Below are positions 1 to 64,000 of a stretch of 64,000 nt of DNA, in pieces; position 1 is the first letter of the stretch, and every line of letters begins with the position of its first letter. The notes under the pieces were generated by a model. It saw only the letters and a list, made by a program, of their open reading frames with translations, was not told the origin of the DNA and made no database searches. A program made the translations under genes and the position numbers. The DNA lies in the NCBI RefSeq assembly GCF_900106795.1, contig NZ_FNNS01000009.1, positions 81,996-145,995 of the forward strand. The letters are read 5' to 3'. Source of the DNA: Aequorivita viscosa. Lineage in GTDB: Bacteria; Bacteroidota; Bacteroidia; Flavobacteriales; Flavobacteriaceae.

Positions 1-39
1 TTTACTACAAATCGGTTTAAAAATTAAAATATATTAAAA

Positions 40-1218
40 ATGGAGACTTTAGAATATTACTTTCATTATTTGGATGCTGCATTTGCAGGCATGCCATTAA
101 TTATTAGTGTAACGGTTATTTTGGTTCTTTTGTTATTAGGAGTGTCTGTTTTTTGCCTTTCAAGAACACTTTTCCTTAACTATAAAGACGGACAAAACTT
201 AAATAGGCTAAATGTTATAGTGTCTAAATATAATGACCGATTAAATTCAATACTTTATAACCCAAATCAATTAAATTTAAATGAAGTTCACGACGTTTTT
301 GACCATGATTTAAAGCTGACCAAAAAATGGGAAATAGAACACTTAACCAATTTAATTGTAACATTAAAGCAGTTTGGAAAAGCTAAGGAATTAAATCTTC
401 ACAATTATGCAATGGTCATAGAAGCCTTTGATCTTTATACCTATTGGGAAGATCAAACAACTAAAGGAACTAGAGTTTGCAAAAAAAAGGCTTTACGGAT
501 GTTAGATAATATCGGTGCTAGTGTTCCTAATTCAATAATTCAAAGGTTGGCATACAATAAGGATGATAGTTTACGAAAACTTGCCCGAGCTGAATCTTTC
601 AAAATTAATAAGTCGAACACCTTTAAATTTATGGAAGATGATTTTGATAAGGGCTTTAATCACCTTGACGAACTAAGAATTCACTCGGGTCTAATTTCTA
701 ACGCTAAGAAAAAAACACTTCCCCTATTTGGTCGCTGGATACGAACTGCAAAAAATGAAGACTTCAAGTGTTTTTTAATTAGGGAGATAGCATTTTTTAA
801 TCAACAGGAAAGTGCGTCCTATTTAATGGAGTTGTACAAAACAACAGATAGTCTTACAGTAAAATCACAGATTGTAACAACATTTGGAGCCCTTAAATAT
901 GAACCGGCATTTACCATGTTAACAGATGATTATCCCTATAGTTCTACACCTGTGCAAAATGCTATTGTTGATGTTATGGGCGAATACGGTAGCCCCGAAG
1001 CTTTAGATTTTTTAAAGAATATTTATAAAAGCACACATCACGATGATAAAAGCTTTATCAAGATTATCGAAAATATTTACAAAATTGATTGCCAAGCAAA
1101 ATTAATATTCAAAGAACTAAGAAAGTATGCTGCATCCGAATTCGAGAAAAAAGCATTTTCGTACGTAGAATACAACTCGAATTTTCTTGGTACTAGAAAG
1201 AAAACTAAATTGTCTTAA
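40..1218 (+). CDS. HEAT-repeat-like single-pass membrane protein of an exopolysaccharide locus
   Basis: The 392-residue product has one strongly hydrophobic segment at about residues 17-45, then a soluble, mainly helical region. From about residue 150 onward it shows short paired-helix units typical of HEAT-like repeats, for example segments on loss of repeats, SYLMEL and EALDFLKNIY. No catalytic motif is visible. The stop codon shares one base with the ATG of the downstream glycosyltransferase (TAATG), so the two are probably translationally coupled. I infer an accessory or scaffold role for the membrane synthase, comparable in position to small partner subunits of processive glycosyltransferases. 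The biochemical role is unknown. The ATG at 40 is preceded by an A-rich stretch, as is usual in Flavobacteria. Confidence 0.75.
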   Translation: METLEYYFHYLDAAFAGMPLIISVTVILVLLLLGVSVFCLSRTLFLNYKDGQNLNRLNVIVSKYNDRLNSILYNPNQLNLNEVHDVFDHDLKLTKKWEIEHLTNLIVTLKQFGKAKELNLHNYAMVIEAFDLYTYWEDQTTKGTRVCKKKALRMLDNIGASVPNSIIQRLAYNKDDSLRKLARAESFKINKSNTFKFMEDDFDKGFNHLDELRIHSGLISNAKKKTLPLFGRWIRTAKNEDFKCFLIREIAFFNQQESASYLMELYKTTDSLTVKSQIVTTFGALKYEPAFTMLTDDYPYSSTPVQNAIVDVMGEYGSPEALDFLKNIYKSTHHDDKSFIKIIENIYKIDCQAKLIFKELRKYAASEFEKKAFSYVEYNSNFLGTRKKTKLS

Positions 1219-2666
1219 TGGACACAGTTATATATTTTTATCAATATGCTATTTTTTTCTATGCAATTTGTCTTACCGTAATTTACCTTGTTTTGGGAAT
1301 TTTGGGGTATTTAAATATTCTGAGAGAAAAAACAAGATACACTTTAAAAGAAGAACACTTACTTAACCTTTCACCTAAAAAAGCGCCCGGTATTTCAGTT
1401 GTCGCTGGAGCTTATAATGAAGAAGTTATTATTATTGATAGCGTAAACTCTTTGTTGAGTTTAAATTATCCAAATTTTGAAGTAGTTATTGTCAATGATG
1501 GAAGTGTAGACAAGACCTTAGATCTTTTAATTAATCACTTTCATTTAGAAGAAATACCTTTTCCCTATGTTCAAAATATTCGTTGTCGCCCTGTTAAAAG
1601 AATTTTTAGATCTACAAATCGAGCTTATTCGAGATTAACCGTAGTAGACAAGGAAAATGGCGGTACCAAAGCCGACGCAATGAATGCGGGTATCAATGTA
1701 GCCAAGTACGATTACTTTATCAATACCGATGTAGATTGTATTTTGGCAAAAGATACCCTAACAAAAGTTGTACTTCCTGTTTTAGATTCAAAAATCACCG
1801 TAATTGCTGTTGGGGCAACCATGAGAATGGTGAATAGCTGCGAGATAAAAGATGGCGATATGGTAGCGGCACATCCTCCTAGAAGGTTTATCCCCACTTT
1901 TCAAGAAACAGAATACCTTCGTTCTTACCTACTAGCAAAAATGGGTTGGGCGGCGCTCAATGCTATTCCTAATGTTTCTGGGGGCTTCGGGTTGTTTAAT
2001 AGATCTGTTGTTATAGAAGCTGGTGGTTACGACCCGCTTTCTCACGCTGAAGACATGGATATGACTATTCGAATGGTTGTTTACATGCGCGATAATGGTC
2101 GCAAATACAAAATAGTTCAAATACCCGATACTTGCTGTTGGACTGAGGGCCCTCCAAATATTCAAGTGCTTAGTAGACAACGTACAAGGTGGGGAAGAGG
2201 TTTGTTGCAGATTTTTATTGTTCATAGAAGGTTTCTTTTTAACCGAAGATATGGCCGTTTAGGGCTTGTAATTCTTCCTTATGCGCTGTTGTTTGAATTT
2301 GTGGCTCCAATTATTGAGGTAACTGGGTTTTTTGTTTTACTATTTTTGTTAATAACTCAACAAATAAATTTTTCTACCTTTTGGCTTATGTTGATATTTG
2401 TCTTCTTAATTGGATTCACAATGTCGCTCATTGCTATCTCGTATGATATTAGCGTAAAGAAACAGTATAAGCTCAAAGAATATTTTCGCTTAATCTTTTT
2501 CTCTTCATTTGAAGCAGTATTATATCATCCATTAATTGTTATATTTAGCTTAAGAGGGTATTGGCAGTTTCTAACTCAAGAAAATTTTGAATGGGGAGCA
2601 ATGACAAGGCAGGGGTTTTCAAAAAAGTCTTCTTCCAAAAAAGCAGTAGTAGAAAAACAATTGTAA
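1218..2666 (+). CDS. Processive family-2 glycosyltransferase (PgaC/IcaA-like membrane synthase)
   Basis: This 482-residue enzyme should polymerise a sugar from a nucleotide-sugar donor at the inner membrane and push the chain out. It has an N-terminal membrane helix (about 5-33) and a GT-A domain with NDGS near 93-96, the GGTKADAMN segment near 148-156 and a DxD-type motif (DVDC) near 171-174. An AEDMD acceptor/base motif lies near 276-280 and a QRTRW motif near 319-323. About four membrane helices follow between residues 340 and 460. The QxxRW signature marks processive synthases such as PgaC, IcaA, cellulose and hyaluronan synthases. Its neighbours (a TPR/YaiO outer-membrane protein and a carbohydrate-active candidate) favour a PNAG-like export system. 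The sugar specificity cannot be read from sequence. Confidence 0.88.
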   Translation: MDTVIYFYQYAIFFYAICLTVIYLVLGILGYLNILREKTRYTLKEEHLLNLSPKKAPGISVVAGAYNEEVIIIDSVNSLLSLNYPNFEVVIVNDGSVDKTLDLLINHFHLEEIPFPYVQNIRCRPVKRIFRSTNRAYSRLTVVDKENGGTKADAMNAGINVAKYDYFINTDVDCILAKDTLTKVVLPVLDSKITVIAVGATMRMVNSCEIKDGDMVAAHPPRRFIPTFQETEYLRSYLLAKMGWAALNAIPNVSGGFGLFNRSVVIEAGGYDPLSHAEDMDMTIRMVVYMRDNGRKYKIVQIPDTCCWTEGPPNIQVLSRQRTRWGRGLLQIFIVHRRFLFNRRYGRLGLVILPYALLFEFVAPIIEVTGFFVLLFLLITQQINFSTFWLMLIFVFLIGFTMSLIAISYDISVKKQYKLKEYFRLIFFSSFEAVLYHPLIVIFSLRGYWQFLTQENFEWGAMTRQGFSKKSSSKKAVVEKQL

Positions 2667-2710
2667 TAAGTGTAGACTGGAAAGGAATTAATAAGGTGTC
2701 AAAAGAAAAT

Positions 2711-5530
2711 ATGATAACAACGATATATAAAACTCCTTTAAAGTCGGTATGCATTACCTTGATTTTCATATTAGGGTTTCAGACTATTTATTCGCAAGTT
2801 AAGGTAACACTTGACGATAGGAAAGATTATACCGAACAGGCAAGCGCGCTGTTTGAACGTGGAAAATGGGAAGAAGGAAAAATAATTATAGACGAAGGGC
2901 TGGATAAGCATCCGAAAGATTCTGATTTAAATATGCTTTCGGGAAAGTACCATCATCATTACAAAGAATACGATAGGGCACGATACGATTTAATCAAGGC
3001 GTTAAGGCAAAACCCAGGAAACGTAGATGCTAAACATATTTTAGTGAACGTTGAAACAGACTCCAAACGATATTCCAGTGCAATTTGTTACGTAAATGAA
3101 TTATTAGAAATAAACCCCTATTGGCGTGGGCTATGGCGAAAAAAAATAGCTATTTACGAGTTGCAGGGAAATAACGTTGAAGCTAGTAGACTCCGGAAAC
3201 GGATTATGCAAATTTATCCAGAAGATAGTGAGTTGCAAGAAGACTACCTATACAGTGCCGAAATGCAAGCCATTGCCAGCAATAAGTCAGCAAATATAGA
3301 ACAAGCTATTGCATTAAGTAAAGAATTGGTAAATCAAAAAGCCGATAATCCTGAATATTATTTAATGCTAATAAATAATTACCTGAAAGCAGGAGATCAA
3401 TACAACGCACAAAGTTATATTGAACAGGGCTTAGATAAGTTTCCAAAAAATCTCTCGCTTATTGATAAGAAAACAGGATTGCTGGCAGAACAAAATCGCT
3501 ATAACGAGCTATTGGGTTTCCTGCAGCAAGAAATTAAAAGTAATAATTCTCCAGAATTAAAAAAGCAATACAATTACTATCTGTTAGAGGCTGCTAGAGA
3601 TGCTAAAAACAGGAAGCCGGCAACGCTATACGGAAAGGTGCTAGAGCAGAATCCAGGAAATGAGGAGGCTTTTGAATATGTATTTATCGACGTAATGGGA
3701 ACACATCAATATGAAGAAGCGCTTGGTATTTTAAATAAACAACGCAAGGCTAGGGGCAATTCCAAAAAACTATCTATTATGGAATTGATGGTTTACAATA
3801 GAATGGGCAATAAAACCCGAGGCGATGCATTGGCAAAACAACTTTTTTTACAATATCCCGATGATGCGGATTTACGAATTAATTATGCCGTTATAATGCT
3901 AAATGAAGCCAAAGACAAAATGGCTGAGGAGCGCTATAGTGAAGCCATTACAGCATGGGACGAGGTATGGAAATACGGTGATTCAGAAATGAAAAAGGTT
4001 GCGCAAAACGCTATATTTAATGCATATATGGCAATGGGGAACACCGAATACAATAACGCTTTGAATGCCTTAAACGCTATGATTGAAGCGGATCCATCAA
4101 ATGCAGATTTGTATGTTAAACGCGCAGATGTTTATTGGCGGCAAAAAAAGTACAAATTGGCAATTGCTACTTACGAACAAGCCCTCCAGATGGTTGCTGA
4201 AGATGTTAAACAGAAGCATCTTGGCGGTTATTCCGATATGATTTCGCAGATTGTGAAAGAACTGAACGAGCAGTTTCGGTATAGCGAATCCTTGGCGTAT
4301 GTAAAAGAATGGTTAAAGCAAGACCCTAATAATTTGCAAGCTTTACAATATGCCGTGAACCTCTCTTTTCAAACAAAAAATGCAGCCGAAATGAAGCGCT
4401 ATGCCCAAATGGGCAAGGAAGCATATCCTGAAGAAGTGTATTTTAAAATTAAATTAGCTGAAATTGAAGGAAAGGACGATAGCAACTTTGAGCGAATTTA
4501 TCTAGCGATGCATCAAGATGTGTTGAAAAACCCTTATAACATTGATTTAATTAACGCTTTTACACAAGTTTCAGACGATTACGGAAATCAACTAATTAAA
4601 AATAAGGATCTAGATTTGGCCCGTAAAGTCTTAGACACAGCTTTATACTATTCACCTGAAAACAAAACCCTAAAGTACTCCAAAGGAAGGGTCTTTGAAA
4701 AACTGAAGCAATATGATTCAGCGTATGCATACCAATCGGTTTATGAACCTGATTATTTAGAAGAAAATCAGTTTAAACAACATCTTTATTACCTTAACTA
4801 TAAGAGTAATCGTAATGAAATAGGTATTTATCATTTGCGAAGTCGTTATGGAGATGAAGACATTATATCTACTGTTTCAACTTTAGAATATAGTTTTTTC
4901 GGAACAAGAAATACGTATGTAGGGAGGGTAAATTACGCAGGTCGTAACCCCGGAAAAGGTGTTCAAATTCAATTGGAATGGGGAAGAATTCTGAACGAAC
5001 GAACACGGTTTAAAGTTGATGCTGCTTGGGCCAATCAGTTTTTTCCAGAAATAATGCTCAATGCTTCGATTTATAGACAATTAAATATTTTAAACGGACT
5101 CGAAGGAGAATTGGGGCTAGGCTACAGAAAATTAGTTGATGATGAAAACTTTTTAAACCTGGTTGTTGGTGCTACAAAAGAATTGGATAAATGGAGGTTC
5201 AATTCGCGCTTCAATAATTTTGTTTTAGACGGGCAATGGCTTTATAACTTTTCGCTAAATGCACGTTATTATATCGCATCACCTAAAAGCTATGTAACGG
5301 CAATGGGAAGCATAGGGTCTTCTCCGGATATTGAAATGATAGATTACCGACTTTACGATGGTTTTTCGGTGTTGAATACAATGGTGGGAGTAGGAGGTAG
5401 CCACCTGCTAACAAAAAACCTGTCGGTTGGGGTTTTAGGTACTTGGTATAATTATAAGAATGATCAAAACACTAACTTCGACTTTAGAAATCTATATAAC
5501 CTCTATCTTCAAATTCATGTGGCTTTTTAA
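2711..5530 (+). CDS. TPR-repeat outer-membrane protein with YaiO-like C-terminal barrel (PgaA-like exporter)
   Basis: I choose the ATG at 2711 because it begins a clear signal peptide (hydrophobic stretch near residues 10-28). The open frame extends upstream to 2591 only by running inside the glycosyltransferase gene. The 939-residue product has many TPR units from about residue 35 to 690, with repeated patterns such as A..Y..AL...P.N. A C-terminal region of about 240 residues follows, rich in alternating aromatic and polar residues and ending in Phe, as expected for an outer-membrane beta-barrel of the YaiO family. This matches the architecture of PgaA (periplasmic TPRs plus porin), which exports PNAG. 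I infer that it exports the polymer made by the upstream synthase. The barrel assignment is less certain than the TPR region. Confidence 0.8.
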   Translation: MITTIYKTPLKSVCITLIFILGFQTIYSQVKVTLDDRKDYTEQASALFERGKWEEGKIIIDEGLDKHPKDSDLNMLSGKYHHHYKEYDRARYDLIKALRQNPGNVDAKHILVNVETDSKRYSSAICYVNELLEINPYWRGLWRKKIAIYELQGNNVEASRLRKRIMQIYPEDSELQEDYLYSAEMQAIASNKSANIEQAIALSKELVNQKADNPEYYLMLINNYLKAGDQYNAQSYIEQGLDKFPKNLSLIDKKTGLLAEQNRYNELLGFLQQEIKSNNSPELKKQYNYYLLEAARDAKNRKPATLYGKVLEQNPGNEEAFEYVFIDVMGTHQYEEALGILNKQRKARGNSKKLSIMELMVYNRMGNKTRGDALAKQLFLQYPDDADLRINYAVIMLNEAKDKMAEERYSEAITAWDEVWKYGDSEMKKVAQNAIFNAYMAMGNTEYNNALNALNAMIEADPSNADLYVKRADVYWRQKKYKLAIATYEQALQMVAEDVKQKHLGGYSDMISQIVKELNEQFRYSESLAYVKEWLKQDPNNLQALQYAVNLSFQTKNAAEMKRYAQMGKEAYPEEVYFKIKLAEIEGKDDSNFERIYLAMHQDVLKNPYNIDLINAFTQVSDDYGNQLIKNKDLDLARKVLDTALYYSPENKTLKYSKGRVFEKLKQYDSAYAYQSVYEPDYLEENQFKQHLYYLNYKSNRNEIGIYHLRSRYGDEDIISTVSTLEYSFFGTRNTYVGRVNYAGRNPGKGVQIQLEWGRILNERTRFKVDAAWANQFFPEIMLNASIYRQLNILNGLEGELGLGYRKLVDDENFLNLVVGATKELDKWRFNSRFNNFVLDGQWLYNFSLNARYYIASPKSYVTAMGSIGSSPDIEMIDYRLYDGFSVLNTMVGVGGSHLLTKNLSVGVLGTWYNYKNDQNTNFDFRNLYNLYLQIHVAF

Positions 5531-7658
5531 TTCTCGGTTTTTGATTGTGGCATTAATCCTGGTCACAGCTCCAGTATTTTCTTCAGAACTAGGTTTCAAA
5601 GGATACGTTGTTTCGTATAGTGATGATGAAAAAAGCGAACGGTGGGCGAATTATCTTTATAACCATTTATCAAATAGAGCCGAAGACAAGACTATTGTTT
5701 TGTTGCAAAAAGTCTCAAAAGAAAAAAGTATAAAGCGTGGTTATAAATCATTGTTCATCCAGGTTTCTTCAGGATTACAGTTCGATTACTGCATCCAAAA
5801 TTCGGCGGAACAGTTAGATATACGAGCACAGAACGATCGCAGCGCCTTATGGATTATTTATCAAGTTATCGGAAATATTTCAATAGAAGATAATCGAATT
5901 AATGCAGCAGATTTTCCGCCCCCAATGATTAATCTTTCAAACAGCTGTAAAAATTTTGATTTTGAATATCGCGAACCACATTTTGCACCAAATCTTCAAA
6001 CAGATTTTGCTCCAATTCTAGGTACAAATAATGTTGAAACAGATTGGGGTATATGGGGGCACAATGTTTCAAGAATAGTTAATAAATACGAAGACGAAAA
6101 TTTATACGCTCTTGTGGAAGGAAAGAGGGTGGAATCTCAACTTTGCTTCTCATCGCCACAGTTTTTCGAGCACATTAGGTATTTTATCATTGATAACTAT
6201 GGAAGAGGAGATGAAACTTCCAACTATTTTATGATAAGCCCACAGGATAACAACTTGGTGTGTACTTGTAGTGAATGTAGTAAATTAGGGAATACTTCAA
6301 GCAACGCTACACCCGCAGTCTCAAAGTTAGTGTTAAGACTATCGGAGCACTTCCCCGATCATCGTTTTTATATGACTGCCTATCGAACAACAGCAAGCCC
6401 TCCTACTTTTAAACTACCTAAAAATTCAGGTGTATTTATTAGTACAATAAAACTTCCAAAGGGCATTAAATTAAATAAGAAACAATCAAAAACAAGTCAG
6501 TTTTTAAATCAGTTAAATGAATGGCGTAGTATAACAGATAATATTTACTTGTGGGATTATGCGGCTAATTATGATGATTACCTAACACCAATTCCTGTTT
6601 TATTCGGTTTACAACAGCATTTGCAGTTTTTTAAAAACAATGGGGTAAAGGGTGTTTTTATTAATGGTAGTGGTTACGATTATTCTTCATTTGACGGCAT
6701 GAAAACGTATGTCATCGCTGCATTAATGATGGATACACAAGCTAATGTAGAGGAACTTTGTCGAAGGTATTTTGTAAGCGAATTTCCCGTAAGTGGTAAT
6801 TTATTAGCCAATTATTATTTGTCACTAGAACAGAATTACGCCGAAAAAAATAAAGCTTATAATCTGTATGGAGGAATGCGTGATAACCTGAAAACGTATT
6901 TAGATGCAACTAAATTTATTACTTTTTATGAAGCGGTAGAAACGTTACTTCCAATAATAAGAGGTGAAGAGTGGAATAAATTGTTGAAGTTGTATACAAC
7001 ACTAACCTTTACACGGCTACAAATTGCATATACCACAACCACTGGAAAATGGGGCTACGGAATTGTAAACGGAAATAAATTGATTGTGAAACCCGAAATA
7101 AGCGAATATGTAAACCTATTGGGTAGATATGTGGCATATTCGGATATGGCAAACTACGACGAAATAGGAAATACACTTGAAGAGTATACTGCTGAATGGA
7201 ATGCGCTAATAGCAAAACATAGCTTTCAAAATGCACTTTTGGGCGAAAAAATAGAACTTCTGTCAAAGCCTGATGAAGGTTTTGAATCAGTAAGTTTATT
7301 AAATGATGGCACGCCTGGTTTTCCTCAGGATTATCTTCAAGGTTGGTATTTGTTTAGTGGCGATAAACTTCAATTACAATTTTCCACAACAAATTTGCAG
7401 AACACAAATACTTTACGTCTTAGGTTTTTAAATAATCCTAGACAAGGCTTGCTTTCACCTGAAAAAATAGAAATCTTGGCAGATGGTAAACCTTTAAAAA
7501 TGATAGCATCTAATAAAATAAAAATTGTTGGAAATACGGCTTCGTGCGATATTGATATCGATTTTTCTAAAATGAAAAATGTAGTTATTAAAATGACTCC
7601 AAAAGAAGCTAAAAAGAGTATTATTGCTTGTGATGAGGTTCAAATTTTAAAATTATGA
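5517..7658 (+). CDS. DUF4838-domain secreted protein, probable carbohydrate-active enzyme
   Basis: The ATG at 5517 gives a good signal peptide (hydrophobic core about residues 6-20, ending FSSE). The in-frame ATG at 5460 would add 19 residues inside the previous gene. The frame overlaps the upstream gene by 14 bases. The 713-residue product matches the DUF4838 pattern: a CTCSEC cysteine cluster after an ISPQDN segment, a conserved IYLWDYAANYDDYL stretch, then GVKGVFINGS. DUF4838 proteins resemble glycoside hydrolase barrels, but no member's activity is known to me. The position after a synthase and a PgaA-like exporter parallels pgaB, whose C-terminal half is a glycoside hydrolase. I infer that it processes the polymer in the periplasm or outside the cell. 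The substrate is unknown. Confidence 0.75.
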   Translation: MWLFNSRFLIVALILVTAPVFSSELGFKGYVVSYSDDEKSERWANYLYNHLSNRAEDKTIVLLQKVSKEKSIKRGYKSLFIQVSSGLQFDYCIQNSAEQLDIRAQNDRSALWIIYQVIGNISIEDNRINAADFPPPMINLSNSCKNFDFEYREPHFAPNLQTDFAPILGTNNVETDWGIWGHNVSRIVNKYEDENLYALVEGKRVESQLCFSSPQFFEHIRYFIIDNYGRGDETSNYFMISPQDNNLVCTCSECSKLGNTSSNATPAVSKLVLRLSEHFPDHRFYMTAYRTTASPPTFKLPKNSGVFISTIKLPKGIKLNKKQSKTSQFLNQLNEWRSITDNIYLWDYAANYDDYLTPIPVLFGLQQHLQFFKNNGVKGVFINGSGYDYSSFDGMKTYVIAALMMDTQANVEELCRRYFVSEFPVSGNLLANYYLSLEQNYAEKNKAYNLYGGMRDNLKTYLDATKFITFYEAVETLLPIIRGEEWNKLLKLYTTLTFTRLQIAYTTTTGKWGYGIVNGNKLIVKPEISEYVNLLGRYVAYSDMANYDEIGNTLEEYTAEWNALIAKHSFQNALLGEKIELLSKPDEGFESVSLLNDGTPGFPQDYLQGWYLFSGDKLQLQFSTTNLQNTNTLRLRFLNNPRQGLLSPEKIEILADGKPLKMIASNKIKIVGNTASCDIDIDFSKMKNVVIKMTPKEAKKSIIACDEVQILKL

Positions 7659-8158
7659 AGTATAATATATTCGCATATTTTCTTTTGGCTTTGCTATCTG
7701 TAAGTTGCGCAGATATTAAAAATAGAAAAACGACCATTGAAGTTGTAGATAATAATCGTCATTACTATCCTGTGTTGGCAGGACAAAAGCTTGATATTGT
7801 CTTTCCTATTAAAAACACAGGAAATAACCCGCTTGTTATATCAGATGTAATCACTTCTTGTGGTTGCCTTGTGTCTAAAAAATCCTCAATAGAAGCCATT
7901 CCAGAAGGAGATGAACGTTTATTGATTTTAGAATACAACAGTGCTAAAAACGTTGGCTTTGTAGATCACTATATTACCTTGTTTGGCAATTTTGAAGGAA
8001 CAGATATGTACGAGATTAAGTTTGATGTAAACGTGGTTCCTAGTGCTCATTATACCAAGGATTACGAAGAACTATACCAAGAAGAAAAAGATAAAGACGG
8101 CAATATAAAAAGTTTCGTCGATGGCGATGAAAACAATAAAAGTTATTATATGGACTAA
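7655..8158 (+). CDS. DUF1573 lipoprotein
   Basis: The 167-residue product starts with a lipoprotein signal (lipobox LSVSC, Cys near residue 19). It contains one DUF1573 domain, seen in the FPIKNTG and TSCGC segments around residues 45-75. The fold is an immunoglobulin-like beta sandwich found in many secreted Bacteroidota proteins. The C-terminal tail is very acidic and low in complexity. The start overlaps the previous stop by four bases (ATGA), so it is the last gene of the five-gene exopolysaccharide operon. Its role is unknown. A structural or chaperone-like part in the periplasm or at the outer membrane is possible. Confidence 0.8.
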   Translation: MKYNIFAYFLLALLSVSCADIKNRKTTIEVVDNNRHYYPVLAGQKLDIVFPIKNTGNNPLVISDVITSCGCLVSKKSSIEAIPEGDERLLILEYNSAKNVGFVDHYITLFGNFEGTDMYEIKFDVNVVPSAHYTKDYEELYQEEKDKDGNIKSFVDGDENNKSYYMD

Positions 8159-8540
8159 TGTTAATATAGCAATACAGCTTCCCAATAAGATGTCTTATTT
8201 ATCGTTATATTTCAAAAACTAACTGGTAGTCGAGATGCTCAATTTTCTTGATCTACTATAAAAAAATGGTGGGACAATTTCCCACCATTTTACTTGATTT
8301 TATTTTACAATTGTATTTTTTCTTTATTAGTTTTTTGATTGTCCACAATATGCCATAATGCTGTGAATTGTGACATTCTAACACCTTTTATATGTAGTCT
8401 CAAATAGTAAATACTTTTATATTCTGTGTTAATCACCGTGATCTGTGGGATATCTTTCGCATTCTCAGATTTTTGGTTCCCGCCGATCTCGCAGATACTC
8501 GCAGGCTTTTTTACTTGTACGGCAAAAAGCGGATTTACAA
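8159..8540. other. Intergenic region between convergent genes
   Basis: No convincing gene is seen in these 382 bases. The region separates two convergent transcription units and holds a strong hairpin at 8263-8291. The stretch at about 8460-8530 is slightly richer in G and C and contains GATCTCGC and CTCGCAGG, which may be a remnant of a dispersed repeat. Confidence 0.6.
8263..8291. terminator. Perfect 12-bp stem-loop, probable bidirectional terminator
   Basis: AAAATGGTGGGA (8263-8274) is followed by a 5-base loop and its exact complement at 8280-8291. A run of A/T on the left side provides a U-tract for minus-strand transcripts. The site lies between two convergent genes, so it can end the minus-strand CotH gene and probably also the plus-strand exopolysaccharide operon. 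Confidence 0.75.
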
Positions 8541-11500
8541 TTAGTTTTTAATAATTTTTAAAGTTCTTTCCGTTTCGTTAAAATAGACCTTCATTAAATA
8601 AACGCCTTGAGAAAAATCTTGGATGTTAATTTCAAAGTTTAAACCTTCGGGGTGAAAATTGTTTATCTCTTGCCCATAAATATTATAAAAAACAATTTGG
8701 TCTATAGGCTCACTCGTTTTGAAGTTAAGCATATCGTTTGTAGGATTTGGAAATACTTTTAAAACTTCTTTTTTTACAATTACATTATTAGATAAGGTGG
8801 TTTCTCCTTCTATAGCTATGTTGTTAAAAACGACTTCTTTACTTTCTTCAGCATACATGTCAGTCCCGTCAAAACGCATTCGCACAGTAAAATCAGGATT
8901 GTCATTTGCTAGAAGAACATCAGAAAAGTCGAATAGCTTTACTTCAAATGTGTCTGAAATAGTTTCCGAAGGGTTCATTAAGTTGGTTGTTGACCAGTCT
9001 GAACCATCCCAATAATCTACCAATAAGGTTTGTGCTGCGCCATCAGTACTTACGGCAAAAGAAAGCTTTACGTTTTCTAATTCTGTCGTAGGGATGTGAA
9101 ATTCGAGAGTATTTTCCAAATCACCTGCCCTAAAGGGTTGTTTAACTTGAATTCCCTTCATCATATCTGAAGAATAGGGGATGTCGTTATTCGCCTCTGG
9201 TCTGTAATTTAGCGGAGTTGGTGAGTTTTTGCGTTCAAAAGAAGCCTTTCTCCAATTGGGGTCGCCACTTGTAAAAGGATATCCATCTAAACACGAAGTA
9301 TAAAGTATAGACGAATTTAAAGCGTTACTAGCATAGGTGGCATCTAAAAATTCAAGAGGTGTGTCGTTTGGAATTTCTCCGTCCATTAACCAGAAATAGA
9401 CAACTTCTGGAGATGCTGATCCTGTTACAAAATTGGCTTGAATTTGCATATTTCCAGTTGGAGTTACTTCAATTATAGGGTTAGTTCCCGTAACACTGCC
9501 GCTCCAATGCGAAAATTCATAACCAGGGAACGCAGTAACCTCTAAAGTAACAGGAATGCCTTCAAAATATTTTCCTGTCCAAGGATACGGATTTTCTGGC
9601 ACACCTGGAGTTGCTGGGTCTATGTTTATGGTGCTTATTTTTACAAATCCAGCCTCGCTGCTAGAAACGTTTATATCAACGTCTACCACGTTCGAAATTG
9701 CAAAATAATCTTTTATTTGATTTCTTTGAGCTGTCGGTCGCGTGTTTCCCCAGTCTAATAAATTTGTTTTTTCTGAAGGATCATAAAATTGATCGCGTGG
9801 ATAACGATGTGTGTTTTCTGCCAAATATGGTTCAATTTCATCAAAAGTTTCATGTACTGCATTGTTGAAATATGTTGGTGTAAATACCGTATTCAGTACA
9901 TCTGCAAATCGATTGATAAATTGATTCTTAAAACTTTCATTCTCCAACAGGTTGCCTAACAGAATATTATTATCAGATCCACTCGTGATGTCTGAGTAAA
10001 ATTCTAACCAATTGGTCTCATCTTTTAAAGACGCTTCAAAATCTTGAACCGATAATCGCCATTTTCCATCGCCATAACCATTATTAACAGGTACGCGAGC
10101 TTTCCAAAAAGCTCTTTCGAAACTATCATTTGCCGCAAAAATTTCTAAAACAAAGTGATCTATAAACGATGCCATATCCAGCATGTCTGTGGCTTGACTA
10201 TATAAGGTGGGGTTTGCCATGTTATTATCGATAATAAAATCGCGCATATCTATGTATGCTTGATAATCATCATCACTTCCTTCATCTAATTCGCAATTTA
10301 CTCCTTTGCAATCAACAATTGCGACGTTGTCATTGTCTAAGTCGAAGTTTAAGGCATAATGGTGGTCGTCAATTCGATCGCGAACTGCATTGAGGCCCCA
10401 ATATTCTCCGTTTATAAAATGAATTACAGGCTTAACTCGTGTAAGGCCATTAAAAATGGGTTGCATCGTTCTGTTAAAAACAACATCATACGAAACCGGA
10501 CCACCAGAACCATCACCACGCAACATTATTCGCTTAAACTCATTGTTGTTGGGAACTGTAGCGTCTGGTATTGGACTGTCAAAAAGGTTATGTTCAAAAA
10601 CACTTTGCTCATCATAATCGCTTCTTGCGTAAAACCTGAGGTTTTTTATAGCTCTTTTTCTAGAGTTATTTCCGTGTATTCTCAAGCCAGCATTTTGACT
10701 CAGCACCAAATTTAACTCAGTTCCGTTAGGTTCAAATATTTCTAGATTTACAGGGTATTCATAATCTCTTCCTCGTCGCCAATAGTTGTTCCATTCGGGT
10801 CTGTATGATTGTGTGTTGTTTGGATTCTCAAGCCGCCAAGTGTCAAAATCAATTCCAGAGGTATATATTCCTTCATTGTAGCCAAACAATAAATTTTCTT
10901 GAATCTGTAGTGAAAGCACAGGGATGTTATACGGATTTCCGCCACTCCAAACAAAAAAAGTTTCGGAAGCTATTTTAGAGGCTATTCCACTTACATACGC
11001 TCTGGCTTTTATAACTGTAGCTTTTCGAACTGGGCTTGGTGGAATGTATAACGGGTCTTGATTGGTGTTTTTTGTTGTTACCTGGTCTGGCTCCAAAGAT
11101 TTATCGTAAACATTAATGGCTTGCGAATAAATTATAGATGTGTAACTGTCGGTAAGCATTGGGCCTAATGGATCGCCTACGTCTAAAGGATATTCATTTT
11201 TATAGTTGAAACTTGTCCCTGAAAGATTGTCTATTAAAGGTTCAGATCCGTCTAAGGTATAAACAATTACTGCGTTTGGGTTAGTGTGCGAGATGGTTAA
11301 ATCAAATGCATTGCTGTACAGACCTGATGCTTGCGAAAAAGTTGGAGGAACCAAAAGTTCTGAAAGTCCTGTTCCAGTATTTGAAGCACCAGGAGTGCTC
11401 GTGTAGAAATACCACCAAGGGCCAGTGCCATCTGGTTGCCTTCCGTAGGAAACATCGGGGTCTAAAGCCACACTGGGAGACTCGTCTACCAGTACCGATT

Positions 11501-11882
11501 GGGCGTTGGTTAGTGTTATGGCTTCTCCGCCAGAACTAATTTTAAAATTGGTGTGAAGTGGTTCTCCTACCACGGTGCGATCTTTGTCTGTAGCCCAAAT
11601 TATTACATACGAATTTGCAGCTAAGGTTAACGACGGAAAAACCCATTTAAAAGGAATAGTAGCGTCGTCTGTTAGTCCGAAACCTTGAAGATTAACCGAT
11701 GAGCTGCCGTAATTGTGAAGCTCTATCCAGTCTCCATAATCTCCGTCTTCATCAGAAATTGTGGTGTTGTTTGAAGCCATTACTTCGTTAATAGCAATGT
11801 CTTGGGCGTGGGAAATTGTTAATGAAAAAACAAGTAGCACAAGAAGCGCTACTTGTTTTTTCAAAGTGATGTTTGTTTTCAT
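8541..11882 (-). CDS. Secreted CotH-like protein with lamin-tail, chitobiase-like, InlB-like and T9SS sorting domains
   Basis: The 1113-residue product begins with a signal peptide ending SHAQ near residue 27. Next is a lamin-tail domain (INEVMASN, WIELHNYG; about 28-140) and a chitobiase-type C-terminal domain (VYTLDGSEP; about 185-320). A CotH kinase-like domain follows (about 325-720), with LRIHGNNSRK, GEYWGLNAVRDR, FAANDSF and QDFEASL segments. After it come a divergent InlB-type repeat (YEFSHWSG; about 760-830), a beta-sandwich region and a C-terminal type A T9SS sorting domain (VFPNPTND to the end). It is therefore predicted to cross the outer membrane through T9SS and stay on the cell surface or be released. 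CotH in spore coats is an atypical protein kinase. Whether this copy is active is unknown. Confidence 0.85.
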   Translation of the reverse strand: MKTNITLKKQVALLVLLVFSLTISHAQDIAINEVMASNNTTISDEDGDYGDWIELHNYGSSSVNLQGFGLTDDATIPFKWVFPSLTLAANSYVIIWATDKDRTVVGEPLHTNFKISSGGEAITLTNAQSVLVDESPSVALDPDVSYGRQPDGTGPWWYFYTSTPGASNTGTGLSELLVPPTFSQASGLYSNAFDLTISHTNPNAVIVYTLDGSEPLIDNLSGTSFNYKNEYPLDVGDPLGPMLTDSYTSIIYSQAINVYDKSLEPDQVTTKNTNQDPLYIPPSPVRKATVIKARAYVSGIASKIASETFFVWSGGNPYNIPVLSLQIQENLLFGYNEGIYTSGIDFDTWRLENPNNTQSYRPEWNNYWRRGRDYEYPVNLEIFEPNGTELNLVLSQNAGLRIHGNNSRKRAIKNLRFYARSDYDEQSVFEHNLFDSPIPDATVPNNNEFKRIMLRGDGSGGPVSYDVVFNRTMQPIFNGLTRVKPVIHFINGEYWGLNAVRDRIDDHHYALNFDLDNDNVAIVDCKGVNCELDEGSDDDYQAYIDMRDFIIDNNMANPTLYSQATDMLDMASFIDHFVLEIFAANDSFERAFWKARVPVNNGYGDGKWRLSVQDFEASLKDETNWLEFYSDITSGSDNNILLGNLLENESFKNQFINRFADVLNTVFTPTYFNNAVHETFDEIEPYLAENTHRYPRDQFYDPSEKTNLLDWGNTRPTAQRNQIKDYFAISNVVDVDINVSSSEAGFVKISTINIDPATPGVPENPYPWTGKYFEGIPVTLEVTAFPGYEFSHWSGSVTGTNPIIEVTPTGNMQIQANFVTGSASPEVVYFWLMDGEIPNDTPLEFLDATYASNALNSSILYTSCLDGYPFTSGDPNWRKASFERKNSPTPLNYRPEANNDIPYSSDMMKGIQVKQPFRAGDLENTLEFHIPTTELENVKLSFAVSTDGAAQTLLVDYWDGSDWSTTNLMNPSETISDTFEVKLFDFSDVLLANDNPDFTVRMRFDGTDMYAEESKEVVFNNIAIEGETTLSNNVIVKKEVLKVFPNPTNDMLNFKTSEPIDQIVFYNIYGQEINNFHPEGLNFEINIQDFSQGVYLMKVYFNETERTLKIIKN

Positions 11883-12300
11883 TAATTTGGTTTTTTAGTA
11901 ATTGAAATCCGTGAAAATAAATCTGAATGATTTACATAAGTAGTTGTAAATACACCGTAAAAAAGATTTAAATGTATTAAAACTCCTTGTAACATGTAAA
12001 AGTAATACAAAATACCGTAAATAATTTAAAAAAACATAATTATTGCGGTGGTTGAATGAATTTTTCTTTTTTTTGTATTTGCCGCTAATGATATGTGTAG
12101 GAATAAAGCTTTAATTTTTCCCTATTCTAATTGAATGAAATTGAAATTTTGACGATAATGCCTTTAGGGTGGTTGGGTGTTGTTTTTAAAACCTATTTAA
12201 AATTCCCAATGGTTTGTGTTTATAGAAATACGTTGTTCTTCTTTACTTTATTTCTTTAGTTGAATAAGCCTAATGCGGATGGTAGGGTGTTAATTCGCAC
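11883..12300. other. AT-rich intergenic region upstream of the CotH gene
   Basis: In these 418 bases I see no open frame with a protein-like composition and no RNA gene. The region should hold the promoter of the minus-strand CotH gene, but I find no clean TAnnTTTG match with a suitable TTG upstream. Confidence 0.5.
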
Positions 12301-13389
12301 TTAATAAATAACTGCATTGCCCGTAACAAAAATTAAAAGGGCAATAAAAAAACCGGTGTTAAATGTGAATCCAAGAAAAGCAAACTTGATAAACGTGAGT
12401 AAATGGCTTTGCTGATAAAATCGTTTTAAGGCGAAATAGAAGTAAATCGCTCCCAAAATAATAATATATGGCCAATCTAGTAGACTGGTTTTAAAGATTA
12501 ACTCTGGAATGGTTACTAACAGTTTAACAACAAAAACAAAACTGAAAATATGGAAGATGAATATCATATGCTCCATATACGTATACTTCTTTTTTGAATA
12601 AAGTATCCAGAAAAACAATGTGAATAAAGGCGCGAAAAAGAAAAGAAAGAAGGGCATCTTAGCGCTGAAATAATCAATAAAGGAATATGGGTCTTCTGCT
12701 ATTTTTTTTACGGCAACCATTCGTGAATATAACCAACGGTTTTTAAACGAATTTGTATGCTGAAGTTTTTGTAAAGCTTCGGTAGGGGTTTCCAATGGAT
12801 ATCTATAATGGTGGCCTAAATACATTGTGCTCCGCTCCACTTGGTTTTCAAAGTATGGTAACGAATCTAATAAACGCTCCGGAAAGTAATTTGGAATATC
12901 CAACTTTTTGGCCATTAGAGTGTCTCCATTTAAATCGGAAATGAATATATCTGGAGGGAGTGAATTGATCTTTTCACTTACTTCCGATTCATTTTTAGCA
13001 GTTGTTAAATTTAGGAAATCGTCTTTTTCTGAAGTATCTATTACTCCGATAAAACCTTTTATCAAAAAGTAAATAATTGATACGCTTAAAAAAAACCGAA
13101 ATGGATTGGCATACTTTAAGCGCTGTCCTGAAACATAGTTTTTAGTGATGCGTCCAGGATGAAATAATAGATCCCGCAAGGTATGGCGAAGTCGGGAGTC
13201 GTAAACTAAAATACTGCCCAGGAATTCTGAAAGAAAATCTAATACCGAAAGCTGTTTTTTGCTGTTTATTTGTGAGCAATGCGGACAATAGACGTCACTT
13301 TTATCTAAAGGTTGTTTGCAATTCAAACATTCAGTGCCTCGATACCGAAGTGACTTCCTGCTGCTAAATTCTTTTTTCTTGCGTTTCAT
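12301..13389 (-). CDS. DUF3667 membrane protein with N-terminal zinc ribbon
   Basis: The 362-residue product has two CxxC pairs (CLNC near residue 20 and CPHC near residue 33) that form a probable zinc ribbon. The characteristic DUF3667 segment follows, with DSRLRHTLRDLLFHPG and YVSGQRLKYANPFRF at about 59-95. Then come one membrane helix (about 97-113), a soluble insert (about 115-245) and four helices to the C-terminus. The family is common in Bacteroidota and its function is not known. The gene is followed by a 417-base gap and lies about 100 bases downstream of the plug gene on the same strand. That spacing could allow co-transcription. Confidence 0.85.
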   Translation of the reverse strand: MKRKKKEFSSRKSLRYRGTECLNCKQPLDKSDVYCPHCSQINSKKQLSVLDFLSEFLGSILVYDSRLRHTLRDLLFHPGRITKNYVSGQRLKYANPFRFFLSVSIIYFLIKGFIGVIDTSEKDDFLNLTTAKNESEVSEKINSLPPDIFISDLNGDTLMAKKLDIPNYFPERLLDSLPYFENQVERSTMYLGHHYRYPLETPTEALQKLQHTNSFKNRWLYSRMVAVKKIAEDPYSFIDYFSAKMPFFLFFFAPLFTLFFWILYSKKKYTYMEHMIFIFHIFSFVFVVKLLVTIPELIFKTSLLDWPYIIILGAIYFYFALKRFYQQSHLLTFIKFAFLGFTFNTGFFIALLIFVTGNAVIY

Positions 13390-13491
13390 CGTGCGCTTAA
13401 AATAAGCAGTGTTTTAAGCTTCTAATTTAGTAAGTATTGAAAACCACGTTAGAAATCAGAGTAAAGATAGAGTTCATATACATATTTCACT

Positions 13492-14748
13492 CTAATTATT
13501 ACTGATGTTAATTGAGTTTGCTGCTCCCATACCTATAATTCTGTCGTAGCGAGCGCCGAGGTCTCTAAAATAAACCACTACTGTATAGTCGTTTTCGGTT
13601 TGCCAGAAATCACCACTTACGGCGCCACTGTCCACGGTGCCATCACGGTTAACTACTACATACTTATAGTTGTAGAAACCTTGCTTAAACAAACGTTCGT
13701 TTCGGTAAGAATCACTCTGCTTATCATATTTCATATAAGTGCTACCATCGATTGTCCAATTGTTGAAATTGCCATAAATATGTAATTCTTTATCGCCAAG
13801 ATCATCGTAATATTGAAGGTTAAAGTGAACTCGTACGTATTCCGCTTCTATATCCTGATTTTGTGCATCGACATTTCGAACTACAAAATTTCCGTTTATA
13901 TCGGGATTGTAAGTGTAAGGTTTATTGTATCTAGGTGTATTGGTAAAGAGGTAATTTTCATATACATCGGTTAACGAAACAGACCGAACTCCATTGGTTG
14001 CAGAACGTTCATCTTTATTGTCAAATGCCAAGAATTCGTTTCCTCCGCCAAACGATGCTTCTTTGTCATATTTATATATTAACTCATTTCCCATTGTGTA
14101 TTGAGGAACAAGATCGGTTATACCCGCTTTTAAGTTACTGTTTTGTAACACAAGGGTTTTGACTGTTTGTTTTGGATTGATTAAAAGTAGATTGGGAGAA
14201 TTAACAGTAAACTGAACCACCTGTTTCTCATTGATGTATTTTAAATCTCTCGAACGTTTAATTTCTACACCTACAGAAGCAATACTTTCTGCAACTAAGA
14301 ATTTTCGCGAAAAAATAATATCGCCATCACTATTGGTTACACTCAATAAATAATTTCCACTTTTTAATAAACGCCGCGTATCCCTGTTGGGAATAGTAAG
14401 CGTATAATGTGAATAAATTTGAAGCGTGTTTAAAGAGTTTTCATACGTTGAAATACGAACATCGTCAAATCCGTCTAAGTACTCGCTTTTTGATAAATCG
14501 CTAGGAGACCAGTCAAAATCGTGATGCGTAAGGGTGTAATAAAAATCTTCTTCCTTTCCATTTAGCGCATCAAATGATAGCTGTAATCTATCGCCTAGTC
14601 GAATAATAGGAAGTTGACTTTGGTCGGTTGCTCCGCGAAATTGTACGGTTCTAATATAAGGCGGTTCTATTTTTTCTTGCAACTGAGCAAAAATTTGAGA
14701 AGCGAAAAGCAAGGAAAATAAGAAGGTTAGTTGTATTTTGTTCATCAT
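13492..14748 (-). CDS. Type IX secretion system plug protein (DUF5103)
   Basis: The 418-residue product has a signal peptide (hydrophobic core about 7-18, ending IFAQ). It matches the family formerly called DUF5103: IRTVQFRG near 32-40, TLTHHDFDWSPSDL, NYLFTNTPRYNKPYTYNP near 265-283, LHIYGNFNNW near 318-327 and YNYKYVVV. Family members include the Plug protein that caps the SprA translocon pore on the periplasmic side in Flavobacterium T9SS. That role fits a genome encoding T9SS-sorted proteins, two of which are in this window. Two consecutive ATG codons (14748 and 14745) are possible starts. No other T9SS core gene is adjacent. Confidence 0.88.
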   Translation of the reverse strand: MMNKIQLTFLFSLLFASQIFAQLQEKIEPPYIRTVQFRGATDQSQLPIIRLGDRLQLSFDALNGKEEDFYYTLTHHDFDWSPSDLSKSEYLDGFDDVRISTYENSLNTLQIYSHYTLTIPNRDTRRLLKSGNYLLSVTNSDGDIIFSRKFLVAESIASVGVEIKRSRDLKYINEKQVVQFTVNSPNLLLINPKQTVKTLVLQNSNLKAGITDLVPQYTMGNELIYKYDKEASFGGGNEFLAFDNKDERSATNGVRSVSLTDVYENYLFTNTPRYNKPYTYNPDINGNFVVRNVDAQNQDIEAEYVRVHFNLQYYDDLGDKELHIYGNFNNWTIDGSTYMKYDKQSDSYRNERLFKQGFYNYKYVVVNRDGTVDSGAVSGDFWQTENDYTVVVYFRDLGARYDRIIGMGAANSINISNN

Positions 14749-15102
14749 AACATTTTAAAAGGCTAATATAAAACAAATTTTGTGCCCGAAGCTGATGTGT
14801 AGTTAGAGAAATAAAACGGAAGTGTAGTTAGCTTTACTATATGCTAATAGGCAAAGTAGGTTTATATAAAAGGGTTGTGCAGAGTTTTTTGAAGCTGTTG
14901 GTTCATTCAAATTTACCCAAAATCCAGATTGCCGAATGTAACCGATATTTTAAAAATACTATTTCATCTTGTTAAACCTGCAAAATTATACGCTTTTATT
15001 GTGCAATAGTCTTTTTAATTTTTAAATTTGTGCGCTCCAAAAATCGACCGAAATATTTCGGAAGTTAGGGGTGTAAAAAAGGCATTATTAATATCCATAG
15101 AT
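14749..15102. other. Divergent intergenic region between the T9SS plug gene and nqrA
   Basis: The 354 bases hold the nqrA promoter (separate entry) and a 70-base AT-rich leader. On the minus strand, TAAATTTG (complement of 14908-14915) and TAATTTTG (complement of 14981-14988) match the Bacteroidota -7 pattern. Neither has a TTG at an ideal distance, so the plug promoter is unresolved. Confidence 0.5.
14999..15030 (+). promoter_or_regulatory. Promoter of the nqr operon (TTG-N21-TAAATTTG)
   Basis: TTG at 14999-15001 is followed after 21 bases by TAAATTTG at 15023-15030, which matches the Bacteroidota sigma-A consensus TTG-N17-23-TAnnTTTG. The -7 element overlaps the upstream alternative start (TTG at 15028), which rules that start out. 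It supports the ATG at 15103, with a leader of roughly 65 bases. Confidence 0.65.
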
Positions 15103-16455
15103 ATGTCCAAAGACATTAAGATTAAAAAAGGTCTTACCATTAATTTAAAAGGCGACGCCGAAAAAACACTTTCCAGTGCGCCGAGATCTAGAACTTTTGT
15201 TATCAAACCTGCCGATTTTCATTTAATTACCCCAAAAATGGTGATTAAAGAAGGTGAAAAGTTTTTAGCAGGAGATGCAATTTTCTATTCTAAAGATAAC
15301 GAACTAATAAAGTTTGTTTCTCCGGTAAGTGGCACCTTGACTAAAATAGAACGAGGTGCAAAAAGAGTAATCACCACATTGTTGATTGAGGCAGATGCAC
15401 AAGATTCGTTCAGGGATTTTGGTATTTTAAATCCAGATTCCTCTAGTGCAGAGGCTATAAAAAGCCGTTTGCTAGAGTCTGGTTGCTGGCCATTTATTAT
15501 GCAGCGTCCGTATGCGGTAGTTGCTAATACCGAACAAGAGCCAAGAGATATCTTTATTTCTGCATTCAGTTCTGCCCCTTTGGCTAATGATTGCGATTTT
15601 TCACTTCAGAATAAAGAAAAGGAGTTGCAAGCTGCTGTAACCGCATTGAGTAAACTTACTAAAGGTCAGGTTCACGTAGGAGTTGCAAAAGATGCAAATT
15701 CTCCGCTTAAAGGACTAAGAGATGTTGTTGTTCATTCGGTATCGGGTCCTCATCCTGCTGGAAACGTTGGAACTCAGATAAATAAAATCGGACCCGTGAA
15801 TAAGGGTGAAGTGGTTTGGACTATAGCTCCTCAGGATTTAGTGATAATTGGCGAACTTTTACTTACAGGGAAATTTAATGCTGAAAGAATAATCGCATTA
15901 TCCGGCTCAGAGGTTAAAACTCCAAAATATTACAAAACTAAAATAGGTTCAGAAGTATCTACCTTCTTGTACGACTCAGGACTTAATAGCGAAAACATTC
16001 GTGTTATAAGTGGTGATGTGCTTACAGGAACAAAAATATCTCCAAAAGGACATTTAGGTTTTTATAGTAATACCGTAACGGTTATCCCGGAAGGGGATGA
16101 TTATGAGTTGTTTGGTTGGAACAAACCGGTTTTTGATAAAATATCTACATCTAGGGCTTTAACTTTTTCTTGGTTAGTGCCAAATAAGAAATACGATTTA
16201 GATACTAATACAAATGGTGAACACCGTAATTTTGTAGTTACTGGAAGCTATGAAGAGGTTTTTCCGCTAGATATGTATCCGTTGCAAATGCTAAAATCGT
16301 GCTTGGTTCAAGACTTAGACGAAATGGAAGCAATGGGAATGTATGAAGTGGCACCAGAAGATTTTGCACTTACCGAATTTGTTTGTGTAAGTAAGCAGCC
16401 ACACCAACAGATCATCCGGAACGGTCTGGATTTAATGTTTAAAGAAATTGGATAA
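15103..16455 (+). CDS. nqrA: Na+-translocating NADH:quinone reductase subunit A
   Basis: NqrA is the peripheral, quinone-associated subunit of the six-subunit Na+-NQR complex, which oxidises NADH, reduces ubiquinone or menaquinone and pumps Na+ out of the cell. The 450-residue product starts at the ATG at 15103 (MSKDIKIKKG), matching the usual NqrA N-terminus. It contains the RnfC/NqrA barrel-sandwich segment (GDAIFYSKDN, SPVSGTL; about 55-80) and the long central region with VHSVSGPHPAGNVGTQI. It is first in an operon in the order A-B-C-D-E-F. The length equals that of typical NqrA. The promoter just upstream fixes the start. Confidence 0.95.
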   Translation: MSKDIKIKKGLTINLKGDAEKTLSSAPRSRTFVIKPADFHLITPKMVIKEGEKFLAGDAIFYSKDNELIKFVSPVSGTLTKIERGAKRVITTLLIEADAQDSFRDFGILNPDSSSAEAIKSRLLESGCWPFIMQRPYAVVANTEQEPRDIFISAFSSAPLANDCDFSLQNKEKELQAAVTALSKLTKGQVHVGVAKDANSPLKGLRDVVVHSVSGPHPAGNVGTQINKIGPVNKGEVVWTIAPQDLVIIGELLLTGKFNAERIIALSGSEVKTPKYYKTKIGSEVSTFLYDSGLNSENIRVISGDVLTGTKISPKGHLGFYSNTVTVIPEGDDYELFGWNKPVFDKISTSRALTFSWLVPNKKYDLDTNTNGEHRNFVVTGSYEEVFPLDMYPLQMLKSCLVQDLDEMEAMGMYEVAPEDFALTEFVCVSKQPHQQIIRNGLDLMFKEIG

Positions 16456-16491
16456 TTATTCATTTTTGAAAAAATGAAAAATACGTAGTAT

Positions 16492-17691
16492 ATGGGATTG
16501 AAACAGAATTTACATAAGCTAAAGGAAAAGTACAGGGGTACTAAGATGGCTCCGGCCTTCAACGCTTTGCATACCTTTTTGTACACGCCAAATGAAACTA
16601 CTCATTCTGGATCGCACGTACGTGTAGTAGACGATTTAAAGCGGACCATGAACACGGTGATTATGGCGCTTGTTCCTTGCTTAATATTTGGAATATTCAA
16701 TGCAGGGTTTCAACATTACGCTGCTATCGACGCATCATTACGTTTAGACCCGCTTGCTAACTTTTTTACTTGGGATAACTTTATTTTAGGAGCTTGGACT
16801 GTCTTACCTTTGGTTTTAATCTCTTATGGAGTAGGACTTGCGGTGGAGTTTATCTTTGCCGTTATTAAAGGGCACGAAGTAGAAGAAGGATATTTAGTAA
16901 CGGGAATGCTTGTGCCACTTATTGTTCCTATCGACATTCCACTTTGGATGCTTACTGTTGCAGTAATCTTCGGAGTTGTTATTGGTAAAGAAGTTTTTGG
17001 AGGAACAGGTATGAACATCCTTAACCCAGCGCTTACCATTCGTGCTTTCTTATTCTTTGCTTATCCAACTTGGATGAGCGGTGATAAGGTTTGGGTTCAC
17101 GGAGCAAGAGATATGGCTGGGCAACCAGACGCTATTTCTGGCGAAACAATTTTAGGAAGTTTAGCGCAAAATCAAGAACATGCATACAGTATTTGGGATA
17201 GCTTTTGGGGCTTTATTCCAGGGTCGGTTGGAGAAACCTCTACCTTCCTAATATTATTAGGCGCAATATTTTTAATTTATACTAAAATCGGAAGCTGGAG
17301 AATTATGCTTTCTGCCGTGATTGGTGCACTCACTATGGGGCTTATCTTTAATGGTGTTGTAAATGCAGGATGGATTCAGGAAGGAAATAGTTTCTATGGC
17401 TTAATGAGTGAAACATTCTGGCATCATTTAGTTATTGGAGGACTTGCTTTCGGTATTGTTTATATGGCTACCGATCCGGTTACTGGCTCACAAACCAATA
17501 AAGGTAAATGGTACTACGGATTCCTTATTGGTTTTATTTCGGTATTGATTCGGGTTTTCAACCCAGCCTACCCAGAAGGAGTAATGCTAGCAATATTGTT
17601 GATGAATGTGTTTGCTCCTACTATTGATCACTATGTGATTCAAGGAAATGTTAAGAAAAGAATGAAACGTTTAAAAGCTAAAACAGCGTAA
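16492..17691 (+). CDS. nqrB: Na+-translocating NADH:quinone reductase subunit B
   Basis: NqrB is a membrane subunit of Na+-NQR that carries covalently bound FMN and riboflavin and forms part of the Na+ path. The 399-residue product has about ten hydrophobic segments. The FMN-attachment motif appears as SGET at residues 216-219, so Thr219 is the expected phosphoester site, matching the threonine in SGAT of Vibrio NqrB. The conserved GKEVFGGTGMNILNPAL segment lies at about 165-181. It lies 36 bases after nqrA and two bases before nqrC. Maturation needs ApbE, which is encoded at the end of this cluster. Confidence 0.95.
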   Translation: MGLKQNLHKLKEKYRGTKMAPAFNALHTFLYTPNETTHSGSHVRVVDDLKRTMNTVIMALVPCLIFGIFNAGFQHYAAIDASLRLDPLANFFTWDNFILGAWTVLPLVLISYGVGLAVEFIFAVIKGHEVEEGYLVTGMLVPLIVPIDIPLWMLTVAVIFGVVIGKEVFGGTGMNILNPALTIRAFLFFAYPTWMSGDKVWVHGARDMAGQPDAISGETILGSLAQNQEHAYSIWDSFWGFIPGSVGETSTFLILLGAIFLIYTKIGSWRIMLSAVIGALTMGLIFNGVVNAGWIQEGNSFYGLMSETFWHHLVIGGLAFGIVYMATDPVTGSQTNKGKWYYGFLIGFISVLIRVFNPAYPEGVMLAILLMNVFAPTIDHYVIQGNVKKRMKRLKAKTA

Positions 17692-17693
17692 TA

Positions 17694-18443
17694 ATGTCAA
17701 AAACAACAGATAAAAACTCATATACTATAATCTTTGCAGTGATTATGGTTATTGTAGTGGGATCGCTTTTGGCCGGAGTTGCTCAGGGACTTAAAAGTAA
17801 GATAACACTAAATGAGCGTTTTGAAAAAATGCAGAATATTCTTTACGCTATGGGAGTCAATGGCAATGAAGGGGATGGAGACGTTACCTTTATTTCTACC
17901 GATAAAGTTGAAGAAGCCTTTGCTAAAAATATTACCAAGCAATTGGTTATTCAAGGCGATAATGTAACTGAAGATCCAGAAGCTTATTTGATTGATATCA
18001 AAAAAGAAGAAACAAAAGCAAAAGATCCGAACTACCAGCGCAGATTGCCATTGTTTGTTGGCGAGCAAGATGGAGAAACAGTTTATGTGCTTCCAATGCG
18101 TGGGAAAGGTCTTTGGGATGCTATCTGGGGGTTTGTCGCACTTGACAAGGACTTTGTGGTTCAAGGTGTATTTTTCGACCACGCAGGCGAAACTCCTGGT
18201 TTAGGGGGCGAGATTAAGCAACGTTATTTTATGGATGACTTTACAGGTGAAAACATCATGGATGGAGACACTTTTAAAGGAATTACGGTGGCAAAAGGTA
18301 ATAACGACCCTATTAACGAAAACAAAACAGATAATAAGGTTGATGCAATTGCAGGAGCTACCATTACAGGAGACGGTATTACAGCAATGATACGAAAGGA
18401 TATTAGACTATACCTACCTTATTTAAAATCTTTAAATCAATAG
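17694..18443 (+). CDS. nqrC: Na+-translocating NADH:quinone reductase subunit C
   Basis: NqrC is a periplasm-facing subunit with one N-terminal membrane helix (about 11-30) and an FMN-binding domain. The flavinylation motif reads AGATIT at residues 220-225, so Thr225 is the predicted covalent FMN site, the same residue number as in Vibrio NqrC. The preceding GETPGLGGEI segment (165-174) is also typical. The 249-residue length is normal. The gene is separated from nqrB by two bases and from nqrD by three. Confidence 0.95.
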   Translation: MSKTTDKNSYTIIFAVIMVIVVGSLLAGVAQGLKSKITLNERFEKMQNILYAMGVNGNEGDGDVTFISTDKVEEAFAKNITKQLVIQGDNVTEDPEAYLIDIKKEETKAKDPNYQRRLPLFVGEQDGETVYVLPMRGKGLWDAIWGFVALDKDFVVQGVFFDHAGETPGLGGEIKQRYFMDDFTGENIMDGDTFKGITVAKGNNDPINENKTDNKVDAIAGATITGDGITAMIRKDIRLYLPYLKSLNQ

Positions 18444-18446
18444 AAT

Positions 18447-19091
18447 ATGGCACTTCTTTCAAAAAAGGATAGTAAGTTAATCTTAGATCCATTAGCAGAT
18501 AACAACCCAATTACCATTCAGGTTTTAGGAATTTGTTCAGCATTGGCAATTACTGCACAACTTAAAGCTTCTATTGTAATGGCTATTTCGGTTCTTGCGG
18601 TAATGGGAATTGGAAACGTGGTTATATCGTTGATGCGAAACATTATTCCTTCAAAAATTAGAATTATAGTTCAGTTGGTTGTTGTAGCAGCCTTGGTAAT
18701 TATCGTTGACCAGGTTTTAAAAGCTTTTGCATATTCGTTAAGTAAGGAATTATCGGTTTTTATTGGATTAATTATCACCAACTGTATTATTATGGGACGC
18801 TTTGAGGCATTCGCATTAGCTAATGGCCCATGGAGATCTTTCTTAGATGGTATTGGAAACGCAGCTGGTTACGGTCTTATCCTAGTAATCGTTGGATTTT
18901 TTAGGGAATTACTTGGCTCAGGAACCTTATTGGGATACCAAGTTTTGGGTGATCCTATCCAAAAAACTGGAATCTATGCTATAGGTTATGAAAACAATGG
19001 TTTTATGCTATTGTCGCCAATGGCCTTGATTATTGTTGGATTAATCATCTGGGTTCAACGCGCTAGAAACAAAGACTTAATAGAAGAATAA
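18447..19091 (+). CDS. nqrD: Na+-translocating NADH:quinone reductase subunit D
   Basis: NqrD is an integral subunit paired with NqrE. The two have inverted topology and hold an intramembrane iron-sulfur centre in known complexes. The 214-residue product has about six hydrophobic helices and the conserved LGICSALAIT (Cys near residue 29) and LIITNCIIMGR (Cys near 112) segments that supply cluster cysteines. It lies three bases after nqrC. A 75-base gap with short repeats separates it from nqrE. Confidence 0.95.
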   Translation: MALLSKKDSKLILDPLADNNPITIQVLGICSALAITAQLKASIVMAISVLAVMGIGNVVISLMRNIIPSKIRIIVQLVVVAALVIIVDQVLKAFAYSLSKELSVFIGLIITNCIIMGRFEAFALANGPWRSFLDGIGNAAGYGLILVIVGFFRELLGSGTLLGYQVLGDPIQKTGIYAIGYENNGFMLLSPMALIIVGLIIWVQRARNKDLIEE

Positions 19092-19099
19092 AAACTTAG

Positions 19100-19161
19100 C
19101 AGTAATCAGTATTAGTGGGCAACAAGTCCTACTGTAAACTGTAACTGTACACTGAATACTC
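19100..19161. repeat. CAGT/ACTGT-rich imperfect repeat inside the nqr operon
   Basis: The only sizeable gap of the nqr operon contains CAGTAATCAGTATTAGT at 19100-19116 and then repeated ACTGTAA/ACTGTAC units at 19131-19160. The second block, read on the other strand, resembles the first (AGTATTCAGT against ATCAGTATTAG), so the element is partly palindromic. It does not look like coding sequence or a terminator with a U-tract. Confidence 0.5.
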
Positions 19162-19166
19162 AAAAA

Positions 19167-19907
19167 ATGGAACACGTAGAGTTATTTTTTAAATCGATAT
19201 TTATAGACAATATGGTATTCGCCACGTTCCTTGGAATGTGTTCGTACCTAGCGGTTTCTAAAAAAGTATCAACCGCTGTTGGTCTAGGGGCTGCAGTTAT
19301 ATTTGTACTAGCAGTAACAGTGCCTATTAACTGGTTACTAGATCAATATTTATTACGGGATGGTGCGTTGGTTTGGTTGGGCGAGGAGTATGCTTCTTAT
19401 GACCTTGGCTTCCTTTCATTTATTCTTTTTATCGCAACCATCGCTACAATGGTGCAATTAGTTGAAATTGTTGTTGAAAAATTTTCACCTTCATTATATA
19501 ACTCTTTAGGTATTTTCCTGCCGCTTATTGCTGTAAACTGTGCAATTTTAGGTGGTTCATTATTTATGCAGTCTAGAGAAATTGAAACTTTAGGGCTGGC
19601 TTTAAATTATGGAATTAGTTCAGGTATTGGTTGGTTTTTAGCAATTTTAGCAATAGCCGCAATTCGTGAAAAAATACGGTATTCAAATGTACCAGCTCCG
19701 TTAAGGGGTTTAGGAATTACATTTATCATTACCGGTTTAATGGCAATTGGTTTTATGAGTTTTGGAGGAATGTTGACAGGAGGCGATGAAGATACCACAT
19801 CTCTAGAAGGTAAACCTGAAAACATTGGAGTTCAAACAGAGCAAATTCAAAACGAAAATACAGCAACCGCAAATACGGTTGAAGTTTCAACTATAACGAA
19901 GCAATAG
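19167..19907 (+). CDS. nqrE: Na+-translocating NADH:quinone reductase subunit E, with C-terminal tail
   Basis: NqrE is the integral partner of NqrD. The first 200 residues contain six hydrophobic helices and the conserved [11 protein letters not shown] (Cys near 25) and [13 protein letters not shown] (Cys near 119) segments that bind the intramembrane iron-sulfur centre. The product is 246 residues against about 200 for enterobacterial and Vibrio NqrE. The extra 40 residues after about 205 are polar, rich in Glu, Gln, Asn and Thr, and probably unstructured. The stop is followed one base later by the nqrF start. Confidence 0.95.
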
Positions 19908-19908
19908 T

Positions 19909-21219
19909 ATGTTTATAGCAGTTAGTACACTCGGAGTTATTGTAGTAACGGTTATCGCCTTTATGGTTCTAACCCTACTTTTAGTAGCCTTATTACTTTT
20001 TACCAAACAAAAACTATCACCATCTGGCCCAGTTAAAATAACTATTAACGACGAGAAGGTAATTGAGGTAGAAAGCGGAGGAACACTTTTAACAACCTTA
20101 GGTAGCGAAAAAATATTTCTTCCATCGGCCTGCGGTGGTGGTGGAACTTGTATACAATGCGAATGTCACGTGATTTCTGGAGGTGGTGAAGCACTTCCTA
20201 CCGAAACACCGCACTTTACCCGTAAGGAGTTGCAAGAAGGAGCTCGTCTTTCTTGTCAAGTTAAAGTGAAGCAGGACATGAATATTAGAATTCCAGAAGA
20301 AGTTTTTGGTATTAAGAAATGGGAAGCGACTGTAGTAAGAAATTACAACGTAGCCTCGTTTATTAAAGAATTCGTAGTGGAAATTCCTGAAGATATGGGC
20401 TACAAAGCTGGTGGATATATTCAAATTGAAATTCCGCCATGTGAAATTAAATTCGAGGACATGGACATTACTGCTCACCCAGAGGAGCACGAAAGACCAG
20501 ATAAGTTTCAGGATGAGTGGGATAAGTTTAAACTTTGGCCACTGGTAATGAAAAACACCGAAACTGTTGAAAGAGCATACTCAATGGCTTCTTATCCTGC
20601 AGAAGGTAGGGAAATTATGCTGAACGTTCGTATAGCAACGCCACCGTTTGATCGTGCTAAAGGAGGATGGATGAACGTAAATCCAGGAATTGCATCATCT
20701 TATATATTCAACTGTAAAGAAGGCGATAAGGTTGTAATTTCAGGGCCTTATGGTGAGTTCTTTATTAATCCTTCCGAAGCAGAAATGCTTTATGTAGGAG
20801 GTGGAGCTGGAATGGCGCCTATGCGTTCTCACTTGTATCATCTTTTCAAAACCCTTAAAACGGGCCGTAAGGTTACATATTGGTACGGAGGGCGTTCTAA
20901 AAGAGAATTATTCTACTTAGACCACTTTAAAGAATTGGAAGCTGAATTCCCGAATTTCAAATTTTATTTAGCATTATCGGAGCCAATGGAAGAAGATAAT
21001 TGGAAAGTGAAAAAAGATATAAACGATGAGGCTGGCGATGGTTTTGTAGGATTTATTCACCAAGTAGTAATTGACAATTATTTAAACCATCACGAAGCGC
21101 CAGAAGATATTGAATTGTATTTCTGTGGGCCTCCTTTGATGAACCAAGCGGTTCAAAAAATGGGAGAAGACTTCGGAATCCCAGACGAAAATATTCGTTT
21201 CGACGATTTTGGGGGATAA
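19909..21219 (+). CDS. nqrF: Na+-translocating NADH:quinone reductase subunit F
   Basis: NqrF is the NADH-oxidising entry subunit. The 436-residue product has an N-terminal membrane helix (about 5-32) and a ferredoxin domain with cluster cysteines C75, C81, C84 and C116. An FAD domain carries the RAYSMASYP motif (about 223-231), and an NADH-binding domain has GGGAGMAP and a C-terminal [10 protein letters not shown]. The 2Fe-2S spacing CX5CX2C is as expected. It is the last structural nqr gene and is followed by a good terminator at 21244-21276. Confidence 0.96.
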
Positions 21220-21243
21220 TGGTCTTCAGAAGTAAAAATTATC

Positions 21244-21276
21244 AGCCGTTTCAAATTTATTGGAACGGCTTTTTTA
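21244..21276 (+). terminator. Rho-independent terminator after nqrF
   Basis: AGCCGTTTC at 21244-21252 pairs with GGAACGGCT at 21262-21270 (one G-T pair). The stem is followed at once by a T run to about 21275. It lies 25 bases after the nqrF stop and separates the nqr genes from the next pair. Confidence 0.85.
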
Positions 21277-21325
21277 ATTCTCCTATAGTGAAACTCATTG
21301 ACGATTATGTAAATTTGTGACTATT

Positions 21326-21688
21326 ATGAACGAAAAACTTAGCAAACAAGAATTACATAATTTAGCCATGAATATTGTTGGCAAATTATTGGAAAGTGAA
21401 GGGTACGAATTTTTAGGGGTTAATTCGAAGCTGAAAAGAGACCCGCAGTTTGTGGTTTTAAAGGATAAGAAACTCAGTTTTATAATTGTTCGAGCTGTTT
21501 CCTACCCTGAAGATGCCAATGCCTACGATCCGCAATTTATGGCTACCATAAAGGAACATGCTACTAAATTTGAGGCTAGAACCTTTTACGCTGGTGTTGG
21601 TTTAGGACATGGAGATGACTACGGAAAGCCTGTTCTAAAAAATGAGGATTATACTTTAATTTACAACGGCTTACAGGAAATAAAATGA
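21326..21688 (+). CDS. Small conserved protein between nqrF and apbE, function unknown
   Basis: The 120-residue soluble product has no signal peptide or membrane helix. I prefer the ATG at 21326 (MNEKLSKQEL) over the GTG at 21317. In Flavobacteriia, proteins of this size next to the nqr operon are often labelled as NqrF, but this one has neither ferredoxin cysteines nor flavin motifs. That label would be wrong here. The sequence pattern (LLESEGYEFLGVNSKLKRDP, then a beta-strand with FIIVRAV) suggests a small alpha/beta fold, possibly nuclease-like. I cannot assign a function. The gene overlaps the apbE start by four bases (ATGA), so the two are co-translated. Confidence 0.75.
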   Translation: MNEKLSKQELHNLAMNIVGKLLESEGYEFLGVNSKLKRDPQFVVLKDKKLSFIIVRAVSYPEDANAYDPQFMATIKEHATKFEARTFYAGVGLGHGDDYGKPVLKNEDYTLIYNGLQEIK

Positions 21689-22692
21689 AATATATTTTAA
21701 CTTTAATATTAGTAGGTCTATTTTTTTCCTGCACAAATGAAACCTCAAATCATCACTATTTTGAAGGAAATGCTTTTGGCACAAATTATCATATTCAATT
21801 ATACGCAAACGAAGCTAATGGACTTCAAAAAGGAATTGATTCTGTAATAAATGCTGTTAATCAATCGTTAAGCACTTACATTCCTGAGAGTGATATTTCC
21901 AAAATTAATCGAGGTGACGCCACAGTTGTTGTTGATGATTTATTTCGTGAAGTATTTAATCTTTCCTCTAGAATTCATCGCGAAACCGATGGATATTTTG
22001 ATCCAACAATTGGTGTACTTCGGAATGCTTATGGGTTTGGAGATGTTAAATCACTTCAAAATATTGATGACAAAACATTAGATTCCTTGATGCAGTATGT
22101 GGGTTTTCATAAGGTAGCATTGAAAGAAGACGGCACTGTTAGAAAAGAATATCCTCAAATTTACTTCGATTTTAATGCAATTGCAAAAGGTTCTGGAATT
22201 GATCAAATAGGCCGTTATTTTGATTCTAAAGGCGTTTCGGACTATCTGATAGAACTTGGCGGGGAAATCCTTACAAAAGGTAAAAATATAGATAAAAATA
22301 AACTGTGGACAGTCGGAATTGAAACTCCTGATTCTGAACTTGAGAACCGTAGTTTCGAAGCAGCCGTGATGTTGAAAGATGTAGGGATGGCTTCTTCGGG
22401 TAATTACAGAAAGTTTAGAGTCGATTCTTTAACAGGGAAAAAATATGTGCATACTTTAAATCCGTTAACCGGTTCAGCAGAAATGAGTGATGTTACAAGT
22501 GCAACTGTTATAGCTTCAAGTTGTGGTGAAGCGGACGCATATGCAACTGCGCTAATGGCCTTAGGGTTCGAAAAGTCAAAAGAATTGCTTAATAAGCTAT
22601 CAGTAGTTGATGCTTATATAACGTATACAGACTCTCTTAATCAACAATCAGTTTATATTACAGAAGGGTTTAAACGAAGAATGCCTAAATAG
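21685..22692 (+). CDS. apbE: FAD:protein FMN transferase ApbE (lipoprotein)
   Basis: ApbE transfers FMN from FAD to a threonine of NqrB and NqrC through a phosphoester bond. The 335-residue product has a lipoprotein signal (lipobox LFFSC, Cys near 16). ApbE hallmarks follow: YFDFNAIAKGSGID (about 156-169), YLIELGGEI (about 182-190), HTLNPLTG (about 252-259) and the C-terminal SCGEADAYATALMALG segment with Mg-binding Asp. It overlaps the previous small gene by four bases and lies downstream of nqrF. The product therefore matures the complex encoded next to it. Confidence 0.93.
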   Translation: MKYILTLILVGLFFSCTNETSNHHYFEGNAFGTNYHIQLYANEANGLQKGIDSVINAVNQSLSTYIPESDISKINRGDATVVVDDLFREVFNLSSRIHRETDGYFDPTIGVLRNAYGFGDVKSLQNIDDKTLDSLMQYVGFHKVALKEDGTVRKEYPQIYFDFNAIAKGSGIDQIGRYFDSKGVSDYLIELGGEILTKGKNIDKNKLWTVGIETPDSELENRSFEAAVMLKDVGMASSGNYRKFRVDSLTGKKYVHTLNPLTGSAEMSDVTSATVIASSCGEADAYATALMALGFEKSKELLNKLSVVDAYITYTDSLNQQSVYITEGFKRRMPK

Positions 22693-22715
22693 TTTTTTTG
22701 CAATGAATCGATTAT

Positions 22716-23471
22716 TTACTTTCTGCAGACTGGAAGTAATTCGCCAATTGACAAACGATATTTTTCAATTTCACTTTTAGAAAACTGTTTTGTGTAATCA
22801 ACCGCTTCTACTTTAAACCCTATCGTTCTAAGTTTTTCGAAATAATCCATTCCATATACTCGTACGTGATCGTATTGTCCAAAAATTAGAGCCCGTTCTT
22901 TAGGGTCGGTAATGGTATCGTCTTCAAAAGTAGTGTCAAGGCTTGCTTTATAAGGCACTTGAAGTATGGCTGTGCCGCCTGGAGCTAATACGCGATATAT
23001 TTCCTCCATTGCCTTGGTGTCGTCTGGAATATGCTCTAAAACGTGATTGCAGATAATAAAATTGAATTCATTGTCCTTAAAGGGTAGAGCACATATATCG
23101 GCTTTCACATCTGCTATGGGCGAATTAAGATCCGTGGTGGTATAATCCAGATTCTTCATTTTTCTGAATTTCTTATAAAAAGCCTGTTCTGGAGCGAAAT
23201 GTAGCACTTTTAAGTTTTCAGTAAAGAAATCGGTTTCATTTTTTAAATAAAGCCAAAACAACCGGTGCCGCTCCAAAGAAAGTGTTCCAGGGGAAAGCAC
23301 ATTCTCCCGAACATTTTCATATCCATAAGGCAAAAATTTCCGATAGGACTTCCCGTCTATAGGGTCTGTAAACTTATTTCCTTTTAAAAAGAAAGCAAGT
23401 ATGGGTCTGGTAATAATACTCAGTTTAATGAGTAATGGACGTGGAATGGTATTTAGGATTTTTTTGAACAA
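22716..23471 (-). CDS. Class I SAM-dependent methyltransferase
   Basis: The 251-residue product has a methyltransferase type 11 core: an acidic residue after strand 2 (DYTTTDLNSP), the FIICNHVLEHIPDD motif (about 137-150) and VLAPGGTAILQVP (about 162-174). No ATG is available near the 5' end. The frame is open only to the TAA at 23490-23492 and the best start is TTG at 23471, which places MFKKILNT at the N-terminus. A palindromic repeat separates it from map upstream. The substrate is unknown. N-terminal basic and hydrophobic residues suggest it may act near the membrane. Confidence 0.82.
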   Translation of the reverse strand: MFKKILNTIPRPLLIKLSIITRPILAFFLKGNKFTDPIDGKSYRKFLPYGYENVRENVLSPGTLSLERHRLFWLYLKNETDFFTENLKVLHFAPEQAFYKKFRKMKNLDYTTTDLNSPIADVKADICALPFKDNEFNFIICNHVLEHIPDDTKAMEEIYRVLAPGGTAILQVPYKASLDTTFEDDTITDPKERALIFGQYDHVRVYGMDYFEKLRTIGFKVEAVDYTKQFSKSEIEKYRLSIGELLPVCRK

Positions 23472-23499
23472 AAGGAATTGAGGTATAACTTAATTCTTA

Positions 23500-23552
23500 G
23501 TGTTCTCTGTGCCTTTGTGGTCAACATTAAACCACAGAGTCACGGAGAACAC
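23500..23552. repeat. Imperfect palindromic intergenic repeat (CTCTGTG...CACAGAG type)
   Basis: GTGTTCTCTGTGCCTTTGTG begins a 22-base arm at 23500-23521. Its partner arm at 23531-23552 is complementary at 19 of 22 positions, with a 9-base loop. The element lies between map and the methyltransferase gene. This sequence type is, from memory, dispersed in many Bacteroidota genomes. It could also act as a transcript-processing hairpin or terminator. Confidence 0.7.
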
Positions 23553-23567
23553 AGAGTAAAATATTTT

Positions 23568-24371
23568 TTAATTTCTGAACTCCTTCTCCTCATCGCTCGT
23601 AATCCCCAACGCTTCATACACATAATCGAAAGTTGATAGCAATTCAGGTTTTCCATCTACAAGGGCGATGTTGTGCTCAAAGTGCGCGCTAGGTTGCCCA
23701 TCTTGAGTTACAATTGTCCAACCATCACTTAGTTGTTTCACTTTATGTGTTCCCATGTTAATCATAGGTTCTAAAGCAATGGTCATTCCCTCAATAAATT
23801 TCTTACCACGACCTCTACGCCCATAATTCGGCATTTCGGGATCTTCGTGCATTTTCCGTCCAAGTCCGTGACCTACTAACTCCCGTACTACACCATACCC
23901 GTGTGCTTCACAATATTTTTGGATTGCATAACCTACATCGCCCACACGATTTCCCGCTTTAAATTCGCGTATACCTATGTAAAGTGATTCTTTAGTGATT
24001 TGTAGCAGCTTTTTAATTTCAGGATCTACTTCGCCAACTTCAAAAGTGTATGCGTGATCGCCGTAAAACCCATTTTTTATTGCGCCGCAATCTATGGCTA
24101 CAACATCTCCTTCTTTTAAAGGAACATCGGTGGGCAATCCGTGAACTACCGCTTCATTTACACTTGTAAGTAGGGTAGAAGGGCAGTCGTACAATCCTAA
24201 AAACCCTGGTATTGCATCTTGACTTCGTATATACTCTTCCGCCATTTTATTAAGCTGATTTGTTGTAACGCCCGGTTTTACTTCTTTAGCAAGCATTCCT
24301 AAAGTACGGGAAACTACCAATGCACTTTCGCGCATCAGTTCAATTTCTTCTCTTGTTTTTGGTATTATCAT
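23568..24371 (-). CDS. map: Type I methionine aminopeptidase
   Basis: The enzyme removes the initiator methionine from nascent proteins. The 267-residue product shows all five metal ligands in context: two Asp in VAIDCGAIKNGFYGDHAYTF (about 91-110), His in GHGLGRKMHEDP (about 167-178), Glu in TIALEPMINMG (about 202-212) and Glu in SAHFEHNIALV (about 229-239). The length is normal for the family. It starts three bases after the HAD-like gene, so the two form an operon read from the promoter at 24811-24840. Confidence 0.95.
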   Translation of the reverse strand: MIIPKTREEIELMRESALVVSRTLGMLAKEVKPGVTTNQLNKMAEEYIRSQDAIPGFLGLYDCPSTLLTSVNEAVVHGLPTDVPLKEGDVVAIDCGAIKNGFYGDHAYTFEVGEVDPEIKKLLQITKESLYIGIREFKAGNRVGDVGYAIQKYCEAHGYGVVRELVGHGLGRKMHEDPEMPNYGRRGRGKKFIEGMTIALEPMINMGTHKVKQLSDGWTIVTQDGQPSAHFEHNIALVDGKPELLSTFDYVYEALGITSDEEKEFRN

Positions 24372-24374
24372 AGT

Positions 24375-24791
24375 TTATTTTCTGAAAAAGGAAAGCCAAC
24401 CTTTTTTTTGTTTTTTAATTGCTGAAGGTTGATTTTTGTTCTCGCCAACTAGGTTAAGATATATTTCACCCCAATCTCTCATGCCGCCAAAGTTTCGGTC
24501 GTCGATAAAGATATCTGCATTAATTTTTCGGCTATAGGTTCCATCGAATTGTTCTTCTGGAAAACTCTTGTTTACAGCATAAAATTCTATTCCATTTTGT
24601 CTGCAAAACGCCACGGCATCTTCTAAAGCTTTTCCTCTCCTGTATGTCCACAAAATAAGTCGATGCCCTTTTTCTTGTAGTTTTTTCATTGTTTCGAAGG
24701 CAAAAATTATGGGTCGGCCAATACGTGGATAGTCGTCTTCCACTATGGTTCCGTCAAAATCTACAGCAATTAAAAAAGATTCGTATTTCAT
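24375..24791 (-). CDS. Small HAD-like hydrolase (BT0820-like)
   Basis: The 138-residue product carries the HAD motif I sequence VDFDGTI at residues 10-16, with both catalytic aspartates. It also has a motif II-like LILWTYR (about 45-51) and an acidic IDDRNFGGMRDW near residues 96-107. The size is that of a capless HAD domain. The substrate is unknown. It is the first gene of a two-gene operon with map. Confidence 0.8.
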   Translation of the reverse strand: MKYESFLIAVDFDGTIVEDDYPRIGRPIIFAFETMKKLQEKGHRLILWTYRRGKALEDAVAFCRQNGIEFYAVNKSFPEEQFDGTYSRKINADIFIDDRNFGGMRDWGEIYLNLVGENKNQPSAIKKQKKGWLSFFRK

Positions 24792-24810
24792 TAATTAATT
24801 TCTCGGTGGG

Positions 24811-24840
24811 CAAAATTACGAAGAATTATCGCCTTCTCAA
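24811..24840 (-). promoter_or_regulatory. Promoter of the HAD-map operon (TTG-N19-TAATTTTG)
   Basis: On the minus strand, TTG (complement of 24838-24840) is followed after 19 bases by TAATTTTG (complement of 24811-24818), matching the Bacteroidota consensus. The ATG at 24791 lies 19 bases downstream, a short but workable leader. Confidence 0.55.
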
Positions 24841-24845
24841 TTGTA

Positions 24846-25442
24846 TTATTCTGAATAGGGGTTTTTGTAGTCGGCGCCACTTAAAATATCCAACATATCT
24901 TGCTCTAAAGTCTGAATTGTGAATTCAACAATACGCCCCATTTCTACTTCATCTTTATAGAAAATTATAGTAGGAACGTGGGTGATGTTTTTGCCTTCTT
25001 CAAACCCTTGTGGCGTTGTTTTTTCTTCAGAAACGGCAATTACAGTTAATTGCGATTCGTCATAACCTGTTTTGTCCAAAACCTTGTATAAATATGGGAC
25101 TTCCCGATGACTGTCTTCACACCAAGTTCCCATAAAAACAGTAATCTGCACGTCTTTTAAAAGTGGTTTTAGTTTTTCAACTACTCCAGAGTCGGGGTTA
25201 TAACTTTCGTAACCTGGACCAAACCAATCTTTAAAAGCTTCGTTTTGAAGACCAGCGCGATTGGCTTTTCCCAAAATCATTACAGACTCTTCGTATGGAA
25301 CCGTTTCGTTCATTTTTTCTGCTTTATTGTTTTTTGATGCGAATGAAACTGTTTCGGTAGTTTTAATTGTGCTCTGTTTTTCCTTAGAGGAATTACAAGC
25401 AAGAATAGTCGTTACCGAAAGAAGGATTAGGATTTTTTTCAT
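24846..25442 (-). CDS. Thioredoxin-fold lipoprotein with atypical CEDS active site
   Basis: The ATG at 25442 gives a lipoprotein signal peptide (lipobox TILAC, Cys16). A longer frame to 25499 would run into the S9 peptidase gene. The 198-residue product has a thioredoxin fold with FMGTWCEDSHREVPYL around residues 103-118 and a cis-Pro strand (HVPTIIFY). The canonical CxxC is replaced by C108-E-D-S111, so only one redox cysteine is present. It may be a monothiol thioredoxin or a non-redox member. It lies 14 bases after the S9 peptidase stop and is probably co-transcribed with it. Confidence 0.8.
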   Translation of the reverse strand: MKKILILLSVTTILACNSSKEKQSTIKTTETVSFASKNNKAEKMNETVPYEESVMILGKANRAGLQNEAFKDWFGPGYESYNPDSGVVEKLKPLLKDVQITVFMGTWCEDSHREVPYLYKVLDKTGYDESQLTVIAVSEEKTTPQGFEEGKNITHVPTIIFYKDEVEMGRIVEFTIQTLEQDMLDILSGADYKNPYSE

Positions 25443-25456
25443 CTGTTTCGAATAAT

Positions 25457-27355
25457 TTATAGCGTTTCTTTTAGCCAATCGTAAAATTGACGTTGCCATA
25501 CCAAAGCATTCTGAGGCTGAAGCACCCAGTGGTTTTCTTCTGGGAAAAAGAGAAGTTTACTCTTGATTCCTTTAAGTTGTGCAACTTGAAAAGCTTGTAA
25601 ACTCTGCTCAATCGGTACACGGTAATCTTTATCTCCCTGAATAATCATAATAGGCGTATCCCATTTGTTGACGTGGGAAATAGGGTTAAATTCGTTGTAC
25701 GTTTTTTGAGCTACAGCATTATCTTTTTCCCAATAAGCTCCGCCCATATCGTGATTAACGAAAAATAATTCTTCTGTAGTTCCGTACATGGAACGTGTGT
25801 CAAAAACACCGTCGTGAGCAATAAATGTTTTGAAGCGGCCTTCGTGATTTCCAGCTAACCAAAAAACTGAATAACCTCCAAAACTAGCCCCAATAGCACC
25901 TAACCTTTCTTTATCTACGTACGGTTCTTTTGCAACGTCGTCTATAGCATCTAGGTAATCTTGCATAGCGCCACCACCCCAATCGCCACTAATGGCTTCA
26001 TTCCATGCTACTCCGTGGCCTGGCATTCCTCTTCTGTTTGGTGCAACAACAATATATCCTTGTGAAGCCATCAATTGAAAATTCCAACGGAAGGAATAGA
26101 ACTGTGAAAGCGGTGACTGCGGCCCACCTTGGGCATAAAGTAAAGTTGGGTATTTTTTATTTTTGTCGAAGTTTGGTGGTAGAATAACCCAAACTAGCAT
26201 TTGCTTGCCATCTTTAGTTTTTACCATTCGCTTTTCAACTTTTGGCAAATCTAATTTCCCGAAAAGCTCTGTATTCACTTGTGTAAGAAGTGCGAAAGTT
26301 TTGCTTTTTAAATCGAAAGAAAAAATTTCGGCAGCGTGGTTCATATCCGTTCTGGTTACGATTAGCTTGCCATTGTTTTCGGCTACAATACCAGTAACGT
26401 CAAACTGACCTTGAGAAAGTTGCTCTACTACGGGCATTTTTCTTGTTCTTCCTGGATAATCTACTTTAAAAAGTTGCTTGGTTCCGTTTACAGGTGCTAC
26501 AAAATAAATTTCTTTGCTGTTGTTTGCCCAGTGAAAACTACTTACTGTTCCATCCCATTGGGCGGTTAAGTTTTGCTTTACGCCGTCCTGAAGTACGATA
26601 ATATCGTTTTTATCGGCTTCATATCCTGGAGTTTTCATTTGTAGCCAGGCCAAGGCCCCTTTCTTAGAAAAAGCAGGATTTGTATCGTAACCTTCGTTTT
26701 CAATTGTAATGTTCTCTGTTTTTCTATCGGCTAGATTGTATTTGTAGATATCGGTATTTGTGCTAGTGGCATATGCTGCTCCAGCCATTTTTTTACTTAC
26801 ATAGTAGATGTTTTCTCCCTTTGGACCCCAAATATAATCCTCGTCACCTCCAAAAGGCGCTTGCGGAGTGTAGTATGGTTGTCCCGGAGTGATATCTGTT
26901 TCAGCACCCGTCTTAACGTCCTTGTAGAAAACGTGATTAAATGTACCGTCGTTATATTTGTCCCAGTGTCTGTAGTCTAAGCTTGTAAAAACGTAGGCGT
27001 CACTTTTAGCTAGATCGCTATAAATATCCTTTCCTGTTACTTTGTTAACTTGAACAGGTTTGTGCATTAAAAGGTGTTTCCCGTCTGGCGATAGGTTTTT
27101 GTCGGCAACTTGTACTTCATCTTTTGTGATTTCAGCGAAATTTCCACCTTCAACCCGCATTGCGTAATATTTTGAATCAAAGCTGTTTTCTTCCATATTT
27201 GGAGTTGTTACTTTGTAAAATAATACTTTGCTATCATCAGAGATTCCGATGGGGCTTACACGTTTAACTTGCCATAAAAGCTCAGGTGTCATGGTTTTTT
27301 GTGAATGCAGAAGGCCAGCACATAAGAAGGCTAGCAGGAAAGTTATTTTTTTCAT
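25457..27355 (-). CDS. Secreted S9-family prolyl oligopeptidase-like peptidase
   Basis: The 632-residue product has a signal peptide (ending LLHSQ, about residue 19) and a WD40/beta-propeller-like N-terminal region (about 30-370). An alpha/beta hydrolase domain follows, with the nucleophile motif GASFGGYS near 490, the Asp in GDKDYRVP near 575 and the His in ENHWV near 608. These define the Ser-Asp-His triad of S9 peptidases such as acylaminoacyl- and dipeptidyl-peptidases. It is predicted to be periplasmic and to act on oligopeptides. The thioredoxin-like lipoprotein follows directly. Confidence 0.9.
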   Translation of the reverse strand: MKKITFLLAFLCAGLLHSQKTMTPELLWQVKRVSPIGISDDSKVLFYKVTTPNMEENSFDSKYYAMRVEGGNFAEITKDEVQVADKNLSPDGKHLLMHKPVQVNKVTGKDIYSDLAKSDAYVFTSLDYRHWDKYNDGTFNHVFYKDVKTGAETDITPGQPYYTPQAPFGGDEDYIWGPKGENIYYVSKKMAGAAYATSTNTDIYKYNLADRKTENITIENEGYDTNPAFSKKGALAWLQMKTPGYEADKNDIIVLQDGVKQNLTAQWDGTVSSFHWANNSKEIYFVAPVNGTKQLFKVDYPGRTRKMPVVEQLSQGQFDVTGIVAENNGKLIVTRTDMNHAAEIFSFDLKSKTFALLTQVNTELFGKLDLPKVEKRMVKTKDGKQMLVWVILPPNFDKNKKYPTLLYAQGGPQSPLSQFYSFRWNFQLMASQGYIVVAPNRRGMPGHGVAWNEAISGDWGGGAMQDYLDAIDDVAKEPYVDKERLGAIGASFGGYSVFWLAGNHEGRFKTFIAHDGVFDTRSMYGTTEELFFVNHDMGGAYWEKDNAVAQKTYNEFNPISHVNKWDTPIMIIQGDKDYRVPIEQSLQAFQVAQLKGIKSKLLFFPEENHWVLQPQNALVWQRQFYDWLKETL

Positions 27356-27489
27356 CTTGAAATGTATTGAATTTTTAAGAGGCGTAAAGTTACTTAAAAT
27401 AAGTTGTAGAGGTCTTGTGTTGCGTCCAGTTTTCGGAATGACATTTATAAAAGTTTCTTAATAAAAACCCTGTTATAAGGAACGAAATT

Positions 27490-27497
27490 TATATTTG
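27490..27497 (+). promoter_or_regulatory. Candidate -7 element TATATTTG
   Basis: TATATTTG at 27490-27497 lies 21 bases before the ATG at 27519 and matches TAnnTTTG. No TTG is visible 17-23 bases upstream, so this is a partial match. It supports the ATG at 27519 rather than the start at 27495, which would overlap the element. Confidence 0.4.
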
Positions 27498-27518
27498 TCC
27501 GGCGTAAAATCGATTAAA

Positions 27519-28124
27519 ATGAAAAATGTATTTAAACTTTTTGTATTGTCTTTTTTTCTGATGGCTTTTCAATGTGATGATGATATGGGAAGTTCTTTGG
27601 TTTTTAATACTTTTAAAACCAGTGTAACGCCGCAGTCAAATTTTACGTTGAATGATACAATTTGGGTAACTGGAAAAATATCTTCAAGGGTTTTTGATAA
27701 CGAAACAAACGATTCAATTTTCTTTAATGATCACCCTTTTTCAGACGAATTTCTGGTTATGAAACTCATTAATTCAAATCCGGAGGTTACTAGTGAAGGT
27801 GCAATAGACCATTTTAAAATTGTGACTAGTGTTGGTGATTCGTACACTTCGGTATGTGATGAATCTAATTTGATAGCACAAAATGCATTAGGTTCTGATA
27901 TGGAGTTTTATACTTATAAAATAGGTTTTGTGCCATTGCAAACTGCCGATTACGTTTTTAGTTTTAGAGATGCAACTTTGACTAATTCTGAACGAAACGA
28001 ACATATAATTCAAAACTATCTTATGGCAGCACATCCTGGTGAAATAGGTTTCGATCAATGTGGTTCATATAGTTACAGGATTTTAAGCGAAACTAATCGT
28101 GAATTTTATTTCACGGTACGCTAG
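27519..28124 (+). CDS. Putative lipoprotein, function unknown
   Basis: The 201-residue product starts at the ATG at 27519 and has a short lipoprotein signal with the lipobox MAFQC (Cys near 18), followed by three aspartates. The mature part is predicted to be mainly beta-strand and has three further cysteines. One is near SVCDES and one near FDQCGSYSY, and they could form a disulfide. I do not recognise the family. It is a single gene between the S9 operon and rimO, each apparently with its own promoter. Confidence 0.7.
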   Translation: MKNVFKLFVLSFFLMAFQCDDDMGSSLVFNTFKTSVTPQSNFTLNDTIWVTGKISSRVFDNETNDSIFFNDHPFSDEFLVMKLINSNPEVTSEGAIDHFKIVTSVGDSYTSVCDESNLIAQNALGSDMEFYTYKIGFVPLQTADYVFSFRDATLTNSERNEHIIQNYLMAAHPGEIGFDQCGSYSYRILSETNREFYFTVR

Positions 28125-28206
28125 AAATAATATTCGGTTTTAATAGTGTTTAAAAGCATCTTCAGGCTTTTCAAAATTTAAAAACTTCACCTTTAAGCTA
28201 TTCGTA

Positions 28207-28235
28207 TTGATTTAGTTTAAATGGTTGTATCTTTG
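28207..28235 (+). promoter_or_regulatory. Promoter of rimO (TTG-N18-TATCTTTG)
   Basis: TTG at 28207-28209 and TATCTTTG at 28228-28235 are separated by 18 bases, an excellent Bacteroidota promoter. It covers the upstream in-frame start at 28225, so translation must begin at the ATG at 28258. Confidence 0.75.
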
Positions 28236-28257
28236 CACCCCGATAATAAAAATCTAT

Positions 28258-29559
28258 ATGCGTACTAAAACCCTAAAGAAGAATAAAATTAACGTAGTAA
28301 CCCTTGGCTGCTCAAAGAATGTTTACGACAGTGAAGTGCTGATGGGGCAGCTTCGTGAGAGTAACAAAGAGGTTGTTCACGAAGAAGAAGGGAATATCGT
28401 GGTTATTAATACTTGCGGATTTATAAATAATGCCAAGGAAGAAAGCATAAACACTATTCTTGAATACGTTCAGAAAAAGGAGGATGGCGTAGTAGATAAG
28501 GTTTTTGTTACTGGTTGCCTTTCCGAAAGGTATAAACCAGATTTACAGAAAGAAATTCCAAATGTTGATGAATATTTTGGCACTACAGAACTTCCAGGTT
28601 TGTTAAAAGCTTTGGGTGCTGATTACAAACATGAATTAATTGGTGAACGAATTACAACTACGCCAAAAAACTATGCATATTTCAAAATAGCGGAGGGTTG
28701 TGATAGACCTTGTTCTTTTTGCGCAATTCCAATTATGCGAGGAAAGCACCGAAGTACACCTATGGAAGATTTGGTTGTTGAAGCCGAAAAACTTGCAGCA
28801 AAAGGAGTGAAGGAATTGATTTTGATCGCTCAAGATTTAACCTATTACGGTTTAGATTTATACAAAAAAAGAAACCTTGCAGAATTACTTCAAAAGTTAG
28901 CAAAGGTTGAAGGGATTGAGTGGATTCGCTTGCACTATGCATTCCCAACAGGGTTTCCAATGGACGTTTTGGATGTAATGCGTAGCGAGCCTAAAATTTG
29001 TAATTATATAGATATTCCATTGCAGCATATTTCGGATTCAATTTTGAAGTCGATGCGCCGCGGAACTACAAAAGCGAAAACAACCAAATTGTTAGAAGAG
29101 TTTAGAGCTGCCGTTCCTGAAATGGCAATACGAACTACTTTAATTGTTGGGTATCCTGGCGAAACTGAAGAGGATTTCCAAACCCTAAAACAATGGGTGA
29201 AAGATATGCGTTTTGAACGTTTGGGATGTTTTACATATTCACACGAAGAAAACACTCACGCCTATAATTTGGAAGACGATGTTCCCGAAGAAGTGAAAAT
29301 GGATCGGGCTAATGAAATCATGGAAATTCAATCACAGATTTCTTGGGAATTGAATCAACAGAAAATAGGCAAGGAATTCCGAGTGGTTATCGATAGAAAA
29401 GAAGGCGGTTATTTTGTAGGAAGAACAGAATTTGACAGTCCCGATGTTGATAACGAGGTTTTGATTAATGCCGAAAACGATTATTTGCGAACAGGTGAGT
29501 TTTTCACGGTGAAAATCACAGCAGCTGAAGATTTTGATCTTTATGCAGAAGTGGTTTAA
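28258..29559 (+). CDS. rimO: Ribosomal protein S12 methylthiotransferase RimO
   Basis: RimO is a radical-SAM enzyme that adds a methylthio group to a conserved aspartate of ribosomal protein S12. The 433-residue product has the N-terminal UPF0004 domain with cluster cysteines (LGCSKN, NTCGF, TGCLSE). The radical-SAM motif is C148-X3-C152-X2-C155, with the RimO-type continuation AIPIMRGKHRS. A C-terminal TRAM domain follows (about 370-433). The variant SCAIPxxRGxxRS after the radical-SAM cysteines separates RimO from MiaB. The start is fixed by the promoter. Confidence 0.95.
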   Translation: MRTKTLKKNKINVVTLGCSKNVYDSEVLMGQLRESNKEVVHEEEGNIVVINTCGFINNAKEESINTILEYVQKKEDGVVDKVFVTGCLSERYKPDLQKEIPNVDEYFGTTELPGLLKALGADYKHELIGERITTTPKNYAYFKIAEGCDRPCSFCAIPIMRGKHRSTPMEDLVVEAEKLAAKGVKELILIAQDLTYYGLDLYKKRNLAELLQKLAKVEGIEWIRLHYAFPTGFPMDVLDVMRSEPKICNYIDIPLQHISDSILKSMRRGTTKAKTTKLLEEFRAAVPEMAIRTTLIVGYPGETEEDFQTLKQWVKDMRFERLGCFTYSHEENTHAYNLEDDVPEEVKMDRANEIMEIQSQISWELNQQKIGKEFRVVIDRKEGGYFVGRTEFDSPDVDNEVLINAENDYLRTGEFFTVKITAAEDFDLYAEVV

Positions 29560-29582
29560 GCTCTAGTAAAATAACAATTAGC

Positions 29583-29604
29583 AACCTTTGACAAAGGTTT
29601 TAGG
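29583..29604 (+). terminator. Weak hairpin after rimO, possible terminator
   Basis: AACCTTT (29583-29589) pairs with AAAGGTT (29593-29599) around a 3-base loop and is followed by TTTTA-like sequence. The stem is short and AT-rich, so this is a tentative call. Confidence 0.35.
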
Positions 29605-29667
29605 GCATACCCTTAAAAAACTACATATCCATAGGTACAATGGTTATTTGGGATAATCTTAAATTAC

Positions 29668-30222
29668 TTACATCTTTTTGATTACGGCTTTGGCCAAGGC
29701 TGAAGTTTTTTCAATCAAATCTTGAGTATTCAAAGGGTTTTCATTTTTTGGTTTCACATAAATAGATATGTAAAATATGTAACCATCTTCAGTTACTCGT
29801 AGTTGGCCATTTTCGTACTCGCTCCACGAAGCTTTATCGCCTATTCCTGGTACTTCTTGAAGGTTGTGTTTGCTATAAACCTGCTTATTTTGGGTTTCCC
29901 AAGTTTTGTTCATTTCTGCTTCACTTTTTTGTGCCCAATGTGCAAAAGCAAATCGAACTGTATATTCCAAATTAGGGTTTTCTGGTGATTGCCATTTGTA
30001 ATAACAAATTTCATCGTGTTTTTTGGTTTGTTCTATTTCTACCTGATTTGAAAGGTCGAAAACGGATCGAACATCACTGACAGTAATCAATTCACAACTA
30101 TCAGAATTGTCATAGCTTCCTTTTTGATCGCTCGTTTTGTCATTGCAAGAAGATGCTAGAATAACCAAAGACATAACCAATAGAAAAATTGGATTCGTTA
30201 GTGAATTTAAAGATGATTTCAT
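29668..30222 (-). CDS. Putative lipoprotein, function unknown
   Basis: The 184-residue product has a lipoprotein signal with lipobox LASSC (Cys near 26), then a polar linker. A compact domain begins DSCELITVSDVRSVF (about 41-55) and has a second cysteine in EICYYKW. The C-terminal part (VPGIGDKASW, YIFYISIYV) has alternating strands. The pattern of a cysteine followed by an LIT-x-x-DV helix recalls small secreted domains such as DUF3558, but I cannot confirm that. The gene stands alone on the minus strand, convergent with rimO. Confidence 0.7.
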   Translation of the reverse strand: MKSSLNSLTNPIFLLVMSLVILASSCNDKTSDQKGSYDNSDSCELITVSDVRSVFDLSNQVEIEQTKKHDEICYYKWQSPENPNLEYTVRFAFAHWAQKSEAEMNKTWETQNKQVYSKHNLQEVPGIGDKASWSEYENGQLRVTEDGYIFYISIYVKPKNENPLNTQDLIEKTSALAKAVIKKM

Positions 30223-30365
30223 AAATTGATTTTTTAATTAGTTTTCTAACTTATCAATGACATTTTTAAAAGCATATTTTTAGGAACATAATTCTCTCAG
30301 TAACACCTGTTGTCACTACCTTAAATCTAAAATTCAACACGTTTTGTGAGTTTAAAATGATAGAA

Positions 30366-30728
30366 TTAAGAAATGCCACTAAGCCATTCTTGAAATTTTT
30401 CACCTAAAACAGGAACGGGTTTTCTTTCTCCATTTACAGCGCTTATCAATGCTATTACCCATAAGGCAATAATTAAAAGCGATCCTAGCATACTAATCAG
30501 CCAACCTACAAATGGCACATAACTAAGTATGCTAAGTGCTATTCCAAACAGTCCCAATCCCAAAGATTGCCTTATATGAAAAGCAGTAAATGAATTCTTT
30601 TTTTCGTTATTTATAATAAAAGCGATTATAAGTCCAAAAATGGTCATATAAGAGACTATTGCCATTGTTTTTCCTTCTTCAATCGTTGATGCTTCTGATG
30701 AATTTGGTGTATTTGTTTCGTCTACCAT
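30366..30728 (-). CDS. Small DUF4870-like membrane protein
   Basis: I choose the ATG at 30728 (MVDETNTPNSS), giving 120 residues. The earlier frame start at 30767 adds an unlikely leader. A polar N-terminus is followed by three hydrophobic helices (about 33-51, 66-82, 85-108) and the segment FTAFHIRQSLGLGL, typical of DUF4870/Tic20-like proteins. The function of this family is not known. It is monocistronic. Confidence 0.75.
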   Translation of the reverse strand: MVDETNTPNSSEASTIEEGKTMAIVSYMTIFGLIIAFIINNEKKNSFTAFHIRQSLGLGLFGIALSILSYVPFVGWLISMLGSLLIIALWVIALISAVNGERKPVPVLGEKFQEWLSGIS

Positions 30729-31148
30729 TATATTATTTTTATTCGTTGTGTATTTTGACAAGAACATATAGATAGGAGAACAAAAGCTTTGTTTTTTCTT
30801 TAATCCAAAAGCAGGGAGTAGAGGTTTTTACGATTGTTTCTATATGGTTTGTACAATGCTGCCAAAAATCTGTTCAAAACGCACGACGGATATTCCGGTT
30901 TTAAATGTACTAATATGTTTTTTCTCTTACAGTAGCTAATGAGTATTTCGTTGACTTAACCTAGCATTAGGTGGTTTTGAGTGAGAAAGAACTTAGTTTT
31001 CAAAATATCAATGTAAATTTTTAACTTCAAAAGGAGTCTGAATAGAAGCTGATAAGCGCTGAAGGTTGTAGCATGAAAAAACTGGAATAATAAAAACCAA
31101 GGTGTTTTTACTGTTCCAGTTTCTAATCTCATGTATTTAGAAGTTTAC
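30729..31148. other. Intergenic region upstream of the DUF4870 gene and downstream of dps
   Basis: These 420 bases contain the dps terminator (31079-31122). Apart from that hairpin I see no gene-like frame, RNA gene or clear promoter. Confidence 0.5.
31079..31122 (-). terminator. Terminator of dps
   Basis: Two 19-base arms, 31079-31097 and 31104-31122, are complementary at 17 positions plus one G-T pair, around a 6-base loop. On the minus strand the stem is followed by a T run (complement of the A run at 31076-31080). It lies 27 bases after the dps stop. Confidence 0.8.
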
Positions 31149-31640
31149 TTATGCTTCTGGGTGGTTATCTGTGGCTTTCATTGTCCAAGCATCCAACATC
31201 CAGCTTACCTTTTCAATATAACCAATGTATCCTCCAATCAGGTCGATTGTTCCTTCATCTTCAGCCTTATCGGCAGTCTCGATCACCTTACGCATTTGTT
31301 TTAAAAGAAGTCCGTGGTCGGTTAATAGTTTTTCAACCATTTCTAAATCTTTAGTATTTTCAGAAGCTTCTTTGATGCTGCTCATTTTTATGTAATCTGA
31401 AAAATTGCTTGTAGGTTGAAAGCGTAATGTTAAAATGCGTTCAGCGATTTCGTCAATTTTAACTTTGGCATCATCATACATTTCTTCGAATTTGTTGTGA
31501 AGGTCAAAGAAATGATTGCCTACGATGTTCCAATGGAAGTTACGTAGTTTTTGATAGTATAAATGATAATCTGCTAAAAGAACATTTAGTTCTTTTGCGG
31601 TAGCGGTTGTTTTCTTTTTATCAAGATTTAAATAGCTCAT
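31149..31640 (-). CDS. dps: Dps family DNA-binding ferritin
   Basis: Dps proteins form 12-subunit shells that store iron by oxidising Fe(II) with peroxide, and many protect DNA in stationary phase. The 163-residue product has the Dps four-helix pattern. The ferroxidase ligands are seen as His in NFHWNIVG (about 34-41) and as acidic residues in HNKFEEMYDDAKVKIDEIAE (about 48-67). The N-terminus is rich in Lys and Thr, as in DNA-binding members. It is monocistronic, with a strong promoter and terminator. Confidence 0.93.
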   Translation of the reverse strand: MSYLNLDKKKTTATAKELNVLLADYHLYYQKLRNFHWNIVGNHFFDLHNKFEEMYDDAKVKIDEIAERILTLRFQPTSNFSDYIKMSSIKEASENTKDLEMVEKLLTDHGLLLKQMRKVIETADKAEDEGTIDLIGGYIGYIEKVSWMLDAWTMKATDNHPEA

Positions 31641-32190
31641 ATAGTTGTTTTTTTAAGATTCACCCAAAGATAATTAAAGCTTAAGCCAGAAGCAATTAAA
31701 AGAGAGGGTTTAGCCTTTTTTTAACGTAAGAAAGATGGGTTTTTTACCACTTTTTAATTTTTATAAATTTCTCAAATAAAACAGTAGCAAATTAATTTAT
31801 CGCAACAATTTATGAGGCTTAAATACTCAGGTTTTCAGGTTTTGAAGTTGTCTTGAATTTTTGTTACAACAATTTTAGTTTACTTGTCATGACGTCAACA
31901 GAATGTTGAATTGAAGGTTTTAAAAATTTTTAAATTTAGAATGTTACACACTTTGTTGTTAATTCTTAATCATAACTATATAAAAGAGGTATGTTAATCT
32001 TTGTTAATTTAAAATAAATGTTTACTTTCACGGTCGCCAATGTATAATTAATGTTTTAATTAATTTGTTAAGGTTTTGGTTATCAGTGTTAGCAATTGTT
32101 TACAGCAGTTGTACGTGTTAATTGAACGCCTTAATTACTTTATTTTTAAACCTTGATTTCTAAACGCTTTATTAACAAAAAACCCTACTA
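31641..32190. other. Divergent intergenic region between dps and the large FN3/GEVED gene
   Basis: These 550 bases hold the dps promoter near the left end. The right part should hold the promoter and a long leader of the large secreted-protein gene. TAATCTTTG near 31994-32002 is close to the consensus but has three bases between TA and TTTG. I see no open frame or RNA gene. Confidence 0.5.
31665..31695 (-). promoter_or_regulatory. Promoter of dps (TTG-N20-TATCTTTG)
   Basis: On the minus strand, TTG (complement of 31693-31695) is followed after 20 bases by TATCTTTG (complement of 31665-31672). The ATG at 31640 lies 24 bases downstream. Spacing and both elements fit the Bacteroidota consensus. 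Confidence 0.7.
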
Positions 32191-35100
32191 ATGAAAAAAA
32201 TTACATTACTGATTCTATTTGGACTTCTGAGTACTTGGGCGAATTTTGCTCAAGTTATTGTAGGAAGCCAAAACGGCACTACGAATGCCATGCCAATTAG
32301 CAGTTGTTTTGCCTATTCTTATAGCCAACAGCTGATTTATCAAAGTGATATCAATTCTACTGCTGGAGATATTACTTCTATCTCGTTTTATTTTGATAGA
32401 ACAACGTCTACAACCAATAGCAATAGTGCTGGATGGACAGTTTATTTAGGTCATACTACAAAAACTCAGTTTTCAAATAACGACGATTGGTTGCCGTTCG
32501 CAGAGTTAACTGAAGTTTATACAGGAACAGTGACATATCCAGCTGAAGGAAATCAAATGCTTATAACCTTTGATACCCCATTTCCTTACAATAATGTAGA
32601 CAATCTTGTTGTTGCTGTTGATGAAAATCAACCAGGATTTGATTGTACTAATTATTTTGGAAAAACTGGAGCTATGGGTTCTGGAAGAAGTATTTACTTC
32701 CGAAGTGATACCGATAACCCTGACCCTGCTGCGCCTCCAACAGCGCAAGCAAGAACAAACTTTATTAATAATGTTATTTTAGGAGGGCTTCAAGAAGCTT
32801 GTCCAAGACCATCTAACCTTACTATAACAGGAGGAACGGATACTACTGCAGATTTAAATTGGGCAGAAAATGGTGTGGCTACAGAATGGGAAGTGGTGTA
32901 CGGCGTTGCAGGTTTTAATCCGAATACTGAAGGAACAATAATTCTCGATGACGATGGTACTCCTGGACTTACAGTAACAGGTCTAAGTGCAAATACACTT
33001 TATGATTTTTATGTTCGTGCAATTTGTGGAGTGGGAGAACAAAGTGCTCTTGTAGGCCCTGTTGCTTATAATACTAGTTGTGGTATTTCGTCTCCTCCAT
33101 TTACTGAAGGTTTCGAAACTTCGTTTACAGATCAGCAACCGCTTGGAGGATGTTGGTCACAGAGTTCTGTAACAGGCGCAAATGAATGGATTACAAATAA
33201 TACGTTAACTAATTATAACCGTGGGCCACGAAGTGGAGGTTGGAATATCTATTTGCGATATGGTAATGAAGATTGGATATTTTATCCTTTAAGCCTTACA
33301 GGAGGTACTTCTTACGAACTTCGTTTTTATGCAAGACAAGATAGCGCTAATGGTGCCAATGCAAGTGTTGCCGCTGCCTTTGGATTGACAGATACTCCTG
33401 CAGGGATGACAAATACTATCCTTCCGTCAACTCCTGTGATTAATGGTGACTATCAAGAGTTTTCTGAATTCTTTACACCAACAGATACTGGGATCTATTA
33501 TATTGGTATAAAAGGACAAATAAGTTCAAGTCCTTGGTATCTTTCAATAGACGATATTAGCGTTGAAGAAGCTGCTGGATGTTTACGCCCAGGAGCTCTT
33601 GCAGTTGGAACAGTTACAGACACAACAGCAGAGGTGAGCTGGACTCCAAACGGACCTGCTACAGAGTGGAATGTTATTTATGGAATAGCAGGTTTTGATC
33701 CGTTAACAGAAGGAACAACAGTTACAGTAAGTGATGATCCACAAACTACCCTTACAGGTTTAACAATAGATACGGGCTATGAATTTTATGTTCGATCTAT
33801 TTGTGCGCCAGGCGATGAGAGTACACTTTCTTCATCAAAATATTTCTATACTGGATATTGCGAGTATACATCTACTACGACTAGCTACTATATAAATAAC
33901 TTCTCTACAACAGATGGTGGGCAGAATATTACAAATTTGAACTCTGGGTTGTCTCCAGGAGGATATGGTAATTTTACCGATAAGATAGTGGCGGCTTGGG
34001 CTGATGGAAGTTTTGATTTTGATGTTAGCTATGGTAGCTCTTCAACATCTAGTTTCGGATTTAACATGTGGATTGATTATAACGGAAACATGGAGTTTGA
34101 GGAGTCTGAAAAAGTTCATGCGTCCGGTGGCTATAGCACTGGTGAACAAGGTACTATTACTGTTCCCGCTGGTACTCCAAATGGCAATTATAGAATTAGA
34201 ATAGTGGCTGATTGGTTAAATACAAACCCACAGCCTTGCGGTACCTCATCATACGGTGAAGCTGAAGATTATACGCTTATGGTGATAGATCAACCTACTT
34301 GTATGCCGGTTAGTGATTTAGTAGTTACTTCACTTACACACGAAAGTGCCGTTGTTGCTTGGACTCCTTATGGGGCTGAGACAGAATGGGAAGTGATATA
34401 CGGACTAACAGATTTTGACCCGCTTACGGCAGGAACTTCAATTCCAGTTCTAACGACTCCTGAAGCAACACTTTCTGGTTTAGACCCTAATACTACCTAC
34501 GATTTTTATGTAAAAGCGATATGTAGCCCTACAGATGAGAGTTACTTGGCAGGTCCTATGAGTTTTACAACTTCGTGTGTGCCAGCAAGTATTCCTTTTA
34601 ACGAAGGTTTTGAAACAGGTTATACTCACGATCAGCCACTCGCTGGATGTTGGTCACAAGCCTCTATTACAGGAGGAAATCCTTGGACTTTAAACAATAC
34701 GTTTACTACGTATAATCGTACTCCTAATACTGGAGATTGGAACGTAACATTACGATACGGAAACGAAGATTGGATGTTCTATCCGCTTGATCTTACAGGA
34801 GGAACTACTTATATGTTAACCTTTTATGCTAGACAGGATAGTGCCAATGGTGCTAATGCAAGTATTTTAGCTGCATATGGAACGGTTGATAACGCAGCAG
34901 CAATGACAAATGCCATTGTGCCTTCAACTCCTTTGGTCAATGGAAACTATCAAGAATTTTCTGAATTCTTTACCCCTGCAACTTCTGGTGTGTATTACTT
35001 AGGAATTAAAGGTACTATTAGCGGAAGTCCTTGGTATATTTCCTTAGACGATATTAGCGTAGAAGAAGCTAGTGGATGTCTGCGTCCTGGTGCTTTAACA

Positions 35101-37098
35101 GTCGGAGAGGTTACTGAAACCACAGCTGTTGTGAGCTGGACTGAAAACGGTTCGGCAACAGAATGGAATGTTGTATACGGTGAAGCAGGTTTTGATCCAG
35201 AAACTGAAGGAACTACTGTTGTTGTAAATGGCACTCCAGAAACAACTCTTACAGGGTTAATTAGCGATACTGGATACGAATTTTATGTACGTGCAATTTG
35301 TGGTGCAGGTGATGAAAGTACGCTTTCTGCGGCTAAATATTTCTTTACAGGGTATTGCCAGTATACTTCAACTTCGACGTCTTACTATATCAATAACTTT
35401 GAAACTACAGAAGCTATCCAGAATGTTAGCAATACCAATTCGGGACTATCGCCAAATGGTTATGGTAACTTTACCGATATGGTTGTAACTACATTCGCAG
35501 GTGGAAGCTTTGACTTTAGCGCTAGTTACGCTGGAACTTCTACTTATGGATTTAACATGTTTATCGATTACAACGGAAACATGGAATTTGAAGCTTCTGA
35601 AAGAGTGTATGCTTCTGGAGGTTATTTCTCAAGTGCTCAAGGTACTATTACTGTGCCTATGGATGTTGCAAATGGTAACTATAGAATTAGAATTATAGCT
35701 GATTTCTTAAACACAAACCCTCAGCCTTGTGGTACTTCTGCTTACGGAGAAGCTGAAGATTATACCTTAATGATTATTGATACCCCTAGTTGTATGCCTC
35801 CAAGAGGTGTTGCTGTAATTGGCGTTACAGAAACTACTGCCGATGTAAGTTGGACTCCTTGGGGAACTGAAACAGAATGGGATATTATTTTTGGAGCTCC
35901 AGGATTTGATCCAGAAACTGAAGGAACAATACAAAACCATACAGGTGGTGTGGCTGAAGCAACTATCACTGGTTTAACAGCTAGTACCGAATACGAATTC
36001 TACGTGAGAGGTGTTTGTGGTGTCGACGATGTTAGTATTTGGACAGGTCCAGGTTACTTCGTTACCGAATGTGTTGTTTTGAACATTCCTTATATGTTAG
36101 ATTTTGAAGGAGCAACTCCTCCAAACTTGCCAATTTGTACAAGTACTGAAGCTATAGGTAACAGTAGTAGTTGGGAAACTTCATATGTTAACCAAAGCGG
36201 ATTTACCGGTAAAGCGTTACGTTACAAATGGTCACAAAATGATGCAAACACTTGGTTCTATACGCAAGGTCTAAATCTTACAGCTGGAATTGAATATAAA
36301 ATCTCGTATAAGTACGGTAATAGCGATAACGGTTTCACTGAAAAAATGAAAGTAGCCTATGGCGGTGCTCCAGGTGCTACCTATATGACCAATGAACTGG
36401 CTGATTATACAGAAATTAATACAGGAGAACCAACCGAGGAGTCAATAATATTTATGGCTCCTGAAGATGGAGTATACTACTTTGGTTTCCATGCGTATTC
36501 ATCTGCAGATCAATTCTACTTATTTGTAGATAATATTCATATTGGCTTTGCGGCCGAATGTGATGTTGTAACCGATATAGAAGTTGTAGAGATTACGGAT
36601 GAATCTGTTACAGTGTCTTGGACAGAGTCTGATACTGCTTCCGATGGTTACACTGTAGATGTGTATCTTGCAGGTGCAAATCCGAATCTAGACACACCAG
36701 TGGCTACTGAAACTGTTCCTGTGGGTACTTCTAGTGCTACAGTTACTGGTTTAATGCCAGATACAGCTTATGATGTTTATGTTACTTCAGATTGTGGTGA
36801 AGGAAATGTGATAAGAAGTCAAGCAATAGGCTTTTCAACTGCTGTTGTTGGAATTGGCAGTAATAATTTAGTGAAAATAACTTATTTCCCAAATCCAGTA
36901 AAAGAGCAATTGACCATAACTGCTGCTAAATCGATTGAGAGTGTAATTGTTTATAATCTTTTAGGTCAAACTGTAATGCAGGTTGAGCCAAGAAACGTAA
37001 ATGTTGTATTAGATATGTCAGCTTTGCCAACTGGAACTTATGTTCTTCAGGCAAACGTTGTGGATGCTTCTTCCACTTTCAAAATTGTGAAAGAGTAA
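32191..37098 (+). CDS. Large secreted FN3/GEVED repeat protein with T9SS sorting domain
   Basis: The 1635-residue product has a signal peptide ending NFAQ (about 20), then an N-terminal domain of about 180 residues. Two tandem units of about 500 residues follow (204-703 and 704-1200). Each unit contains an FN3 domain, a jelly-roll-like domain (GGCWSQ or AGCWSQ to SIDDISVEEA or SLDDISVEEA), a second FN3 domain and a GEVED domain (IDYNGNMEFE ... YGEAEDYTL). A third FN3, a divergent jelly-roll and a last FN3 come next. The protein ends with a type A T9SS sorting domain (YFPNPVKEQL to the end). It is predicted to be an extracellular adhesin or matrix protein. The two units are alike enough to reflect a recent duplication. 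Confidence 0.88.
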   Translation: MKKITLLILFGLLSTWANFAQVIVGSQNGTTNAMPISSCFAYSYSQQLIYQSDINSTAGDITSISFYFDRTTSTTNSNSAGWTVYLGHTTKTQFSNNDDWLPFAELTEVYTGTVTYPAEGNQMLITFDTPFPYNNVDNLVVAVDENQPGFDCTNYFGKTGAMGSGRSIYFRSDTDNPDPAAPPTAQARTNFINNVILGGLQEACPRPSNLTITGGTDTTADLNWAENGVATEWEVVYGVAGFNPNTEGTIILDDDGTPGLTVTGLSANTLYDFYVRAICGVGEQSALVGPVAYNTSCGISSPPFTEGFETSFTDQQPLGGCWSQSSVTGANEWITNNTLTNYNRGPRSGGWNIYLRYGNEDWIFYPLSLTGGTSYELRFYARQDSANGANASVAAAFGLTDTPAGMTNTILPSTPVINGDYQEFSEFFTPTDTGIYYIGIKGQISSSPWYLSIDDISVEEAAGCLRPGALAVGTVTDTTAEVSWTPNGPATEWNVIYGIAGFDPLTEGTTVTVSDDPQTTLTGLTIDTGYEFYVRSICAPGDESTLSSSKYFYTGYCEYTSTTTSYYINNFSTTDGGQNITNLNSGLSPGGYGNFTDKIVAAWADGSFDFDVSYGSSSTSSFGFNMWIDYNGNMEFEESEKVHASGGYSTGEQGTITVPAGTPNGNYRIRIVADWLNTNPQPCGTSSYGEAEDYTLMVIDQPTCMPVSDLVVTSLTHESAVVAWTPYGAETEWEVIYGLTDFDPLTAGTSIPVLTTPEATLSGLDPNTTYDFYVKAICSPTDESYLAGPMSFTTSCVPASIPFNEGFETGYTHDQPLAGCWSQASITGGNPWTLNNTFTTYNRTPNTGDWNVTLRYGNEDWMFYPLDLTGGTTYMLTFYARQDSANGANASILAAYGTVDNAAAMTNAIVPSTPLVNGNYQEFSEFFTPATSGVYYLGIKGTISGSPWYISLDDISVEEASGCLRPGALTVGEVTETTAVVSWTENGSATEWNVVYGEAGFDPETEGTTVVVNGTPETTLTGLISDTGYEFYVRAICGAGDESTLSAAKYFFTGYCQYTSTSTSYYINNFETTEAIQNVSNTNSGLSPNGYGNFTDMVVTTFAGGSFDFSASYAGTSTYGFNMFIDYNGNMEFEASERVYASGGYFSSAQGTITVPMDVANGNYRIRIIADFLNTNPQPCGTSAYGEAEDYTLMIIDTPSCMPPRGVAVIGVTETTADVSWTPWGTETEWDIIFGAPGFDPETEGTIQNHTGGVAEATITGLTASTEYEFYVRGVCGVDDVSIWTGPGYFVTECVVLNIPYMLDFEGATPPNLPICTSTEAIGNSSSWETSYVNQSGFTGKALRYKWSQNDANTWFYTQGLNLTAGIEYKISYKYGNSDNGFTEKMKVAYGGAPGATYMTNELADYTEINTGEPTEESIIFMAPEDGVYYFGFHAYSSADQFYLFVDNIHIGFAAECDVVTDIEVVEITDESVTVSWTESDTASDGYTVDVYLAGANPNLDTPVATETVPVGTSSATVTGLMPDTAYDVYVTSDCGEGNVIRSQAIGFSTAVVGIGSNNLVKITYFPNPVKEQLTITAAKSIESVIVYNLLGQTVMQVEPRNVNVVLDMSALPTGTYVLQANVVDASSTFKIVKE
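32800..35790 (+). repeat. Tandem 1.5-kb duplication inside the large secreted-protein gene
   Basis: Unit 1 spans 32800-34299 and unit 2 spans 34300-35790. Both encode the same domain order and share many identical protein segments, for example YARQDSANGANAS, NTNPQPCGTS and YGEAEDYTLM. A third, partial unit (one FN3) begins at 35791. Boundaries were set at the conserved cysteine that opens each FN3 domain. Confidence 0.8.
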
Positions 37099-37120
37099 GC
37101 TAAGTAAAATTTGTTTATGT

Positions 37121-37150
37121 AAAAAGAGATCTAGCAATAGGTCTCTTTTT
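37121..37150 (+). terminator. Terminator of the large FN3/GEVED gene
   Basis: AAAAAGAGATCT (37121-37132) pairs with AGGTCTCTTTTT (37139-37150) with one G-T pair and a 6-base loop, and ends in a T run. It lies 23 bases after the stop codon. Confidence 0.8.
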
Positions 37151-37168
37151 CATTTTATATCAGTATTG

Positions 37169-37288
37169 TCCGCGAAAAGGAACAAGACCCGCCAGCCTTA
37201 AAGTAATCAATCGGGCAGGAAAGGCACGTTCGGGCGGACCACTGTCGTTACAAGAACCAAGCCTGCCCGTCGGCGAACCGGGATCCAA
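37169..37288. repeat. G+C-rich element with inverted CGGGCAGG/CCTGCCCG arms
   Basis: This segment of about 120 bases is clearly richer in G and C than the DNA around it. CGGGCAGG at 37212-37219 is mirrored by CCTGCCCG at 37262-37269. It has no coding pattern. It looks like a dispersed noncoding repeat or the remnant of a mobile element, placed at the left edge of the polysaccharide locus. Confidence 0.5.
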
Positions 37289-37495
37289 GATTAAATTGTA
37301 AAACACCGAAAATGTGTCTTTTAGTTTTTAAAGATTGAAATAAGTGATCTATCGAAATTGTTATTTGCTTTTTCTACGATGGTCAAACTGGGTCTTTTTC
37401 AATATTGTCAAGGTTTTTAGTGTTATAGTCTTTTTTTATTTATTACATCTAATAATTTAAAAGCCAAATGATAAAGATTTATCTACCTTGTTTTC

Positions 37496-37503
37496 TATAT
37501 TTG
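37496..37503 (+). promoter_or_regulatory. Candidate -7 element for cysQ (TATATTTG)
   Basis: TATATTTG at 37496-37503 matches TAnnTTTG. There is no TTG at the right distance upstream. It would give a leader of roughly 100 bases before cysQ. Confidence 0.4.
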
Positions 37504-37609
37504 TCCCTTTATAGCTTGATGGGTGAATTAGTAACAGTTCTTTATTAGTAATGGATAGAGTTGTTGTTTTAATCTGCTGTTTTTTAAGCTAAAGAAAACT
37601 AACCAATCA

Positions 37610-38410
37610 ATGAAATTATACTTAACAGTGGCACTTGAAGCCGCATTAAAAGCCGGAATTGAAATTTTAAAAGTTTATGGAACCGATTTTAATGTCGAAA
37701 TTAAAGGAGATGATTCCCCGTTAACTCTTGCGGATAATAATGCGAACGACGTTATTAATTCTTACCTTAGACCTACTAATATTCCAATTATAAGCGAGGA
37801 GAATAGACAGTTGCCTTATGTTGATAGAAAAAGTTGGAACCGTTGTTGGATTGTAGATCCACTAGATGGTACTAAAGAATTTATTAAACGTAATGGAGAG
37901 TTTACTGTCAATATCGCTCTTGTTGAAGAAGGTGTGCCTGTGCTTGGAGTAATTTACGTTCCCGTTTCGAAAACACTATACTTTACTTCGATAGATAAAA
38001 CTTCCAAAAAAATCACCCTAGATTCAGAGGACGTTTCCGTTGAGGAAATTTATGAAAAGGCATTTCAAATTACTCCGCAACCCATTATTGATGTCGTTAA
38101 GGTTGTAGGTAGTCGGTCACATTTAAACGAAGATACCGAAAGGTTTATATCGAAGATTGAAGAAAAGAACAAAGTAGAGATAGTTTCCATGGGAAGCTCT
38201 CTAAAGTTTTGCATGGTCGCAGAAGGCCTTGCTCATATCTATCCCCGTTTTGCCCCCACAATGGAATGGGACACTGCAGCAGGACATGCTATTTGTAGAG
38301 CTGTAGGAGTAGAAGTAGTAGATCAAGCTACTGGAACCCAAATGAAATACAATAAACCAAATTTACTTAACAATCATTTTATGGTAGGAAGTGCGATTAA
38401 CGTTGTTTAA
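37610..38410 (+). CDS. cysQ: 3'(2'),5'-bisphosphate nucleotidase CysQ
   Basis: CysQ converts adenosine 3',5'-bisphosphate (PAP), the by-product of PAPS-dependent sulfation, to AMP and so relieves product inhibition. The 266-residue product belongs to the inositol monophosphatase fold. It has the metal site EEN near 63-65, VDPLDGTKEFI near 82-92 and the C-terminal EWDTAAGHAI motif near 222-231. It opens a locus that also encodes cysC, cysD, cysN and a sulfotransferase. This supports a role in polysaccharide sulfation rather than only in cysteine synthesis. Confidence 0.92.
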   Translation: MKLYLTVALEAALKAGIEILKVYGTDFNVEIKGDDSPLTLADNNANDVINSYLRPTNIPIISEENRQLPYVDRKSWNRCWIVDPLDGTKEFIKRNGEFTVNIALVEEGVPVLGVIYVPVSKTLYFTSIDKTSKKITLDSEDVSVEEIYEKAFQITPQPIIDVVKVVGSRSHLNEDTERFISKIEEKNKVEIVSMGSSLKFCMVAEGLAHIYPRFAPTMEWDTAAGHAICRAVGVEVVDQATGTQMKYNKPNLLNNHFMVGSAINVV

Positions 38411-38497
38411 TCGTCTTCTGCTTTATAATAGATGGATGTAATTGGGTTTGGCTAAGAATATTTTAGTAAATCGCGTTTAGTATTTTTCCTTACTGCT

Positions 38498-38505
38498 TAA
38501 TTTTG
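38498..38505 (+). promoter_or_regulatory. Candidate -7 element TAATTTTG
   Basis: TAATTTTG at 38498-38505 matches TAnnTTTG and lies 84 bases before the nucleotide-sugar dehydrogenase start. No TTG is seen at the expected upstream distance, so this is a weak call. Confidence 0.3.
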
Positions 38506-38589
38506 CAGTTTTGTGAAATTTTGACCGATTATTAAAGGCAATAAGTTTTAAATGAAAATTATAAATAATTAATAAACGATACTTCAACA

Positions 38590-39915
38590 ATGAGTGATGT
38601 GAATTCTGAAATTAAAATAGCTGTAATAGGTCTTGGATATGTAGGTTTACCTTTGGCTAGGCTATTCGCAACCAAATATCCTGTAATAGGCTTTGATATA
38701 AACAGAGGACGGGTAGAAGAACTGCAAAAAGGTCATGATAGTACAAAAGAAGTTGATGACGATGTGTTACAAGATGTTTTAATTACATCTAATCCTTTGA
38801 GGTCTTGCTCACTTGAAGAGTCAAAGGCGCCAATGACAAAAGGCTTATTTTGTACTTCCGATATAATGGATATCCAAGAGTGTAATTACTTTGTTGTTAC
38901 AGTGCCAACCCCTGTTGATAAAAATAGACGTCCTATTTTAACTCCTTTGTATGCTGCCAGCGAAACCGTGGGTAAAGTTTTAAAGAAAGACGATATTGTA
39001 ATTTATGAGTCTACTGTGTATCCTGGAGTAACAGAAGATGAGTGTGTTCCAGTTTTAGAAAGAGCTAGTAATCTTCGTTTTAATGAGGATTTCTTTGTAG
39101 GATACTCTCCTGAGCGTATTAACCCTGGAGATAAAGAGCATACTGTCGATAAAATCCTTAAAGTTACTGCAGGTTCTACCCCTGAAGCTGCAAAAAAAGT
39201 TGATCACATTTATTCTTCCGTTATTACAGCAGGCACCTATTTAGCTCCAAGTATTAAAGTAGCAGAAGCTGCAAAGGTTATTGAGAATTCTCAACGAGAT
39301 ATTAATATAGCTTTTGTGAATGAGCTAGCTAAAATATTTAACTTAATGGAAATTGATACCCTTGCTGTCTTAGAAGCTGCGGGTACTAAATGGAACTTTT
39401 TACCATTTAGGCCAGGTCTTGTAGGTGGTCACTGTATTGGGGTTGATCCGTACTATTTGGCTCAAAAGGCGCAAGAATGTGGTTACCACCCTGAAATTAT
39501 TTTAGCAGGACGCCGCCTGAATGATTCCATGGGAGAATATGTTGCTTCTCAAGTTGTAAAATGTATGATTAAAAAAGGAGTTTCTATAAACGGTGCTGAA
39601 GTTTTAATGCTAGGAATAACCTTTAAAGAAAATTGCCCAGATGTGCGTAATACTAAAATAGTTGATGTTATTGCTGCTTTAGAAGATTATGGGGTGAAAG
39701 TGAAAGTGTATGACCCATGGGCAAATAGCGAAGAAGTGCTTCATGAATACAATATTGTTTGTGATAATGAACTGCCTGCCATTAAATTTGATGGAATTGT
39801 TTTAGGGGTGGCGCATAACGAATTTTTAGACTTGGATTTAAGTGGTCTGAAAAACGATGTAACCATTGTCTACGATGTTAAAGGTGTTTTAAGTGATGCC
39901 GACGGTAGGCTTTAA
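38590..39915 (+). CDS. tviB: UDP-HexNAc 6-dehydrogenase (TviB/WbpO type)
   Basis: The enzyme oxidises C6 of UDP-GlcNAc or UDP-GalNAc with two NAD+ to give the uronic acid. The 441-residue product has an N-terminal Rossmann motif (GLGYVGLPLA, about 14-23), the STVYPG segment and the catalytic cysteine in GGHCIGVDPYY (about 278-288). A C-terminal domain with GITFKENCPDVRNTK follows. Residues 66-82 (bases 38785-38835) look like an insertion relative to the usual family pattern, in which the helix before GLFCTSDI is continuous. The following gene is a WbpP/TviC-type epimerase, so the pair should make UDP-GalNAcA. Donor choice cannot be decided by eye. Confidence 0.88.
   Translation: MSDVNSEIKIAVIGLGYVGLPLARLFATKYPVIGFDINRGRVEELQKGHDSTKEVDDDVLQDVLITSNPLRSCSLEESKAPMTKGLFCTSDIMDIQECNYFVVTVPTPVDKNRRPILTPLYAASETVGKVLKKDDIVIYESTVYPGVTEDECVPVLERASNLRFNEDFFVGYSPERINPGDKEHTVDKILKVTAGSTPEAAKKVDHIYSSVITAGTYLAPSIKVAEAAKVIENSQRDINIAFVNELAKIFNLMEIDTLAVLEAAGTKWNFLPFRPGLVGGHCIGVDPYYLAQKAQECGYHPEIILAGRRLNDSMGEYVASQVVKCMIKKGVSINGAEVLMLGITFKENCPDVRNTKIVDVIAALEDYGVKVKVYDPWANSEEVLHEYNIVCDNELPAIKFDGIVLGVAHNEFLDLDLSGLKNDVTIVYDVKGVLSDADGRL
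38785..38835 (+). repeat. Possible 51-bp in-frame palindromic insertion in tviB
   Basis: The 51 bases encode 17 residues (66-82) that interrupt the conserved N-terminal domain. They contain the inverted pair CCTTTGA (38794-38800) and TCAAAGG (38821-38827). ACA occurs at the first three bases of the segment (38785-38787) and again just after it (38836-38838). The insertion call rests on my memory of the family pattern, not on an alignment. Confidence 0.45.
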
Positions 39916-40011
39916 CTAAAAAAGTGGAAAGTGTGATTGCTTTCTCGTTATAATCCCCTTTTTATTTGTACTTCTTTAGTTTTTCAATATTATTTTTAAA
40001 TAAAATCAGTA

Positions 40012-41007
40012 ATGAACTTTGAACAATTTGTAGAATTAAAAAACCAACGAGTTTTGGTGACTGGTGGAGCAGGATTTATAGGCTCTAATCTATGTGAGGT
40101 TTTACTTGACTTGAACGTAAAAGTTACTTGTCTAGATAACTTCGCAACTGGACACAAACACAATATAGCTCCTTTTCAAAGTCATCCAAATTTTCAACTA
40201 ATCGAAGGGGATATTCGTGACCTGAAAACTTGTAACGATGCCTGTAGCGAACAAGATTTTGTTTTGCATCAAGCTGCTCTAGGCTCTGTTCCTAGATCTA
40301 TAAATGATCCAATTACGTCAAACGATGTGAACATTGGTGGATTTCTAAATATGTTAGTTGCAGCTCGAGATGCAAATGTAAAGCGTTTTGTTTATGCTGC
40401 TAGTAGTTCTACTTATGGTGATTCAGAAGCTTTACCTAAGGTGGAAGATAAAATAGGAAAACCATTATCTCCTTATGCTATTACTAAATACGTGAACGAG
40501 CTCTATGCTCAAGTTTTTCACACAACATACGGTCTTGATACAATAGGTTTACGATATTTTAATGTTTTTGGAAGGCGTCAAGACCCTAATGGTGCATACG
40601 CAGCTGTAATTCCTTTGTTTGTTAAAAAGTTTATGGCTCATGAAAGCCCTGTGATCAACGGGGATGGAAGTTATTCCAGAGACTTTACATACATAGACAA
40701 TGTGGTGCAAATGAACCTTTTGTCTATTACAACTAAAAATAAAGAAGCATTAAATCAAGTTTATAATACGGCAGTAGGAGATAGAACTACTTTGGTTCAA
40801 CTTACAAGCCTACTAAAAAAATATTTAAGTGCTTTTGATGACCAAATCAAAGATGTAGAAGTTTTGCACGGTCCAAATCGAAAAGGGGATATTCCTCACT
40901 CGTTAGCTTCTATTACTAAGGCTGAAGAACTGCTGGGATATAAACCTAGTCATACAATTGACAATGGAATTGAACAGGCCGTGGCCTGGTATTGGGAAAA
41001 TTTATAA
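40012..41007 (+). CDS. wbpP: UDP-GlcNAc/GlcNAcA C4-epimerase (WbpP/TviC type)
   Basis: This extended SDR enzyme interconverts UDP-GlcNAc and UDP-GalNAc or their uronic acids. The 331-residue product has the NAD motif GGAGFIGSNL (about 18-27) and the HQAALGSVPRSI segment (about 91-102). The catalytic triad is Ser in ASSSTYG plus the YAITK pair, and RYFNVFGRRQDPNGAYAAVIP follows. These segments agree closely with Pseudomonas WbpP. It follows the TviB-type dehydrogenase after 96 bases. Together they supply an N-acetylated uronic acid to the polysaccharide. Confidence 0.9.
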   Translation: MNFEQFVELKNQRVLVTGGAGFIGSNLCEVLLDLNVKVTCLDNFATGHKHNIAPFQSHPNFQLIEGDIRDLKTCNDACSEQDFVLHQAALGSVPRSINDPITSNDVNIGGFLNMLVAARDANVKRFVYAASSSTYGDSEALPKVEDKIGKPLSPYAITKYVNELYAQVFHTTYGLDTIGLRYFNVFGRRQDPNGAYAAVIPLFVKKFMAHESPVINGDGSYSRDFTYIDNVVQMNLLSITTKNKEALNQVYNTAVGDRTTLVQLTSLLKKYLSAFDDQIKDVEVLHGPNRKGDIPHSLASITKAEELLGYKPSHTIDNGIEQAVAWYWENL

Positions 41008-41147
41008 TGAATGTTTTTTCAAGAATAAATATGGTGATAGAACAACGATGTTTAGTGAAAGACAATTCACAGGCGGCTAGTCATTTGACTGGAGTTAAAG
41101 GTGTTTGCGATTTTTCAAACAATAACTTTTTAGAAAACCAATGTTAG
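41007..41147 (+). CDS. Possible 46-residue small ORF bridging wbpP and the DUF2061 gene
   Basis: An ATG at 41007 shares one base with the wbpP stop (TAATG). The frame runs 46 codons to a TAG at 41145-41147, overlapping the next ATG (41141) by seven bases. The product has no membrane helix, two Cys residues and a mixed polar composition. Overlap with both neighbours suggests translational coupling. A frame of this length can arise by chance, and I recognise no homologue. Confidence 0.25.
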   Translation: MNVFSRINMVIEQRCLVKDNSQAASHLTGVKGVCDFSNNNFLENQC

Positions 41148-41557
41148 GAAGATCACGAAAACGACATATTGCAAAAACTATAACGTGGCGCTTTGTAGGA
41201 ACCCTTGATACAATATTAATATCGTGGTTCATAACTGGGGATCTTTGGGCTGGATTGAAGATTGGTTTTGCCGAAGTTACTACAAAAATGATTTTGTACT
41301 ACCTTCACGAACGTGCATGGTTTAAAATAAACTTGACCAAGGCTGGGATTATTAGAGAAAGCAGAGTCAGGCATATCGCTAAAGCGTTAACGTGGAGAAC
41401 GGTTGGAACATTAGATACTATGATGCTCTCTTGGATAATAACTGGAAATCCCTTAGCTGGATTAAAAATAGGGCTGTCTGAACTGTTAACAAAAACGATA
41501 TTGTATTATATTCATGAAAGAGTTTGGTACAAAGTTAATTACGGTTTAAAAGATTGA
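41141..41557 (+). CDS. Tandem DUF2061 membrane protein
   Basis: The 138-residue product consists of two similar DUF2061 domains (about 4-62 and 70-128). Each has R-HIAK--TWR--GTLDT, a hydrophobic hairpin containing SW-ITG, and ends ILYY-HER. The duplication is in the same orientation. DUF2061 proteins are small predicted membrane proteins of unknown function, often found beside cysC or cysN genes. Here too it directly precedes cysC, overlapping its possible TTG start. I infer a role linked to sulfate activation or sulfate entry. Confidence 0.82.
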   Translation: MLGRSRKRHIAKTITWRFVGTLDTILISWFITGDLWAGLKIGFAEVTTKMILYYLHERAWFKINLTKAGIIRESRVRHIAKALTWRTVGTLDTMMLSWIITGNPLAGLKIGLSELLTKTILYYIHERVWYKVNYGLKD

Positions 41558-41565
41558 TAATAAAT

Positions 41566-42162
41566 ATGAACGAAAATATATTTGAACACAACTTCAATAT
41601 TAAGCGGGAGAATCGGAGTGTTTTAAAAAAGCATAAGCCTATATTGATATGGTTTACGGGGCTTTCAGGTTCTGGAAAATCTACAGTTGCTAATGCAGTT
41701 GAGCAAACACTTTACAATAAAAATGTTCATACCTATTTATTAGATGGGGATAATGTAAGAAACGGAATTAATTCAAATTTATCATTTTCTCCAGAGGATC
41801 GTACAGAAAATATTCGCAGAATAGGAGAAATCGCCAATTTAATGCTAGATGCAGGATTAGTGGTGTTGGCTTCCTTTGTGTCACCTTATAGAGTTGATCG
41901 GGAGAACGTGAAAAAAATTGTTGGACCATCTAATTTTGTTGAAGTGTTTGTAAACACGCCTATATCAGAATGTGAACGTCGAGATGTGAAAGGTCTATAC
42001 AAAAAAGCGCGGAATGGTGAAATAAAGAACTTTACTGGAGTTAATGCTCCATATGAAGTACCTTTGAATCCCGAAATTGAAATTGACACCACGAAGGAGC
42101 GTTTAGATGATAGTGTCACTATAATCATTAAGCAAGTATTGAAAAAAATTGAAATAACATGA
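41566..42162 (+). CDS. cysC: Adenylylsulfate (APS) kinase
   Basis: CysC phosphorylates APS to PAPS, the sulfuryl donor. I choose the ATG at 41566. The frame also allows a TTG at 41554 that would overlap the previous stop. The 198-residue product has the P-loop GLSGSGKST at 32-40, the LDGDNVRNGIN segment and the APS-binding FTGVNAPYEVP region near the end, as in APS kinases. It overlaps cysD by four bases. No cysH (PAPS reductase) is in the window, so the PAPS made here probably feeds sulfotransferases. Confidence 0.95.
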   Translation: MNENIFEHNFNIKRENRSVLKKHKPILIWFTGLSGSGKSTVANAVEQTLYNKNVHTYLLDGDNVRNGINSNLSFSPEDRTENIRRIGEIANLMLDAGLVVLASFVSPYRVDRENVKKIVGPSNFVEVFVNTPISECERRDVKGLYKKARNGEIKNFTGVNAPYEVPLNPEIEIDTTKERLDDSVTIIIKQVLKKIEIT

Positions 42163-43064
42163 GTAAGTATTATTTAAATTATTTAGATGAATTGGAATCG
42201 GAAGCAATCTTTATACTTCGTGAAGTATATGCCCAATTTCAAAATCCAGTAATATTATTTTCAGGAGGAAAAGACTCTATTCTTCTCACTCACTTAGCTA
42301 AAAAGGCTTTTTATCCTTGTAAAATTCCATTTGCTTTACTTCACGTAGATACAGGTCATAACTTTCCAGAAACTATTCAATTTCGAGATGAGTTGATTGA
42401 AAGTTTAGGCGTTGAGTTAATAGTCGGGTCTGTTCAAGAATCAATAGATAATGGAAGAGTTGCAGAAGAACGTGGTAAAAATGCTACTCGAAACTCACTT
42501 CAAATAACGACCCTCTTAGATGCAATAGAAAGCAATAAGATTGATTGTGCTATTGGTGGAGGAAGACGCGATGAAGAAAAAGCACGTGCTAAAGAGCGTT
42601 TCTTTTCACATCGAGATGATTTTGGACAATGGGATCCAAAAAACCAGCGCCCTGAATTATGGAATTTATTGAATGGAAAATATTTTGAAGGCGAACATTT
42701 CCGGGCTTTTCCGATAAGTAATTGGACAGAAATGGATGTGTGGAACTATATAAATCGTGAAAACATAAAAATTCCATCCCTCTATTTTGCTCATCAACGT
42801 GAAGTTGTATGGCGGAATGATTCTTGGATTCCTGTTTCGGAATTTTTGAAATTAGAACCTAATGAAAAAACTGAAACAAAAAAGATTCGTTTTAGAACCC
42901 TTGGAGATATAACAATTACCGGAGGAATAGAGTCTGATGCCGACACGCTTGAAAAAATTGTTGCGGAAGTAGCGGCTATGAGAATGACGGAACGAGGTAA
43001 TCGAACAGACGATAAACGTTCTGAAACAGCAATGGAAGACAGGAAAAAACAAGGATATTTCTAA
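42159..43064 (+). CDS. cysD: Sulfate adenylyltransferase subunit 2
   Basis: CysD carries the ATP-pyrophosphatase activity that forms APS from sulfate and ATP, driven by the GTPase CysN. The 301-residue product has the PP-loop FSGGKDSILL (about 34-43), the HVDTGHNFPET segment, GGRRDEEKARAKER and the C-terminal RTLGDITITGG. The length equals typical CysD. It overlaps cysC by four bases and is followed by cysN. Confidence 0.96.
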   Translation: MSKYYLNYLDELESEAIFILREVYAQFQNPVILFSGGKDSILLTHLAKKAFYPCKIPFALLHVDTGHNFPETIQFRDELIESLGVELIVGSVQESIDNGRVAEERGKNATRNSLQITTLLDAIESNKIDCAIGGGRRDEEKARAKERFFSHRDDFGQWDPKNQRPELWNLLNGKYFEGEHFRAFPISNWTEMDVWNYINRENIKIPSLYFAHQREVVWRNDSWIPVSEFLKLEPNEKTETKKIRFRTLGDITITGGIESDADTLEKIVAEVAAMRMTERGNRTDDKRSETAMEDRKKQGYF

Positions 43065-43132
43065 AAAAATAAACGTAAAAAATAAAGCTTTATCATTAGT
43101 ATATAGGTGAATAAAGCATAAATTCAGGATAA

Positions 43133-44389
43133 ATGATGGTAGATAATAATCAATTATTACGGTTTACAACCGCAGGAAGCGTTGATGACGGGAAAAGTAC
43201 ATTAATAGGGAGATTGCTTTATGATTCAAAATCTATATTTGAGGATCAATTGACTGCTGTTGAAAATACAAGCAAGAAAAAAGGACACGATAATCTTGAC
43301 CTTGCTATGTTTACAGATGGTTTAAGAGAGGAGCGAGAACAAGGTATTACTATCGATGTTGCGTATCGATACTTTACAACACCTAAAAGAAAATTTATAA
43401 TTGCCGATACACCGGGACATATTCAATATACTCGAAATATGATTACGGGTGCGTCCACTGCCAATGCAGCTATTATTCTAATTGATGCTCGACATGGCGT
43501 TATTGAGCAAACTAAAAGGCACTCTTTTATTGCTTCACTTCTCCAAATACCACATTTAGTCGTGTGTATCAATAAAATGGATTTGGTTAATTACGATGAA
43601 GCGGTATATGATGATATTGTTAATCAATATGAAAAACTATCTTCCAAACTTGTTACCAAAGACATCACCTTTATTCCAATAAGTGCGTTATATGGTGATA
43701 ACGTTGTAAACCGTTCTGAGAATATGGAATGGTACAAAGGAGCTGCTTTGCTATATACACTTGAAACATTGCACATTACCAATGATTTGAATAAAATCGA
43801 TGCTCGTTTTCCTGTGCAAACTGTATTGAGGCCTCAAAGAGAAGGGTTTATAGATTATCGAGGGTATGCTGGTAGAATAGCTAGCGGGATATTTAGGGTT
43901 GGAGATGAAGTTATTTCACTCCCTTCAGGATTTACCTCAAAAATAAAAAGTATTGATACGTTTGAGCAGGAACTTGATGAAGCTTATGTGCCTATGTCTG
44001 TTTCTATAACCCTGGAAGATGATATAGATGTTAGTAGAGGGGATATGATTGTTAGAACCAACAATAGACCCGAAACCTCTCAAGAATTTGATGTTATGTT
44101 GTGTTGGATGAGCAGTAAGCCATCGCAGCCAAGAGCAAAATACACCATTTATCATACGGAAAACTCGCAAAAAGCAATGATAAAAGATGTGTTATACAAA
44201 GTAGATATTAACACGTACGATCGCATTAAGGAAGTGGAAACTTTTGAAATGAATGATATTGGAAGAGTGACCATTAGAACGACCAAGCCATTAATGATAG
44301 ATTCTTACGGCACTAACCGTACTACTGGGAGTGTTATTTTGATCGATGATAACACAAATGAAACTGTTGCAGCCGGAATGATTGTATAA
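43133..44389 (+). CDS. cysN: Sulfate adenylyltransferase subunit 1 (GTPase)
   Basis: CysN couples GTP hydrolysis to APS synthesis by CysD. The 418-residue product has G1 GSVDDGKST (15-23), the EREQGITIDVAYRYF switch, G3 DTPGHIQYTRN and G4 NKMD, followed by two EF-Tu-like barrels. It is shorter than the 475-residue enterobacterial protein but has no missing motif. Two consecutive ATGs (43133 and 43136) are possible starts. There is no fused CysC domain. CysC is a separate gene here. Confidence 0.95.
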   Translation: MMVDNNQLLRFTTAGSVDDGKSTLIGRLLYDSKSIFEDQLTAVENTSKKKGHDNLDLAMFTDGLREEREQGITIDVAYRYFTTPKRKFIIADTPGHIQYTRNMITGASTANAAIILIDARHGVIEQTKRHSFIASLLQIPHLVVCINKMDLVNYDEAVYDDIVNQYEKLSSKLVTKDITFIPISALYGDNVVNRSENMEWYKGAALLYTLETLHITNDLNKIDARFPVQTVLRPQREGFIDYRGYAGRIASGIFRVGDEVISLPSGFTSKIKSIDTFEQELDEAYVPMSVSITLEDDIDVSRGDMIVRTNNRPETSQEFDVMLCWMSSKPSQPRAKYTIYHTENSQKAMIKDVLYKVDINTYDRIKEVETFEMNDIGRVTIRTTKPLMIDSYGTNRTTGSVILIDDNTNETVAAGMIV

Positions 44390-44468
44390 GAATGTAAAAA
44401 AAAAAGGGAATCAAAGTTATTCGGGAACAAATGATTCGTAATAAATAGTCGCTTAAAATTTTAAATAT

Positions 44469-45860
44469 ATGAAGATTAAAAATATTTGTTGTATCGGAGC
44501 AGGTTATGTTGGAGGGCCTACGATGTCTGTTTTGGCAATTCAGAATCCAGATATTAAAATAACTGTGGTTGATATTAACGAAGAACGTATTAAAGCCTGG
44601 AATGACAAGGATTTGAATGGCCTCCCTATCTATGAGCCAGGACTAAAGGAAATTGTTCAAAAAGCAAGAGGACAAAATTTGTTTTTCAGTACTGATGTTG
44701 AAAAAGCAATTGATGAAGCTGAAATGATTTTTATATCTGTAAATACGCCGACCAAAACCTACGGTAAAGGAAAAGGAATGGCGGCTGATTTAAAATATAT
44801 AGAGCTTTGTGCCCGTCAAATTGCTAAAGTTGCAACTACTGATAAAATCGTAATAGAAAAATCGACCTTACCAGTGCGTACTGCACAAGCAATTAAAAAT
44901 ATATTAGATAATACAGGAAATGGTATTAAATTCCAGATTCTTTCTAATCCCGAGTTTTTAGCTGAAGGTACAGCTGTACAGGATTTGTTAAATCCAGACC
45001 GCGTGTTGATTGGAGGGGAGGAGAGTGATGAAGGTAAAGAAGCAATCGACGCCTTGGTAGATATTTATGCTTCTTGGATCCCTAGGGAGCGAATATTGAC
45101 TACAAATGTGTGGTCTTCAGAATTGTCAAAATTGGTTGCAAATGCCTTTTTAGCCCAGCGCGTATCTTCGATTAATGCTATTTCTGAATTATGCGAAGTA
45201 ACGGGAGCCGATGTGGACGAGGTAAGCCGCGCTATTGGAATGGATAGTCGGATAGGGCCAAAATTTTTAAAAGCGTCAGTTGGTTTCGGGGGTTCTTGTT
45301 TCCAAAAGGATATTTTAAACCTGGTATATATAGCCAAGACGTATGGGCTCAATGAAGTCGCTGATTACTGGGAGCAGGTCATTATTATGAATGACCACCA
45401 AAAGAATCGTTTTGCCGAGAATATCGTAAGCACACTCTATAACACGGTTTCAGGAAAGAAAATCACATTCTTGGGTTGGGCTTTTAAAAAAGATACAAAT
45501 GATACTAGGGAATCTGCAGCTATTTATGTTGCAGATGCATTATTGAACGAACAAGCCGAAATCTGTGTATATGATCCAAAAGTGAGTCAAGAACGCATTT
45601 ATGCAGATTTGGATTATTTAAATACAAGAAGCCCAGAAGAAAATAGAAGGTTAGTTAAGGTGGTTAAGGACCCATACGAGGCGTGCCAAGAAGCTCATGC
45701 GATCGCTATTTTGACTGAATGGGATGAATTTAAAGAATATGACTGGAAGCGGATATTCGACTCGGTAATTAAACCAGCTTTTGTTTTTGATGGACGAAAA
45801 ATTTTGAATAAAACAACTTTAAATAAAATGGGATTTGAGTATTATGCTATTGGCAGTTAA
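44469..45860 (+). CDS. ugd: UDP-glucose 6-dehydrogenase
   Basis: The enzyme oxidises UDP-glucose to UDP-glucuronate. The 463-residue product has a Rossmann motif [10 protein letters not shown] (about 9-18), [10 protein letters not shown] (about 136-145), the catalytic cysteine in [10 protein letters not shown] (about 272-281) and [14 protein letters not shown]. These segments match the longer, animal-like UGD group. It differs clearly from the upstream TviB-type dehydrogenase, so two uronic acids are probably supplied. It stands about 80 bases after cysN and 48 bases before pseB. Confidence 0.93.
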
Positions 45861-45908
45861 TTCTGTGTGCTTAAGCTTAAAATTAAATTGTATCAATAAT
45901 ATACAGAA

Positions 45909-46925
45909 ATGAAGGATCTAGAAAATAAATCAATTCTTATTACTGGAGGCACAGGTTCTCTTGGAAAAGCTTTAACTCAACATATTTTATCCAGATACCC
46001 TAAGGTTAAAAAACTGGTTATATATTCTCGAGATGAACAAAAGCAATTTCAGATGGCTCTAGAGTATCCATCAGATAAATTTCCGCAAATACGCTTTTTA
46101 ATAGGAGATGTAAGAGATGCGGAAAGACTTAAAAGAGCTTTTAAGGATATTGACTTTGTAATTCATGCAGCTGCTATGAAGCATGTGCCAATAGCAGAGT
46201 ACAATCCAGACGAATGTGTTAAAACCAACATTCATGGAGCTCAGAATGTTATTAATGCCTGTTTAGAAACAGGGGTTAATCGAGTAGTAGCACTTTCTAC
46301 TGATAAAGCTTGTGCGCCTATTAATTTATATGGAGCGACTAAGCTAGCTTCAGACAAGCTATTTGTAGCGGCAAATAATATAACAGGATGGAATCCTATT
46401 CGTTTTTCTGTAGTTCGCTATGGGAATGTTATGGGGTCTAACGGTTCTGTTATACCGTTTTTTATAAATATGAAAAAGGAAGGGGTACTGCCTATTACAG
46501 ATTCCGAAATGACACGTTTTAATATATCTCTTCAAGGTGGTGTAGATATGGTTATGCACGCTTTAGAACATGCATGGGGAGGAGAAATATTTGTTCCCAA
46601 AATCCCGTCATATAAAATTATGGATGTAGCAGAAGCTATTGGCCCAGAGTGTGAACATAAAGTTGTAGGTATTAGACCAGGAGAGAAAGTACACGAAGAA
46701 ATGATAACTCCGTCAGATTCCTTTTACACATACGACTTAGGTAAATATTATACAATTTTACCTTCTAGGCCAAAATGGAAACTAGATGATTTTGTAAAAA
46801 CTTTTGACGCTAAAAAGGTTCCAAACGGATTTGCTTATAATTCAGGGACTAATGATGAATGGGAAACTGTGGATTCATTAAGATCTTTAATTATTGAACA
46901 TGTTGATTCATCTTTTAAAGCATAA
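45909..46925 (+). CDS. pseB: UDP-GlcNAc 4,6-dehydratase (inverting)
   Basis: PseB starts pseudaminic acid synthesis by dehydrating UDP-GlcNAc and inverting C5. The 338-residue product has the SDR motif GGTGSLGKAL (about 13-22), HAAAMKHVPIAEYNP, the STDKA segment and NLYGATK (about 139-145), matching FlaA1/PseB. PseC follows after three bases. The order pseB-pseC-pseF is a standard arrangement. Confidence 0.92.
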   Translation: MKDLENKSILITGGTGSLGKALTQHILSRYPKVKKLVIYSRDEQKQFQMALEYPSDKFPQIRFLIGDVRDAERLKRAFKDIDFVIHAAAMKHVPIAEYNPDECVKTNIHGAQNVINACLETGVNRVVALSTDKACAPINLYGATKLASDKLFVAANNITGWNPIRFSVVRYGNVMGSNGSVIPFFINMKKEGVLPITDSEMTRFNISLQGGVDMVMHALEHAWGGEIFVPKIPSYKIMDVAEAIGPECEHKVVGIRPGEKVHEEMITPSDSFYTYDLGKYYTILPSRPKWKLDDFVKTFDAKKVPNGFAYNSGTNDEWETVDSLRSLIIEHVDSSFKA

Positions 46926-46928
46926 ATA

Positions 46929-48074
46929 ATGAGAAATATACCGTACGGTAGACAGCAAATTGATCAAGATGACATTGATGCTGTAATAGAAACGCTTAAA
47001 TCTGATTTTCTTACTCAAGGTCCAAAAATTGAAGAGTTTGAAAAGGCTTTTGCTAAATATGTAGATGTGAAGTATGCTGTTGCAGTAAGCAATGCTACGG
47101 CTGGGTTGCATATAGCAAATATGGCTTTAAGCGTAAAAGAAGGCGACCGCGTAATAACCACTCCAATTACGTTCGCAGCATCAGCCAATGCTTCTCGTTA
47201 TTGTGGTGCAGAAGTTTGGTTTGCAGATATTGATCCAGATACATATTTGTTGGACATTAATGCAGTTAAAAAACTAATAGAAAGTAAGCCGAAGGGGTTT
47301 TTTAAAGGAATAATTCCTGTTGACTTTGCAGGACTTCCTGTTAACTTGGAAAGTTTCAGATCCTTGGCAGATCAACATGGGCTTTGGATAATTGAAGATG
47401 CGGCACACGCTCCAGGAGGATCTTTTATAGATTCAAAAGAGCAAGTAAATAAATGCGGTAATGGAAAGTATGCAGATTGTGCTGTTTTTTCATTTCACCC
47501 GGTAAAGCATATTGCTTGTGGTGAAGGCGGAATGGTAACTACTAATGACGAGGAAATTTATAACAATCTAAAGCTGTATCGTTCTCATGGGATAACTAAA
47601 GATAATATGTCTGAGGATCCTGGTGGATGGTATTATGAAATGCAAACTTTAGGATATAATTACCGTTTAACTGATATGCAAGCTGCTTTAGGCTTATCAC
47701 AGCTTAAGAAAAATATAGAAGGTGTTGCAAGACGAAATGAAATAGCGAATAGGTATAAAGAAGCTTTTCAAAATACTGCAATTAAATTTCAATCATTACC
47801 GGATGGAGCATTGAATGCACACCACCTCTTTGTTATCGAAGTTGAAAACAGGAAAGGATTGTATGACTCATTGAGAGCGAATAATATTTTCGCTCAAATT
47901 CATTATATCCCAGTACATACGTTACCTTATTATAAGGAAATAGGATATGGAGATGCAGATTTGTCTAAGGCCGAAAATTATTATAACCACTGCATAAGCT
48001 TACCTATGTATCCAAGTTTAACAGATGAGGAACAGAATTATGTAATTAAAAAAGTATTAGTGTTTCATGGGTAA
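46929..48074 (+). CDS. pseC: UDP-4-amino-4,6-dideoxy-AltNAc aminotransferase
   Basis: PseC is a PLP-dependent aminotransferase that puts an amino group at C4 of the 4-keto sugar made by PseB. The 381-residue product is a DegT/DnrJ/EryC1-family enzyme. It has the cofactor lysine in FSFHPVKHIACGEGG (about 189-203), EDAAHAPGG and RSHGITKD. It overlaps pseF by eight bases. The next pathway step is normally PseH N-acetylation, but no pseH follows. Confidence 0.92.
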   Translation: MRNIPYGRQQIDQDDIDAVIETLKSDFLTQGPKIEEFEKAFAKYVDVKYAVAVSNATAGLHIANMALSVKEGDRVITTPITFAASANASRYCGAEVWFADIDPDTYLLDINAVKKLIESKPKGFFKGIIPVDFAGLPVNLESFRSLADQHGLWIIEDAAHAPGGSFIDSKEQVNKCGNGKYADCAVFSFHPVKHIACGEGGMVTTNDEEIYNNLKLYRSHGITKDNMSEDPGGWYYEMQTLGYNYRLTDMQAALGLSQLKKNIEGVARRNEIANRYKEAFQNTAIKFQSLPDGALNAHHLFVIEVENRKGLYDSLRANNIFAQIHYIPVHTLPYYKEIGYGDADLSKAENYYNHCISLPMYPSLTDEEQNYVIKKVLVFHG

Positions 48075-48744
48075 TTTATGCATTATTCCAGCTAGAGGGG
48101 GAAGTAAACGTATTCCTAGAAAAAACATTAGAGATTTTCTAGGCAAGCCTATTATTGCATATTCTATAGAAACAGCATTAGAGTCAGGATTGTTTTCCGA
48201 AGTAATGGTTTCTACTGATGATGAAGAGATCGCTGAAATTGCTAAAAGATACGGGGCAAAAGTTCCTTTTTTTAGATCTAAAGAAACCGCGAATGATTTT
48301 GCAACTTTGGCAGATGTCGTTGATGAAGTTTTTCATCAATTTGAATCAAAAAAGTCTTTTTTTGAACATGCTTGTTGCATTCTCCCAACAGCTCCGTTAA
48401 TGTCTGTAGAAGATTTAAATAAAGGATATCAAATGTTATTAAAGGAAGATGTAGATTCTGTTCGACCTGTTGTTCGTTTTGCGTATCCAATTCAGCGAGC
48501 ATTTAAAATGGAAGAAAGTGGAAAGGTTTTCTTTTTATACCCTGAATTTTTAAGAACACGTTCGCAAGATTTAGAACCAGTATATCACGATGCAGGGCAG
48601 TTTTATTGGTTTAAATCTGTTAAAAAAATGCTTGGAGAAAATCGATATGCGATGGAAATAAGTGAGATGCGAGTTCAGGATATTGACACTTTTGAAGATT
48701 GGAAAGTAGCCGAGATGAAATTTGAATGGCTTAAAAATATGTGA
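48067..48744 (+). CDS. pseF: Pseudaminic acid cytidylyltransferase
   Basis: PseF activates the nonulosonic acid as CMP-Pse. The 225-residue product has the CMP-NeuAc synthetase signature IPARGGSKRIPRKN (about 6-19), a STDDEEIA segment and the PTAPLM motif. The length is that of PseF. The relation to pseB, pseC, pseG and pseI favours pseudaminic rather than sialic acid. A legionaminic assignment would need Leg-type enzymes, which I do not see. Confidence 0.88.
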   Translation: MGNLCIIPARGGSKRIPRKNIRDFLGKPIIAYSIETALESGLFSEVMVSTDDEEIAEIAKRYGAKVPFFRSKETANDFATLADVVDEVFHQFESKKSFFEHACCILPTAPLMSVEDLNKGYQMLLKEDVDSVRPVVRFAYPIQRAFKMEESGKVFFLYPEFLRTRSQDLEPVYHDAGQFYWFKSVKKMLGENRYAMEISEMRVQDIDTFEDWKVAEMKFEWLKNM

Positions 48745-48755
48745 AGTATTATACT

Positions 48756-49433
48756 ATGAAGACATACTTAATAATATCTGAAAAGGAATGGAATAAAAGT
48801 CTGATAGAAAGGTTGCAAGATGAACAAACTAATTGGTTGCTTATAGATAAAAGAGAGGACTTTACATTTGAGAATCTAAAAAAGATAAATCCTTTAAAAG
48901 TTTTTGTTCCACATTGGTCATATTATATCCCTCAAGAAATATATTCAAATTTTGAGTGTGTTGTTTTTCACGAAACTGATTTGCCATTTGGACGCGGAGG
49001 AAGTCCTATTCAAAACTTAATTGAAAGACAATTCGTAGCAACAAAAGTATCTGCTATCAAGGTTACAAAAGAGATTGATGCGGGTGATATTTATCTTAAA
49101 AAAGAAATGTCATTGTTAGGAACTGCAGAGGAGATATTTATCCGAATAAATAAAATTGTAGAGCTTATGATTCGAGAAATAGTAGAACTAGACCTGAAAC
49201 CATATCCACAAGAAGGCAGTCCAACATTTTTTAAACGTAGAAACCAATCTCAGAGTGATATAAACTCTCTTACTGAATTGGACCGAGTTTTTGATTACAT
49301 CAGAATGTTGGATGCAGAAGGTTATCCAAAAGCATTTCTTGAAACAGACAATTTGCGAATGGAGTTTACGAGAGCATCTTTGAAAGCAGATCAATCGATA
49401 TATGCAGATGTTAAAATCACTTTAAAAAAATAA
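48756..49433 (+). CDS. Formyltransferase-fold protein, probable sugar N-formyltransferase
   Basis: The 225-residue product (ATG at 48756; a GTG at 48741 is an alternative) resembles the formyltransferase family. The segment FHETDLPFGRGGSPIQNLI begins at 71, with catalytic-type His72, and Asp108 sits in EIDAGDIY. The residue matching the catalytic Asn two before His is Val70, which is unusual. The C-terminus lacks the tRNA-binding domain of Fmt, so housekeeping Met-tRNA formylation is unlikely. It lies between pseF and a PIG-L deacetylase, where a PseH acetyltransferase might be expected. I infer N-formylation (donor 10-formyl-THF) of a pseudaminic acid intermediate. Confidence 0.72.
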   Translation: MKTYLIISEKEWNKSLIERLQDEQTNWLLIDKREDFTFENLKKINPLKVFVPHWSYYIPQEIYSNFECVVFHETDLPFGRGGSPIQNLIERQFVATKVSAIKVTKEIDAGDIYLKKEMSLLGTAEEIFIRINKIVELMIREIVELDLKPYPQEGSPTFFKRRNQSQSDINSLTELDRVFDYIRMLDAEGYPKAFLETDNLRMEFTRASLKADQSIYADVKITLKK

Positions 49434-49436
49434 AAA

Positions 49437-50144
49437 ATGTTAGAGTTACTTAAGAATAAACGGATATTGGTTGTCGTGGCTCACCCTGATGATGAACTAT
49501 TAGGATTAGGGGGGACAATAAATAAATTATCCTCTGAATATAATGCAACAACTAGAGCAATAATACTTGGTGAAGGAATTACATCAAGAGCAGATGGTAG
49601 AAATCCCGAAATGTGGAAAAAGGAATTAGATACTCATAGTCAAAATATGCTTTTGGCGGCAAAAGCAGTTGGGTATGACTCTATTAAGGGGTATGATTTT
49701 CCTGATAATAGATTTGATTCAGTAGATTTACTAGATATAGTAAAGGTTATAGAAAAAGATAAAGAGGATTTTAGACCAGATGTAATTTTCACACATCATG
49801 GTGGTGACACAAATATTGATCACAGGGTAACTTTTGATGCAGTAATGCCTGCAATTAGACCGATGCAAGGAGAAATAGTTAAAATTGTTCTAACATTTGA
49901 AACTCCGTCTTCTACTGAATGGCAGGCACCGAATTATCCTAATTATTTTCGTCCAAATGTTTTTATTGAACTTTCAGAAGCGAATGTAGAAGCCAAAGTC
50001 AAAGGAATGGAACATTATGAGTTTGAAAGTAGAAAATATCCGCACCCTCGCTCACCAGAAGCTTTAAGAATAATATCCAAAAGATGGGGTGTTAATGTTG
50101 GTTACGATTATGCAGAACCATTTATGCTCATACGCTCAATATAA
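49437..50144 (+). CDS. PIG-L family deacetylase
   Basis: The 235-residue product has the zinc-site motif AHPDDE at 15-20, GGT at 26-28 and the third ligand in HHGGDTNIDHR (about 121-131). PIG-L enzymes remove acetyl groups from N-acetylated sugars such as GlcNAc-PI, bacillithiol and mycothiol precursors. It sits between the formyltransferase-like gene and pseG, three bases after the former. I infer that it deacetylates a Pse intermediate or product to give a free amine. The substrate is not proven. Confidence 0.85.
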   Translation: MLELLKNKRILVVVAHPDDELLGLGGTINKLSSEYNATTRAIILGEGITSRADGRNPEMWKKELDTHSQNMLLAAKAVGYDSIKGYDFPDNRFDSVDLLDIVKVIEKDKEDFRPDVIFTHHGGDTNIDHRVTFDAVMPAIRPMQGEIVKIVLTFETPSSTEWQAPNYPNYFRPNVFIELSEANVEAKVKGMEHYEFESRKYPHPRSPEALRIISKRWGVNVGYDYAEPFMLIRSI

Positions 50145-50156
50145 ATACTTCGATTT

Positions 50157-51203
50157 ATGAAAAAAATATTTTTCAGAATTGACGCTGGAAAAATATTTGG
50201 TTTGGGCCATCTATCAAGATGTCTTTGTTTAGCTAATGAGTTTTCAAATGGATTTGAACTAGGTTTTTTTATAAAAACAGATAATCCTCTTACTATAATC
50301 CAATTCATTGAAGATAAGTTAAAAGAAGTTATACCTCGGTCTCTATATTTTTTTGAGTTGGATATTCAGCCAACTCAGGAATTAAAATTTCTAATTAATG
50401 AAGTGAAAAAACAAAACGCTTTTCTGATTATTGATCATTATACAGCTGATGAAAAGTATCAAAAAGAGCTATATGAAAATAATGTTAAATGGCTTCAATT
50501 TGATTCACACGCTAAAGTAAAATTGTATTCTGACTTTGTTTTACATGGAAGCCCAAATGCTACTGAAGAGCTCTACAGACCATTGATAGTAAAAAACACC
50601 AAAATGCTTTTTGGTCCAAAATATGCTATAGTGGGAGAACAATTTAGGAGAGGAAGAGAGAACGTTGAGGTCAGAAAAAGTGTAAACGAAATATTCATTA
50701 GTTTTGGTGGAGGAAATGATAAAGGCGCCCTTTTAAAGTGTATATCAGATTTGGACTCCTCATTTTTGAAAAATATATCTCTGAACATAGTTACTTCCGA
50801 ATTAAATCCATCAATAAATGAAATTAAAGGTTGGGTATCAAAATCAAAAAATGTAACGTTATTTATAAACACAAATAAGGTTTTTGAGATTATGGCTCGT
50901 TGTGATTTAGCAATCCTTACCCCTGGGACATTAAGTTATGAAGCATCATGTATGGGACTACCAATGTTGTTGATTTCTACTGCAGATAACCAAGATATTA
51001 ATGCGAGTGGGTGGGAAAGAATTGGCGCGGCTCGATATCTTGGAAAAATAGAATATTTGGATAAAAACATTTTTAATGCCTCAATACGAAATGTTATTGA
51101 AAATACAGATTTATTGAATTCAATGTCTGAATGCTCATTCGATGCAGTTGATGGGAAAGGGGCGGAAAGAACAGCAAAAATTATAAAATCACGCATAGTA
51201 TGA
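50157..51203 (+). CDS. pseG: UDP-2,4-diacylamido-trideoxy-hexose hydrolase PseG
   Basis: PseG removes UDP from the acylated sugar nucleotide with inversion. The 348-residue product has the N-terminal motif GLGHLSRCL with catalytic-type His18, the central SFGGGNDKG segment (about 182-190) and a GT-B-like C-terminal domain. It is somewhat longer than Campylobacter PseG (about 274 residues), but no GNAT domain is visible in the extra length. So it is not a PseG-PseH fusion. It overlaps the ATP-grasp gene by four bases. Confidence 0.85.
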   Translation: MKKIFFRIDAGKIFGLGHLSRCLCLANEFSNGFELGFFIKTDNPLTIIQFIEDKLKEVIPRSLYFFELDIQPTQELKFLINEVKKQNAFLIIDHYTADEKYQKELYENNVKWLQFDSHAKVKLYSDFVLHGSPNATEELYRPLIVKNTKMLFGPKYAIVGEQFRRGRENVEVRKSVNEIFISFGGGNDKGALLKCISDLDSSFLKNISLNIVTSELNPSINEIKGWVSKSKNVTLFINTNKVFEIMARCDLAILTPGTLSYEASCMGLPMLLISTADNQDINASGWERIGAARYLGKIEYLDKNIFNASIRNVIENTDLLNSMSECSFDAVDGKGAERTAKIIKSRIV

Positions 51204-52318
51204 AAAGAATTCTTATTCTTGGCACAAATGCCACACAGTCAGATATCATAAATTACCTAAACGAAACAGGTTGGGAAACTCATGTTTGTGGTTACAAAAA
51301 AGAGGGTCCAGGATGCGATATTGCTGATCATTTTCATTTAGTAGATACAATAGATATTGAAGCAGTAAAAAAATTAGCTCAGGATATAAAAGCAGATGTT
51401 GTCTATTCTGTTTCTTCTGATTCAGCTATTACTTCAGCAACAAAGGTTTCTGAATTATTAGGAATGCCACACCTGTTGGATGGTAAGATGATTGACTTGT
51501 TCAACAACAAACACGAGTTCCGTGACTTCTTAAATAAAAATGAAATAGGATTTACTAAATATACAAAAGTCAACAAGGAACACAAAAATTCTGTTGATTG
51601 GGATATATTTCCTTGTGTAGTTAAGCCTACGAATTCGCAAGGACAAAGAGGGGTGCAGTTGGTAAACGACAAGGAATCACTTTTAGGAGCTCTTGAGTTG
51701 GCTTTTGAGTCTTCAAAAGAAGGAGAAGCCATAATAGAAGAATATTTAGATGGAGCTGAGTTTTCATCAAATATTATTGTGCAAGACGGAAAGATTATCC
51801 TAAATGAATTCAGCGATAGAATTGTTTTTGGAACGGAACATTTTGGATTGCCAAAAGGACATAGAATTCCAATTACCTATATCAATGAAGAACAATTAGC
51901 TATTGCAAAATCTAACGTAGAGAAAATCATTAAAACTCTTAATATCCAGAATGCAGTACTTTACATTCAGATGAAGCTTAAGGAAGATCAACCTAGGGTG
52001 ATTGAAATTGCACCTCGATTGGATGGTTGTCATATTTGGAGATTGATAAAACAAGTAAGAGGAGTAGATTTGAGAGAACTTGCTATTAAATGCTTACTAG
52101 GTGAAAAAATAGATATGTCTAATTATAAATCTATTGTTGATAAACATGGGGTTCTAGAATTTTATCATTTACCCACAACTGAAAAGTTTGACATGACTAA
52201 GCTAAAGTTAATTCCTGATGTGAGTTTTGCTGAATACCGATATACTGACGGGGAATGTATAGTTCCTATTAATGGACGATTAGAAGTAGTGGGTTATTGT
52301 ATTTATGACGAAAATTGA
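51200..52318 (+). CDS. ATP-grasp ligase in the pseudaminic acid cluster
   Basis: The 372-residue product has an N-terminal Rossmann-like preATP-grasp domain (ILILGTNATQSD). The ATP-grasp lobes follow, with VKPTNSQGQRGVQL (about 137-150), the IIEEYLDGAEFSS segment and the metal-binding VIEIAPRLDGC near 271-281. A C-terminal domain of about 80 residues follows. ATP-grasp enzymes form an amide or related bond between an acyl phosphate and a nucleophile. The gene overlaps pseG by four bases and is followed by an SDR gene, then pseI. I infer ligation of an amino acid or other acid to an amino group of the sugar. The substrates are unknown. Confidence 0.8.
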   Translation: MKRILILGTNATQSDIINYLNETGWETHVCGYKKEGPGCDIADHFHLVDTIDIEAVKKLAQDIKADVVYSVSSDSAITSATKVSELLGMPHLLDGKMIDLFNNKHEFRDFLNKNEIGFTKYTKVNKEHKNSVDWDIFPCVVKPTNSQGQRGVQLVNDKESLLGALELAFESSKEGEAIIEEYLDGAEFSSNIIVQDGKIILNEFSDRIVFGTEHFGLPKGHRIPITYINEEQLAIAKSNVEKIIKTLNIQNAVLYIQMKLKEDQPRVIEIAPRLDGCHIWRLIKQVRGVDLRELAIKCLLGEKIDMSNYKSIVDKHGVLEFYHLPTTEKFDMTKLKLIPDVSFAEYRYTDGECIVPINGRLEVVGYCIYDEN

Positions 52319-52321
52319 TTT

Positions 52322-53224
52322 ATGAGAATTTTAATTACAGGAGCTACCGGGTTTTTAGGCAGAAACCTTATTCGCTTGCTTTTGAAAGAAAATCATACTG
52401 TTACCGCTATAGGAAGATCTATGGAGAAGCTGAAAGATTGTTTCCCAGATGACACTATTTATAAGCGGGTAACAGATTATTCTGTTGAAAGCCTGACAAA
52501 TTTGCTTGAAAATCAAGAAGTAGTAATTCATTTGGCTTCACAGTTGATGCAGCGCGATACAGATCCTTTAAAAATCTCCAGTTTTTCATCCAACTTGCAA
52601 ATAGTAGAAAATCTTGTTATAGCCTGCAACAAAAACGAAACACCAAAGTTTATCAATACATCAACAATAAGTGTTTATCCACTTATGAAGGATTTGCAAG
52701 AAACGCAAGCCCCAGCGCCGTCAACTATATACGGAGTAAGTAAAGCTAATATAGATATTTACCTAAGTTACATACAGAAGAAAATTTCGACTAGAATCAT
52801 TTCTTTGAGATTGGCGAGGTTATATGGGTATGGAGAGAGAGATGGCCTTATGTTTACAGATTTTGTGAATAAGGCGTGTAATAAAGAAACATTGACTATT
52901 AATGGACAGGGAAAATCAACCATAGAATATATTTATATAGAAGATGCGATTGAAGCGATTTCAAATGTTGCAAAAAATCATGAAATCGAAGGTGCTTTCA
53001 ACGTAGGAACAGGAACGTCGTATTCTGTAAAAGTGATTGCTGAAACTGTTAATCAGGTTTTTAAGAATGAAGGAAATGTAGCATATTTGGTAGATAAACC
53101 CGATGGAATTGTGGGGAGTGAGATGGATGTTTCTAAAATTAAAGCTAACTTAAATTGGTCCGTACAGTGGGGCTTACTTCAATCAGTTCAAGACATTAAA
53201 AGAAATATAGAAAATGAAGAATAA
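52322..53224 (+). CDS. NAD-dependent epimerase/dehydratase (SDR) paired with the ATP-grasp gene
   Basis: The 300-residue product is an extended SDR with the motif GATGFLGRN (about 7-15), HLASQ near 70, a Ser in NTSTISVYP and the catalytic pair in IYGVSKAN (about 139-146). The C-terminal part shows the usual FNVGTG segment. It starts three bases after the ATP-grasp gene, and the pseI start lies inside its 3' end. Its reaction is unknown: epimerisation, dehydration or reduction of a sugar or sugar-nucleotide. The same two activities are fused in the gene at 59259. Confidence 0.82.
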   Translation: MRILITGATGFLGRNLIRLLLKENHTVTAIGRSMEKLKDCFPDDTIYKRVTDYSVESLTNLLENQEVVIHLASQLMQRDTDPLKISSFSSNLQIVENLVIACNKNETPKFINTSTISVYPLMKDLQETQAPAPSTIYGVSKANIDIYLSYIQKKISTRIISLRLARLYGYGERDGLMFTDFVNKACNKETLTINGQGKSTIEYIYIEDAIEAISNVAKNHEIEGAFNVGTGTSYSVKVIAETVNQVFKNEGNVAYLVDKPDGIVGSEMDVSKIKANLNWSVQWGLLQSVQDIKRNIENEE

Positions 53225-54212
53225 TAGAACATTTATAATAGCAGAACTTTCTGCTAATCATAATAACGATTTAGACTTGGCATTGCGCACAGTAAAGGCA
53301 GCTGCCGAATCTGGAGCAGACGCTATTAAAGTACAAACTTACACGGCTGATTCTTTGGCTATTGATGTTGATAACGAGTTTTTTGGTCCTAAGAAAGAAG
53401 GATTGTGGAAAGGAATACGACCTTATGATTTATATACAGAAGCGTCTTTGCCTTATGATTGGCACAAACCAATTCAGAAAGCAGCTAAGGAGCATGGGCT
53501 TATTTTCTTTAGCTCTCCATTTGATTTAGAAGGTGTAGACTTTTTAGAAACATTAAATGTTCCGCTATATAAAATCGCCTCTTTTGAAATTACTGATATT
53601 CCTTTAATTGAATATACGGCGTCAAAAGGGAAACCGATGATTATATCTACTGGTGTTGCTAGTGAAGAGGATATAAATTTGGCAGTTGAAACTTGTAGAA
53701 TGGCGGGGAATTACGATATCACTTTGCTAAAATGCACGTCTCAATATCCTGCTAAAATTGAGGATGCTAACCTATCGACAATAACTGATATGCAACAGCG
53801 ATTCAACGTAAAAATTGGGCTTTCAGATCATACAATGGGTGATATTGTTCCTACAACGGCAGTAGCGTTAGGTGCTGTTGTTATTGAGAAGCACTTTATA
53901 TTAAATCGTAATTTGGATGGGCCAGATTCCAGCTTTTCAATGGAGCCAAAAGAGTTTAAGGAAATGGTTGATAAAGTGCGTTTAGTAGAAGCCTCTTTGG
54001 GAGAAGTCTCCTATAAAATAACGGAAAAAGATATTTATAAAAGAAGATCTTTGTTTGCGGTTAAAGACATCAAAAAGGGCGAAGTGTTTACCAAAGAGAA
54101 TGTACGGTCTGTTAGACCAGGCGTTGGATTACACACTAAGTTTTATAAAACTTTACTTGGCGAAAGATCAAATAGGGAGTATAGAAAAGGAGATCCCCTT
54201 AAGAAGAACTAG
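53214..54212 (+). CDS. pseI: Pseudaminic acid synthase
   Basis: PseI condenses the 6-deoxy-altrose derivative with phosphoenolpyruvate to form the nine-carbon acid. The 332-residue product has the NeuB-type barrel (IAELSANHNND, about 8-18; VIEKHFILNRNLDGPDSS). A C-terminal SAF/antifreeze-like domain follows (RRSLFAVKDIKKGEVF to the end, about 277-332). The segment order matches PseI/NeuB. The gene overlaps the preceding SDR by 11 bases, so tailoring and synthesis genes are coupled. Confidence 0.92.
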   Translation: MKNNRTFIIAELSANHNNDLDLALRTVKAAAESGADAIKVQTYTADSLAIDVDNEFFGPKKEGLWKGIRPYDLYTEASLPYDWHKPIQKAAKEHGLIFFSSPFDLEGVDFLETLNVPLYKIASFEITDIPLIEYTASKGKPMIISTGVASEEDINLAVETCRMAGNYDITLLKCTSQYPAKIEDANLSTITDMQQRFNVKIGLSDHTMGDIVPTTAVALGAVVIEKHFILNRNLDGPDSSFSMEPKEFKEMVDKVRLVEASLGEVSYKITEKDIYKRRSLFAVKDIKKGEVFTKENVRSVRPGVGLHTKFYKTLLGERSNREYRKGDPLKKN

Positions 54213-55445
54213 ATGACAATAGAAAGTCGAATAGAAAAACTAGCTTCAAACGTAGGCGTAATAGCTCTGTTTGTCTCGTTAAATCCATTTTTAATGTGGA
54301 TAATTTGGCCGGGCTATATTAATATACCTGTTTTTATAGCAGTGCTTGGAGTCACAGTTATTTTGATGATTATGAAATCGTTAGAGTTGACAGGATTAAA
54401 GTTGGTTTTTTCTTTCTTCGCTTTTTTTTTATTGCTTCAATTAGGTACGCCGCTGTTTTCGGGACGGGGGTATGAACTTGGGAAAATAATTACTTTTCTA
54501 AGCCTTATTTGTATTCTATCCTTCAATGCCAATATTCTTCTGAATATTTTTTTAAAGTTTAGAAAATTAATCATATTTTTTTGTTGGATTTCCTTAGCTG
54601 TCTTTTTTCTTACCTTGATTGGTGTGAATTTGCCTTATCATAAAATACCAGGCTTTACTATAGTAATGACCAATTCGCATGATGGCAGCTTTTATAAGTT
54701 GTATGGATTGGTAGTTTCGTCAACAAATACTGTATATGAGATGGGGGGATTAACTATAGCACGTATTTGCGGCCCCTTCTTGGAACCGGGGCATTTTTCA
54801 ATTTACATCGGTATATTGCTGATTTTTGAAAAAATTGTATTAAACAAGGTTTCAAAGGTTCTTATAATTACTGGAGCATTAACCTTTTCACCTACTTTTC
54901 TTATATTCTTGGTTTTTGCGTGGCTTTATGAAATGTTATATTTAAAAAAATACACATATATTTTTAAATACTTCTTGTTCTTATTAATCCCTGTTAGTAT
55001 AATGTTTTTTTTACTTGACGATATAAAAGATGAAATCGTTTATTTGTTCATCGGAAGAAATTTTGAGGCTTCAGGCTTGTCTTTATTCGAGGTATTAGAT
55101 GATAGAGCAGGTAAAACAGCACTTCACTTTTACAATAACTTTAAAGAAACTCCGTCAGTTTGGTATGGAAAAGGATTAGAGTACATGGCGAACCTAGGTG
55201 TTTTATCCGACTGGAGGGGAATGGTTTTTAAATATGGAATTATAGGCTTTGGCTTTTCTTTATTAATGACTATTTGCATCCCGTTTTTTTCTGATAAAAA
55301 ACTTGAGAGATTAATCATTTCCTTAATTATCCTCATTATCTACTTGCATAGATCGTGGATGTTCGAGAATTCATTTTTGTATCTATTTTTAATAATTGGT
55401 TTAATAAGCAAGAATATTTATTTAAAAAGACAAACAAATGTATAA
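54213..55445 (+). CDS. Wzy-like polysaccharide polymerase (multi-pass membrane protein)
   Basis: The 410-residue product has about ten or more hydrophobic segments and one larger soluble loop (about 145-185), as in Wzy/O-antigen ligase-type proteins. Sequence motifs are weak in this family, so the call rests on topology and on position. It starts directly after the pseI stop and precedes the sialidase-like lipoprotein and the Wzx flippase. The role would be to polymerise undecaprenyl-linked repeat units at the outer face of the inner membrane. Confidence 0.65.
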   Translation: MTIESRIEKLASNVGVIALFVSLNPFLMWIIWPGYINIPVFIAVLGVTVILMIMKSLELTGLKLVFSFFAFFLLLQLGTPLFSGRGYELGKIITFLSLICILSFNANILLNIFLKFRKLIIFFCWISLAVFFLTLIGVNLPYHKIPGFTIVMTNSHDGSFYKLYGLVVSSTNTVYEMGGLTIARICGPFLEPGHFSIYIGILLIFEKIVLNKVSKVLIITGALTFSPTFLIFLVFAWLYEMLYLKKYTYIFKYFLFLLIPVSIMFFLLDDIKDEIVYLFIGRNFEASGLSLFEVLDDRAGKTALHFYNNFKETPSVWYGKGLEYMANLGVLSDWRGMVFKYGIIGFGFSLLMTICIPFFSDKKLERLIISLIILIIYLHRSWMFENSFLYLFLIIGLISKNIYLKRQTNV

Positions 55446-56412
55446 ATATTTTTTACTTAGTTTCTTCATCATTTCGTCTTGTGTTAGTCAATCTAAAATA
55501 AAACTAGATAAAACAAGTTTGATTTGGAATAAAGCCGAGCATAGTGCCTTTACAACATTAGTTAGCCATAACGGCTATTTATATTGTGCATTTAGAGAGG
55601 GAACTTCTCATCACAGTTATGATGGTGGAATAAGAATTATTAAATCAAAAGATACTCAGAATTGGGAAGATGTTGCGTTTATTAGCATACCACAAGAAGA
55701 TTTGAGAGATCCAAAGTTTATCATAAATAATAATGATTTAAACTTGATTTTTGTTTCGAGAACTGAAACAGAGCATTTTTCATATTCATATTCATATTCG
55801 ACTGAAAATGGAGAAGAGTGGTCTCAAGAAAATAGAGAATTAGGGACATGGAGATGGAATGCCACAGAGTTCAATGGAAAAATCTATAGTGTGGGATATT
55901 CGTCTAATGATAAACAGGGAAGGATTTATTCAACAAAAACGGGTGATTCCTGGCAACCTATTAAGAATAATTTTTTTCCAGATATAGCTTCTTATCCAAA
56001 TGAAACAGCGTTATTCTTTTCATCAGATAGAACTTCCTATGCCTTTGTTAGACAAGACAAGAAATCAAAATCCGCGCTAATAGGTACATCCAGTCCTCCA
56101 TACCAAGATTGGACTTGGAAAGATCTAAATACAAGAATCGGTAGTCCTTCAGGTATACTTTTAAATGATAGTTTAATATTAGCCTGTGTAAGACTCTATT
56201 TTCCTGTAAGAACATCTCTAGTTTGGATAGATCCAATAAAAGGCACTTTAAAAGAAGATACTGTCTTGCCGTCTGGAGGTGATACAGGTTATGCAAGTAT
56301 TGTGAGCTTTAAAAATAAATATTATGTCTCATATCATTCTTCAAAAAATGCTGAGAGAAAGTCTTCAATATATTTAACTGAATTTACAATAAATGTTGAT
56401 GGGGAAAATTAA
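55438..56412 (+). CDS. Sialidase-like beta-propeller lipoprotein
   Basis: The 324-residue product has a lipoprotein signal with Cys15 (lipobox IISSC). An FREG segment near residue 50 resembles the arginine motif of sialidases. Asp-box-like turns are seen at SKDTQNW, STENGEEW and STKTGDSW. The overall pattern suggests a six-bladed propeller anchored in a membrane. It overlaps the preceding gene by eight bases and the Wzx gene by 14-20 bases, so it is part of the operon. I infer an enzyme or binding protein that acts on nonulosonic acid in the polysaccharide. Activity is not established. Confidence 0.7.
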   Translation: MYKYFLLSFFIISSCVSQSKIKLDKTSLIWNKAEHSAFTTLVSHNGYLYCAFREGTSHHSYDGGIRIIKSKDTQNWEDVAFISIPQEDLRDPKFIINNNDLNLIFVSRTETEHFSYSYSYSTENGEEWSQENRELGTWRWNATEFNGKIYSVGYSSNDKQGRIYSTKTGDSWQPIKNNFFPDIASYPNETALFFSSDRTSYAFVRQDKKSKSALIGTSSPPYQDWTWKDLNTRIGSPSGILLNDSLILACVRLYFPVRTSLVWIDPIKGTLKEDTVLPSGGDTGYASIVSFKNKYYVSYHSSKNAERKSSIYLTEFTINVDGEN

Positions 56413-57847
56413 ATTACTTTTTAAGAATAAAGTTATAATGTACCTTGCAACAAGGTACTTAACTTATTTCTTTCAATTTTTATCTTCTATAATTATTGCA
56501 GTTAAACTGGGTCCATACTATTTTGGAGTTTGGGGGTTTTTACTTTTACTTATTAATTACTTCAGAATTTCTAATTTTGGAGTTTCTAATGCTGTAAATA
56601 TTTTAATTGTTCAGAATAAAGAAAATGAACAGAAGGTAAAAAACTTAGTTGTTTCTGCATTAGCTAGCTTAGCTATTCTCTCCTTAATGATTATTCTCTT
56701 CGCACTGTATTACTACCTTTTTGGTATTGCTTTTTTTCAAAAATATGAAGTAGGAGTTTTGTTTTATGTCGTATGCTTTATTGCTATTCTGACACATTTC
56801 AATACTTTATTAATGAATATTTATCGAATTAAGAATCGATTATTTGAAGTTGCATTTCAACAATCTGCAGTGCCTATTTTGGTGTTGATAACGTGTTTTT
56901 TTTTAAAAGACAAAACACTAGTGTATGCATTGCTAGGGGCTCACGTAGTTGGTAATATCTTGGCGCTTTTAATTTTTGTATTTGGGAAAAAAATTCCTTG
57001 GAAAGGATCTTTTTCTATTTCAGTTTTAAAAACAATAATAAATAAAGGTTTTTTCCTTTTCTTATACAACATTTGCTTCTATTTGATAATTGTTTCAATA
57101 AAAACGATTATTAGTATCTATTATTCAGTAGAAGATTTTGGATTTTTCACATTCTCATACTCCTTGGCAAACGTGGTATTGCTATTTTTACAAGCCCTGA
57201 CATTTATTGTTTTTCCTAAAATTATAGACAAACTTAAATCAGAGGACTCTCAATCTATCCAGATTTTAATTAAAAGCATTAGAGTTAGTTATGTTTCATT
57301 AGCGTTTGGGTTAGGGTTTTTATCACTAATTATTTTTCCGATATTTTTAGAACTAGTACCCAAATATGAACAAGCTTTAACGGTAATTCAATTATCAGTG
57401 CTGACTGTTGTTTTGTATACTAATTCTTTTGGGTATGGTACTTACCTTATGGCTCAAAACAAAGAAAAAACAATAGCTAAGATATCCTCATTTGCCTTGC
57501 TTGTAAATATTAGTATAGCCCTCACTTTAATTCATGTTTTTAAGGTGACTTATGAATATGTGATTTTGGCAACAACATTTACCTACATTCTTTATACTTA
57601 CTTGTGCGTTCAATACGGTAAAAAACAAATGGGGTTAAAGGATGGTTTTGCAAAAAACTTTACAGATTGTTTTCAGTTAAGTCTACTTATTCCTTACATA
57701 ATAGCTATTTTGGTTGTTTTGTCAAGTATTAAATGGTTGCTTCCATTACCTCTTATTGTGTATGTTTTATTGAACAAGAATGCTATAAAAGAAATAATAA
57801 TAAAGATAAAAACTATAATAAATAGGCCTAACGTAATAGATTTGTAA
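56399..57847 (+). CDS. Wzx-type polysaccharide flippase
   Basis: The product (482 residues from the ATG at 56399, 484 from 56393) has 12-14 hydrophobic helices. It shows the MOP/Polysaccharide_synt pattern, with an ITTY-like start (ATRYLTYFFQF), FGVWGFLLLLINYFRISNFG (about 37-56) and a long central membrane region. It should flip lipid-linked repeat units across the inner membrane. It lies between the sialidase-like lipoprotein and a candidate glycosyltransferase, beside a Wzy-like gene. Confidence 0.82.
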   Translation: MGKIKLLFKNKVIMYLATRYLTYFFQFLSSIIIAVKLGPYYFGVWGFLLLLINYFRISNFGVSNAVNILIVQNKENEQKVKNLVVSALASLAILSLMIILFALYYYLFGIAFFQKYEVGVLFYVVCFIAILTHFNTLLMNIYRIKNRLFEVAFQQSAVPILVLITCFFLKDKTLVYALLGAHVVGNILALLIFVFGKKIPWKGSFSISVLKTIINKGFFLFLYNICFYLIIVSIKTIISIYYSVEDFGFFTFSYSLANVVLLFLQALTFIVFPKIIDKLKSEDSQSIQILIKSIRVSYVSLAFGLGFLSLIIFPIFLELVPKYEQALTVIQLSVLTVVLYTNSFGYGTYLMAQNKEKTIAKISSFALLVNISIALTLIHVFKVTYEYVILATTFTYILYTYLCVQYGKKQMGLKDGFAKNFTDCFQLSLLIPYIIAILVVLSSIKWLLPLPLIVYVLLNKNAIKEIIIKIKTIINRPNVIDL

Positions 57848-57861
57848 AAAGGTAGATTATT

Positions 57862-59262
57862 ATGAAGAAGGCAGTTTATAGGGTAAAGGAGTTGGCAAAC
57901 AAGGAGTGCAAACTGGGGTTTTATGAAGGAAAAATCTTAGGGATTCCTGCATGGCGAGTACTTAGGTTTAAAACGAGAACAAATTATTTTAAAAAGAACA
58001 CTGAATTTAATAATAAGAGTAATAAAAAAGAAGATGTTAGTATTGCGATTTTAGTAAAGAGTTACTTTAATTCCTTTTTAGCATTAATCAAGCTACTTTT
58101 AAGTTCTAAACGTTGTAGCAATGTTATTTATGCTTTTCCGCGGTTGGCAAGATTGGATGATACTTATCTTGATAAGTTTACCGATCCTATGATAGAATAC
58201 ACAGATGTTAAAAATGATTTTTTGATATTTCAACGTAGCTTGGGCGGTAGTCATAGTAAGCCTAGGAAGCATGACAACAACACAATTGAGACCGATTTTA
58301 TAGACATAACAGTAAAGATATTAGGGGTTGTTTTTTTTCCAATATTTTTATTGTGTTACGTTAAAACAATCTTGGGAATCTACAAAAAAGCTAAAGAGCT
58401 TTTTGGGGTAGGTTTTCTTTTTGTCATAAAATCTAGTATTGATTTGGGGGAGTTTTATACAAAGCATTTTTTTGTGAAAATATTATTACGAAAGCTACAA
58501 GCGAAAAATGTGTTTGTGGTTAATAGAGGTGCTTTTATTCCCGTTATAGTTTCAGCTCGTAAAGTAAATGCAAGAGTTTATGAAATGCAGCACGGGGTAA
58601 CTTTGTCTGATACAATTTTATATGCAGGCGAATACCATCCGTTGGCGGATCCAGATTATTTTTTAGCATTTGGAAAAAAATGGATAGCATCACAATTTTA
58701 TATACCCTTAGAGAAAATCGTTAACGTTGGGTGGGGTTATAAACGAATGGTAAATAACAGTTTGCAGAAGCCAGTCTTCTCAGATAAATGTATTCTAGTT
58801 ATTTCTTCACCCAACTGTACGTTCAAACTTTTTGATGTTGTTTTAAAGCTGGCTGAGGTGTTTTCTGAGTATGAATTTCATCTGCGATTACATCCTCAAG
58901 AAGGGTATAAAGAAGCACAATATAAAGCCATAGCTGAAATTGATAATATTAAAATGGATGATCGTTCTGTCGATTCTGCAGTTGTTGTAAATCGGTATAA
59001 ATATCTAATAGGTGAGAATTCATCGGTTTTATACGAAGCGCTTTGTCTAAATAAAAGAGTTGCCCGTATAGAAATGGGAGGCCTCGAGATAAAAGATCAA
59101 AATAATAGAGCTACAACTGGGTTTTTCTATGTGAAAAGCATAGAAGATTTTAAAGAGTTTTTAAACTTGGAAGGGGAATTAAATAGTCTGCCTGAACAAG
59201 GTGTTTATGATGATTTTGATGAGACAGTTGTAAACAAGTTAATAAAAAATTGTAAATTATGA
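57862..59262 (+). CDS. Candidate GT-B-like glycosyltransferase (possible nonulosonic acid transferase)
   Basis: The 466-residue product has a divergent N-terminal region, one hydrophobic stretch near 155-175 and a C-terminal half resembling polysaccharide transferases. Seen there are EMQHGVT near 248-254, FAFGKKW-type spacing (YFLAFGKKW), RLHPQE near 348-353 and ENSSVLYEAL near 389-398. The HP and SS motifs recall sialyltransferase and CDP-glycerol-transferase-like families. I do not recognise a specific family. It is almost the only transferase candidate besides the PGTs, so it may attach pseudaminic acid. It overlaps the next gene by four bases. Confidence 0.55.
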   Translation: MKKAVYRVKELANKECKLGFYEGKILGIPAWRVLRFKTRTNYFKKNTEFNNKSNKKEDVSIAILVKSYFNSFLALIKLLLSSKRCSNVIYAFPRLARLDDTYLDKFTDPMIEYTDVKNDFLIFQRSLGGSHSKPRKHDNNTIETDFIDITVKILGVVFFPIFLLCYVKTILGIYKKAKELFGVGFLFVIKSSIDLGEFYTKHFFVKILLRKLQAKNVFVVNRGAFIPVIVSARKVNARVYEMQHGVTLSDTILYAGEYHPLADPDYFLAFGKKWIASQFYIPLEKIVNVGWGYKRMVNNSLQKPVFSDKCILVISSPNCTFKLFDVVLKLAEVFSEYEFHLRLHPQEGYKEAQYKAIAEIDNIKMDDRSVDSAVVVNRYKYLIGENSSVLYEALCLNKRVARIEMGGLEIKDQNNRATTGFFYVKSIEDFKEFLNLEGELNSLPEQGVYDDFDETVVNKLIKNCKL

Positions 59263-61214
59263 TAACAGTATTAATTACCTGTGCCGGTTCTGGTGTTGGT
59301 CAATCGGTGATAGATTCTTTAAATTTAGTGAAAGGCTATAAACTTATTGGCTGTGACGGAAAGCGAAATGTATACGCACATGCATACTGTGATAAGTTTT
59401 TAACGGTTCCAAGCATATATTCTGACGATTATATAGATCATTTAATAGCTCTGTGTAAAAAAGAAAATATAGATATAGTAGTCCCTGGCCACGATTACGA
59501 GTTATTATTGTTTTCAGAAAACTTTAAGTCATTTGAAGAAAATGGCATCGAGGTTGTCGTTTCTGAACCAACAATTATTGCTGCAAGTAGAGATAAGCAA
59601 AAGTGGTTTGATTATTTTAGTAAATACGATTGTAAAATAGTACCTACATATTCTGTAAAAACTTTCAAACAAAATCCGGATTCTTCAATTTTTCCAGCTA
59701 TTGTAAAGCCCGTGGGAGGATCTGCTTCTCAAGGAATTTTAATACTCAATAGTGTTGACGAAATTGAGCAGGCAAACGACGAAGATATAATCCAGCCGTA
59801 CCTATTTCCAACGGAAGATGATAAAAATTACTTAGCGATTAAAAAAGCGGTTGCAAAGAGTAATCTAGTACAACTTTCGGAAATATCAATCCAACTTATT
59901 TTCTCTAAAAAATCTAAACTGTCAGGTATCTTTATATCTAAAAATACTTTGAAAGATGGTGTCCCTATATTTGTTAATACGATTAAGCCAGAGGAGTTCG
60001 AATATCTAGATGAAATTATGAAATTTGTTCCTGTATGCGAAGAAAATGGTGTTAAAGGTCCTGTTAATATTCAAGGTAGAGTAACAGAAAAGGGAATCTT
60101 CTTTTTTGAAATGAATATGCGATTTACGGGGATTACTGGGAACAGAGCGCTTTTAGGGTTTAATGAAGTTGACTTTCTTGTCAAAGATTTTATGGGTGAA
60201 CCAGCTAGAATCGAAAATTACTCTATAAATAAAGTTGGTGTAAGACAAGTAGCTTGCACAACGATTCCTAAAGAAACTCTTTCAGCTAAAAAAACTTATA
60301 CCTTATTAGGTGCTGGTGGGTTTGTAGGTCAGCACTTTATAGAAGATCTCTTGGAAAAGAACGATGATTTTGAGCGTATCAATTTAATTTGTCGAGATAG
60401 TTCTTACCGGAAGTATAATGAGAGATTTTCCGATAATAGAATTGTGGTTTATAAAAGCAGTGATTCTTTTTTAGAAACAATATATTGTCAAACTGATGTT
60501 TTTGTAAACTTTTCAAGTGCTCTTGCATATTGTCCTGATGAAGAAATCTACGAGGCTATTACCTTTCAATATCAACAAAGTCTTAAAATGGCTCGTGCAA
60601 ACATTCCTGTTATAATAAATGTATCCTCTCAATCCGTATATAGCCAGTCGAGTAATGAAGAAAAAACAGAAATTGCACCAGTAAAGCTCAAAACCGCTTA
60701 TGCTCATCAGAAGTTCATCTGTGAACAATTTTTTAATTCCTTGGGAACTAATACACCAGTGTCAAAAGTGATTTCCTTAAGATTTACTAGAATTTTGGAC
60801 GGGAAGGATAATAATAAGATAAATGGATTTTTTGGAAAGGTGCCAGAAGTTTTGCTCAAAGGTGGTAACATAAAAATTGATAACCCATCAAACAATACGA
60901 ACTTAATAAGTATAAAAGATGTTGTTAGCGCCATTCATTTTGTAATTGAAAACTCTAGTTCGAAGGCTTTTCCTTTGATGATGAATGTTGGGGGTGAAAA
61001 CATTTCGTTGGGAGCGTATTGTAATAAAGTTATTTCTAGTGTCAAGAAAGATGAAACAAAAGGTGGTTTAGAAATTGTTGAAAACGTTGAGGTTTTAGCA
61101 AGTTCTATGGTCAATATTGATAAGTTTAAGTCATACGGTTGGCAGCCCAAATATACCGTAGACAATTTGATTGAAGATTTTGTGGCAAATATAAAACAGT
61201 CGCTATATGTATAA
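59259..61214 (+). CDS. Fused ATP-grasp and NAD-dependent epimerase (SDR) protein
   Basis: The 651-residue product has two modules. Residues 1 to about 335 form an ATP-grasp unit (preATP domain [24 protein letters not shown] near 150; [15 protein letters not shown] near 286-300), similar to CarB-like ligases. Residues from about 345 to 651 form an extended SDR unit ([22 protein letters not shown]; the YAHQK pair; MMNVGGE). Each half resembles one of the two adjacent separate genes at 51200-53224. It overlaps its neighbours by four and eight bases. I infer two consecutive steps on the same sugar. The substrates are unknown. Confidence 0.82.
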
Positions 61215-61827
61215 AAGGTTCATTAAAAGAGGACTGGATTTTTTGACATCGTCATTAGTTCTACTTTTTTTATCTCCTTTACTTGGCTTAATCGCTTTGT
61301 TATTGGCAATTGCCCAAAAAGGAAATGTGTTCTTCATTCAAGAACGGCCAGGTAAAAATGCTAATATTTTTAAAATCATTAAGTTTAAAACCATGACTGA
61401 TGATATAGATGCTGAAGGCCGGCTTTTACCAGATGAAAAGCGACTGACGAATATTGGTAAATTTGTGCGATCAACCTCTATAGATGAACTGCCTCAGTTG
61501 ATAAACGTAGTGAAAGGAGATATGGCAATCGTTGGTCCTAGACCATTGCTGGTGAAATACCTTCCGCTTTATAACGACTTTCAGTCAAAAAGGCACGATG
61601 TGCGACCAGGAATCACAGGTTGGGCGCAAGTAAATGGAAGAAACGCTATTTCGTGGGAAAAGAAATTTGAACTGGACGTGTGGTACACTCAAAACCTATC
61701 CTTCTTATTAGATTTAAAAATAATTCTTTTAACAATTAAAAAAGTATTCTGGAGAGAAGGAATAAGTGCCGCAACTTCTGCTACTATGGAGACTTTTACC
61801 GGAAACAAGAAAAATGAAACTACCTAA
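61207..61827 (+). CDS. PglC-like phosphoglycosyl transferase
   Basis: The enzyme should transfer a phospho-sugar from a UDP-sugar to undecaprenyl phosphate to begin repeat-unit assembly. The 206-residue product is the small monotopic type. It has an N-terminal re-entrant helix (about 10-37), [20 protein letters not shown] (about 46-65) and the catalytic Asp-Glu pair in SIDELPQL (about 97-104), then VGPRPL and [13 protein letters not shown]. It overlaps the fused gene by eight bases and the sulfotransferase by 14. Confidence 0.9.
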
Positions 61828-62731
61828 TTTTACAATCGCAGGCTTCGCTAAATGCGGAACCACTTCGCTATACCATTATTTGGAAGAGCATCCAGAAGTG
61901 TTTTTACCGAAAAGAAAAGAGTTACACTATTTCACATATGATAAAGTTTTAAGGCATAAAGATAAGGGGCCTAAGGATGCAGAGATGCACAAATTTCATA
62001 CAAGAACTTTTAACGAGTATAAGGCTCAATATACTACAGTAAAAACTGAAAAAGCAATAGGTGATATCTCACCGACTTATGCGCTCTATGATGATGGATT
62101 AGTGTATTTAAAAAACACATTGGGAGCAGATACAAAAATGATTGTGGTGGTTCGAGACCCTATAAAAAGAGCATACTCAAATTATTTACATTTAATTAGA
62201 GAAAATAGGGAAACAGAAAGTTTTTATGACGCTTTGCAACTAGAGTCTGAGCGACAAGAAAAAGGATACTCTAATTTTTGGTACTATAAGTTTATTTCGT
62301 CTTATTATCAGCATATTAAAAGATTAAAAGGTCAGTTTGAAGATGTCCTAGTTGTTACCTTTGAAGAGTTTATGCAAAACCCAGAAAAGGGCATTAAAGA
62401 AATTTATAGCTTTTTGGAAGTTGATGACACCTTTATTCCAGAAAATATTGGAACACGCTTTAATCCTGGAGGGTTGTATAAGAAGAATATCTTAACTTCC
62501 TTCATTTTTGAGCGTAGCAAATTAAACAGCTTTGTGAAAAGCATTATACCATTAAATTCAAGGGTTAAGAAAATAGCGCATAGTGTTACAAATAAATTTA
62601 AAACAGAAACACCTCCTGTGGATAAAAAAAGTGAGGAATTTTTAGTAGATTACTTTAAAAGCGATGTATTGAAATTAAAAAGTGAGTTTGGTGTAAAAAC
62701 GGAACATTGGAACAAAGGGTTTCAGTTATAA
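61814..62731 (+). CDS. Sulfotransferase (PAPS-dependent, polysaccharide type)
   Basis: I choose the ATG at 61814. The longer frame from 61766 runs inside the upstream gene. The 305-residue product has the PAPS 5'-phosphosulfate loop near its start ([14 protein letters not shown], about 9-22) and the 3'-phosphate motif [15 protein letters not shown] (about 114-128). This is the heparan-sulfate-type family. With cysC, cysD, cysN and cysQ in the same locus, the sulfuryl donor is made and its by-product removed. It is likely to sulfate a sugar of the polysaccharide. Confidence 0.88.
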
Positions 62732-62833
62732 ATAATTGACTTTAAACCCTTATTTTAACAAAAAAATGATGTGGTTTCTAAGCTGGTAAGTGCTTAGGTT
62801 GAAAAGCATATTGCTCAAAATCAATTAATTCGT

Positions 62834-63439
62834 TTGACAAAACAGCAGCGTTTATTAAAGAGAAGCTTCGATGTAATCATCGCCTTTGTGGCTTGTGTGG
62901 TTTTCTTGCCATTGATTATTGTCGGTTACTTGCTAGCAATGATAAGTGCTAAGGCTTCTGGAATATATACTTCATATCGAGTTGGTGAAAATGGGAAACT
63001 GTTTAAAATTTATAAACTCCGAAGTATGTATGTTGGTACTGAGGACCTCAATACATTAACAACTTCAAATGATCCACGAATTACAAAAATAGGAAGATGG
63101 CTTCGGAAATTTAAAATTGATGAACTTCCACAACTTTGGAACGTATTAAAGGGGAATATGAGTCTAGTCGGTCCACGTCCCGATGTAAAAGGATATGCGG
63201 ATGAACTAAAAGGTGAAGACCGTATCATACTAACGGTTAAACCTGGGATTACAGGTTTAGCTACCATAATGTTTAAAAACGAAGAAGATATGCTTGCCCA
63301 ACAGGAAGACCCTTATAAATACAATCGCAATGTCATATGGCCTAAAAAAGTTCAACTTAATAAAAAATACGTCAGGAATTATTCTTTCAAATTAGACATA
63401 TTAATTCTATTACGCACTTTTTTTTCCAAGGTTGAATAA
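62834..63439 (+). CDS. Second PglC-like phosphoglycosyl transferase, TTG start
   Basis: The 201-residue product has an N-terminal hydrophobic helix (about 12-36), [18 protein letters not shown] (about 49-66), the Asp-Glu pair in [11 protein letters not shown] and VGPRPDV. The tail differs from the first copy ([13 protein letters not shown]). No ATG or GTG is available between the in-frame TAG at 62795-62797 and the hydrophobic helix, so the TTG at 62834 is the only workable start. It lies 102 bases after the sulfotransferase gene. The second copy may start a different glycan or act on another sugar nucleotide. Confidence 0.85.
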
Positions 63440-63728
63440 TAGCTTTTTTCAACTTATACGTAAAGTTTAAATTATGTTTTGAACTTTAAAAAAAAATAAT
63501 TTACTGCAACACAAAACTGATGAAGCTTTGATTAATTTGTATGATCGTCATAAATGTAATTAATTTGTAACACTTTCCTTTTATCATGTTGAATTTCAAG
63601 AAAGTTTTTAGATTCACGTAAGTTGATTGTGTGTAATTCAACAGGCTTTTGTATTATCTCAGGTGTAAGCTTCCCTTTAAACCGAACTGTTTAAAAGTAG
63701 AATAATTATCTTAATTTTAAACAGTATT
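63440..63728. other. Intergenic region between the last PGT gene and the transposase
   Basis: These 289 bases are AT-rich. TAAAGTTT (63461-63468) and GAACTTTA (63481-63488) can pair but lack a good plus-strand U-tract. An 11-base inverted repeat precedes the transposase start (separate entry). I cannot locate the left end of the insertion sequence. Confidence 0.5.
63686..63725 (+). promoter_or_regulatory. Perfect inverted repeat just upstream of the transposase start
   Basis: ACTGTTTAAAA (63686-63696) and TTTTAAACAGT (63715-63725) are exact complements and end three bases before the ATG at 63729. A hairpin here would cover the translation start and could limit transposase synthesis from outside transcripts. 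It could also be a transposase binding site near the IS end. Confidence 0.5.
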
Positions 63729-63995
63729 ATGAGACGAAGTAAATTTTCACCACAACAGATTGCAAAGATTTTAAAAGAGTTCGACAATGGAAAGAGTGTC
63801 GACCAGATCAGTCGTGAGCATGGGGTCAGCCCCGCCACTTTCTATAAGTGGCGTTCTAGATATGCTGGAATGAACTCCAAGGAGCTCAAGCGCCTCAAGG
63901 AGCTAGAGGAAGAGAATCGCAAGCTCAAGCAGATGTATGCCACTCTGGCCCTTGACCACCAGATGGCCAAGGAGATCATCGAAAAAAAGCTTTAA
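63729..63995 (+). CDS. IS3-family transposase OrfA
   Basis: The 88-residue product has the pattern of IS407-type OrfA. It has an N-terminal helix-turn-helix (KFSPQQIAKILKEF, then ISREHGVSPATFYKWRSRY, about 5-45) and a leucine-zipper-like helix (LKRLKELEEENRKLKQMYAT, about 53-72). OrfA binds the IS ends and is normally combined with OrfB by a -1 frameshift or made separately. The stop codon is at 63993-63995, five bases before the window ends, so the frameshift region cannot be examined. Confidence 0.9.
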   Translation: MRRSKFSPQQIAKILKEFDNGKSVDQISREHGVSPATFYKWRSRYAGMNSKELKRLKELEEENRKLKQMYATLALDHQMAKEIIEKKL

Positions 63996-64000
63996 AGCCC

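Follow-up and report, generated by a model that had tools for sequence, protein, structure and literature searches.

The window analysed here, a stretch of 64,000 nucleotides from Aequorivita viscosa, carries an ATP-grasp module and an SDR module twice, once as two separate genes and once joined in a single protein, which raises the question of whether the two are copies of one pair and what the joined protein makes. As the original prediction stated, positions 59259 to 61214 of the forward strand form one 651-codon open reading frame that joins the two modules. The catalytic residues are intact in both halves. The ATP-grasp half (residues 1-339; 59259..60275, forward strand) contains K150, a Gly/Ser loop at residues 153-159 and the motif E284-x-N286-x-R288, the first and last of which we take to be the catalytic lysine and the metal/phosphate residues; having the fold together with these residues, it is a predicted amide ligase that would join a carboxylate to an amine using ATP. 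The second half (residues 340-651; 60276..61214, forward strand) belongs to the extended SDRs by its match to PF01370 (Epimerase; 47.1 bits against a gathering cut-off of 20.9) and has a Rossmann glycine motif (G351..G357), S457 and Y481-xxx-K485. G351, G357, S457, Y481 and K485 are present in all 27 sequences of alignment A1, and R379, which ends the second strand, in 25 of them; on the rule, assumed here from general knowledge, that such a residue at this place goes with NADP(H), the predicted cofactor is NADP(H).

The separate pair belongs to a pseudaminic-acid operon (45909..54212, forward strand) that reads PseB, PseC, PseF, a formyltransferase-like protein, a PIG-L protein, PseG, the unfused ATP-grasp (51200..52318, forward strand), the unfused SDR (52322..53224, forward strand; PF01370, 124.9 bits) and PseI, so that the pair (51200-53224) is placed between PseG and PseI; the five Pse proteins score above their NCBIfam cut-offs. 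When the modules were compared pairwise, the ATP-grasp halves were 22.5% identical over 236 amino acids (E 4e-5) and the SDR halves 23.3% over 317 amino acids (E 2e-5), as expected for distant relatives and not for copies. With this 22-23% identity half by half, and with the split pair placed inside the operon of a different pathway, little speaks for two copies of one pair, and we rejected that idea: the fused gene is a different branch. The low identity weakens the paired-function argument in part; for the fusion itself, successive action of the two halves on a single activated sugar is the likeliest reading. At E <= 1e-40 the split ATP-grasp had no match in any of the 298 other genomes, its own being the sole match of 299; in L007 a 31% identical relative, truncated where the fetched stretch begins, lies directly before PseI, with no SDR.

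It had further been proposed that the fused ATP-grasp half is the more CarB-like of the two. This holds in name only, the half matching the PRK12767 models, which are called 'carbamoyl phosphate synthase-like', and 2pn1. The fused protein gave no match at E <= 0.01 to the CPSase large-subunit models (TIGR01369, PF02786) or to E. coli-type CarB chains. The split ATP-grasp does match both models (TIGR01369, E 1e-17; PF02786, E 1e-8), and in the PDB it finds CarB chains at E 1e-9. On these model and PDB matches we rejected the view that the fused half is specially CarB-like.

Upstream, the fused gene overlaps by 4 bases the gene of a 466-aa predicted GT-B glycosyltransferase (57862..59262, forward strand), which is GT-B-like at modest confidence, has weak family matches and gave a best E of 0.099 in a PDB sequence search; possibly, and speculatively, it is a nonulosonic-acid transferase. 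Downstream, and overlapping by 8 bases, lies a Bac_transf sugar-phosphate transferase that is PglC-like by gene position (PGT1; 61207..61827, forward strand; PF02397, 208.6 bits), followed by a sulfotransferase read from GTG (61766..62731, forward strand; PF13469, 55.7 bits), whose listed start, 62 bases inside PGT1, may be too early, and by a second Bac_transf transferase (PGT2; 62834..63439, forward strand; PF02397, 189.9 bits), a 46% identical homologue of which adjoins an aminotransferase in locus L008. An IS-type transposase open reading frame (HTH_Tnp_1; 63729..63995, forward strand; PF01527, 84 bits) stands at the end of the contig (C49), which ends with the window, so the locus is broken off there in this assembly. 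A counterpart of the L008 aminotransferase was looked for in the same genome and found on contig C30 (64%; 7 DegT-type matches in all, the rest at <=37%). It scores 374.8 bits with the LegC model TIGR04181, below its cut-off of 420, and is next to a PglF-like dehydratase of 653 aa, some 2 kb from the contig end; no exact sequence overlap was found between the ends of C49 and C30. The genome hence holds PglF-, PglE/LegC- and PglC-like homologues, the dehydratase and aminotransferase being on C30 and not on the window contig, with specificities predicted from their families.

A search for other fusions, as had been suggested, found relatives, and 12 loci (own included) had usable context of >5 kb. 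In 9 of the 12, a PGT1-type transferase is at most one gene away from the fused gene, and 8 of the 12 contain an aminotransferase, either L008's own or one with 46-66% identity to it; five such aminotransferases that were tested gave 330-399 bits with TIGR04181 (cut-off 420). The exact order transferase, fused gene, aminotransferase is found in three loci (L004, L005, L007). Three of the 12 depart from the pattern: L016, which is 29% identical and has no recognised polysaccharide genes around it; L036, which is 31% identical and has near it a NeuD-type protein of full length (156.3 bits) and a DesI-like aminotransferase; and L011, which is on a MAG contig rich in frameshifts. On a 3.6-kb contig with an N-terminally cut copy (L009), the 2.1 kb after the gene contain neither a transferase nor an aminotransferase.

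These neighbourhoods bear on the original idea that CMP-Pse could be the substrate, under which the fused enzyme would tailor a nonulosonic acid of the pseudaminic type and not a bacillosamine-type sugar. A PseI/NeuB-like synthase is present in 7 of the 12 loci, own included, and a homologue of the 466-aa glycosyltransferase in 8, as that reading would have it. At L003, however, no such synthase was seen among the annotated open reading frames (covering some 19.5 kb before the fused gene and 10 kb after it) while PGT1 and the aminotransferase are kept, and the nearest neighbours of the fused gene are first-sugar genes, among which it can fill the slot of PglD. A nonulosonic acid as main substrate was rejected on L003, and we consider this reading quite improbable; acid ligation plus an SDR acting on a UDP-sugar is what is retained of the suggested substrates.

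For the PglD slot we took as controls the 30 loci with the highest-scoring aminotransferase matches, in genomes that, by handle number, were among those without the fusion; 226 of 299 genomes have the aminotransferase, and since it is common in the family its presence says little. PglD/NeuD stands between transferase and aminotransferase in 11 of the 30 controls, 10 reading PGT1-PglD/NeuD-aminotransferase and one PGT1-NeuD-PGT2-aminotransferase, and all 10 slot acetyltransferases tested are above the TIGR03570 cut-off. The fused gene of L004, L005 and L007 is exactly in this slot. A lone PRK12767-type ATP-grasp is beside the aminotransferase in three controls (two tested with NCBIfam). The other 16 are off-pattern, with other neighbours, contig ends (L068, L072, L081) or an unresolved open reading frame (L064, where open reading frame picking missed the aminotransferase that tblastn does find); L060, where hexapeptide proteins (161 and 134 aa) lie close by, was left out of the slot count. 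TIGR03570 did not exceed its cut-off of 160.8 in any of six fusion genomes (best 77.8), an absence that is weak by itself because PglD is not general: only 4 of 14 well-known reference genomes pass the cut-off, and 19 of the 30 controls have no slot PglD. At equal thresholds L036 is the only fusion locus with a full-length NeuD-type protein. A hexapeptide acyltransferase of 137-140 aa (28-40% identical to the C-terminal half of PglD) stands between the fused gene and PGT1 in L006, L008 and L035 and, judged by this likeness, could do a PglD-like job there; none is beside the fused gene in L003, L004, L005, L010 or the own locus.

Our main reading, to which we give a probability of roughly 45%, is that the fused protein replaces PglD in a bacillosamine-type pathway, its ligase half coupling a small acid to the 4-amine of UDP-QuiNAc4N (UDP-2-acetamido-4-amino-2,4,6-trideoxyglucose) and its SDR half reducing that acid. 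The PglF-like dehydratase and the LegC/PglE-type aminotransferase, both encoded in the genome, would by their families supply UDP-QuiNAc4N. The ligase half, to go by its fold and residues, would convert the acid to an acyl phosphate that is attacked by the sugar amine; the acid is probably 2-oxoglutarate, joined through its C5 carboxylate. While the acyl chain is carried on the UDP-sugar, its keto group would next be reduced by the SDR half, probably at the expense of NADPH, to give a 2-hydroxyacyl sugar, and the adjacent PglC-like transferase would pass the sugar phosphate to a lipid carrier. The new hydroxyl may, speculatively, be the attachment point of a nonulosonic acid.

A different chemistry would have the ATP-grasp half make a uronic acid amide, the sugar carboxylate being attacked by ammonia or an amino acid, with epimerisation of that sugar by the SDR half. 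UDP-sugar dehydrogenase genes do occur in the window (44469-45860) and at L003, there roughly 7-13 kb before the fused gene, but those of the window have no homologue in the fetched stretches of L004, L005, L006, L007, L008 and L035, and a LegC/PglE aminotransferase gives an amine, not a carboxylate, which makes this account very improbable.

The fused family is conserved and its distribution is patchy. It was found in one of 295 genomes of the class (the own genome), in three of 397 of the family (own, one cut copy and one distant), and in 3 of 146 genomes around G687, 2 of 344 around G688 and 1 of 81 around G686; Labilibaculum filiforme, Marinifilum breve and a Polaribacter are among its other bearers. 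The ligase residues are intact in all 121 fused-family sequences and the SDR motif in 112; the nine with a decayed SDR motif (P0113 and P0116 among them) all fall within one 13-member clade (support 0.96), and the survival of the ligase half alone in these nine means that the two steps are separable. Separable steps would also suit an enzyme with the same ligase role on UDP-QuiNAc4N that uses a ready-made amino or hydroxy acid, its SDR half acting on the sugar ring by C4 epimerisation or keto reduction, and NDP-sugar epimerases (6dnt, 3m2p, 3ehe) are indeed the nearest matches to the SDR half, by sequence as well as by fold. R379, however, aligns with an acidic residue in 6dnt and points to NADP(H) and a net reduction, and to our knowledge the PglF-PglE-PglC pathway has no ring redox step left unassigned; we regard this alternative as unlikely.

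Carried further, the reading with an acid-reducing SDR would make this a previously unassigned ligase-reductase class that replaces PglD and builds a hydroxy-acid arm on UDP-bacillosamine, the hydroxyl made by the reductase half bearing a nonulosonic acid so that the acid is a backbone link, and not a decoration, in a sugar-amide-hydroxyacid-sugar chain; we regard this extension as rather doubtful. If the main reading is true, a free acid ligated at the cost of ATP could stand in for acetyl-CoA in the bacillosamine pathway, and the fusion would serve as a sequence marker for predicting which surface polysaccharides of Bacteroidota have acylated amino sugars; the decayed-reductase clade is a natural test of step order. 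Among the papers listed from the open-licence PMC literature, none was evidently on the fused enzyme, judged by titles and abstract starts, a scope that does not show absence from print.

Among known systems, PRK12767 (NF009402) is matched by the fused protein at 176.9 bits, below the curated cut-off of 218, and its stand-alone members here have 323-336 aa; 2pn1, the PDB match, is likewise a stand-alone protein, of 331 aa, titled by its depositors carbamoylphosphate synthase large subunit (split gene). PylC (4ffl) is an amide ligase, with which the fused protein shares a PylC-like N-terminal domain (PF21360) and the ATP-grasp fold (Foldseek); the fused protein has different partners and scores 26.6 bits with TIGR03909, against a cut-off of 248.3. 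ArnA (1z7e) functions in a UDP-4-amino-sugar pathway and has a formyltransferase as its N-terminal half; an acyl-donating half fused to an extended SDR in one such pathway is the likeness (about 760 columns aligned in Foldseek, TM-score 0.39), whereas profile searches gave the fused protein no formyltransferase match. PglD/NeuD (TIGR03570), with the same slot in three loci between a PglC-like transferase and a PglE/LegC-type aminotransferase, has the same predicted acceptor, the 4-amine of UDP-QuiNAc4N, and an unrelated fold; the fused enzyme has no TIGR03570 match, is an analogue by gene position only, has an extra reductase-like half and is predicted to use ATP and a free acid in place of acetyl-CoA.

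A product of the expected kind is on record for Tenacibaculum (Flexibacter) maritimum, and the main reading, if true, would assign an enzyme to the 2-hydroxyglutaryl amide residue of this O-antigen, whose structure was published in 2003. The O-antigen contains 2-acetamido-3-O-acetyl-4-[(S)-2-hydroxyglutar-5-ylamido]-2,4,6-trideoxyglucose beside an 8-amino nonulosonic acid (PMC3210612); the review writes the hydroxy acid as (S) when naming the residue and as R in its running text, and its relevant passages name no enzyme for the residue. The species has a 53% identical homologue of the fused protein (P0016), a likeness at the level of the species, the strain of the structure and that of the gene not being matched. 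At that level, the 4-N-(2-hydroxyglutaryl) trideoxy-amino-glucose described in these passages fits the proposed acylase and ketoreductase.

The original prediction took the 651-residue fused protein (59259-61214, + strand; SDR half from residue 340) and the unfused ATP-grasp (51200-52318) and SDR (52322-53224) proteins as one pair present in a split and a fused copy. This equation was not upheld, since the corresponding halves are just 22.5% (ATP-grasp) and 23.3% (SDR) identical and the split pair is located between PseG and PseI in a pseudaminic-acid operon (45909-54212), whose PseB, PseC, PseF, PseG, and PseI proteins each score above the NCBIfam cut-offs. That the fused ATP-grasp half is the more CarB-like of the two was true in name only (PRK12767 “carbamoyl phosphate synthase-like” models; 2pn1), whereas CPSase large-subunit models and CarB chains were matched by the split ATP-grasp alone. 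No PseH acetyltransferase match was obtained for any of the nine ORFs in the pseudaminic-acid operon; besides the split pair the operon encodes a formyltransferase-like protein and a PIG-L deacetylase, a gene content suggesting that the nonulosonic acid may be N-acylated in an unusual way.

Fourteen distinct loci with a fused-type gene were fetched. The genomic context was counted in 12 of these (the A. viscosa locus, L003-L008, L010, L011, L016, L035, and L036), omitting two loci on 3.4-3.6-kb contigs, L009 (= L017) and L012; no transferase or aminotransferase gene was found within the 2.1 kb downstream in L009. A gene for a PglC-like sugar-phosphate transferase of the PGT1 type (61207-61827 in the window) was at most one gene away from the fused gene in nine loci, a homolog of the 466-aa glycosyltransferase (57862-59262) was present in eight, and a PseI/NeuB-like synthase in seven, the A. 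viscosa locus being included in all three counts. A LegC/PglE-type aminotransferase was found in the same locus in 8/12 cases (on the other strand in L010; that of A. viscosa is on another contig), and a PglF-like dehydratase of 625-647 aa in three (L005, L008, and L010; that of A. viscosa is on contig C30). A hexapeptide acyltransferase of 137-142 aa occurred in four loci (L006, L007, L008, and L035); in L006, L008, and L035 it lies between the fused gene and the PGT1-type gene and may be a sugar-acting enzyme in its own right; it is missing beside the fused gene in the A. viscosa locus, L003, L004, L005, and L010. The loci without transferase or aminotransferase were the frameshift-rich L011 and the distant L016 (29% identical) and L036 (31%). 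The Erythrobacter locus L010 (fused protein 34% identical) combines the fused gene with those for the transferase, the dehydratase, and the aminotransferase (46%). The Myroides odoratus locus L003 retains transferase and aminotransferase, and the ORFs annotated around the fused gene, from about 19.5 kb upstream to 10 kb downstream, include no nonulosonate synthase.

A weak BNR-repeat match was observed in a protein inside the O-antigen locus (55438-56412), and a 470-aa protein near the fused gene in L008 also has weak BNR matches. Genes for an APS kinase (PF01583), a CysD-like protein with a PAPS_reduct domain, and a CysN-like GTPase are located upstream (41554-44389), and a sulfotransferase gene (61766-62731) adjoins the fused-gene region; given these sulfation-type genes, the polysaccharide may be sulfated.

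As a control, loci around the LegC/PglE-type aminotransferase were selected from family genomes (present in 226 of 299 at 1e-90), using the best-scoring 30 matches. By handle number the control genomes fall within the 397-genome family sample, in which the fusion occurs in three other genomes only. The order transferase-NeuD/PglD-aminotransferase was found in 10 of the 30 controls, all ten scoring above the cut-off of 160.8 bits for TIGR03570, the PglD/NeuD acetyltransferase model (180.7-235.2 bits), and one further control had a second transferase in between. The fused gene occupies exactly this place in L004, L005, and L007. Using the control proteins as baits and the controls' own threshold, a full-length NeuD-type protein was detected among the fusion loci in L036 only; the other matches were hexapeptide proteins of 137-177 aa aligning with the NeuD-type C-terminal half and one weak match inside the L010 dehydratase. 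None of six fusion genomes exceeded the TIGR03570 cut-off (best match 77.8 bits, covering a portion of the model); as background, it was exceeded in just 4 of 14 well-known genomes. Three further controls carry a stand-alone PRK12767-type ATP-grasp gene beside the LegC/PglE-type aminotransferase (L053:258-1268, L067:3012-3983, and L076:3015-3989), that of L053 lying immediately upstream of the aminotransferase gene in the same orientation; a fragment upstream in L053 appeared PLP-enzyme-like by eye only. In the other 16 controls the neighbors differed or the locus was truncated or unresolved; the PglD slot is thus frequent but not universal.

In the Campylobacter pathway PglF and PglE/LegC yield UDP-QuiNAc4N, PglD acetylates the 4-amine, and PglC loads the sugar onto the lipid carrier. 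Based on gene order, a bacillosamine-type rather than a pseudaminic branch is well supported for the fused protein. Its ATP-grasp ligase, in the slot of PglD, would acylate the 4-amine of UDP-QuiNAc4N with a free acid, and we consider this amide ligation fairly probable. R379 of the SDR half aligns with an acidic residue of the NAD-type epimerase 6dnt and is arginine in 25 of 27 sequences; by general rule this residue presumably indicates NADP(H), which points to a reduction. A keto-acid, e.g., 2-oxoglutarate, ligated via C5 and reduced at C2 would yield a sugar bearing a 4-(2-hydroxyglutar-5-yl)amido group. That the SDR half reduces the acyl chain is a more tentative proposal, and use of the new hydroxyl as linkage point is speculative. 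To the complete sequence, ligation to the UDP-QuiNAc4N amine followed by acyl-chain reduction, we assign a probability of roughly 45%.

The fusion and its conserved residues are directly observed. The protein search returned 276 homologs, and the 120 listed include proteins from Tenacibaculum maritimum, T. finnmarkense, T. ovolyticum, Polaribacter, Riemerella, Empedobacter, Myroides, Labilibaculum, and Marinifilum; the distribution is patchy (1/295 genomes of the class sample and 3/397 of the family sample, A. viscosa counted in both). Mean identity in a 27-sequence alignment (351 pairs) was 59.7% for the ATP-grasp halves and 38.5% for the SDR halves. In the window protein and the 120 listed homologs, K150, E284, N286, and R288 are intact in 121/121 sequences, and G351, G357, S/T457, Y481, and K485 are retained in 112. 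The SDR motif is gone in the other nine, seven of which are just 496-538 aa long; the ligase is therefore the constant part, whereas loss of the reductase half does occur. In the tree of the ATP-grasp half all nine fall inside one 13-member clade (support 0.96) as four groups interspersed with four intact members. Clade members include P0109, P0111, P0113, P0115, P0116, and P0118-P0121; the ATP-grasp half is perfect across the clade, the SDR half is eroded or truncated in some members, and the clade is a natural separation of the two functions.

From synteny with L008 the aminotransferase and dehydratase genes are expected past the second transferase gene, PGT2 (62834-63439), beyond the end of the window, where the contig terminates in an IS-type transposase ORF (63729-63995). 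Both genes were found adjacent to each other on C30 of the same genome, about 2 kb from the contig end and reading away from it, the aminotransferase at 64% to that of L008 (top of seven matches) and the dehydratase at 40%. The locus, or else its assembly, is probably interrupted by an insertion element; as the two contig ends have no exact overlap, we infer the continuity of the locus.

The T. maritimum homolog of the fused protein among the matches listed is P0016 (53%). According to the review PMC3210612, the O-antigen of this species consists of a disaccharide that combines 2-acetamido-3-O-acetyl-4-[(S)-2-hydroxyglutar-5-ylamido]-2,4,6-trideoxyglucose with an 8-amino nonulosonic acid; the configuration of the hydroxyglutaric acid is given there once as (S) and once as R. 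The linkage is described in that review as involving hydroxyglutaric acid, so its hydroxyl would be a glycosylation site. The same sugar is written QuiNAc3Ac4NAcyl with 2-hydroxyglutaric acid in a second review, PMC4052302; PMC9853564 and PMC13414609, as far as excerpted, address T. maritimum serotypes and O-antigen cluster typing, not the enzymes of the cluster. The fused gene occurs together with a NeuB-like synthase in L004 and L008. The aminotransferase encoded at 2149-3456 in L008 (PRK06209, 236 bits, under the cut-off of 486) would fit an 8-amino nonulosonate; for the 3-O-acetyl group, the hexapeptide acyltransferase would be a fitting enzyme. The T. maritimum residue as described in the two reviews, a 4-(2-hydroxyglutar-5-yl)amido sugar, matches the product proposed for the fused enzyme.
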